Source: Anaerolineae bacterium | Lineage (GTDB): Bacteria; Chloroflexota; Anaerolineae; UBA4142; SHND01 | NCBI GenBank assembly: GCA_021463195.1 | Contig: JAJTXZ010000056.1 | Location: forward strand, 1-32,538 | Direction of reading: 5' to 3' | Length of the DNA stretch: 32,538 nt | Part shown: positions 1-32,538 of the stretch, piece by piece | Layout of the letters: each line of letters opens with the position of its first letter | How positions within the stretch are numbered: the stretch's first letter is position 1 | Translations under genes and position numbers: made by a program | The notes under the pieces: model-generated | Databases searched by the model: none | Told to the model about the DNA's origin: nothing | What the model saw: only the letters and a program-made list of their open reading frames with translations

Positions 1-5
1 CGAAC

Positions 6-92
6 CCCTCAATCCTTCGGGGTGAACTCTGTGAGAAATCTCGCGCTTTCCCATTGAGATTTCTCGCAAAACATGTCCCGAAGAATTGAGGG
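6..92. repeat. Nested intergenic palindrome
   Basis: Outer arms at 6-21 and 77-92 are complementary at 15 of 16 positions, with one internal mismatch. Inside them lies a second inverted repeat built on GAGAAATCTC (32-41) and GAGATTTCTC (55-64). The two stems are stacked, as in a foldback element or a structured RNA leader. No coding frame crosses it convincingly. The gene on the left lies outside the window, so its role there (attenuator, terminator or small mobile palindrome) cannot be decided. Confidence 0.6.
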
Positions 93-245
93 AACGGCTC
101 GAAATGACACTTAGCGCAAGTCCTGATTTTGAATCATTCTAGCACAACTCGAATGCGAGTCGTAGTAAGGGCTTGGTAAGGCGCGTTATCCCTTGTTCCT
201 ATTGTTTCCGCGCGCCGACTGCGCGATAGTAAAGCGCATTAACGA
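93..245. other. Intergenic region upstream of the first gene
   Basis: No gene is seen here. A small dyad ACTCG-AATG-CGAGT lies at 147-160. On the minus strand the sequence TGCTAGAAT (144-136) resembles an extended -10 element pointing left, out of the window, but no convincing -35 box accompanies it. On the plus strand I could not find a good sigma70-type promoter for the gene at 246. Confidence 0.35.
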
Positions 246-2468
246 ATGTCGCGCAAATTATTTCTCCCTTTAGTGATTCTGCTTGTCGCCGCGCTCTGCG
301 GCGTGAGCAGTTTGTTTGTCTTGCCGCCGCCCGCGCGCGTATCCGCCGCGTCATGCGCCGAAGATGCCGCGAATCTTTTACGCAATGGCACGATGGCGGG
401 CGGCAAAACTAATAGCTATGGTGTCGTCGCGCGAAGATGGAAAGCGTTCGTCGTCGGCGCGACGAAACCAAATTTCGAGAACGCGCCGAATGAAGGATAC
501 GACCCGAACGGTTCGCAGTACCTTTGGCGCGATTTGGATAAATGGGACGCGGGCATTTATCAAAAAGTAAACGCGCTCACGCCGGGCCAAGATTATCATT
601 TTTGGCTCGTGTGGGGTCAGGCGCTGCATGATATTGCCGGAAACAATGCGCGCGCGACAATGTTGAATCGTCAAATCGGCGTGGACCTTGCCGGCGGCAC
701 AGATCCGACCGCGCCCAATGTAATCTGGAGCGTGCCGTATTATGGCGAAAGCGGGTTCAATCGTCCCGAATGGCATTTGAATTTTACGGCGAGCGGGACG
801 ACCGCGACCTTTTTTCTGCGCGCGCAAAATAATCACACTGACGGACGCAATAAGGTTTTTTTCGATACCGCGTGTTTACGCGCGGTCAGCGGCGCGCCTA
901 CTTCGACGCCGTGGTCACCGACGCCCACCGCGACGCTAACGCTTGCGCCTTCGCCGACACCCTCGCTTACGCCGACCCAAACGCCTATCCCCGGCGCGAA
1001 AATTGACGATACGGACGCGGCGATTGCGTACGCTGGAGTCTGGCAGCAGCAATCGAACGCGGCGGCGTTGAACGGGTCATTTCATTACGGGCGCGGTATC
1101 AAAGGCGCGGCGGTTTCAGCGTCGTACCCGTTTACGGGAACGCAAGTGACCGTGTGGTACATCGGTTATAAAAATCGCGGCAAAGCGAAAATTATGATTG
1201 ATGGCGTCAAAGTGGGCGTCATTGACCAATACACGCCGAATTTGACATTTAATTTAGCGCAATCGTTTTTCAATCTGTCGCCAGGCGCCCATACTTTGAA
1301 AATTAAAAATGCGGGCGCGAAAAATCCGAACGCGCTCGATTCGATTATTGTGCTGGACGCGTTTGAGGTTCCCAACAGCGCGGCATCGCAAGCGTACAAA
1401 GCCGTCGGTTTGCGCGTGACCCGCACGCCATCCGCGCCGCCAACGCCGACGCATACGCGCGTGCCGCCGCGCTGGCGGCCGATTGAATTCGCCGCGCCCG
1501 CCGCGCCGACGCCGGATGATCCGACGGTGCTTTGGGATGCGCGGTTGGCGGATTTGAATGTGTATTTGGAAACCGCGCAGGTCGCGCCCGGCGCGTGGTA
1601 TTGGAAATTGATTCGCGCGGATTATCATGACCCGTTTCAACACGGCGGCGTTTTTGGCGGCGACCACAATATGTATTATGTGGTGACGGATGAAAACGGC
1701 GCGCGCGTGGCGAATCAAAAAGTGTGGCAAGCGTGGCCCGACGACCAAACTGCCGCGCTCACGAACGCCGACGGCATCGCCGATATTGCGATGTGGGCAA
1801 ACTATTGGCCCCAAGATGGCCCCGGTCCCTACAACGGTTATGTCGGCGGCTTGCCGAGCGATGTCGTGCGCGGCATGGGTTTGCCCGGCAACAATCACGT
1901 CAGCTTTATTTTATATTTCCAAAAAACGGTTCAAGGCGCGCATAGCGCAACCGTAACGCCGACGCCAACGTTCACCGCCACCGCCTTGCCGACGCCAACT
2001 CAAACGCCAAATGCGCCGCCTGCTTTGCCGACGCCGACCGCCACGGCTATGGTCTCGCCGTCGCCAACGCTTGCGCCGACGGAAAATAAAATGGATGATA
2101 CGGATGCGGCGATTGCGTACAACGCGAATTGGAGCGTCGGCAGCGATGCGCGCGCGTTCAACGCAACGTATCATTACGCGCGCGGCGCCAAAGGCGCGGC
2201 TATCAAGCTGGGATCCAATTTTATCGGAACGCAAATCCGCGTTTGGTATATCGGTTATCGCAATCGCGGCAAAGCGGTAGTGCGGATTGACGGCGTCAAG
2301 GTCGGAGTGATTGACCAATATACGACGGACGTGACGTTTAATTTAGCGCAAACGTTCGGCGGTTTGGCGCCTGGGCCGCACAATTTGAAAATTATCAATC
2401 GCGGAAGAAAAAACGCTCAAGCGTTAGATTCGATTATTGTATTGGATGCGCTCGAAGTGATTCCATAA
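246..2468 (+). CDS. Secreted multidomain protein with duplicated beta-sandwich and Thr/Pro linkers
   Basis: A predicted exported protein of 740 residues whose function is not recognised. Residues 1-36 form a signal peptide: a basic start (MSRK), a long hydrophobic core, and an Ala/Ser-rich end before a Cys. Residues about 40-220 form an all-beta domain that could be a galactose-binding or CBM-like sandwich. A TPTP linker (about 222-250) leads to a domain of about 120 residues starting IDDTDAAIAYAGVW. After a second linker and a distinct domain at about 410-570 (WDARLADLNVYLE...), a third TPT linker leads to a second copy starting MDDTDAAIAYNANW. The two copies share the cores VWYIGYxNRGKA, DGVKVGVIDQYT and ALDSIIVLDA. 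The ATG at 246 directly precedes the signal peptide, although no clear Shine-Dalgarno sequence is present. The architecture suggests a cell-surface or extracellular binding protein, and no catalytic motif is visible. The only strong neighbour signal is the shared terminator with the convergent protease gene. Confidence 0.85.
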   Translation: MSRKLFLPLVILLVAALCGVSSLFVLPPPARVSAASCAEDAANLLRNGTMAGGKTNSYGVVARRWKAFVVGATKPNFENAPNEGYDPNGSQYLWRDLDKWDAGIYQKVNALTPGQDYHFWLVWGQALHDIAGNNARATMLNRQIGVDLAGGTDPTAPNVIWSVPYYGESGFNRPEWHLNFTASGTTATFFLRAQNNHTDGRNKVFFDTACLRAVSGAPTSTPWSPTPTATLTLAPSPTPSLTPTQTPIPGAKIDDTDAAIAYAGVWQQQSNAAALNGSFHYGRGIKGAAVSASYPFTGTQVTVWYIGYKNRGKAKIMIDGVKVGVIDQYTPNLTFNLAQSFFNLSPGAHTLKIKNAGAKNPNALDSIIVLDAFEVPNSAASQAYKAVGLRVTRTPSAPPTPTHTRVPPRWRPIEFAAPAAPTPDDPTVLWDARLADLNVYLETAQVAPGAWYWKLIRADYHDPFQHGGVFGGDHNMYYVVTDENGARVANQKVWQAWPDDQTAALTNADGIADIAMWANYWPQDGPGPYNGYVGGLPSDVVRGMGLPGNNHVSFILYFQKTVQGAHSATVTPTPTFTATALPTPTQTPNAPPALPTPTATAMVSPSPTLAPTENKMDDTDAAIAYNANWSVGSDARAFNATYHYARGAKGAAIKLGSNFIGTQIRVWYIGYRNRGKAVVRIDGVKVGVIDQYTTDVTFNLAQTFGGLAPGPHNLKIINRGRKNAQALDSIIVLDALEVIP
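1003..1374 (+). repeat. Beta-sandwich repeat, copy A (within CDS)
   Basis: The first of two in-frame protein repeats of about 124 residues in the secreted protein, from the start of the IDDTDAAIAY motif to DAFEVPN. It is roughly 65% identical by eye to the copy at 2089-2466, including WYIGY, the GVIDQYT turn and the ALDSIIVLDA strand. It is probably an internal duplication of a ligand-binding module. Confidence 0.75.
2089..2466 (+). repeat. Beta-sandwich repeat, copy B (within CDS)
   Basis: The second copy of the module at 1003-1374, placed at the very C-terminus after a Thr/Pro linker. Cores are conserved while surface positions differ (for example KAKIMIDG versus KAVVRIDG). That pattern fits an old duplication kept under structural selection. 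Confidence 0.75.
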
Positions 2469-2470
2469 AA

Positions 2471-2500
2471 AAAACGCTGCGCTCAAGCGCAGCGTTTTTT
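2471..2500. terminator. Bidirectional intrinsic terminator
   Basis: A perfect 8-bp stem CGCTGCGC / GCGCAGCG closes a TCAA tetraloop. It is preceded by an A run and followed by TTTTTT, so it works on both strands. It lies 3 nt after the stop of the secreted-protein gene and about 55 nt beyond the stop of the convergent protease gene. Confidence 0.92.
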
Positions 2501-2554
2501 GTCGCGGCAAGTTTGAATGGCGTTTTGCTTACGCAAGCGCGAGAGACACATTCT

Positions 2555-3661
2555 TCAAATCGCGCGCGGCGTTTCTGTCTGCCGCATGGTTTTTAACGCT
2601 GCCTGCACGCGCAAAAATTCGCGGATACTGTCAGCGTTCAACATGCCGACGAGCGTTTCGTTCACGGTCACCGGCAAGACGCCGATTTGATGCGCTTGCA
2701 TCGCTTCTGACGCTTCCGCGAGCGAGGTATTGGCGTCCACTATCGGTATGTTGGACAGCATCGCTTGGCTGATGGGCGCATTCGCGCCGAACGCGCTCAA
2801 GCCGCGCATTAACGCGTCGCGGGTCAAGACGCCGACGATGCGCCCATGTTGCGTAATCGCAAAGTCTTGCTGTCCTGTCGCCATCATCGAATCCACTGCC
2901 GTGCCGAGCCACTCCCACGGCGCGAACGCGCGAATGTTTGTGCGCATTGCCTGTTCGACAGTGTAATTTTCAAATTGACTGCGCTGCTGAACCATTTGCG
3001 ATTCCGCTTGCGCGCCCATAAAGATAAACAGCGCGGTGACGGTGAGCAATGGGTTCACGAAAAAGCCCGCCAAGCCAAACAAAATCGCAATCGCTTGCCC
3101 GAGTCGCGCAGCGGTTTTGGTCGCGCGCGCATAATCCATCTGCGTCGCGAGCAGCGCGCGCAAGATGCGTCCGCCGTCCATCGGAAACGCGGGTATGAGG
3201 TTAAATAACACAAGTACGATATTGATTGTGAACAAGCGCTCGACGAACGATTCATTTCCCCAACCCAAACCGAGCGCGGGAACAGTTGCGCCCGCCAGCG
3301 CCATCACGACCAACAAGCCCGCCGCGATGACAATATTCACCGCGGGGCCGGCCGCGGCGACGACAAGTTCTTGTGACGGTTTCGACGGCATTCGTTCCAA
3401 ACGCGCGACGCCGCCGATAGGTAAAAGGGTAATGTCCTGCGTTTTAATCCCGTAACGCCGCGCCGCAAGCGCATGCCCGTATTCATGCAAGACGACACAG
3501 ACAAACAGCGCTAACACAAATACAATGCTGGCGAACACATCCCACAGACTGCCGCCTTCCAACAAAATGGGCAGCGCGACAAACGCTAGCAGCAGCGGAA
3601 ATGTGGCGTGCATATAAACGCCAATGTTTAAAAATTCACCTAACTTCCACGACCATTTCAT
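2555..3661 (-). CDS. Site-2 protease family (M50) membrane metalloprotease with two CBS domains
   Basis: An intramembrane zinc metalloprotease of 368 residues. The S2P/M50 family cleaves transmembrane segments of substrates within the membrane. The zinc-binding HEYGH motif is at residues 59-63 (His59, Glu60, His63), and the third ligand lies in NLIPAFPMDGG with Asp162. Hydrophobic helices flank both motifs, at about 17-55, 95-135 and 150-215. The C-terminal third holds two CBS domains (about 235-350), which in other M50 members sense adenine nucleotides and regulate activity. The frame is open to 3730, but ATG 3661 is preferred. It has AGGAG eight bases upstream and begins the conserved MKWSWKLG N-terminus, whereas the 23 extra upstream residues look non-coding. 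The gene stands alone, and no candidate substrate such as an anti-sigma factor is adjacent. Confidence 0.93.
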   Translation of the reverse strand: MKWSWKLGEFLNIGVYMHATFPLLLAFVALPILLEGGSLWDVFASIVFVLALFVCVVLHEYGHALAARRYGIKTQDITLLPIGGVARLERMPSKPSQELVVAAAGPAVNIVIAAGLLVVMALAGATVPALGLGWGNESFVERLFTINIVLVLFNLIPAFPMDGGRILRALLATQMDYARATKTAARLGQAIAILFGLAGFFVNPLLTVTALFIFMGAQAESQMVQQRSQFENYTVEQAMRTNIRAFAPWEWLGTAVDSMMATGQQDFAITQHGRIVGVLTRDALMRGLSAFGANAPISQAMLSNIPIVDANTSLAEASEAMQAHQIGVLPVTVNETLVGMLNADSIREFLRVQAALKTMRQTETPRAI

Positions 3662-3744
3662 GCTGATTTTCTCCTGTCGGTTTGAAACGAAACCGACGCT
3701 GTCAACCTCTATCTTTAATACGCCCGCCACATTAAGCGCAGATG

Positions 3745-3787
3745 AATCAAAAAACGGACTGACACTCGATGTGTGCCAATCCGTTTT
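3745..3787 (-). terminator. Intrinsic terminator downstream of the VOC remnant
   Basis: AAAACGGA (3751-3758) pairs with TCCGTTTT (3780-3787), and an inner GACAC/GTGT pairing extends the stem. Read on the minus strand the stem ends in a T6 run. It therefore fits a terminator for leftward transcription coming from the VOC fragment at 3814. It would also insulate the protease gene, which starts downstream on the same strand. Confidence 0.65.
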
Positions 3788-3797
3788 GGTTTCTTAC

Positions 3798-3832
3798 TTT
3801 GTTTGCGCCGCTGTTACAACGGCGCAAACAAA
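3798..3832 (-). repeat. Hairpin over the stop codon of the VOC remnant
   Basis: Thirteen-base arms (3798-3810 and 3820-3832) enclose a 9-base loop that carries the stop codon. This is the degenerate counterpart of the 17-bp hairpin at 13412-13454. Confidence 0.6.
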
Positions 3833-4029
3833 TCAATCACGTTATCGTCTGGATCCAAGATTTGCGCGTAACGCTGTCCCCAAAATGCGTCCCACGGCGC
3901 TTTGCGTTCGCGATAGCCGCGCGCGATCAAGCGCGCGTACGTCGCATCTACCTCAGCCGAATTGTCGCATAAAAACGCGATGCCGATGCGCGAACCGTTT
4001 GGCGCGGACCATTCAGGATTGAAACCTTT
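3814..4029 (-). pseudogene. 3' remnant of a VOC (glyoxalase-fold) gene
   Basis: This stretch is nearly identical to the last 216 bases of the intact VOC gene at 13432-13815. It includes the stop codon and the flanking hairpin, and has only a few substitutions. Identity ends abruptly at about 4029, which removes the first 56 codons, the start codon and the ribosome binding site. What remains is the C-terminal half (from about FNPEWSAPNGS to the end). It is not expected to be expressed. Substitutions in the remnant also break two base pairs of the downstream hairpin that are intact in the full copy, which suggests relaxed selection. Confidence 0.85.
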
Positions 4030-4048
4030 TACAAATTATTACGCCTTG

Positions 4049-4154
4049 GCGTAGGTGGCGTTCTCTAACGCCCCAAATCTCGGTTATTTTCAGCATACCG
4101 CTCTAGAGAGCGCTTTCTACGCCACCCGCTTTGCCATTTTGGCAAAGGTATTGT
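4049..4154. repeat. Structured intergenic repeat, copy 1
   Basis: This copy aligns with 13960-14080. Shared pieces are GCGTAGGT, the small hairpin GCGTT-CTCT-AACGC, the run TCGGTTATTTTC followed by GCATACCG, the run CACCCGCTT, CCATTTTGGCA and TATTGT. In this copy GGCGTAG (4048-4054) can pair with CTACGCC (4118-4124), and CTTTGCC-ATTTT-GGCAAAG forms another stem. The middle palindrome differs in sequence between copies but stays palindromic. It is probably a mobile palindromic element or structured element of unknown role. Confidence 0.65.
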
Positions 4155-4354
4155 AGGGGCGTTTCGTATTTTTGTTGCTGCGAATTCCATTCGCCCTCCC
4201 TCCCGCATGAGCTACCACTCTGTCACCTCCGCGACAGACAACGCATTACATCTTTGCTACAATAGCCGTTACGCGGTTGCCCGTACGCGGATTGTATAGT
4301 AACCTTACGCCAGGCGCGGCGCAAGCGCCGCGAACTTTACAATCGAGTCCCGTC
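4155..4354. other. Leader region of the signalling operon
   Basis: No gene is seen here. The region holds the candidate extended -10 at 4255-4263. A TTG codon at 4277 opens the long reading frame early, but the 26 residues it would add look like an untranslated leader. Confidence 0.4.
4255..4263 (+). promoter_or_regulatory. Candidate extended -10 promoter of the signalling operon
   Basis: TGCTACAAT matches the extended -10 pattern TGnTATAAT with one mismatch. No clear -35 box is found at the usual distance. Transcription would start near 4270, leaving a leader of about 85 nt before ATG 4355 but only a few bases before TTG 4277. This favours the ATG. Confidence 0.4.
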
Positions 4355-7300
4355 ATGCCCAAATCTTCTCGCGTCCTGCGTTCCAAGCAAACGGCGCGCG
4401 CTTCGAAAGCAGCCGCGCGCAAAAATTCAACCTCCACTGCTGCGCGCGCTTTACTACAACAAGCGCGCGATGCCGCGTGGAACGGCAAGCACGCGCGCGC
4501 GATTGAACTCTGTACACAGCTCCTCGTCCAGTCCAACTTGGACATTGCCGCGCAGTTGGACGCGCTTGATGTGCGCGCCGAAAGTTTCATAGCGCAAGGG
4601 CAACTCGACCTCGCCGCCCAAGACGCCAAGAGGATGGTGAAATTGGCAAAGACCAATTCTCCAATCTCCAATCTCCAATCTCAAGCTTTGAACCGCCTCG
4701 CGCTCGTCCAAATGCGGATGGGCGAATTACAAACCGCCGTCAAGACCGCGACTCGCGCGCTGAAAGCGGCACTACAGAGCAAGCAAAAGCCACTCAGCGC
4801 CGAGAGTTATTTCCGTCTCGCCGAAGCGCAATTTCGCGCGCAGGTGAGCGAGCCGGCTCTGCAAAACGCGCGGCGCGCCGCCGAGTTGTTTCACGAACTC
4901 GGAAACCTTTCGGGCGAGGGGCGCGCACTCTGGGTAGTCGCCTTCACGCTTCGACTCCAAGGGCTTGCGCGCGAGTCCCACGAAACGGCGCACGCCGCGC
5001 TGGCATTGTGTCAGCAAACTGGTGATTCGTACGGCGCGGGCAACGCGCTCAACGTCCTCACATTCATAGAACCCGACATTGCCGAACAGCTGAAACTCCT
5101 CACTCAAGCAAGTGTGCAATTTGAGCAAGCAGGTTATCTGGATCGCCTGAGTGTCGTGAAGGGGAATCTCGCCATTGCGTACAGTGCGCTGGGGCTGTAT
5201 CCGCACGCCCGGCGCTTGCAGCAAGAGTGCGTCACAATCTCTCGCGGCATGGGCGCGCGTCTGAACTTGGCGTATTCGCTCGGTAATTTGGCAGATGCGG
5301 AAATTCGGATGGGGCAGATGGAGGACGCGCGCCGCCATCTTGGCGAACTCGCGGAAATGACGCCAACGCTGGGCGACCCGAGCATGTCAGCCGCGGTAGC
5401 ATGGTCCTTGAGCTTGATCGCGCTCGCGGAGGGCGACGCGCAGACGGCTATCCGCAACGCCTCCAGCGCGGCGGACATCGCCCGCGAATCGGGAACGAGG
5501 ACCTACGCAATTGCGGCGGGCGCTGCTTTGGGTGAGGCATATCTAAAGGCGGGCAACCTCACCGCTGCTCTCGCCGCCACAACGCGCGCCACCGACCTGC
5601 ACCGCGCGCAGAGCTTGAGCGCGCTGGAAACGTTTTCGACAGCGGAACTGTGGTGGCGGCACAGTCAGGCGTTGACCGCGAATCAACAAACCGAGCCAGC
5701 GCGCGCCGCGTTGGAGCAGGCGTATCAATTCTTGCTGAACGGCATCGCGAGTTTGAGCGATGAAGGTTTGCGCCGCAACTATCTCAACAAAGTGATGGTC
5801 CACCGCGAAATCATTGCCGCGTGGCTAAAAGACGGCAACACGCGCAAACTCGCGCCCGAAAAATTGTACGCGCATCGCGCGGGCGCCGCCAACTTGCGCG
5901 AACCGTTTCAACGCTTGGTGGATTCGGGCTTGCGGCTGAACGAACTGCGGACGGCAGCGGAACTGTATGAATTTTTGATTGAGCAAGCCACCGAATTGAG
6001 CGGCGCGGAACGCGTGCTGCTCATTTTGGAAAATGAAAATTCGTCCACGCTCGTTGGCTCACTCGTGCCGCAAGGCGAAAAGATTGAAAAGGTGATGCGC
6101 GACGCGGCAGAATCCATTGCCCGCGCGCGTCGTTCCCGCGTAGCGCAGTTGGTAACACCTCACCCCAACCCCTCTCCTCGTAGGAGAGGGGCTAGGGGAG
6201 AGGTATCCGTCATCGTCGCTCCGCTCTTCGCGCAAAACAACTTGCTCGGCTTTTTGTATTGCGACCTGGGCAGCGTGTACGGACAATTCAACGAGACCGA
6301 CCGCGACATGCTCGGCATGTTGGCGAATCAAGCAGCGGTGGCGTTGGACAATGCGCGCTGGCTCGAAGGGCTGGAGCAAAAAGTTTCCGAACGCACACAG
6401 GAATTGAACGCGCGCGTGGACGAACTCGCCATTCTCAACAATGTGCAAAGCGCGATTGCGTCCAAATTGGATTTTCAAGGCATCGTAGATGCGGTAGGCG
6501 ATAAACTCACCGAACTCTTTGTCGGTGAAAACGTCTCCATCGGTTTTTATGACCGAGCCAGCGACATGATTCAGGTGCCTTATATTTTTGAAAACGGCAA
6601 ACGGATTCCAGACGTCTCGTTTCCGCTTGGCGAGAGAGGACTACAAGCGCGCGTCAAGAAAACGCTTGCGCCGCTCGTCATCAACAATCACTTTGACGAA
6701 CGCGCGCAAGAATACGGCATGGTAAATGTGAGCGATGAGTCCAGTCCAAAAGCATGGCTCGGCGTTCCGATTTTGCTCAACGGCGAATATATCGGCGGGT
6801 TCGCGCTGCAAAATTGGGAGCGCGAGAATGTGTACACCGATTCCCATGTGCGGCTCCTCCAATCGCTCGCAGGCAGTTTGGGCGTCGCTCTCCAAAACGC
6901 GCGCCTCTTTCAAGCCGAACAAGAACGCGTCGCGGAACTGCAAATCATCAATTCGATTCAGCAAGGTCTCGCCGCCGAGTTGGATTTTCAAGCGATTGTG
7001 GATTTGGTTGGCGATAAATTACGCCAAGTACTCAAGACGGACGAAATCGGCATTCGCTGGTACGACGCGCAGACGAATCTCGTACATTACCTTTACGAAT
7101 TTGAACACGGGCAGCGTTTAACCGTCCCGCCGCGACCGCCGGTAAGCACGTTTGAAAAGATACTGCAAACGCGTCAGCCGTTTGTGCAGAACACGAATGT
7201 AGAACGCGAGGCGATGCTTGTTACCCACATACCCGACACTGACATCAGCAAATCCAGTGTCACGGTGCCAATCATCGGCAGTGACCGCGTGGTTGGCTCG

Positions 7301-10300
7301 ATCATTGTCGAAGATTACGAAAAAGAATACGCCTTTAGCGATTCGGACGTGCGTTTATTAAGCACGGTTGCGGCATCCATGGGCGTCGCGCTCGAGAACG
7401 CGCGCCTCTTTGATGAAACGCAGCGGCTCTTGAAAATCACCGAAGAACGCGCCGAAGAACTTGCCATCATCAACAGCGTCCAAGCAGGTTTGGCAGCGCA
7501 GTTAAACCTTCAAGCCATCTTTGACCTCGTGGGCGACAAAATTCGCGATACGTTCGATGCACAAGCCGTTATTATCTCCACCTACGACCGCCAGACTAAC
7601 TTGCTACACTATCCCTACATTTACGAGAAAGGTGAGCGTCTAACTGAAGTCGCGCAACCCCTGGATGACAGGGGCTTTGCCCCGTTCGTCATGCGGACGC
7701 GCCAGCCGTTGATGGTCAATCAAGATATGCTCGCACGCGCGGCTGAGGTCGGGTCATTCATTCTCGGCGGCGGTGAAGTGAGCAAGTCGGGAATTTGGGT
7801 CCCGCTCGTCGTTGGCGAGGAAGCGCGCGGCGCAATCTCGATTCAAAATGTGGACCACGAAAACGCGTTTGATGAATCGGATTTCCGCTTGCTGCAAACG
7901 CTCGCCAGCAGTTTGAGCGTGGCATTTGAGAACGCGCGCTTGCTCGACGAAACGACGCGCCGCGCGAATGAAATGTCCGCGCTCACCGACATTGGGCGCG
8001 AAATTTCTGGCTCGCTCGATTTGAATACCGTGTTGGAACGCGTCACGCAAAACGCGCGCAACGTGTTGCGCGCCGCCACGAGCGCGGTGTTCTTGATAGA
8101 GGCGGATGGCAAAACCCTGCGCGCGATTTCCGCGAACGGCGCGACCGCCGACGCAGTGCTTGCCTTTCGCCCGCGTCTCGGACACGGTTTGATTGGGAGC
8201 ATCACGCAAAACGGGATTGCGGAAGCCATCCCCGATGCCACCACTGACCCGCGCGCGATTCATCTGCCTGGCACCAGTCCGACCGCGCAAGGCGAGAAAT
8301 TGATTGTCGCGCCCTTGTTTAGCGCGAACCAGGTGAGCGGCGCGATTGCCGCGTGGCGTGACGCGGACGACGCAATTTTTTCTGCCGAAGATTTGGTGTT
8401 CCTCGACGGCATGGCGCGCCAAGCAGGCATCGCCATTCACAACGCGCGTCTGTTCGACGATTCACAGCGCTTGTTGAATGAAACGAATCAGCGCGCGGCG
8501 GAATCGGAAATCATCAACCGCATTCAGCAGGGACTGGCTTCGCAGCTCGACTTTCAAGGGATTATTGATTTGGTCGGAGCGAAATTCCATGAGATTTTTG
8601 GTCCGCCCACGATGGTGATTAGTCTTTATGAAGCGCGAGCCAATCGCATGGACCATCGTTACATAGTGGAACGGGGAGAGCGTTTTCAAGCAGCGTCGGA
8701 ATCGCCGCCAGACCCGTTACGCGCCGAAATCATTCGCACGCGCCACGCGCTCGTCATCAATGAAAATTTTATTGAACGTTGTCGCGCGTTGGGCATGACT
8801 GATGTGTTGGCGGGCGAAGCGCCCAAGGCATGGTTGGGCGTACCCATCTTGAGCGGGGACCAAGTTGTGGGCATCATCAGTTTGCAAGACCTCGACCGCG
8901 AAAACGCATTCGATGAATCGGCTGTGCGGTTGCTAACGACGATTACATCTTCAATGAGCGTGGCATTGCAGAACGCGCGCCTCTTTGACGAGACGACGCG
9001 CCGCGCGAACGAAATGACTGCGCTCACCGAAATCGGACGCGAAATTTCCGCGACGCTCGACTTGAACACGGTGCTGGAGCAAATCGTCACGCACGCGAAA
9101 AATGTTTTGAACGCGCGCGATGTCTCGATTCGTCTGGTCCAGCCCGATGGTTCGTTGCCCACCGTTGTCGCCGTCGGCAAGTACGCGGACATCAACAAAG
9201 GCGATGCGCTATTTCTGGGCGAAGGTATCACAGGCAACATCGCCAAAACAGGCATTGCCGAAATTGTGAATGACGCGACCAATGACCCGCGCGCCCAAGT
9301 CCTGCCCGGCACCGAAGAGGACGAAGCAACCGAAGCGATGATGTTTGCGCCGCTCATTTTACGCGGCGTCGTAACCGGCATCATGGTCTTGTGGCGCGAC
9401 CGCGAAATCAGCGGACCATTCGTGCAGAGCGATTTGGATTTTATCGTCGGTTTGTCGCGGCAAGCCGCGATCGCGATTCAAAACGCGCGCTTGTTTGACG
9501 AAAGCCATCGGCTTCTCGATGAGACCGAACGCCGCGCGCGCGAATCTGCCGCGACGAGTGAGATTTTGCGCATCATCAGTCAATCGCCCGGCGATGAAAA
9601 ACCGGTGCTGGACGCGATTGCGGATTATGCGGCGCAGTTGTGTCAAGCCGATGACGCGTTTATCGTGCGCGCGAAGGGGGAATGGCTGGTCGTCGCTTCA
9701 GGCACCGACATTGACGAGCTCTCCGTCGCGCAGCGCCGCGCGCCGCTGCATCGCCAAATGGTGGGTGGACGCGCTCACCTCGAACGACGCACCGTCCAAG
9801 TTGCCGATTTGGCAAATGCCTCCGATGACGAATGGAAACTCGCCAAAGAAATGAATTTACGAATCGGCGTTCAAACCGTTTTGGCGACGCCGCTGTTGCG
9901 CGAGGATGAATCACTCGGCGTAATTGTTATCATGCGCAAATCGCCCGAGCCGTTTGATGAAAAACAAATCGCGTTGTTGAAAACATTCGCCGACCAAGCT
10001 GTCATTGCGATTGAAAACGCGCGCCTCTTTTCGGAAAAAGAAAGCGCGCGCCGTGAAGCGGAAGAGGCGAACGCCGCCAAGAGTTCCTTCCTCGCGACAA
10101 TGAGCCACGAAATTCGGACGCCGATGAACGCCATTATCGGCATGAGCGGCTTGATGCTCGACACGCCGCTCAACGACGAACAACACGAGTACGCCGAAAT
10201 TATTCGCGGCAGCAGCGACGCGCTTTTGACCATCATCAATGACATTCTCGACTTTTCCAAGATCGAAGCGGGCAAAATGGAAATCGAAAATCAACCGCTC

Positions 10301-12004
10301 GATTTGCGCGAAACGGTCGAAGGCGCGCTCGACCTCATCGCCACGCGCGCGGCGGAAAAGGGTCTCGACCTCGCATACCAATTCGACGCGGATGTGCCGC
10401 AAACCATCATCGGCGATGCGACGCGTTTGCGCCAAGTGCTGTTGAATTTGTTGAGCAACGCGGTGAAATTTACCGAACAGGGTGAGGTGGTTCTGGAAGT
10501 CAAGAGTGAAAAGTTAAAAGTTGAACGTGCAACTGCGGTGTCCAATCTCCAATCTCCAATCTCCAATCTCCACTTTTCTGTCCGCGACACCGGCATCGGC
10601 ATTACGCCCACGCAACACGCGCGCCTCTTTCAATCCTTTTCGCAAGCCGACGCCTCCACCACGCGCAAGTACGGCGGGACGGGTTTGGGACTAGTCATTT
10701 CGAAACGCTTGGTCGAAATGATGGGCGGAACGATGTGGGCAGAGAGCGCGGGCAAAGGGCATGGCGCGACATTCCATTTCACCATCAAAGCCGAAGCATT
10801 GGCGACGCCGTTGCGCCCGCGCCGCGATTTGGAACGCGCGCAGCCGTTATTGAATGAAAAACGCGCGCTCATCGTGGACGACAACGCGACCAATCGCCGC
10901 ATTCTCGTCACCTATTTGCGCAATTGGGGGATGTTGACGCGCGACACTGCATCGCCACACGAAGCGTTGAGTTGGATTCAACGCGGCGACCCGTTCGACC
11001 TCGCCATTCTCGATATGCACATGCAAGAGATGGATGGTGTGGAACTCGCGCACGCGATTCGCAATCTCGATTCTCGACTCTCAAATCTCGCGCTTGTCTT
11101 GTTCAGTTCCATCGGACACCGTGAACAAGCCGAATTATTCGCCGCGCAAATCAGCAAACCGATAAAACCATCGCAGTTGTACGACACGCTGGTAAATCTG
11201 TTCGCGCAAGAAGCAACCACCGCGCCCGCAGGAGAAACAAAAATGGCGCTCGACTCTGCATTGGCGCAAAAACATCCGCTCCGCATCTTGCTCGCCGAAG
11301 ACAACGCGGTGAATCAAAAACTCGCGCTGCGACTCTTGCAGCAAATGGGCTATCGCGCGGACGTTGCCGCAAACGGCATCGAAGTTCTTGAATCGCTGGA
11401 GCGACAAACGTATGATGCGATTTTGATGGATGTGCAGATGCCCGACATGGACGGACTCGAAGCGTCGCGTCAAATCAACCAACGCTACGCGCGTAATGAA
11501 CGTCCGCGCATTATTGCGATGACGGCGAACGCGATGCAAGGCGATCGCGAGATGTGTCTCGCCGCGGGCATGGACGATTATTTGACGAAACCGATTCGCG
11601 TGGAGGAACTCGTCGCGGCGTTGTTGAAAACGAAAGCGCGGCGGGCGGACGACCGACGACAGACGACGGACGGCGCGCTGGACGAGACGACCTTTCAAAA
11701 TCTCAAAACGACAATGGGCGCGGATTTCATGGGCGAATTGATTGACACCTTTTTGGAAGACTCGCCGCAACTCATCGCAGAGCTGAAACGCGCGTACGGC
11801 GTAAATGATATTGACGCCTTCCGCCGCGCCGCGCACAGCTTGAAATCGAACAGCGCCAATTTCGGCGCGTTGAAATTGGCGGAACAAGCAAAGGAATTGG
11901 AGAGGATGGCGCGCGCGGGAAATTTGCACGGCGCGGAGGAAAAAATTGCGGGCGTAGAGAGCGAGTACGAAAAGGTGAAAGCGGCGTTGGAGCAAAAACG
12001 ATGA
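4355..12004 (+). CDS. Giant hybrid sensor histidine kinase: TPR, 8x GAF, HisKA, HATPase, 2x REC, HPt
   Basis: A cytoplasmic phosphorelay kinase of 2549 residues with no membrane segment. Residues about 25-480 are TPR-like helical repeats, followed by eight GAF domains (about 530-668, 690-850, 865-1020, 1037-1200, 1210-1370, 1385-1545, 1557-1715 and 1733-1890) joined by coiled-coil linkers of the type [11 protein letters not shown]. The HisKA box is SHEIRTPMN with phospho-accepting His1918. The HATPase has the N box [13 protein letters not shown]1 DTGIGI and G2 GGTGLGL. Receiver 1 has Asp2220 (ILDMHM), receiver 2 has Asp2359 ([11 protein letters not shown]), and the HPt domain has His2494 ([11 protein letters not shown]). 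All relay residues are present, so the relay looks complete. GAF4-5 and GAF6-7 share linkers and boundaries and look like a duplicated pair. Several loops contain repeat DNA, listed separately. ATG 4355 is chosen over TTG 4277. The stop overlaps the cyclase start by 4 bases (ATGA), so the two are translationally coupled. Confidence 0.93.
4659..4679 (+). repeat. Heptanucleotide tandem repeat (CTCCAAT)x3 inside the kinase gene
   Basis: Three perfect copies of CTCCAAT are followed by a partial fourth. Because 7 is not a multiple of 3, the array is read in all three phases and encodes SPISNLQS. It lies between two TPR helices, where a loop insertion would be tolerated. Confidence 0.85.
6157..6204 (+). 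repeat. 48-bp palindromic element in frame within GAF1
   Basis: The left arm (ACCTCACCCC...CCTCTCCT) and right arm (AGGAGAGGGG...GGAGAGGT) form an imperfect palindrome. In this frame it encodes [16 protein letters not shown]. Elements of this family (peptide PNPSPxRRG) occur as dispersed palindromic repeats, mostly intergenic, in many bacteria. Here it sits inside the first GAF domain, between a helix ending RSRVAQLV and the strand VSVIVAPLF. It adds about 16 basic, Pro-rich residues without breaking the frame. Confidence 0.88.
10506..10574 (+). repeat. Two heptanucleotide arrays inside the HATPase region
   Basis: From 10506, degenerate 7-base units GTGAAAA, GTTAAAA, GTTGAAC and GTGCAAC encode [10 protein letters not shown]. 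From 10541, about five units of CTCCAAT encode [12 protein letters not shown]. Together they separate the strand VVLEV from the strand FSVRDTGIG, which are normally joined by a short hairpin in histidine kinase ATPase domains. The insertion is in frame, and the N, G1 and G2 boxes remain intact. Confidence 0.85.
11066..11093 (+). repeat. Heptanucleotide array (CTCGATT-like) inside receiver 1
   Basis: Units CTCGATT, CTCGACT, CTCAAAT and CTCGCGC run with 7-base periodicity and encode [10 protein letters not shown]. They lie in the loop after helix 3, just before the strand LVLFSS that carries the conserved Ser/Thr of the receiver. Confidence 0.75.
11648..11675 (+). repeat. Heptanucleotide array (GACGACN) in the REC2-HPt linker
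   Basis: Units GACGACC, GACGACA, GACGACG and GACGGCG encode the polar linker [11 protein letters not shown] between receiver 2 and the HPt domain. Confidence 0.78.
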
Positions 12005-13038
12005 GCCAAATCCTCATCGTTGACGACAATCGCATGAATCGCCTCTTGCTCTCGCGCGGCGTAGAGCAATTGGGGCACAGGGTCACGTTTGCCGAAAACG
12101 GCAGGCAAGCGTTGGAAATGATTCAGCGCGATGCGTATGATTTGATTTTACTCGATGTGGAAATGCCCGAGCTCGATGGCTATCAAGTTTTGGAAAAATT
12201 GCGCGGCGATATTCATCTGCGCGAGATTCCCGTAATCATTACTTCGTCGCTCGACGAAATTGACAGCGTGGTGAAATGCATCGAACTCGGCGCGGAAGAT
12301 TATTTGCACAAGCCGATCAATCCCGTTTTGCTCAAAGCGCGGCTCAATGCGTCGCTCGAAAAAAAGAACCTGCGCGATCAACAGCGTGAATTGATGCGGC
12401 AACGCACCGAGTTGTTGAGCAAATTTGCAACGGAACAAGTCGCGGAAGATTTATTGACGGGCGGCTTTGCGCTCGGCGGCAAGTATGTCGAGGCAACCGC
12501 AATGTTCTGCGACATTCGCTCCTTTACCACCATCGCGGAAGCGCAATCTCCGGCGGAGACCATCGAACTATTGAACAATTACTATACGTTGATGATGGAC
12601 GCGATTGGCAATGAAGGCGGGATTGTGAATCAAATGGTGGGTGATGGATTGATGGCAATTTTTGGCGCGCCCATCGAACGCGCCGATCATCGTCAAGCGG
12701 CGGTGCGCGCCGCCAAGCAGATGGTGGAATTGATCGAACTGTTCAACCAAGAACAGGTCGTCGCAAAGCGGCAACCCATTCGCATTGGCATCGGCATCGC
12801 GTCGGGACAAGTGATCGCGGGCTACACCGGCACAATGCGTCGCGCCACCTATACCTGCGTTGGCGACACCGTGAATCTCGCCGCGCGTTTGGAATCACAA
12901 ACCAAAGTGTTGGGCGAAATAATCTTGCTGGACGAACGAACGCGCGCCGGGTTGGACGGAACGATTGCGGTGATCGAAAAAGGGGAAATTGAAATTAAAG
13001 GCAAAGCGCAACCCGTGCGCGTATTCGCCGTCGCGTGA
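12001..13038 (+). CDS. Response regulator with class III adenylate/guanylate cyclase output
   Basis: A 345-residue REC-cyclase fusion and the likely phosphorelay output of the kinase encoded directly upstream. The receiver (1-118) has Asp8/Asp9, phospho-acceptor Asp52 ([11 protein letters not shown]), the SS pair, and the Lys of HKPINP. A coiled coil at about 118-145 ([15 protein letters not shown]) connects to the cyclase domain (about 163-345). Both metal-binding Asp residues are visible: Asp171 in MFCDIRSF and Asp215 in [10 protein letters not shown]. The transition-state residues Asn292 and Arg296 lie in [10 protein letters not shown], so the enzyme should be active as a homodimer. The purine-selecting pair looks like Gln (NQMVGD) and Thr (YTCVGD) instead of the classical Lys/Asp, so cAMP versus cGMP cannot be decided, though cAMP is more common in the family. 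The ATG overlaps the kinase stop, and translational coupling replaces a good Shine-Dalgarno sequence. Confidence 0.93.
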
Positions 13039-13071
13039 ACTTGCGAAAAAATCCGTTTAAAGTACTGGTAT

Positions 13072-13406
13072 TGTAGTCTGGCGAAAATTCGCCAACTGAA
13101 CCTTAAAAGTTTATTCGTCCCGATGACCTGAGGGCGCAAAGCAGCGTCGGATGGCAAATGCTGCTTTGCGATCCGTTCGGACTTGGCTTTCACTCAATGT
13201 ATGCCCGCGTGGGCTTGCGCGTCGAGACGGAGAAATCGCTGCAACACGGCGTTGAGATCTTTGCTGTTCAGGGCTTCCGGATGGAGAATTGTGTAAAATC
13301 CGAGTGAGCATGGGATGACCTCCTGTTGGAACCAGTAGATTGGCTTTGTGCCATTCTACTCAGAAGGCGTTCCATGATCGCATTACATCATTTTCGCCAG
13401 ACTACA
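13072..13406. mobile_element. Decayed 335-bp element with 17-bp terminal inverted repeats
   Basis: TGTAGTCTGGCGAAAAT at 13072-13088 recurs as a perfect inverted copy at 13390-13406. The left end also carries its own palindrome, TGGCGAA-AA-TTCGCCA. The right terminus abuts exactly the point where similarity between the two VOC copies begins (13407 versus about 3791), as expected for an insertion or rearrangement boundary. No clear target duplication flanks it. The interior holds a broken reading frame on the minus strand and a hairpin (CGCAAAGCAGC 13135-13145 with GCTGCTTTGCG 13160-13170). It is best read as an internally deleted insertion sequence or MITE; the family is not recognised. Confidence 0.6.
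13194..13355 (-). pseudogene. Broken reading frame inside the inverted-repeat element
   Basis: This frame is open for 53 codons but has no start codon. It reads like protein (for example PIYWFQQEVIPCSLGFY, then LNAVLQRFLRLDAQAH). It ends at a TGA, after which the same frame continues with GTG and a further protein-like stretch (SERIAKQHLPSDAALRP). A TAG stop interrupts it upstream, near an ATG at 13375 in another frame. This is the pattern of a decayed gene with a frameshift and a nonsense mutation. No family is recognised. Confidence 0.3.
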
Positions 13407-13411
13407 GTTTC

Positions 13412-13454
13412 TTGCTTTGTTTGCGCCGCTGTTACAACGGCGCAAACAAAGCAA
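13412..13454 (-). terminator. 17-bp hairpin spanning the VOC stop codon
   Basis: Perfect arms 13412-13428 and 13438-13454 enclose a 9-base loop that holds the TAA stop of the VOC gene. It probably ends or stabilises the VOC transcript. No U-run follows on the minus strand, so it is not a textbook intrinsic terminator. Confidence 0.5.
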
Positions 13455-13815
13455 TCACGTTATCGTCTGGATCCAAGATTTGCGCGTAACGTTGTCCCCA
13501 AAATGCGTCCCACGGCGCTTTGCGTCCGCGATAGCCGCGCGCGATCAAGCGCGCGTACGTCGCATCAACCTCTGCCGGGTTGTCGCATAAAAACGCGATG
13601 CCGATGCGCGAACCGTTTGGCGCGGACCATTCAGGATTGAAACCTTTGACCATCTCTTCGGTATCCCACGCGAGACGATAGCCATTTGGCGTAATAACCT
13701 CGACGTGATCTTCTTGTTCCGCTTGCGCCGGAATATCCAAACCGAGCGCGCGATAAAAATCTAGCGTCGCGTGCATATCGCGCACGATCATGCCAATCAT
13801 ATCGGGTAACGCCAT
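13432..13815 (-). CDS. VOC superfamily (glyoxalase-fold) protein
   Basis: A small protein of 127 residues in the vicinal-oxygen-chelate fold, which includes glyoxalase I, ring-cleavage dioxygenases and antibiotic-resistance proteins. It starts MALPDMIGMIVRDMHATLDFYRALGLDI, the usual first beta-alpha-beta unit with the FYxxLG helix. It ends with the typical QRYAQILDPDDNVIALF strand pair. Candidate ligands are Asp/Glu residues in the second half, but a full metal triad cannot be confirmed and the substrate is unknown. The start at 13815 is supported by AAGGAG six to seven bases upstream. A truncated second copy lies at 3814-4029 on the same strand. Confidence 0.9.
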   Translation of the reverse strand: MALPDMIGMIVRDMHATLDFYRALGLDIPAQAEQEDHVEVITPNGYRLAWDTEEMVKGFNPEWSAPNGSRIGIAFLCDNPAEVDATYARLIARGYRGRKAPWDAFWGQRYAQILDPDDNVIALFAPL

Positions 13816-13873
13816 ATTCCACTCCTTGTATTGTCTAATCCCTGCGCTAATTTATAACTCACGTTACGCACAT

Positions 13874-13930
13874 GCGCTAAAAAATAGCGCGCAGTAGTAC
13901 GGCAAATTTCAAATTTGCCCTACTACTGCG
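13874..13930. repeat. Intergenic palindrome upstream of the VOC gene
   Basis: A 41-bp near-perfect palindrome (13890-13930) has arms built on CGCAGTAGTA and GGCAAATTT, a single C-C mismatch and almost no loop. A smaller hairpin GCGCTA-AAAAA-TAGCGC (13874-13890) adjoins it. It is likely to extrude as a cruciform or to be a dispersed palindromic element. It is absent from the truncated VOC copy. Confidence 0.7.
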
Positions 13931-13959
13931 TAACATCAGGTATAAATCGTTAGGTACCT

Positions 13960-14080
13960 GCGTAGGTAGCGTTCTCTAACGCCGCCAAGCTCGGTTATTT
14001 TCGGCATACCGCGCGCGAGCGCGCGACGCTGATTACATCGTACTATGTCACCCGCTTGACCATTTTGGCAGAGATATTGT
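13960..14080. repeat. Structured intergenic repeat, copy 2
   Basis: This is the direct-orientation counterpart of 4049-4154. It has the same start (GCGTAGGT), the same small hairpin (GCGTT-CTCT-AACGC), the same TCGGTTATTTTC core and the same end (CCATTTTGGCA, then TATTGT). The central palindrome is CGCGCG-AG-CGCGCG here and CGCTCT-AGAG-AGCG in copy 1, so its palindromic character is kept although the bases differ. This copy is about 15 bp longer, with extra sequence before the CACCCGCTT run. Confidence 0.65.
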
Positions 14081-14102
14081 TGTCGAGAGATTGTTTTGCT
14101 AT

Positions 14103-14135
14103 AGACCCTTGGGGTTCATGGAAACCAAAGGGTCT
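14103..14135. terminator. Stable hairpin downstream of the annealing-protein-like gene
   Basis: AGACCCTT and AAGGGTCT arms, with an inner GGTT/AACC pairing, form a stem of about 13 bp just beyond the stop codon at 14164. No T run follows on either strand, so it would act as a Rho-independent terminator only weakly, or as a 3'-end stabiliser. Confidence 0.45.
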
Positions 14136-14163
14136 TGTACCCGAGACTAGACAGGAATTCGCT

Positions 14164-14931
14164 CTAGCCGTTCTGCGGCGCGCGCTGACGAATTTCGCCG
14201 AGCAGTTGTCCGGTGAGCCGCGCGCCTTCTTCGTACGTTGCGTCCGCCAAGCCGTGTTTGAAATTCGCGACAAAAAGTTTTTCCAATCCTTCGGTCGCGT
14301 CGAGTTCGCCGCCGCCGCGCAAGTTGCGCCACAGTTCGATGAGCTTGGCGCGCTGTATTGGCGAGAGCGGCGGATGCGCGCGCGCATATGTCGCGTGGGT
14401 TTCGTTCAAGGATGGTCGAGTTGACGGCTGTCCGCTGCGCCGTTCGCCGCTGCCGCGTTGCGTGTCATTGTTGCCGACGCGCAGCATATCTTCGGCGGAT
14501 GCGAGACCCGAACCGGGGAATAGACCGTAACCGAACATCGAGAGCGCGCGCCCGGTGGCAGAGGTTTCCGCGACTTCCCACGGGAATTCGCGTTCTGCCG
14601 CCGTGCCGCCGAGACGCCGCGAAGTGGCGATGCCGTGCCGCGCGCCATAACATTCGCTCGTCACGCTGACCATTAAGGTCAGTTGTTCTTCATTGTCCAC
14701 TAGCACGATGGGCGCGCCAAAATCGAGGCGCTTGTCTTGGCGGGCGTGGTCTTGATTTGCCATTGCGAGTTTGCCATCCACCGTCATGTAGGGATGTTCG
14801 GTGTTCTGCCAACCATCTTCGCCGCGCCGCCGCTGGGTGAGGGCGACGACATAATCGGCAAACTCTTCATGCGCCACCTTGCCGACGTTCGGCGTGGCGC
14901 GCAAAATTTGGAGAATTTGTTCGCGCGTCAT
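14164..14931 (-). CDS. Phage-type protein resembling single-strand annealing proteins (ERF/Rad52-like)
   Basis: A 255-residue protein. The middle portion runs HPYMTVDGKLAMANQDH, a beta-rich stretch (IVLVDNEEQLTLMVSVTS), then WEVAETSATGRALSMFGYGL and LASAEDML. This arrangement, an aromatic opening motif, strands and an ETSAxGRALxxxGYG helix, is found in phage and bacterial proteins grouped with ERF/Rad52-like single-strand annealing proteins. A polar linker (about 178-200) leads to a helical C-terminal domain (LSPIQRAKLIELWRNL...) that is often attached to such proteins. Expected role: annealing of single-stranded DNA in recombination. This is inference from motif order; binding is not shown. 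ATG 14931 follows GGAGG at about ten bases and is preferred over the upstream ATG 14994. No integrase, structural phage gene or exonuclease is next to it, so it is an orphan here. Confidence 0.6.
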   Translation of the reverse strand: MTREQILQILRATPNVGKVAHEEFADYVVALTQRRRGEDGWQNTEHPYMTVDGKLAMANQDHARQDKRLDFGAPIVLVDNEEQLTLMVSVTSECYGARHGIATSRRLGGTAAEREFPWEVAETSATGRALSMFGYGLFPGSGLASAEDMLRVGNNDTQRGSGERRSGQPSTRPSLNETHATYARAHPPLSPIQRAKLIELWRNLRGGGELDATEGLEKLFVANFKHGLADATYEEGARLTGQLLGEIRQRAPQNG

Positions 14932-15196
14932 TTTGTCTCTGCCTCCATCGGGACAATGCCGCGCAAAATGCGTTTGCGCCGCATTTGTCCGCAACCATCG
15001 TGAATCGTTTCAGGAAATATTTTGTCAAGGGACGATGGTTTGTCTGTGCCAAGACGCGCAACGTCTTGTGAAAATAGAATAGCACAAGCGTTCTGATTTG
15101 TCAATATGGAAAAAATAAAGAAACCGCGCTTGCGAAAAATTGAAAAAATATTACGATGGCGGCGCGTAAAAAATATAAATGAAAAGAGAATTTGCC
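14932..15196. other. Divergent intergenic region
   Basis: This region separates the annealing-protein-like gene (left) from the amidase (right). It holds the minus-strand promoter at 15076-15104 and its long leader. The half facing the amidase (15105-15196) is A-rich, but I see no well-matched plus-strand promoter in it. No small gene is evident. Confidence 0.4.
15076..15104 (-). promoter_or_regulatory. Sigma70-type promoter of the annealing-protein-like gene
   Basis: The minus strand reads TTGACA, a 17-base spacer, then TATTCT with an upstream TG (extended -10). The predicted start near 15069 gives a leader of about 138 nt before ATG 14931. This is the best-matched promoter in the window. 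Confidence 0.7.
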
Positions 15197-16105
15197 ATGA
15201 CCATTCATCGTTATGTCCCAACGCGTTATCATGTCACGCTCGGTTCGCATACACCCGCGCTGCGTATCGCGGATGGCGATACGGTGATTACTACAACCGT
15301 TGACGCGAACGGCTATGACGCGACGGGACAGATTATCACCGCTGAACCGAATCCGCTGACGGGGCCGTTTTTTGTGGAGGGCGCCATGCCGGGCGATACG
15401 CTCATGGTGCATTTGGATTCAATCACGCCGAATCGGACGTGGGGCTGGTCGCGCGCGGCGCTGGCGGCGAATGTGGTGACGCCCGAATATGCGCGCGCGC
15501 TGCCGCCGCGCGATTTGGCGCACTGGCACGTGGATACAAAGGAATGGGTTGCGCGCGTGACGACGCCGTCTCTGCGCGGCTTGGAGAACTTTGTCGCGCC
15601 GCTCGCGCCGATGCTCGGCTGTTTTGGCGTCGCGCCGTGGGACGGGCAGGCGATTTCAAGTGTCACATCCGCCGAACATGGCGGCAACATGGACTATAAC
15701 GGTTTTACGCAAGGCGTAACGGTTTATTTTCCGGTGTTTGTTCCGGGCGCGTTATTTTTTCTCGGCGATGGTCACGCGGCGCAAGGCGATGGCGAAATCG
15801 CCGGCACGGGGATTGAAATTTCGATGGACGCGCAATTCACGACGCGCGTTTTGAAAAATAAAAAAATCAATACGCCGCGCGGCGAGAACGCGGAATTTAT
15901 TTTCGCGGTCGGCAACGCGCGTCCGCTCGATTACGCGCTGCAAATCGCGACGACGGAAATGCATCGTTGGCTTGTGAGCGATTATGGTTTGGATGCGGCG
16001 GGCGCGAGTGTGCTGCTGGGGCAATGCGTAAAATATAAAGTGGGAAATGTGTATGATCCGGCATTCACGATGGTGTGCAAAATTCCCAAGCGTTTTTTGC
16101 CGTGA
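15197..16105 (+). CDS. Acetamidase/formamidase family protein
   Basis: A cytoplasmic amidase of 302 residues that releases ammonia from short amides such as formamide or acetamide. The family (FmdA/AmdA) is recognised from the central GGNMDYNGFTQGVTVYFPVFVPGA block and the signature GDGHAAQGDGEIAGTGIE, with its cluster of His, Asp and Glu residues at the metal site. N-terminal TGPFFVEGAMPGDTLMVHL and C-terminal strands complete the fold, and the length is normal. ATG 15197 is chosen because AAGAGA lies at good spacing before it; the ATG at 15179 overlaps that site and adds only six residues. The gene is monocistronic and convergent with the response-regulator gene (21-bp gap). No urea or amide transporter accompanies it, so the physiological substrate is open. 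Confidence 0.93.
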   Translation: MTIHRYVPTRYHVTLGSHTPALRIADGDTVITTTVDANGYDATGQIITAEPNPLTGPFFVEGAMPGDTLMVHLDSITPNRTWGWSRAALAANVVTPEYARALPPRDLAHWHVDTKEWVARVTTPSLRGLENFVAPLAPMLGCFGVAPWDGQAISSVTSAEHGGNMDYNGFTQGVTVYFPVFVPGALFFLGDGHAAQGDGEIAGTGIEISMDAQFTTRVLKNKKINTPRGENAEFIFAVGNARPLDYALQIATTEMHRWLVSDYGLDAAGASVLLGQCVKYKVGNVYDPAFTMVCKIPKRFLP

Positions 16106-16126
16106 CTTGACGGCGCGGAAAATTTT

Positions 16127-16768
16127 TTAATCCGCCAAACCATAGCGCAGCGCGATGACGGCGGCTTGCGTGCGGTCGTTGACGTTCAGTTTGCTAAAGA
16201 GCGAGCTCACGTAATTACGCACGGTGCCTTCGGACAAAAATAATTGCGCGGCGATTTCAGCGTTTGACATGCCGCGCGCCAGCAGTTTTAAAATTTCATG
16301 TTCGCGCGGGTTGAGCGATGCCGTAATCGTTGTCTCGGCCAAGGTGGTGGCGCGCGCGACATGCGAGAATAATTTTCCGGCGATAGCTGGATCCACAAAA
16401 GTTTGTCCCGCGTAGGTGCCTTCGATAGCTTGGACAAGTCCGGCGCGCGGTGTGTCTTTGAGCAAATAGCCCGCCGCGCCCGCGCGGATAGCGTCCAAAA
16501 TCCATTCGTCCGCGTCGTAGGTCGTCAGCGCCAAGACCTGCACTTCGGGCGCTTTTTCGCGAATTATGCGTGTCGCCTGAATGCCTGTCATGCCCGGCAT
16601 GTTTAAATCCATCAACACAAGGTCGGGTTTGTGCTTGAGCGTCAACTCGATTGCTGTCGCGCCGTCGCCCGCGATACCGATGACGCTGATTCCCTGCGCT
16701 GTTCGCAGAATCGCGTGCAAACCTTCGCGCACCACATCTTGGTCGTCACAAATCAAGACTCGAATCAT
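16127..16768 (-). CDS. NarL/FixJ-type response regulator
   Basis: A two-component transcription regulator of 213 residues. The receiver (1-118) has Asp8, Asp9, phosphorylation site Asp54 (LVLMDLNMPGMTG), the TT switch pair and the Lys of GYLLKD. The output is a LuxR-type helix-turn-helix (about 148-208) with LNPREHEILKLLARGMSNAEIAAQL and the recognition helix SEGTVRNYVSSL. Its ATG overlaps the kinase stop by 4 bases, so the kinase is the partner. Probable target: the ATGAC/GTCAT dyad array at 18114-18149. Confidence 0.95.
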   Translation of the reverse strand: MIRVLICDDQDVVREGLHAILRTAQGISVIGIAGDGATAIELTLKHKPDLVLMDLNMPGMTGIQATRIIREKAPEVQVLALTTYDADEWILDAIRAGAAGYLLKDTPRAGLVQAIEGTYAGQTFVDPAIAGKLFSHVARATTLAETTITASLNPREHEILKLLARGMSNAEIAAQLFLSEGTVRNYVSSLFSKLNVNDRTQAAVIALRYGLAD

Positions 16769-18054
16769 ACGCCGTGTCCTTCCAAGCCATTTTCCATTAT
16801 GACGCAGACGCCACGCTGCGGCGCGCTGCGGACCGACAAGCGGCAGCCCACCATGGCAGCGCGCTCGCGCATTCCACGCAAGCCATAATGTCCGCTGATG
16901 ATAGCGCGCGTGTTGACGCGCGCAGGCTCAAAACCAATACCGTCATCTGTAACGCGCAGCGTAAATTGCTGCGCGCGTTGCTCAAATGTTACCGCCACGT
17001 GGCGCGCGCGCGCGTGACGGATCACGTTTTCCAGCGCCTCTTGCGCGACGCGATAAATACATTGTTCGACCTGCGGCTGCAAACCGTCCGCGCTTGACGG
17101 CAGCGTCAGCTCCAAGCGCAAGCCCGCGCGCGCGGCAGCCGATTCCGCCAGCGCGCGCAGCGCGAGAGGCAAACCTAAATCATCGAGCGGACTGGCGCGC
17201 AATTCGTGCAGCGCGCGGCGCGCTTCGGTAAGTCCGTTACGCGCGCTGCGCGTCGCCTGTTCTAAAATCTTGCGCGCCTCATGCGGCTCGTCATCCCATA
17301 GCGCGCTGACCGCTTCCAATTGGACGCTAACCGCCGATAAGGAATGGGCGAGCGTGTCGTGTAGCTCGCGCGCCATTCGATTGCGCTCACGACTGACCGC
17401 GAGTTGTTCCCCGGTCGTCGCGGCGAACGCGAGCTTTTCATTGGCGGACTGTAACTGCGCGCGCTGCGCGCGCTGCCGCAGCATCAACCACGCGATGCCA
17501 AGCGAAACGCCGGTCACGATCGAGAGCCGCGCCACGACTAGACTGATAAAGAATGGATAGAGCGATCCACTCGGATTGATAAATGGCAGCGTTAGCGCGC
17601 TGTCGAGCAATGTCAACGTAATGCCCGTGAACATGACCGCGCCCATGTTGTACTGCCACGCGACGAAAAAAGTCACCATCTGGAGCGTAAACCATGCGCT
17701 GAGCAAAAAACCCTGCGCAATCAGTTCGCGCGCGTCGGGCGCGATAAACCAATTCAAAGTGACGAATTTATCAAAGATAATGGCAAAGCTCGCGAGCGCG
17801 AGGACGAGCGGCAAAAACGCGCGCCCCAAATTGTGAGCGAACCATGGCGTCCAGACCAAAGCAATGATCAGTAGTTGCAGCGGCAAGGTCAAAAGAAAAT
17901 AAACTGGTAGCGGCGCGCTCGCGCCAAGCCAGATGCCAAAACCGCGTCGGGTCAAGGGCTGCAAAATCAATACCGCGACGACGACCACGCGCAAAACTTG
18001 AATAAGGCCTGACTCTAATTGCGCGGGCTGCGCGGCGGATAGTAAAAACTTCAT
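16765..18054 (-). CDS. NarL-type sensor histidine kinase, multi-pass membrane
   Basis: A membrane sensor kinase of 429 residues and the partner of the overlapping response regulator. Residues about 15-195 hold five to six hydrophobic helices with very short loops, so sensing is probably within or at the membrane, as in DesK-like kinases; no separate input domain is seen. A coiled coil (RAQRAQLQSANEKLAF) leads to the HisKA_3 box RMARELHDTLAHSLS with His232. The ATPase domain has the N box IYRVAQEALENVIRHA, G1 TDDGIGF and G2 GHYGLRGMRERA. No clear Shine-Dalgarno sequence precedes ATG 18054. The gene may be read from a short leader or be leaderless. Confidence 0.94.
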   Translation of the reverse strand: MKFLLSAAQPAQLESGLIQVLRVVVVAVLILQPLTRRGFGIWLGASAPLPVYFLLTLPLQLLIIALVWTPWFAHNLGRAFLPLVLALASFAIIFDKFVTLNWFIAPDARELIAQGFLLSAWFTLQMVTFFVAWQYNMGAVMFTGITLTLLDSALTLPFINPSGSLYPFFISLVVARLSIVTGVSLGIAWLMLRQRAQRAQLQSANEKLAFAATTGEQLAVSRERNRMARELHDTLAHSLSAVSVQLEAVSALWDDEPHEARKILEQATRSARNGLTEARRALHELRASPLDDLGLPLALRALAESAAARAGLRLELTLPSSADGLQPQVEQCIYRVAQEALENVIRHARARHVAVTFEQRAQQFTLRVTDDGIGFEPARVNTRAIISGHYGLRGMRERAAMVGCRLSVRSAPQRGVCVIMENGLEGHGV

Positions 18055-18099
18055 GGCGCATCAAGTTTAGCACATCTTACGTTGCAAGGGTAGGAAATT

Positions 18100-18105
18100 T
18101 GTCAA
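18100..18105 (-). promoter_or_regulatory. Candidate -35 box of the NarL-type operon
   Basis: A perfect TTGACA on the minus strand lies 46 bases before the kinase start. The -10 region at 17-base spacing is poor, and the best match, TAAGAT, lies at 20 bases. A weak -10 next to an upstream dyad operator suggests an activator-dependent promoter. Confidence 0.4.
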
Positions 18106-18113
18106 GCTGACGC

Positions 18114-18149
18114 ATGACGACAGTCATATCTTGATATGACGCGTGTCAT
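18114..18149. promoter_or_regulatory. Four-half-site dyad operator (ATGAC/GTCAT array)
   Basis: Half-sites ATGAC (18114), GTCAT (18123), ATGAC (18136) and GTCAT (18145) alternate in orientation. The central pair extends to GTCATAT-CTTG-ATATGAC, and the outer and inner half-sites are separated by 4-base spacers on each side. The whole array is symmetric about 18131-18132, while the spacer bases are not conserved. It lies directly upstream of the -35 box of the kinase/regulator operon. That is the usual place for a NarL-family activator dimer pair. Confidence 0.6.
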
Positions 18150-18280
18150 ATGGCGGAATGCGTCGCGTCACTGTGTTTGTATCCCAGCTCGCGTTAAAGT
18201 AGCAATAGTTAAAATAGTTTTATGTTTAATCTCTTTGTCAAGCGCAGGCATCGCGCGCGAATTTGAAACTCGCGATGCGT

Positions 18281-18309
18281 TTGACACGGGTATTGATTTC
18301 GCGAATATT
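18281..18309 (+). promoter_or_regulatory. Promoter of the giant surface-protein gene
   Basis: TTGACA, a 17-base spacer, then AATATT (four of six -10 positions). Transcription from about 18316 leaves a leader of about 34 nt before ATG 18350. Since the -35 lies downstream of the alternative TTG at 18263, it also argues against that upstream start. A hairpin (18248-18255 with 18271-18278) lies just upstream. Confidence 0.55.
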
Positions 18310-18349
18310 TTTTTGCGAGTTGTCGCTTTGTAAATTGTTGGATTCCGTC

Positions 18350-21300
18350 ATGACCAAATCCACGTTCCGCGTTTTGGGCGTTATTTTATTTTCGAGCGTC
18401 GTCGCCGCTTTGATTTTATTTGGCGCGCAGTGGTGGAACGCCACGCCGGCGCGCCAAACGCAAAACGCGTGGAACAATGCGCGCGCCGCCGGCGGTTATG
18501 CCTTTCGTTCCGATATTGTCGAGTCGGATGTGCCGCGCGCAGAGCTGGGCAATATCGGGCGCAGCAGCGTGGAACATGCGTATCATATCGAAGGCGTTAC
18601 GCAGCTCGATGCCAAGCGGCTTGAATTTTCGCTATGGGATGATGGCGGCAGCGTCGCGCTGCGAGAATCCGCCGCGCAGTTCAGACTCGAAAATGGACGC
18701 GCGTTTGGGCGCCGCGGCGAGCAAGCTTGGCAAGCCATCGGCAATTTCACCGAAGGCATCGCGCCCGAAGGCGACTTTATGGCATTCCTCGCGGGCGCGC
18801 AAAATGTTCAGAACGTTGGGCATGAAACGCGCGACGACGTCACGTTCACGCGCTATACGTTCGATTTGAATGGCGCGGGTTTTGCCGAATATGTGCGCGC
18901 ACAGACGCAAGCGCGTTTACAGCAGCAAGGCGCGCTGCCGTATGGACTTCAGGTTGGACTGACGGAACAATATAAAAATTTGCGCGGCACGGGCGAATTT
19001 TGGGTGGGTCAGGATGGTTTGCCGCTGCGTCTTGTCGCCAACTTGGAATTTCCGCCGCAGAATGATTATATCGTACGCGCGCGCATCACGACCGTATTTA
19101 GCGATTTTCCCAATTATGTCCAGTATCAAAACGGCAAAAATTTCTGGACGCTTGCGGTTGAAAATTTTCCGTATCAACGGACGGAAGAATTTGGCGCGTA
19201 CGCGAGCGCGTTGGGCGCGTTCGCGTATGACGCGGCGCGTCAATGGACGGATGCGGGCGCCAACGCAGCGACGCATATTTTGGCGCGGAATATTTCGGCG
19301 TTGGGCGCGTTAGCGGTCGTGGCGCTGCTCCTCTATTTCTTTTTTCGTTTTCACCACAAGCGTTTTGTGTACAACGCGCTGGTCATTTTTGTCATTGTTT
19401 CGATGGAAGCGTCGCCGCTGATGCAAGCGCAGCAGGCGAGCGCGTTCAGCGCTGAACAAAACGCGCAAGCTGCCGCGCAACAAGCGCAACAAACCGCGCA
19501 GCAAAATTTTCAGGACGCGACGCAAAAAATTCAGCAAGCGAACGAAACTAAACCGCAGGTTGACCCGCTGCGCGCGGCGTACGATGCCGCGCGGACGGAA
19601 AATTCTTTGCGCGCGCCGCTGAATCTGCCAACGGGCGGCGGCGCGCCGGACGATGGCGCGGCAGCTGCGGCGCCAGTCTCGGCGCAAGATTACGCGCGCG
19701 TCGCCGCCGCTATCAATGCGTCGGTGTGCGATGTCAATCAACCCGCGCTCGATTCCGACAGCGATGGTTTGACGAATTGCGAAGAGGTGTTGCTCGGCAC
19801 AAATTCGCTGCAAGGCGATACCGATAGCGACGGTTTGGCGGATGCGCTAGAGGTCGTCGGTTTTGATTTTGGCGGCAAGCATTGGTACTCGGATCCGCTC
19901 AAAGCGAGCGCGCTGAATGACGGCATGCTCGACGGACAGAAATGTCAGTTGACGAACGGCAATCCCAACTGCGCGTTTTCAAGCAATGGCGATGCTACGC
20001 CCGATTTGTTTGATCGCGATATGGACGGCGATGGCGTGCCGAATGCGCTGGATTTGACGCCGCAGCAAAAGAACGCGCAAACATTCGGCGAAACTAATCC
20101 GGTTTCACTCGTCGTTAATAATCTCGCCGCGAGCAAACCGACCTACGTCGAGTTTCAAATTCGCCCGACGAATCCGCAACATTTGTGGTACGCCTACAAT
20201 GTGCTGGATTGGGTTGCGGGCGATCAAGAGGGCCAAATTCAGCGCGATGACGCGTCGGACGCGCCCAAAACATTTTACGCGGTTTGTATGGCGCGCGGCG
20301 GTTCAAATTGTCGGATGAATCCGGACAATAACGGCGACATTAAACTTGTGCCGATGCTCGAAATTCGCGCGCCGCTGTCGAGCGCGAATATTCCCAACAG
20401 CAGCGCGTTGAGCGCGTACGGCATTTTTAGCAAAGTAGATACCTCAAACAAATATATTTATGTGCCGCTGCAACTGGTCAAGGATGACAAGACCGGCGAC
20501 CGAGTCGCGTTTTATGGCAAGATGCTGTATCAAGCTCCAGCGCAAGGCGCGTGGGGCGGCGCGCATCAGGCGCGGCTCGTTTGGGTCGTGCAGATGTTGG
20601 TGGATGTGTGTCAGGACACGGAGGGTTCGGTCTGCAAATCGTACGTCAAAAACGGCGTGGATTATCATAATCAACTTCAGATTACGCAAACGTATTACGA
20701 CGATTTTACATTGACCGGTTTGAACGTGCGCGAAAATCGCGGGACTGATTACGCGCTTGTTTATCAAGACCCTGCCAAAACTGACAATCTCAATCTGGAC
20801 GCCGATTTGACGCGGCTTGTCACCGGGCTGGATTTGGCATTGCTTACGCCGCGCGATTGTGAAAATACAGACGCGGCGGGCGTTTGTCTCGGCGGCGACG
20901 GCAAACCCGATTTGACGGTGAATGGTCGCGGCGTCAATGCGCCGATGCTGCAGGACCGTTTTGATTGGACCAAAAATTCTGGCGTGTCTGATGACCAGCG
21001 TTGGGGCTTGAATAGCTTGCGAGTGACGACCAAACATTACGACCATCGCGATTTGGCAGTGGCGAATATCGGTTCGGTCGAGGCGCAAAATGTTTTGAAC
21101 GCGCAATTTACGCCCGCATGGAGCGCTGCCGCGCCGATTACGCCGACGCTGCTGTACGTGTACGAAGACAATTTCCGCGTGGTCAGCGATTCGCCGCAAG
21201 CTCGCGCCGACGCGGGCGTGCAGTGGACAGGTTCGCAAGTCAATGTAAATATGAATTGGGCGTCGCCGCAATGGGTGGCAGGTTTAAATGTCGCGCCCTA

Positions 21301-24300
21301 TACGCGTCAATCCGGCGCGTGGCGTCCGCTCGATATGGTGACGTACGGCGCGGAATTGGACCGTCGTTTTCAAGGCGTTGCGGACCTCGCCGATACGGCG
21401 GATGTCACCGCCGGCAAAATTGAATTGTTCAAATTGCAATACGCGGCATGGTTCAGCGGCATCTCGCAAGTGATTCAAATCGGCGATACGCCGCTGTTTA
21501 ACCGCGCGCAGTTGAACAGCGATTCGCAGGTCAAGAATCGCATTGTTTTTGGCGCCAAGAGCGCGAAAGCGCTGCTCGTCTTTGTCACGACACAGTACGA
21601 TGTCGCGTTCGGCATTCGCAACGCGATGGGCATCGAAGCGCGCGAGGTGTATCAATATCTCGGTTTGCTCAAGCGCGGCCAAACGCTCAAAGATATTGAA
21701 ATCGAAAATACATTTTCGTCGCTGGCGCGCAAAATGCGCCGTTTGAATATCGAGGTGGACGCCGCGACGGGCAAACCGATTAATGGCGAAACGTTGTCGA
21801 ATGGACAGCGTTTTACTTCGGTTGTGGCGGCGCTGACGATTGTTTCTCTGCTCGCGGGCGGCGGGTTGTACGCGGCGGGCTTGGCGACGGGCAATCAAGG
21901 TCTCATCATCGCAGGCCAAGCTTTGCTCGCGTTCGGTTTATTCATTTCGCTCGCGGTCACGCCGCTCATTGCGGTCAAGAATATATTTCGAGCGCTTTCG
22001 TCGGCGGGCGAACTATCATTCGGCAATGCCGCCAAAACGCTGGGCGCGAATTCCGAACTCATTGGCGTCTCAAAATACGCGCGCGGCGTCGGACTTTTTT
22101 TTGACCTCTCGCTGCCGTGGGGTTTGGCGCTGTACGATATTTTTTCGAATCATCTTAAATTCGGTTCGCCCGAATTCAACACTGTCGTCGCGCAAGCTAT
22201 CGCTGGCACGATCGTCGCGATTCTTTTGTTCGCGCTCGGCGCGTTTGTCATCGGCGCGATTATCACCGCCATCATCGGCTTTATTGACGTGCTGCTTGTG
22301 CTGCTCTGCCAAGGCGGCGTCGGCGGCGCGTGTTGGGGTGTGGTGGGCGAAATCACGGCGGCGATTGCGGATTTTATTTATAAAGGCGGCGCGACGATTG
22401 ATTTCGCGCACAAGGATAGCGCCGGCAATTCCGACCTGGTGCAAATAAAAAATCTCAAACTGCATCTCGCGGACGCGAGCAAAGGAATGCGCGCGGACAA
22501 TTCCATCACGTATAGCGCGGACATTCAAACCAATCTTTATCACAAGTATCGCAGTTTTGAATTTTACAGCAGCGATCATTTTTTCAGCAGCAACGATCTC
22601 CGCGAATCCACCTTCAAGTATCAACTCACCACCGACAAGAACGCGTCGTTGCGTTCTAATCGTAATGAAATGCCCAATGCATGGCAGAATGTGCAGCGCA
22701 AGAGCGGCGGCGGTTGGCAGGCAACCAAAACCGATCATGTGACGAGCAATCCTATCACTTTTGAGGCGGGCTTGAATCGCGCCAGTCCCCTCTATTTGAA
22801 AATGAGCTATGCCGTGATGGGCTATAGCTGTTGGGTCGGTAAATGCGATTACACCACGACGCGCGGCGACAATACGAGCGACCTCGGCAGTATCGTCGTC
22901 TTTGATATTTTTCCGCGCACCCTCGACGCGTTTTATAAAATGGATTGGGCGGGCGGCGTATCAAATCAAGTGTGTCTGCCGTTTTTTGCCGGCTTTCAGA
23001 GTCTTGTGCCGCCGCGCCCTCTGTTCAAGACATCCTGTTTCACCACGCACTCGGGATATATTTTCAAAACCCAACGCGACCATGATGGTGATGGTTTGAT
23101 GGCGCGCGCGTTCGGCGGTCTCGATCCTGACGATACGAAATTCGATACAGACAATGATGGCGTGCCGGACGCGGTAGAGCTAGAAAAAGGCATTGACCCG
23201 ACTAGCGCGGATACCAATGGCGACGGTCTTGCCGACGCGCAAAAATTGATTTATGGACTCGATCCGCTGCGCGCCGATACCGACCGCGACGGCATTGTAG
23301 ACCGAACCGAACTGGCGGGTTTTAATTTTACCTATGCGCCCGGCAAACAAACGCGCGTATATCCCGATCCGCTCGCGCCTGATACGGATGGCGACGGATT
23401 TGACGATTATTCCGAAGCTGTTGGCGGCGCGGACAGCGTCGCTGCCGTCGCGCGTCGCAATCAAACGAAAAAGGCGCAGGGGGCTGCGCGCGCGCAAACG
23501 GACGCGTTTACGCTCGGCTTGAACGCGCGCGTCTTTGACGCCAATCCATTGGAATTGCGCGCCGAGACGCGCCAAGGCAATCTCTTTCTTGGACCCGGCG
23601 ACACGTTTGTCTATACCATGACGCTGCAAAACAAATTGCAGCCCGGCGCATACCAGCGCGCGAATCAAATTTATGCGTCGGGATTGATTACCGCCGCGCT
23701 GCCAAGTCAAATTCAATTTCAGTCTGGCGGCGCGAATTCGTTTACGCAAAGTTTTATCTTGGGCAATAGCGCCATCACGCCGACGCTGAATCTGAAAATC
23801 GCCAGCAACGCGTCCACCGGACGCATCGCCATCAATAATGACGCGTCCGCGACTCTTTACGATGGTGTTCCCGCGACCACACCGCTAGCCCACGTTTTGA
23901 ATCATAGCGCGTACGAGTTGACGATTGACGCCGATCTGCCCACCTCGCAATTCGCGGCGATGCCTTTTGCGCGCGCGGGCGCATCTTTGACGCTTGGCGG
24001 CATTGCCCAAGATGCCACCACTCCGATTTCCCAAGTCGAAATTAGCGTTGACGGCGGACCCTTTGAACTAGCGAGCGGCAATGCCGCTTCGCTCGGCAAT
24101 GCCGCGTATGCGTGGGCATATACCTGGCTTGCGCCCGAAACCGCCGGCGCGCATACCTTTCGCCTGCGCGCGACCGACAGCGTGGGCAATGTCCAAAATC
24201 CGCTGACGACAATGACGGTGCGTGTGGATGCCCAAGCGCCCGCGCTCACAACCGATCTGGACAATAATCCGATTGTCGCCGCATCGTTGGATGAAAACGG

Positions 24301-27300
24301 ACAATGGGTTGTCGCTTTGAACGGCACAGTTACCGACGCGTTCGATGCGAATGCAAGCGGCGTGGCTGCCGTCGAAGTGTCGTTCGCTCCATACAATAAC
24401 GGGTGGCAGCGCGCCAATCTAGACCAAAGCGTATCGCCGCATACATGGTCCATTCTTTACCGCCTCGCCGCGTTCGATTCAAATACCGATGCGGTGATTA
24501 ATCCGAGCGGGCAGGCGCAGGCACAAGCGCGCGCGTTCGATAATGTCGGCAACCTAACGACATCGGGCCCGACGGCTCTACGCATTGACCAGACGCCGCC
24601 CACATTGACCCTGAACGACCCGGCGGATACACCCGGCGGCGAATTTATCACCCGCGCGTCCACTCTCGCCGGCAGCGTGACCGATCCCGCGTTGAATGGC
24701 GTCAATTCTGGCATTGCGAGCGCCGAAATCGCGTTCACGCTTGACAAAGTGACCGACGCGCTGACGCACGCGCTGCTGCTGCAATCGTTCGATACCAAAC
24801 TCGGCGTCAACGCGTGGCGCGACCGCGCCGCGTTGGGCAACAATGCGATGTGCGATGCGGCGAACTGTCCGGCGACCGTCGCAGGGCGTGTGGGGCTGGG
24901 GCTAGAGTTCAGCGGCGCGTCGAATCAAAGCGTCAATGTCGCCGCGTTTCCCATTCCCCTAACCAACTATACCTTTTCAGAATGGTTCAAAACCACTTGC
25001 GCCGATTGCGGCTTGTCTTTGCTTCAGGGCGCGGCGATAGCTGACCGTCAACTTTATTTGCGCGGCGGCGCGGTGTGCGCGGACGTATTTAACGGTTTTC
25101 GCCAACAGATTTGCGCCTCGAGCGCCAATTACGCCGATGGTAACTGGCACAATGTGACGCACGTCCTCGATGCCGATGGACAAAAATTGTATGTGGACGG
25201 CGCGCTGCAATCCTCTAATTCGCTCGGCGCGTCGGCGAGCAGCGCGATCGCGACGGTCATCATTGGACGCGCGCCGCAAGCGGAAACGCCCTTTTTCACC
25301 GGACAGCTCGACGAAGTAAAATTGTTCGCTTTTGCGCTCGACGCGGACGCGGTTCAAGGTTTATACAATACATGGCAGCCGACGACGCTTTCAAATTCCG
25401 GCGCAGGCGTGTTTAATGCTACGTGGAGCATGCCGCTCCCGACTGACCTCGAGGGCAATTATCAAATTGATTTGACCGCCACCGACATGCGCGGCAATCG
25501 CAATGAAGCGCGCGAAACGTGGGGGCATTGGAGCGGCGAAATTGATTTACGCGCCCCCCGTGTCGCCATCCAACTCGCCTACAGCGGTTCAGGTTCGACC
25601 GCGCGTACGACTATCACCGGTTGGGCGGAAGATTTGAATTTGACCGAAGAAGGTTTTGAAAGTCCCTGCGCGCCCGCGACGTTTACTCGCGCCTACAATT
25701 CGCTCACCCGACCCGATACGCCGACGCGATTGAATCGCATTGATTTTTCATGCAGCATCCCCGGATTTATTGACAAGACTACGCGGCTAAAAGCGTGTGA
25801 TACAAATCAACGCTGCGCGGCGAATTATCCCGACGCCTATATGCTCTATGCGGTCAATCCCGGCTGGACCGAGCGCGCGCCCGCATTCACCTATTCCCCC
25901 GTCCAACGTATCGCCACCGCTTCGCGATGGGGCGCCTGGAGCGTCGGCGGTTTGGCGACGGATGACGCGCATGGCAAAGTGTATTGGAATGATTTGGATG
26001 GTCTGCGCCGCTCCAATCTCGATGGCTCGCAGCTGGAAACGCTGCCCATCGGCTCTAGCGTCACCCGCGATCTCGCCCTCGATAGCGCCGCCGGTATTCT
26101 GTTTCGTCTCGAAAGCGACGGCGTGTATCGCTCCAATCTCGACGGTTCACGTTCTGCGCGCGTCATCGGTCTTGACGGCCAATTCGCGCTTGCGGTGGAT
26201 TCGCCGCGCGGCAAAATTTATGTCGGCGGCGGCAATGTCATTCGACGTTACAATTATGACGGCAGCGGCGGCGAAATCTTTGATACCGATGGCGCCGCGA
26301 CGGTATCTGTGCGCGCCCTCGCCGTGAATACCTCTACCGGACGCGTCTTTTGGTCGCGCTATGCCAATACTCCCAATGATCCCACGTGCAAGTTCTATAA
26401 TTTCGTCATGTGGCGGAATTTTGACGGGAGCGGCAGGAATTTTTATTCGGATAATTACGCTGGGCCTTACAACCCCGGCTGCAATGTTGAATATGAAACG
26501 CTCGCATACGACGCGGTGTCCGACAGCATCTTTTTCCCCAGCTATAAAGAATCGCAGAGTAACGGTTTTCTCACCTTTGCCACCACCTTGAAACGCATCC
26601 CCGCGAGCGGCAATGGCTGGTGGAGTTGGGATGTTGGACCTATCTTTTCCGGCACGCGCGGCTTGGGTTTCGCCACCTATCATTCAAAACCTTTTGACGC
26701 GGCGGATTTGGAAGTATCCAAGACCGCGCCTCCCGTCGTCGTGCCTCTTGGGCCCCTGCCTTATCAAATCGTCATCCGCAACTCGGGCGTTAACCCCGCG
26801 TCGAATGTGACTATTACCGATACGCTGCCTATTACTGTCACGTTCAACTCGGCGATGACCAATCTCGGTCAAAATTGTCCTGCGCCGAATGGCGTCCATT
26901 TTTCCTGCGTACTGGACGATCCTATTCAAGGCGGCTCAACCGTCACGTTGACCATTCACACCACCGTCAATGCGGATGGCTTGGGCCAAATTGACAATCG
27001 CGCCGGCGCGCAAATGAGCGCCACCGACCCCAGCCCCAATAACAATCAATCGCAAAACGTCGTCAATGGCGTTACTCCAACGCGGACGCCCACCCTGACG
27101 CCGACGCCGACGCCGACTCTGACGCCGACCAATACGCCGACTCAGACACCCACCTTTACGCCCACCTTTACGCGCGCACCCGCGACTCCCACGCCCGCGA
27201 CCCTGTTCAAGAGTTTGTACTGGACGAATGGACTAGACAAGATTCGCGCGGTCAACGCGGACGGTTCGGGCGCGCGCGATATTCTTGTCCGCTCTAACTT

Positions 27301-30300
27301 GAATGTTTATCCGCCCGCCTACGCCATGCCGCGCGGCATCGCCTTTGACGGCATCAATCAAAAAGTCTATTGGATTGAACGAGACCGCATCCAGCGCGCC
27401 AATCTGGACGGGACGAATATAGAGCTCGTCGCGCATGTCGCCGACGCGTACGCCTTGGTTCTGGACGCGGCGAATCAAAAATTGTATTGGCGCGTGCAAG
27501 GCGTGAATTCCAACGCCTATGCGTTATGGAGCCGAGACCTCGCCGCGAACGAGACGCGCCAAATTATCAAAACATCCAATTTCTGCTGCGGCATCGCGCT
27601 CGACCCCTATCGCGGAAAAATTTATTATGGCGACCAGAGCGGCATAAATCGCATCTGGCGCGCGAACGCGGATGGCACGCAGCCCGAAATCGTCATTGAC
27701 AATATCTATCTCGGTCCCTCTGATGTCGCGATGGATACCGTCAATGAAAAAGTGTATTGGATTGAACAAAAGAACAACACACCGTATCAAGTGCGCCGCG
27801 CGAATTTAGATGGCAGCGCGCCCGAAGTGATTGCCGACGCGGCGCCCAACGCGACGGCGTTGACGGTTGATCCCGCCGGCAACCGCGTCTATTGGACTCA
27901 AGGCGGCGTCATCCAATTCGCGCCGCTCGCGCCCAATTCTGTCGCGTCCACTCTGGCCGATTTAGGCGCTGTCAATGGCAACGCGCATCTCGCGTTAGTC
28001 TACAATCCCGCGCCCACCGCGACGCCCACTTTTACTGCCACGCCCACTGCGACTAATACGCCGACCGCAACCGCGACGCGTTTGCCTGCCACCGCCACGC
28101 CCGTCGGTTATACCAAGAGCGTAGATTGGTCGAACGGCTGGGATAAAATCCAAGCATTGAATGTGGATGGCGGCGGACAACGGCAGTTGATTTATCTCGC
28201 GCCGCTTCAATTCGCGCCGAACCAGTATCATATGCAAAATCCGTCCGGCGTCGCGTTCGATTCCGTTAATCATAAAATCTATTACGCGTTGTGGAACACC
28301 GGGCAAATTCGCCGCATGAATCTTGACGGTTCGGGCGACGAACTCGTGACGTTTTCGCCGTCGCCGTACCCGCGCGAAATCGTCGTGGACGGCGTGAATC
28401 AACGCGTCTATTGGCGCACCGAAAATTATCCTGGCTATACCGAAAAGATTTTTCGCTATAACCTTGACAACGGCGCGCCGTTTGAATTGGTGAGCAATGC
28501 CGGCGCGGACGGCGGTTTGGCGCTCGATGCGGAACGCAGTCACTTGTATTACGGCAGTCCAACGTTTCTCAAACGCATTGACATCAACGGCGCGAACGGC
28601 GTCAATATCTTGGCTGGTTTGAGTGAATTGACGAACGGTTTGGCGCTCGACGCGGCGAATGATCAACTCTATTTCGCCGGTTATTGGTCGGGGCAAATCA
28701 AACGCGTCAACACTGACGGGACCAATATCGAGACGATTACAAACGCTGGTTCGAATATCATGGGCATCACGCTCGATGTCGCCGCCGGCAAAATCTATTG
28801 GCTCAATTATTACAATCCGACGCGCATCGGGCGCGCCGATTTGGCGCCCAACGCGACAGCAGAAACTTTTTTGACGACGACCATTCCCGGTTATATCGCG
28901 GGTATCGCGTTCATGTATGTCCCGCCCACCGCGACACCCACGCCGACGCAGACGCCAACTAATACGCCGACCGCCACTGCGACATTCACGCCGACAAGCA
29001 CATTTACGCCGACGCAGACATCCACACAAACGTCCACCGCGTCGCCCACGCCCACGTCCACTTTTACGCCGACGTTCACGCCGACACAGACGCCCACGCA
29101 GACGCCGACGTTTACGCCGACTAACACGGCGACTAGTACGCCGACCCACACCGCGACCCGCGTCAATGCGACGGCAACACCACCCGCGTCCACGCACACC
29201 AAGCTCCTATTCTTTACGCGGCGCACGAACGGCGACATTTTGCGTGTGCCGCCGGGCAGCGCGGACGCGCGACAAATTGTGGACGCGACCGGTTACGTGA
29301 ATGGCATCACCGCCGACCCCGTAAACGGCTTTTTGTATTGGACCGAAGGCACAAATGGGCGCATTATGCGCTCTGAGCTTGATGGCGCGAATCAGACGCT
29401 CATCCAAGACGGTCTAAACGACCCGCGCGCGATTGTCTATGACGTGAGCGGAAACGATTTGTATTTTACCCGCGCGGGCGCGACCGTCGGCAAATACGAT
29501 TTGGATACCAGCGCGCTGTCCGATTTACCCATCGTCGCCGTGAGCGCGCTCGCCATTGACAGTGAACGCGACAGACTTTATTGGAGCGATCCGCAGGGCA
29601 TCCAGTGGGCGCATCTGGCAACGCCGTCACAGCAAAATATTCTTGTCAATCTCGCGAACGAAACCGTCAACAGTATTTATCTCGACGCGCCGAACGACCA
29701 AATTTATTGGAGCGAAGCCGCCGCGCGGCGCATCCGTCGCGCTGATATGACGGGGATTGACCAAAATATCGTCACCATCGTCAACACGCAAGCGACGCCC
29801 TCTCCCGACGATGGGACTCCGTATGGCATCGCCGTTGACGTTCTCGGCGGCAAACTGTATTGGCTCCAAACGTTCCGTTTGTGGCAAGCTGACCTTGCGC
29901 CGAATTCTACGCCGAACGGCGTTTTCGGCACGGGCGGTTTTCCGCTGTACGGCGGTTCGCTCGTCATGCTCGAATACGCGCTCAATACGCCCACGCCGAC
30001 GGCGACTAACACCGCGACGCCGACCCTTACCTTTACGCCGACCTTTACGCCGACACGCACGCAAACGCCTACCGCGACGCCGACGACCATCGTTGGCCCG
30101 CTCCTAGTCAATACGTTGGACGATGTGGATGACAATGTATGCGATGGCGCGCATTGCTCGCTGCGCGAAGCGATTAACGCGGCGAACAACGCGGCGAATA
30201 TGCAGACGATTCAATTCGACGCGGGTTTGAATGGCACGCTGTATTTGCAGAGCGCGCTGCCCGACATCACCGACGATCTCAATCTCGTCGGGTTGGGCGC

Positions 30301-32476
30301 GAACAATCTCGCCATCAGCGGCGATTCGGACAACGACGGCGCGCCGAATGTCAACGCGTTCAGCATGTCAAACGGCACAGTCTATCTGTCCGCTTTGAGC
30401 ATCGTGTACAGCACGGCAGGCATCGTCAACAATGGCGCGACGTTGAACGCCAATAATCTAAACATTCATCACAATCGCGGCGATGGCTTCGCAGGCGGCA
30501 TTCAACAGCAAAGCGGCGCGCTCACGCTCGCCGATTCCCAAGTCCACGATAACGTCGGCGCTTATGGCGGCGACTATGGCGCGAACGGCGGCGGCATTGG
30601 CATTTATGACGGCGCGGCGAATTTAACCAATGTCCAAATCTACAACAACACTATTCCATCAAACGGCTATTGGGCGCGCGGCGCGGGTATTTATACCGCC
30701 GGGGCGCTTATGCTCGCCGACAGCGCGATTTATAACAACAGCGCGCCCAGCGGCGATGGCGGTGGCATTTTCCAATATCACACCGCGTCGCTCGTCATTG
30801 AGCGCAGCGCGCTCCACGACAATACTGTCGGCGGCAATGGCGGCGGCATTTTTCATCGTGAATACGCAGGCAGGTCCTTTGTCGTCAATGCCGGCGTCAT
30901 CTATAACAATCACGCGCAAAACGGCGGCGGCATCTATGGCGAGTCGTACGAAGCTGGCGTCGCGTCGGATTTAATCAATACGACTATTTCAGGTAACGAT
31001 GCGACGGAAAGTGGCGGCGGCATCTATTTGAGCGCGGGCAATCTTTCGCTCAACAATGTCACTCTCGCCAATAACGCCGCCGACGCGGACAATGACGACA
31101 ATGGCACAGGCGGTGGCATCGCCGGCGCATTCGCTCTCACCGCGCGTAATTCGCTCATCGCGACCAATTTGGACAATCACAGCGTCGCCGCGCCCGATTG
31201 CGAATTGAGCGGCGCGACGGTCAATTCCCAGGGATACAATCTCATTGGCGTTTCGAGCAACTGCGCGTGGAGCGCGGGAACGGGTGATGTTCTCGACCCT
31301 ATAGGGTTCACGCTCGGCGCGCTCCAAGACAATGGCGGCAATACTTGGACGCATGCGCTTGTCCAACTTACCACTGCGGTGGATGGAGGCAATCCGGGCG
31401 GCTGCGCTGACAATAACGCCAATCTGTTGAGCGCTGACCAGCGCGGCGCGGCGCGTCCGCAAGGTCCCGCGTGCGATATTGGCGCGTATGAAGCGCCATA
31501 TCTTCCGACCGCGACGCCAACGCAGACGCCGACACAGACGCCGACTGAAACGTTGACGCCGACGAATATTCCGCCGGACACGATTACGCCAACGCCATCG
31601 CAGACGCCGACGTTTACGCCGACCAGTACGCCGACCGAAACATTGACGCCGACGCCGACAAATACTTGGACGCCAAGCGTTACGCCAACCGCGAGTGTTA
31701 CGCCGACCTCATCGTCCACGCCGACGGAAACATTGCCACCGACGGAGACATTGACGCCGACCGAAACCTTTACGCCGACTGAAACCTTTACGCCGACGCA
31801 GACGCCGACTGAAACGCCGACGGAGACATTGACGCCGACCGTCACTGCTACGCCGCCAAATACGCCGACGTTCCTGCCATCGCCGACCACCATTCCGAGT
31901 TGGACGCCAACATTCACGCCAACTATGACCGCGACGGCAACTCACACGCCAACCGACGCGCTGACCGCGACCTTTGTTCCGACTGATTTACCGCTTTCGA
32001 CGCCGGCGGATACGGCTACGCCAACCGCGACCTATACGCCTACATACACACTCACGCCATCCGCAACCGCGACGCCGATTCAGCCAACCGATGTGCCGGG
32101 ACAGCCACCGGACGCGCCCGTGCCGCAACTCGACGCCGCGATTTTAACGCCAAATAATCACCAAGTCTTTACCACGCTCGACCCGATTACAATCTCGGGC
32201 GGCGCATTTAGTTCCAGCGCGCTCAAATCATTCGAGCTCGAGGTAAACAATGTGACGCTGTACGGCGCGACGTTCCCCGCTGTGGATAATACACGCGATT
32301 ATCCGTGGGCGACGACGTGGACGCCGTCCGCCAGCGGCACATACGTATTCAAGGCGTTGGTCGAAAATTGGAACGGCGACGCATCGGACGATACGCAAAC
32401 GGTCACGATTCAGGTTCTGCCCGCCGACCCGACGATTGACCTGAGAGCGCATTTGAATATTAGTGAGCAGTGGTAA
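18350..32476 (+). CDS. Giant multidomain surface protein (4708 aa) with propellers and Thr/Pro stalks
   Basis: Probably a membrane-tethered adhesin or scaffold; the exact role is unknown. Residues 6-28 are a signal anchor. About 35-300 resemble a LolA/LppX-type lipid-carrier fold. Two helices (about 314-337 and 339-358) and an Ala/Gln coiled coil (361-400) follow. Asp-rich TSP3-like Ca repeats lie near 464-510 and 1578-1688 ([27 protein letters not shown]). Between them is an unrecognised region plus a membrane block at about 1156-1360. Then come Ig-like domains (1850-2134), a LamG domain (2138-2341), propeller 1 (2524-2781), a DUF11 domain (2784-2907), three further YWTD-like propellers on TPT stalks (to 3879), a CSLREA plus beta-helix module ending DIGAYE (3917-4384), a 200-residue TPT stalk and a C-terminal Ig-like domain. 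The number of predicted helices is even between segments, so the large domains would all lie outside. ATG 18350 is chosen from the signal anchor and promoter position. No sortase or PEP-CTERM motif is seen at the C-terminus. Confidence 0.88.
21815..22390 (+). other. Internal membrane block of the giant protein
   Basis: Hydrophobic stretches of helix length occur here: [20 protein letters not shown], then [19 protein letters not shown], a semi-hydrophobic [17 protein letters not shown], and the paired [20 protein letters not shown] and [12 protein letters not shown]. They sit about 1150 residues into the protein, far from either end, between two large domains that look exported. Confidence 0.6.
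25918..26690 (+). repeat. Beta-propeller 1 (YWTD-like blades) in the giant protein
   Basis: The repeated blade pattern combines L(A/D)xD with GK(V/I)Y(W/V) and (R)RSNLDGS. Examples are [40 protein letters not shown] and [20 protein letters not shown]. These match the six-bladed LDL-receptor-like/DUF5050 type. This propeller lies before the DUF11 domain and is not preceded by a TPT stalk. Confidence 0.75.
27073..27204 (+). repeat. Thr/Pro stalk 1
   Basis: About 44 residues of TPT-type repeats ([14 protein letters not shown]...). The DNA is a degenerate ACGCCGAC(C/T/G) minisatellite with a 6-9 base period. It joins the DUF11 domain to propeller 2. Confidence 0.9.
27206..28011 (+). repeat. Beta-propeller 2 in the giant protein
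   Basis: Starts [21 protein letters not shown] and continues with blades such as [40 protein letters not shown] and [14 protein letters not shown]. It is closely related to propeller 3, which begins with the same W(T/S)NGxDKI(R/Q)A opening. Confidence 0.8.
28012..28105 (+). repeat. Thr/Pro stalk 2
   Basis: About 31 residues ([20 protein letters not shown]...) between propellers 2 and 3, encoded by a degenerate GCGACGCCC/ACGCCGACC minisatellite. Confidence 0.85.
28106..28920 (+). repeat. Beta-propeller 3 in the giant protein
   Basis: Opens [20 protein letters not shown]. Its blades include [57 protein letters not shown] and [20 protein letters not shown]. The end, [14 protein letters not shown], matches the corresponding tail of propeller 4 ([11 protein letters not shown]). 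Confidence 0.8.
28921..29190 (+). repeat. Thr/Pro stalk 3
   Basis: About 90 residues of TPT/TST repeats, including (F/S)TPT(Q/F)T units, between propellers 3 and 4. Long antisense open frames here are a by-product of the repeat. Confidence 0.9.
29191..29985 (+). repeat. Beta-propeller 4 in the giant protein
   Basis: Opens [17 protein letters not shown]. Its blades include [38 protein letters not shown] and [20 protein letters not shown]. It is more diverged from propellers 2 and 3 than they are from each other. Confidence 0.8.
29986..30099 (+). repeat. Thr/Pro stalk 4
   Basis: About 37 residues ([20 protein letters not shown]...) between propeller 4 and the CSLREA/beta-helix module. Confidence 0.85.
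30100..31497 (+). other. CSLREA and right-handed beta-helix module of the giant protein
   Basis: VNTLDD...[16 protein letters not shown] is the CSLREA signature that precedes parallel beta-helices in surface proteins. Repeated coils such as (N/D)GGGI(Y/F)xxxG and (I/V)xNNxA follow, and the module ends with [10 protein letters not shown]. The type is common in exported adhesins and polysaccharide-related proteins. No lyase catalytic residues were identified. Confidence 0.85.
31501..32100 (+). repeat. Thr/Pro stalk 5 (longest)
   Basis: About 200 residues of TPT repeats with a recurring (P)[15 protein letters not shown] unit. Near 31755-31800 an 18-base unit recurs (ACCTTTACGCCGACTGAA and close variants). 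The stalk projects the C-terminal Ig-like domain, or spans a wall layer. Confidence 0.9.
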
Positions 32477-32538
32477 GACGACGGAGCAAACGGCGAATGG
32501 ACGCGAGATAGACGACCCCTTCACTACTTTTGGTACAC
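32477..32538. other. Window end downstream of the giant gene
   Basis: Sixty-two bases follow the TAA stop. I see no hairpin terminator or gene start in them. Confidence 0.4.

Follow-up and report, generated by a model that had tools for sequence, protein, structure and literature searches.

What binds the symmetric element at 18114–18149 in this 32,538-nucleotide stretch of DNA (the window, meaning the whole stretch analysed), and which of the two genes that face away from it does the binder control? We consider it likely, judging from sequence comparison, that the element is the core of an autoregulated, bidirectional class II activator operator, and that it serves the adjacent NarL-type response regulator, a LiaR/VraR/DevR-like protein.

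The element reads ATGAC-GACA-GTCAT-ATCTTGAT-ATGAC-GCGT-GTCAT. All 20 half-site bases are exact, in agreement with the first-pass annotation, which had described four exact ATGAC/GTCAT half-sites alternating in direction. The 4-base spacers that it also reported are found at the two outer positions, but the middle spacer has 8 bases; the inner palindrome of the 36-bp core is GTCATATC-TT-GATATGAC. An array of two dimer sites had been proposed, and in-register dimers do fit, but the sites number four, a weaker flanking pair having been missed. The full set (18092–18171) consists of four in-register 14-bp palindromes RTGAC-N4-GTCAY with a centre spacing of 22 bp, the 36-bp core forming its middle. 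The two core palindromes are ATGAC-GCGT-GTCAT (18136–18149; site score 17.9, offset 0) and ATGAC-GACA-GTCAT (18114–18127; score 14.9, offset 22), their centres 22 bp apart. On the side of a giant surface gene the register is continued by ATGCG-TCGC-GTCAC (18158–18171; score 9.9, offset −22), a position also occupied in L053, the locus with the closest kinase. On the side of a sensor kinase gene it is continued by a degenerate palindrome, TTGAC-AAAT-TTCCT on the minus strand (18092–18105; score 4.2, offset 44), where relatives of the same layout carry in-register half-sites. The shuffled 99% level against which these two outer palindromes were scored is 0.84.

The perfect TTGACA said to abut the site is present (18100–18105, minus strand), but belongs to the fourth palindrome as one of its half-sites. 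Its candidacy as a −35 element was rejected, since it lies 30 bp from the real −10, TAAACT, and aligned relatives of the same layout mostly read GTGAC, ATGAC, ATGAT and similar words in its place.

When the whole window was shuffled 20 times, the best match in a shuffled copy still missed 4 to 8 of the 20 fixed positions. Four exact ATGAC-N4-GTCAT dyads occur in the complete genome (4.72 Mb, 143 contigs), two of them in the core and the other two both within reading frames. With at most 3 mismatches the 36-bp array is found only at this locus, as three overlapping registers, and a version with 32-bp spacing was not found in the 4.72-Mb genome.

Conservation and spacing of the sites

The sites, their conservation and their spacing rules are established by computation. 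The first-pass annotation had proposed looking for the array upstream of orthologous kinase/regulator operons, and this check, run on 80 named loci that a single kinase-alignment scan of named genomes had yielded, was passed. The 36-bp core is present with at most 5 mismatches in its 20 fixed positions upstream of the kinase orthologue in 57 of the 80 loci; the reversed pattern gave 1/80, a downstream stretch inside the gene 0/80 and dinucleotide shuffles 1/800. After clustering of the 80 loci and the window at 60% kinase identity, the array is present in 34 of 45 clusters. When the half-site spacer was varied from 1 to 8, only 4 worked, every other value leaving zero loci. The centre spacing peaks at 22 bp (57/80) and 32 bp (39/80), the next highest value reaching 16/80. 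The kinase closest to that of the window, 63% identical, is encoded at L053 in a Chloroflexota MAG (G005); between the two loci 18 of 20 core half-site bases and 5 of 16 core spacer bases are identical, as counted by eye.

A site matrix was built from the core sites of 58 loci (the 57 and the window) and applied with leave-one-out scoring. Offsets at which at least 8 of the 58 loci exceed the shuffled 99% level are −44, −32, −22, 0, 22 and 54, together with 29, which is weak and unexplained; offsets 43 and 44 are occupied in 5 and 6 of 58 loci. By this matrix, 73 of the 80 loci contain a site pair scoring above the shuffled 99% level, and in the other 7 no pair rises above the null. Among 23 held-out loci, which took no part in training, such a pair is found in 16, and a positive-scoring −10 lies 22–24 bp from a site in 18; the held-out loci without a −10 at that distance are L054, L055, L078, L090 and L100.

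Across the window's own genome and those of its relatives, the array pattern with at most 3 mismatches occurs in 36 of 199 genomes (backward control, 2/199), and several of the matches lie directly upstream of the best kinase orthologues. Some of the matches in relatives (L037, L044, L157) are situated inside reading frames; they look like chance and were set aside. The loci with arrays come from Chloroflexota and from a small number of further records. Records named Acidimicrobiia, Acidimicrobiaceae and Bacillota carry arrays of this kind too (L075, L096, L107, L108; assigned by record name), which suggests transfer or an old origin.

Promoters on the two sides of the array

On the kinase side, the best-scoring extended −10 of the scanned region is TGTGC-TAAACT (hexamer at 18064–18069, minus strand; score 10.2), its hexamer 22 bp from the proximal site. 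The consensus found downstream of the proximal site in relatives is TGTGCTATGAT. A clear −10 is present in 54 of the 58 loci, and in 50 of these its distance from the core is 23–24, 44–47 or 55–56 bp, which corresponds to no further site in between, one site at 22 bp or one site at 32 bp, respectively. The kinase −10 sits 23 bp from the last site, however many sites there are (z 7.7, 34 representatives); in L074, L082 and L085 the best-scoring −10 gave a distance of 6 bp, and the −10 was reassigned by position. The kinase start codon follows the −10 by at most 12 nt in 53 of 54 readable loci, by 6–7 nt in 38 of them and by 9 nt in the window. Such proximity leaves no room for a ribosome-binding site, and the kinase message is predicted to be leaderless or nearly so, both in the window (18054–18069) and in the 58 aligned loci. 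The same distance gives independent support for the predicted start point; for a message that begins with the start codon itself, the centre of the proximal site would be some 42 bp upstream.

We propose that the phosphorylated response regulator would bind as dimers to the 14-bp palindromes. The two strong inner palindromes would nucleate binding, and cooperative filling would then proceed outwards to the weaker ones, which lie at a distance of 22 bp, or of 32 bp in other lineages. Both spacings are near whole helical turns, so that the dimers would all sit on the same side of the helix. At either end the outermost dimer, centred about 42 bp before the start point, would occupy the −35 region of a promoter with an extended −10 and no proper −35, and would recruit RNA polymerase by class II activation. 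Towards the kinase, activation of the operon would amount to positive feedback; in the other direction the divergent gene would be activated, here the one encoding the giant surface protein. Since similar arrays lie between back-to-back promoters across the phylum, it is probable that the regulator activates its own operon and the neighbouring gene at the same time. The cooperative binding invoked by the first-pass annotation gains support as an idea from the in-register sites, and cooperativity itself is something that we infer.

The giant gene (18350–32476, plus strand, starting with the ATG at 18350) encodes a surface or secreted protein of 4708 aa with matches to Laminin_G_3, DUF11 and DUF5050. 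It is a putative second target, with a homologue at the same place in L053 that is 58% identical over the searched part. The genome G005 encodes two giant proteins with homologous N-termini, in open frames of 6309 and 3797 aa (L154, G005:C290; L156, G005:C39).

When the divergent strand was scanned with the kinase-side −10 matrix, the best mean score fell 23 bp from the outermost site (z 6.5), so that the 23-bp promoter geometry is two-sided. In the window the corresponding hexamer is TAAAGT (18195–18200, plus strand), 23 bp from the outer palindrome, and the same hexamer lies at the same distance in L053. Its score of 0.0 is weak and ranks second of about 55 positions, as it also ranks second in L053, and TAAAGT as the divergent −10 of the giant gene is for this reason suggestive, not proven.

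Given that weakness, the array might serve autoregulation only, with the giant gene a mere neighbour driven by its own sigma-70 promoter; we regard this as rather unlikely. A possible separate promoter of the giant gene does exist outside the array geometry, namely the sigma-70-like TTGACA-17-AATATT at 18281–18309 (plus strand), which matches 10 of 12 consensus positions. The giant-gene paralogue of G005 on contig C39 has no array in the fetched stretch, the array standing only at the copy beside the two-component system; the paralogue was rejected as an independent target, and its lack of an array weakens the case for the giant gene as a target. However, the divergent −10 geometry holds across loci, TAAAGT occupies the 23-bp position in both the window and L053, and the TTGACA of 18281 was not seen at the aligned place in L053. 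The distance of about 130 bp that the first-pass annotation gave from the site to this TTGACA is right (131 bp). Its suggestion that one regulator controls both genes fits the two-sided geometry, but the giant gene would probably be transcribed from TAAAGT and not from the TTGACA/AATATT pair that it had named.

The same geometry could be shared by repression, as on each side the outer site overlaps the −35 region, and dimers bound there might block both promoters. We find a repressor operator improbable. The kinase −10s are extended and have a site in the place of a −35, as expected of activator-dependent promoters; over lineages whose site number ranges from two to four the 23-bp distance stays fixed, a constancy that blocking would not require; and the known relatives DevR and LiaR activate.

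The candidate regulator and its relatives

The first-pass annotation placed the site upstream of a NarL-type two-component operon, and the array does lie 5′ of such a pair, both genes being on the minus strand. The first encodes a HisKA_3 sensor kinase of 429 aa with a hydrophobic N-terminal half (16765–18054). The second, which overlaps the end of the kinase frame, encodes a response regulator of 213 aa (16127–16768), whose receiver and GerE helix-turn-helix domains, together with the adjoining HisKA_3 kinase, identify it as NarL/LuxR-type (Pfam: Response_reg 5.8e-28, GerE 2.5e-20, HisKA_3 1.5e-19). Asp54 of the regulator is found within VLMDLNMPG, and its recognition region is SEGTVRNYVSSLFSKLNVNDR. 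In a sequence comparison, its nearest relatives of solved structure are entries named VraR (5hev, 7ve6, 4gvp), DevR, ChrA and NarL. The operon in the window contains these two genes only and is followed by a convergent FmdA_AmdA gene. At 4277–13038 the window also encodes a TPR/GAF hybrid kinase of 2575 aa (with HisKA, HATPase and Hpt domains and two receivers); a receiver-nucleotide cyclase gene comes next.

We infer that the adjacent response regulator is the binder of the array and that it needs phosphorylation to act on it. The array co-occurs with one type of regulator: in a set of 30 loci it is present in 10/10 loci with a TVRN / V-x-D-R regulator and in 0/20 of the others, a link confounded by common descent, as the ten kinase loci that matched best among those fetched are also the ones with arrays. 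Pair scores are at least 18.5 in these ten and at most 8.1 in the other twenty. Of the twenty array-less loci, three are without a readable regulator and the others have regulators of other types, mostly TVKN with ANDR; L016, with a TVRN but QANDR regulator, has no array. The two groups also differ in the following motif, KLxVxDR versus KLQANDR. The recognition helix alone was rejected as a discriminator, TVRN being present in nearly all readable regulators of the 80 loci, with array or not; a separation appears only in the 30-locus set. Among the best 20 of 52 regulator-like matches in the window's genome, TVRN and V-x-D-R are found together in no second protein, L134 having only the former.

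Dyads of the CRP/FNR type with 5-4-5 architecture, such as TTGAT-N4-ATCAA, can also sit near −41.5. The 14-bp dyad, the 4-base spacer and the class II position would suit that family too, and five loci whose fetched stretch contains neither this kinase nor this regulator (L033, L034, L040, L041, L043) have AT-rich pairs similar to RTGACAAATGTCAY. Even so, it is highly improbable that the palindromes belong to a CRP/FNR-type global regulator in place of the neighbouring response regulator. The array occurs once in the genome and the other exact dyads are intragenic, which does not suit a global regulator, and arrays of up to four sites track the kinase–regulator pair and one regulator type. The AT-rich pairs of these five loci (centre 1501–1536) have the same 22-bp spacing, and the genes near them, judged from the sequence start only, encode LacI-like regulators and cytochrome b-like and reductase-like proteins; a different regulator may act on them. 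The array is indeed an intergenic long palindrome, but an origin by chance or as a structural repeat (cruciform, terminator, insertion scar) has a negligible probability: the position and spacing of the array are conserved over dozens of loci with variable spacers, and both predicted start points are downstream of it, so that neither promoter would transcribe it.

Among characterized regulators, DevR controls about 48 genes, whereas the window's genome has one array locus, and the half-site of a Dev box is GGGACT. Dev boxes are 20-bp palindromes of different sequence (PMC7018068). In other respects DevR/DosR of Mycobacterium tuberculosis resembles the presumed binder of the array: it is a NarL-family protein, phosphorylated at Asp54; it binds cooperatively to several sites of unequal strength per promoter, the start-proximal one over the −35; it uses one region for two divergent genes; and it is autoregulated (PMC3029386, PMC7018068). 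Four sites at narK2–Rv1738 are common to two divergent genes, and a primary and a secondary site are described at tgs1–Rv3131 (PMC7018068, PMC3029386). The array in the window likewise has in-register sites of unequal strength (9.9, 17.9, 14.9, 4.2) and a proximal site over the −35 of each of two predicted divergent promoters; the distance to the −10 is 22 bp towards the kinase and 23 bp in the opposite direction, where the −10 is weak.

LiaR of Bacillus and VraR of Staphylococcus are also close, VraR entries being the best-matching solved relatives and the partner a HisKA_3 kinase. A primary site and a phosphorylation-dependent secondary site are described for them, as well as a motif, T(X)4C(X)4G(X)4A, with a C-N4-G core like that of the array sites (PMC7191749). 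Both core sites of the window contain C-N4-G; the outer T and A are both present at 18136–18149, and only the A at 18114–18127. The array differs in its half-site, ATGAC, and LiaR protects −76 to −52 of PliaI, farther upstream than the proximal sites of the array. No LiaF/VraT-like membrane partner lies next to the kinase–regulator pair in the window, and because this third component is absent we do not file the system as LiaFSR.

Another NarL-type protein, BldM of Streptomyces, binds its Group I sites as a homodimer on a 16-bp palindrome, TCACcCgnncGgGTGA; its half-sites are in the opposite sense, it is an orphan regulator, and the available part of the source mentions no phased array (PMC4125116). 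The proposed mechanism is already known, in that DevR, LiaR and VraR operate likewise. Among open-licence papers, we found no description of the motif, of the two-sided distance rule or of their distribution, nor any response-regulator operator in Chloroflexota, and the motif and the phylum-wide module appear undescribed. They offer a testable binding code, a promoter layout and targets for a Chloroflexota two-component family, and the fixed distances make targets predictable from sequence.

Divergent genes across lineages

Of the 58 loci, 50 have a divergent gene as the nearest one called upstream of the array and 6 a tandem gene; the remaining 2 have none to judge. The divergent proteins form unrelated groups, of which ten representatives were searched with Pfam. 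Matches were obtained to a PMT_2 mannosyltransferase, Lcl_C (with a lipoprotein-like start), an HlyD adaptor, an ABC ATPase, an ABC-2 permease and CotH; other representatives are small lipoprotein- or membrane-like proteins of no clear family. Two of the searches gave no match (L079, L074), one a weak match (L076) and one a mixed result (L062). A crude hydrophobicity count gave 36 of 50 divergent proteins against 100 of 238 background frames, and the label "envelope" for these genes rests on this count and on the Pfam searches of the ten representatives.

These observations may be read as a phylum-wide modular two-way switch, in which three parts stay constant, namely the regulator, its near-leaderless operon and an operator with fixed spacing rules (steps of 22 or 32 bp, and 23 bp from either end to the −10). 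The divergent gene, in most cases an envelope gene, is swapped between lineages under this reading. We find the grounds for and against it evenly balanced. If it is true, lineages differ in the effector that they couple to a common sensor: a mannosyltransferase, an HlyD adaptor, a lipoprotein, an ABC transporter, CotH or a giant surface protein. The exchangeable divergent gene could then help to reveal the signals to which these sensors respond.

The genome G133 contains three arrays within 31 kb (L159–L161, G133:C18), two of them away from the kinase. One array lies between a kinase and a lipoprotein-like gene, one lies 5′ of another lipoprotein-like gene (−10 at 23 bp) and one 5′ of membrane-like genes. 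In view of these three arrays, there may be species in which the regulator serves several promoters, G133 perhaps having an enlarged regulon.

Follow-up and report, generated by a model that had tools for sequence, protein, structure and literature searches.

The stretch of DNA analyzed here (the window, 32,538 nucleotides) is a contig of a 4.72-Mb Anaerolineae genome in 143 contigs, and contains a gene for a giant surface protein (18350..32476, plus strand) that was delimited from its open reading frame and from alignment with the protein of a congener. The frame runs without internal stops from a TTG at 18263 to a stop at 32476 (4737 codons), and the ATG at 18350 is its likely start because the start of the congener protein lines up there; residue numbers given below are counted from the TTG at 18263. 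Since the congener protein runs ~1,575 residues past the end of the window protein and the stop of the giant gene lies 62 bases from the contig end, the window copy is probably incomplete at its 3′ end and probably lacks the C-terminus of the protein. Divergently oriented on the minus strand are genes for a HisKA_3 membrane histidine kinase (16768..18054) and a NarL/LuxR-type response regulator (16130..16768). Elsewhere in the window, a hybrid histidine kinase of 2575 aa is encoded at 4277-12004, with receiver and Hpt domains and as many as eight matches to GAF, and the response regulator that comes after it (12001-13038) has a guanylate/adenylate cyclase domain. An Rfam search of the window gave no match.

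The first ~1,700 residues of the giant protein, all of whose features lie on the plus strand, form a base that has almost no Pfam coverage. This base begins with a transmembrane helix or signal anchor (TM1, residues 33-58, 18359..18436), identified by hydropathy and by the net positive charge that precedes it across the family, and continues with a domain that has the fold of the LprG/LppX lipid carriers (residues 58-286, 18434..19120) and, on the basis of hydropathy and charge counts, a TM2-TM3 hairpin (residues 338-387, 19274..19423) whose loop carries a conserved positive charge. A first TSP3-like array of calcium repeats (residues 497-604, 19751..20074) precedes a conserved β-rich ectodomain (residues 605-1090, 20075..21532) and a membrane block of five hydrophobic helices (residues 1180-1352, 21800..22318). 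A β domain recognized from the structural model and the family alignment follows the membrane block (22385..22942), and a second TSP3-like array (residues 1604-1720, 23072..23422) closes the conserved base. TSP3-type repeats were also matched in an NCBIfam search of the window protein, and both arrays are predicted to bind calcium.

An AlphaFold run on residues 56-640, using a 17-sequence alignment, gave a moderate model (mean pLDDT 70.8) in which the LprG/LppX-like domain was modelled better than this mean, with many blocks at pLDDT 80-92. The best Foldseek matches of this domain were the mycobacterial proteins LprG, LppX and LprF (E values of 1e-7 to 3e-6), with RseB also among its matches, and VIA-align gave Z scores of 12.8 for LprG, 12.7 for LprF and 12.5 for LppX. 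The model supports a LolA-superfamily fold for what the preliminary description had called a lipid-carrier-like domain. The fold is common to residues 58-286 and these lipoproteins over 160-180 aligned residues, but identity is ~10% and, unlike LprG, LppX and LprF, the domain of the giant protein is tethered by transmembrane helices within a much longer chain. There is no cysteine, and so no lipobox, in the TM1 region of the window protein, and PF07161 is not listed for this protein and matches only one of 17 members (E = 0.0032), so the domain has the fold of the LppX_LprAFG family without being filed in it. For the ectodomain, pLDDT values over residues 600-1090 were mostly 75-93, with a weaker stretch near the start, and a PDB fold search with a 1001-residue model found no match at E ≤ 0.001 (Foldseek) or Z ≥ 8 (VIA-align). 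Because so long a query could hide a single-domain match, a new fold is not claimed for this region.

Charge counts across 52 members of the family provide a view of how the base is placed in the membrane. The sequence preceding TM1 and the loop between TM2 and TM3 are positive in net charge and the LprG-like domain is negative, a pattern which supports an inside location for the N-terminus and for that loop and an outside location for the domain. As the five helices of the membrane block come after three N-terminal helices, their odd number would put the remainder of the protein, here called the arm, on the cytoplasmic side if every helix crosses the membrane, and outside if one does not. The charge pattern around the block in these 52 members does not decide the side on which the arm lies; an extracellular position is predicted for it.

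The arm starts with an Ig-like or OmpL47-like region with weak to moderate matches (23450..24862) and a LamG domain (Laminin_G_3, residues 2220-2365, 24920..25357; 59.4 bits in Pfam against a cutoff of 27.6). These are followed by a YWTD propeller (P1, residues 2560-2812, 25940..26698), a Pfam DUF11 domain (residues 2815-2932, 26705..27058) and three further propellers (P2, 27209..28000; P3, 28109..28906; P4, 29195..29971). The latter are framed by Thr/Pro linkers 1 to 4 (residues 2931-2983, 27053..27211; residues 3245-3281, 27995..28105; residues 3547-3641, 28901..29185; and residues 3904-3949, 29972..30109). Beyond them lie a CSLREA β-helix and choice-of-anchor Q region (residues 3945-4410, 30095..31492), a long Thr/Pro stalk (residues 4409-4610, 31487..32092) and an Ig-like domain that is 54% identical to that of the congener (32129..32416), after which the frame stops. 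The β-helix region is defined by the NCBIfam models CSLREA_Nterm (TIGR04214, residues 3949-3975, 33 bits) and choice_anch_Q (NF041518, residues 4350-4411, 64.7 bits), each with a cutoff of 25.

All four propellers match solved YWTD propellers of LRP2, LRP4 and LRP6 by sequence (P1, E = 7e-17; P2, 1.4e-68; P3, 1.9e-43; P4, 1.4e-43), and the Pfam families DUF5050 and Ldl_recept_b cover them (PF00058 scoring 54.4 bits against a cutoff of 21), with Pfam matches listed for P2 and P4. The translation contains six readable YWTD-type motifs in each of P2, P3 and P4 and about five in P1. This likeness to the LDL-receptor class B propellers is at the level of the propellers and their repeated motifs; unlike the LRPs, the giant protein is bacterial, its P2-P4 are split by Thr/Pro linkers and lack EGF and LA modules, and its propellers sit on an unrelated membrane base. 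The preliminary description had read these elements as one frame joining all of the domains, with four YWTD-like propellers in series on TPT stalks at the tip of the protein. The single frame and the four propellers were confirmed, and its domain list is correct in substance; the stalks hold for P2-P4, whereas P1 is joined directly to DUF11, and the tip position is lost because the propellers of the full-length ortholog lie in mid-protein.

The same description had named no known architecture with this order of modules. This order recurs end to end in a congener protein of 6309 aa, which is 61% identical to the window protein over 3,553 residues and 58% identical over the rest, to window residue 4718, and in a 6079-aa protein from another family. 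Both proteins contain the base, LamG, P1, DUF11, three YWTD propellers with Thr/Pro linkers, the CSLREA β-helix and Thr/Pro sequence. A shortened propeller arm is present in two further genomes, and contig ends truncate two other copies. A FastTree tree of 52 bases groups the propeller-bearing members, together with members carrying other arms, in one clade of 18 (support 0.84). The preliminary description would have taken frequent occurrence of the architecture with an assigned function as a refutation; recurrence was indeed observed, but no function assigned to the architecture was found, and the protein stands as a genuine giant that is anchored in the membrane and bears YWTD propellers in tandem.

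The broader result concerns the base, which is also joined to other arms. When 60 relatives were searched at the protein level, co-linear giants were recovered; a scan of genome contigs with the single window protein recovered no relative. Among 298 sampled genomes of the class, 136 match a profile of the base at E 0.001, many of them through TSP3 repeats alone, and about 61 match at 250 bits or more. Open frames with the base reach 9,247 aa, many shorter ones being cut by contig ends, and the family ranges in size from about 3,500 to 9,200 aa. In a sample of the phylum, the base was also found in two families outside the class (frames of ~3,600-4,400 aa), and the second class that contains it includes genomes taken as those of Chloroflexus aurantiacus J-10-fl and Herpetosiphon aurantiacus 114-95T; relatives in closed genomes of this second class are 3,857-4,379 aa long. 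Relatives share the plan of the base, with its transmembrane helices and two TSP3 arrays, and differ in their arms, which carry many LamG domains, Ig domains, SdrD-B or propellers. One 4.9-kb contig filed under Candidatus Zipacnadia (L061) also has the base, and may have been misbinned from Chloroflexota or reflect a transfer. No paper describing this base or family was found in the literature.

Many of these relatives have a common C-terminal ending. Among the 38 relatives with a stop, 21 have a [YFWH]-[LV]-P tail within their last 24 residues (L045, L119, L135, L146 and L149 among them), after which few residues follow, often with a final Arg, and the same tail is found in 0.11% of random 24-residue stretches from those proteins. 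A simplified form of the pattern gave 53 matches in 10 genomes versus 5 for a scrambled pattern, an excess of about tenfold. This tail is a possible Chloroflexota C-terminal sorting signal. Two of the 38 finish in a hydrophobic stretch plus a charged tail, and LPXTG is not present at the end of the window frame, an end that is probably truncated.

Among the neighbors of the giant genes, only the two-component system recurs, beside a minority of family members. The same divergent arrangement adjoins the congener giant and the Herpetosiphon giants, and in the two Herpetosiphon genomes checked the kinases adjoining the giants are the best genome-wide matches to the window kinase (E values of about 1e-60, with the next match at about 1e-29, or ~30 orders of magnitude away), in an alignment that spans residues 45-417 and thus extends beyond the ATPase part. 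The intergenic region shared by the window kinase and the giant gene contains two palindromic boxes, TGACGACAGTCA (18115..18126) and TGACGCGTGTCA (18137..18148). A TGAC-N4-GTCA palindrome lies upstream of the kinase at each of the eight distinct two-component loci examined (positions elsewhere: L055, 9540; L149, 15436; L150, 2566; L191, 5243; L196, 5469; L197, 5636; L198, 5067). The longer form ATGAC-N4-GTCAT occurs four times in the genome of the window, two of these in the shared intergenic region, and has a single occurrence in the complete H. aurantiacus genome, within the region between the giant gene and the two-component system. Linkage of the giant gene to a divergently oriented two-component system that has a palindromic box holds in two classes, and this system may control transcription of the giant gene. 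The TGAC-N4-GTCA box is also present where the two-component system has no giant gene beside it, so it may mainly mark autoregulation.

We consider it probable that the window encodes a genuine, probably 3′-truncated member of an undescribed Chloroflexota family of giant multi-pass surface proteins, with the base as their anchor in the cytoplasmic membrane and a variable arm for binding cells or matrix. In such a protein, the arm of Ig, LamG, propeller, β-helix and Thr/Pro modules would span the envelope and bind neighboring cells, matrix or substrate, the calcium repeats would make its membrane-proximal part rigid, an envelope lipid may be bound by the lipid-carrier fold, and the two-component system may set expression of the gene. 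Giant adhesins of other bacteria include LPXTG, serine-rich-repeat and RTX/Bap types, and the window protein is like them in being very large and modular, with Ig and LamG domains, a low-complexity stalk and calcium repeats. Unlike them, it has an N-terminal multi-pass base and no LPXTG was seen, many of its relatives ending in the [YFWH]LP tail instead. Giant genes are reported to be common in Anaerolineae and Chloroflexia and often to encode surface proteins, and Anaerolineae grow in aggregates and biofilms (PMC10608941), which makes adhesion or cohesion the default prediction for the arm, although glycans, proteins or enzyme partners are also possible ligands of YWTD, LamG and β-helix modules that have no part in adhesion. 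A single conserved base in proteins of such different sizes, also in cultured type strains, is a starting point for learning how the surface of filamentous Chloroflexota is built and how these bacteria cohere in mats, sludge flocs and biofilms, and its regulation can be tested through the linked kinase and box.

Other roles for the base can be considered. It might act as a sensor or lipid-handling device like RseB or LprG that, at the membrane, binds a lipid or envelope ligand and then signals or passes it on, with the arm as a ligand receptor whose state is read by the adjoining kinase. The fold matches to LprG, LppX, LolA and RseB, conserved residues within the LprG-like domain and the orthologous two-component systems beside giants of two classes are all consistent with this proposal. 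We nevertheless regard it as unlikely, as the domain has no lipobox, most family members have no two-component system beside them, a common fold shows no function, and no partner export pump was seen in the window. More tentatively than the adhesin reading, the lipid-carrier-fold domain, a putatively new-fold ectodomain and the five-helix membrane block might together constitute an undescribed Chloroflexota membrane machine that serves export, anchoring or sensing through interchangeable arms under dedicated two-component control, a proposal to which we assign a low probability.

It is very improbable that the giant is a polymorphic-toxin-like or pore-forming delivery protein with a long arm and, in its membrane block, a colicin-like pore domain. 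The pyocin S5 pore domain was matched by the profile of the block too weakly to sustain this proposal (E = 0.022), and a PT-TG match is below threshold (E = 0.033). Against these stand Pfam scans of five arms and the window without a toxin domain, Foldseek and VIA-align listings for the block without a colicin, the Pfam Colicin family listed for none of 19 members, and the many arms that end in the recurrent LP tail rather than in a variable toxin.

An assembly or annotation artefact that fused two genes in one frame, which the preliminary description had named as a possible refutation and which a metagenome assembly and a frame stopping so near the contig end might suggest, is hardly credible, since the congener is colinear over ~4,700 residues, another family has the same order and relatives exist in closed genomes, which confines suspicion to the very 3′ end. 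A full-length copy is present in only one of five congeners sampled; in another (L054, 6487-6660) just 58 residues of the LprG-like domain survive, at 57% identity, which suggests that the giant gene was lost there.
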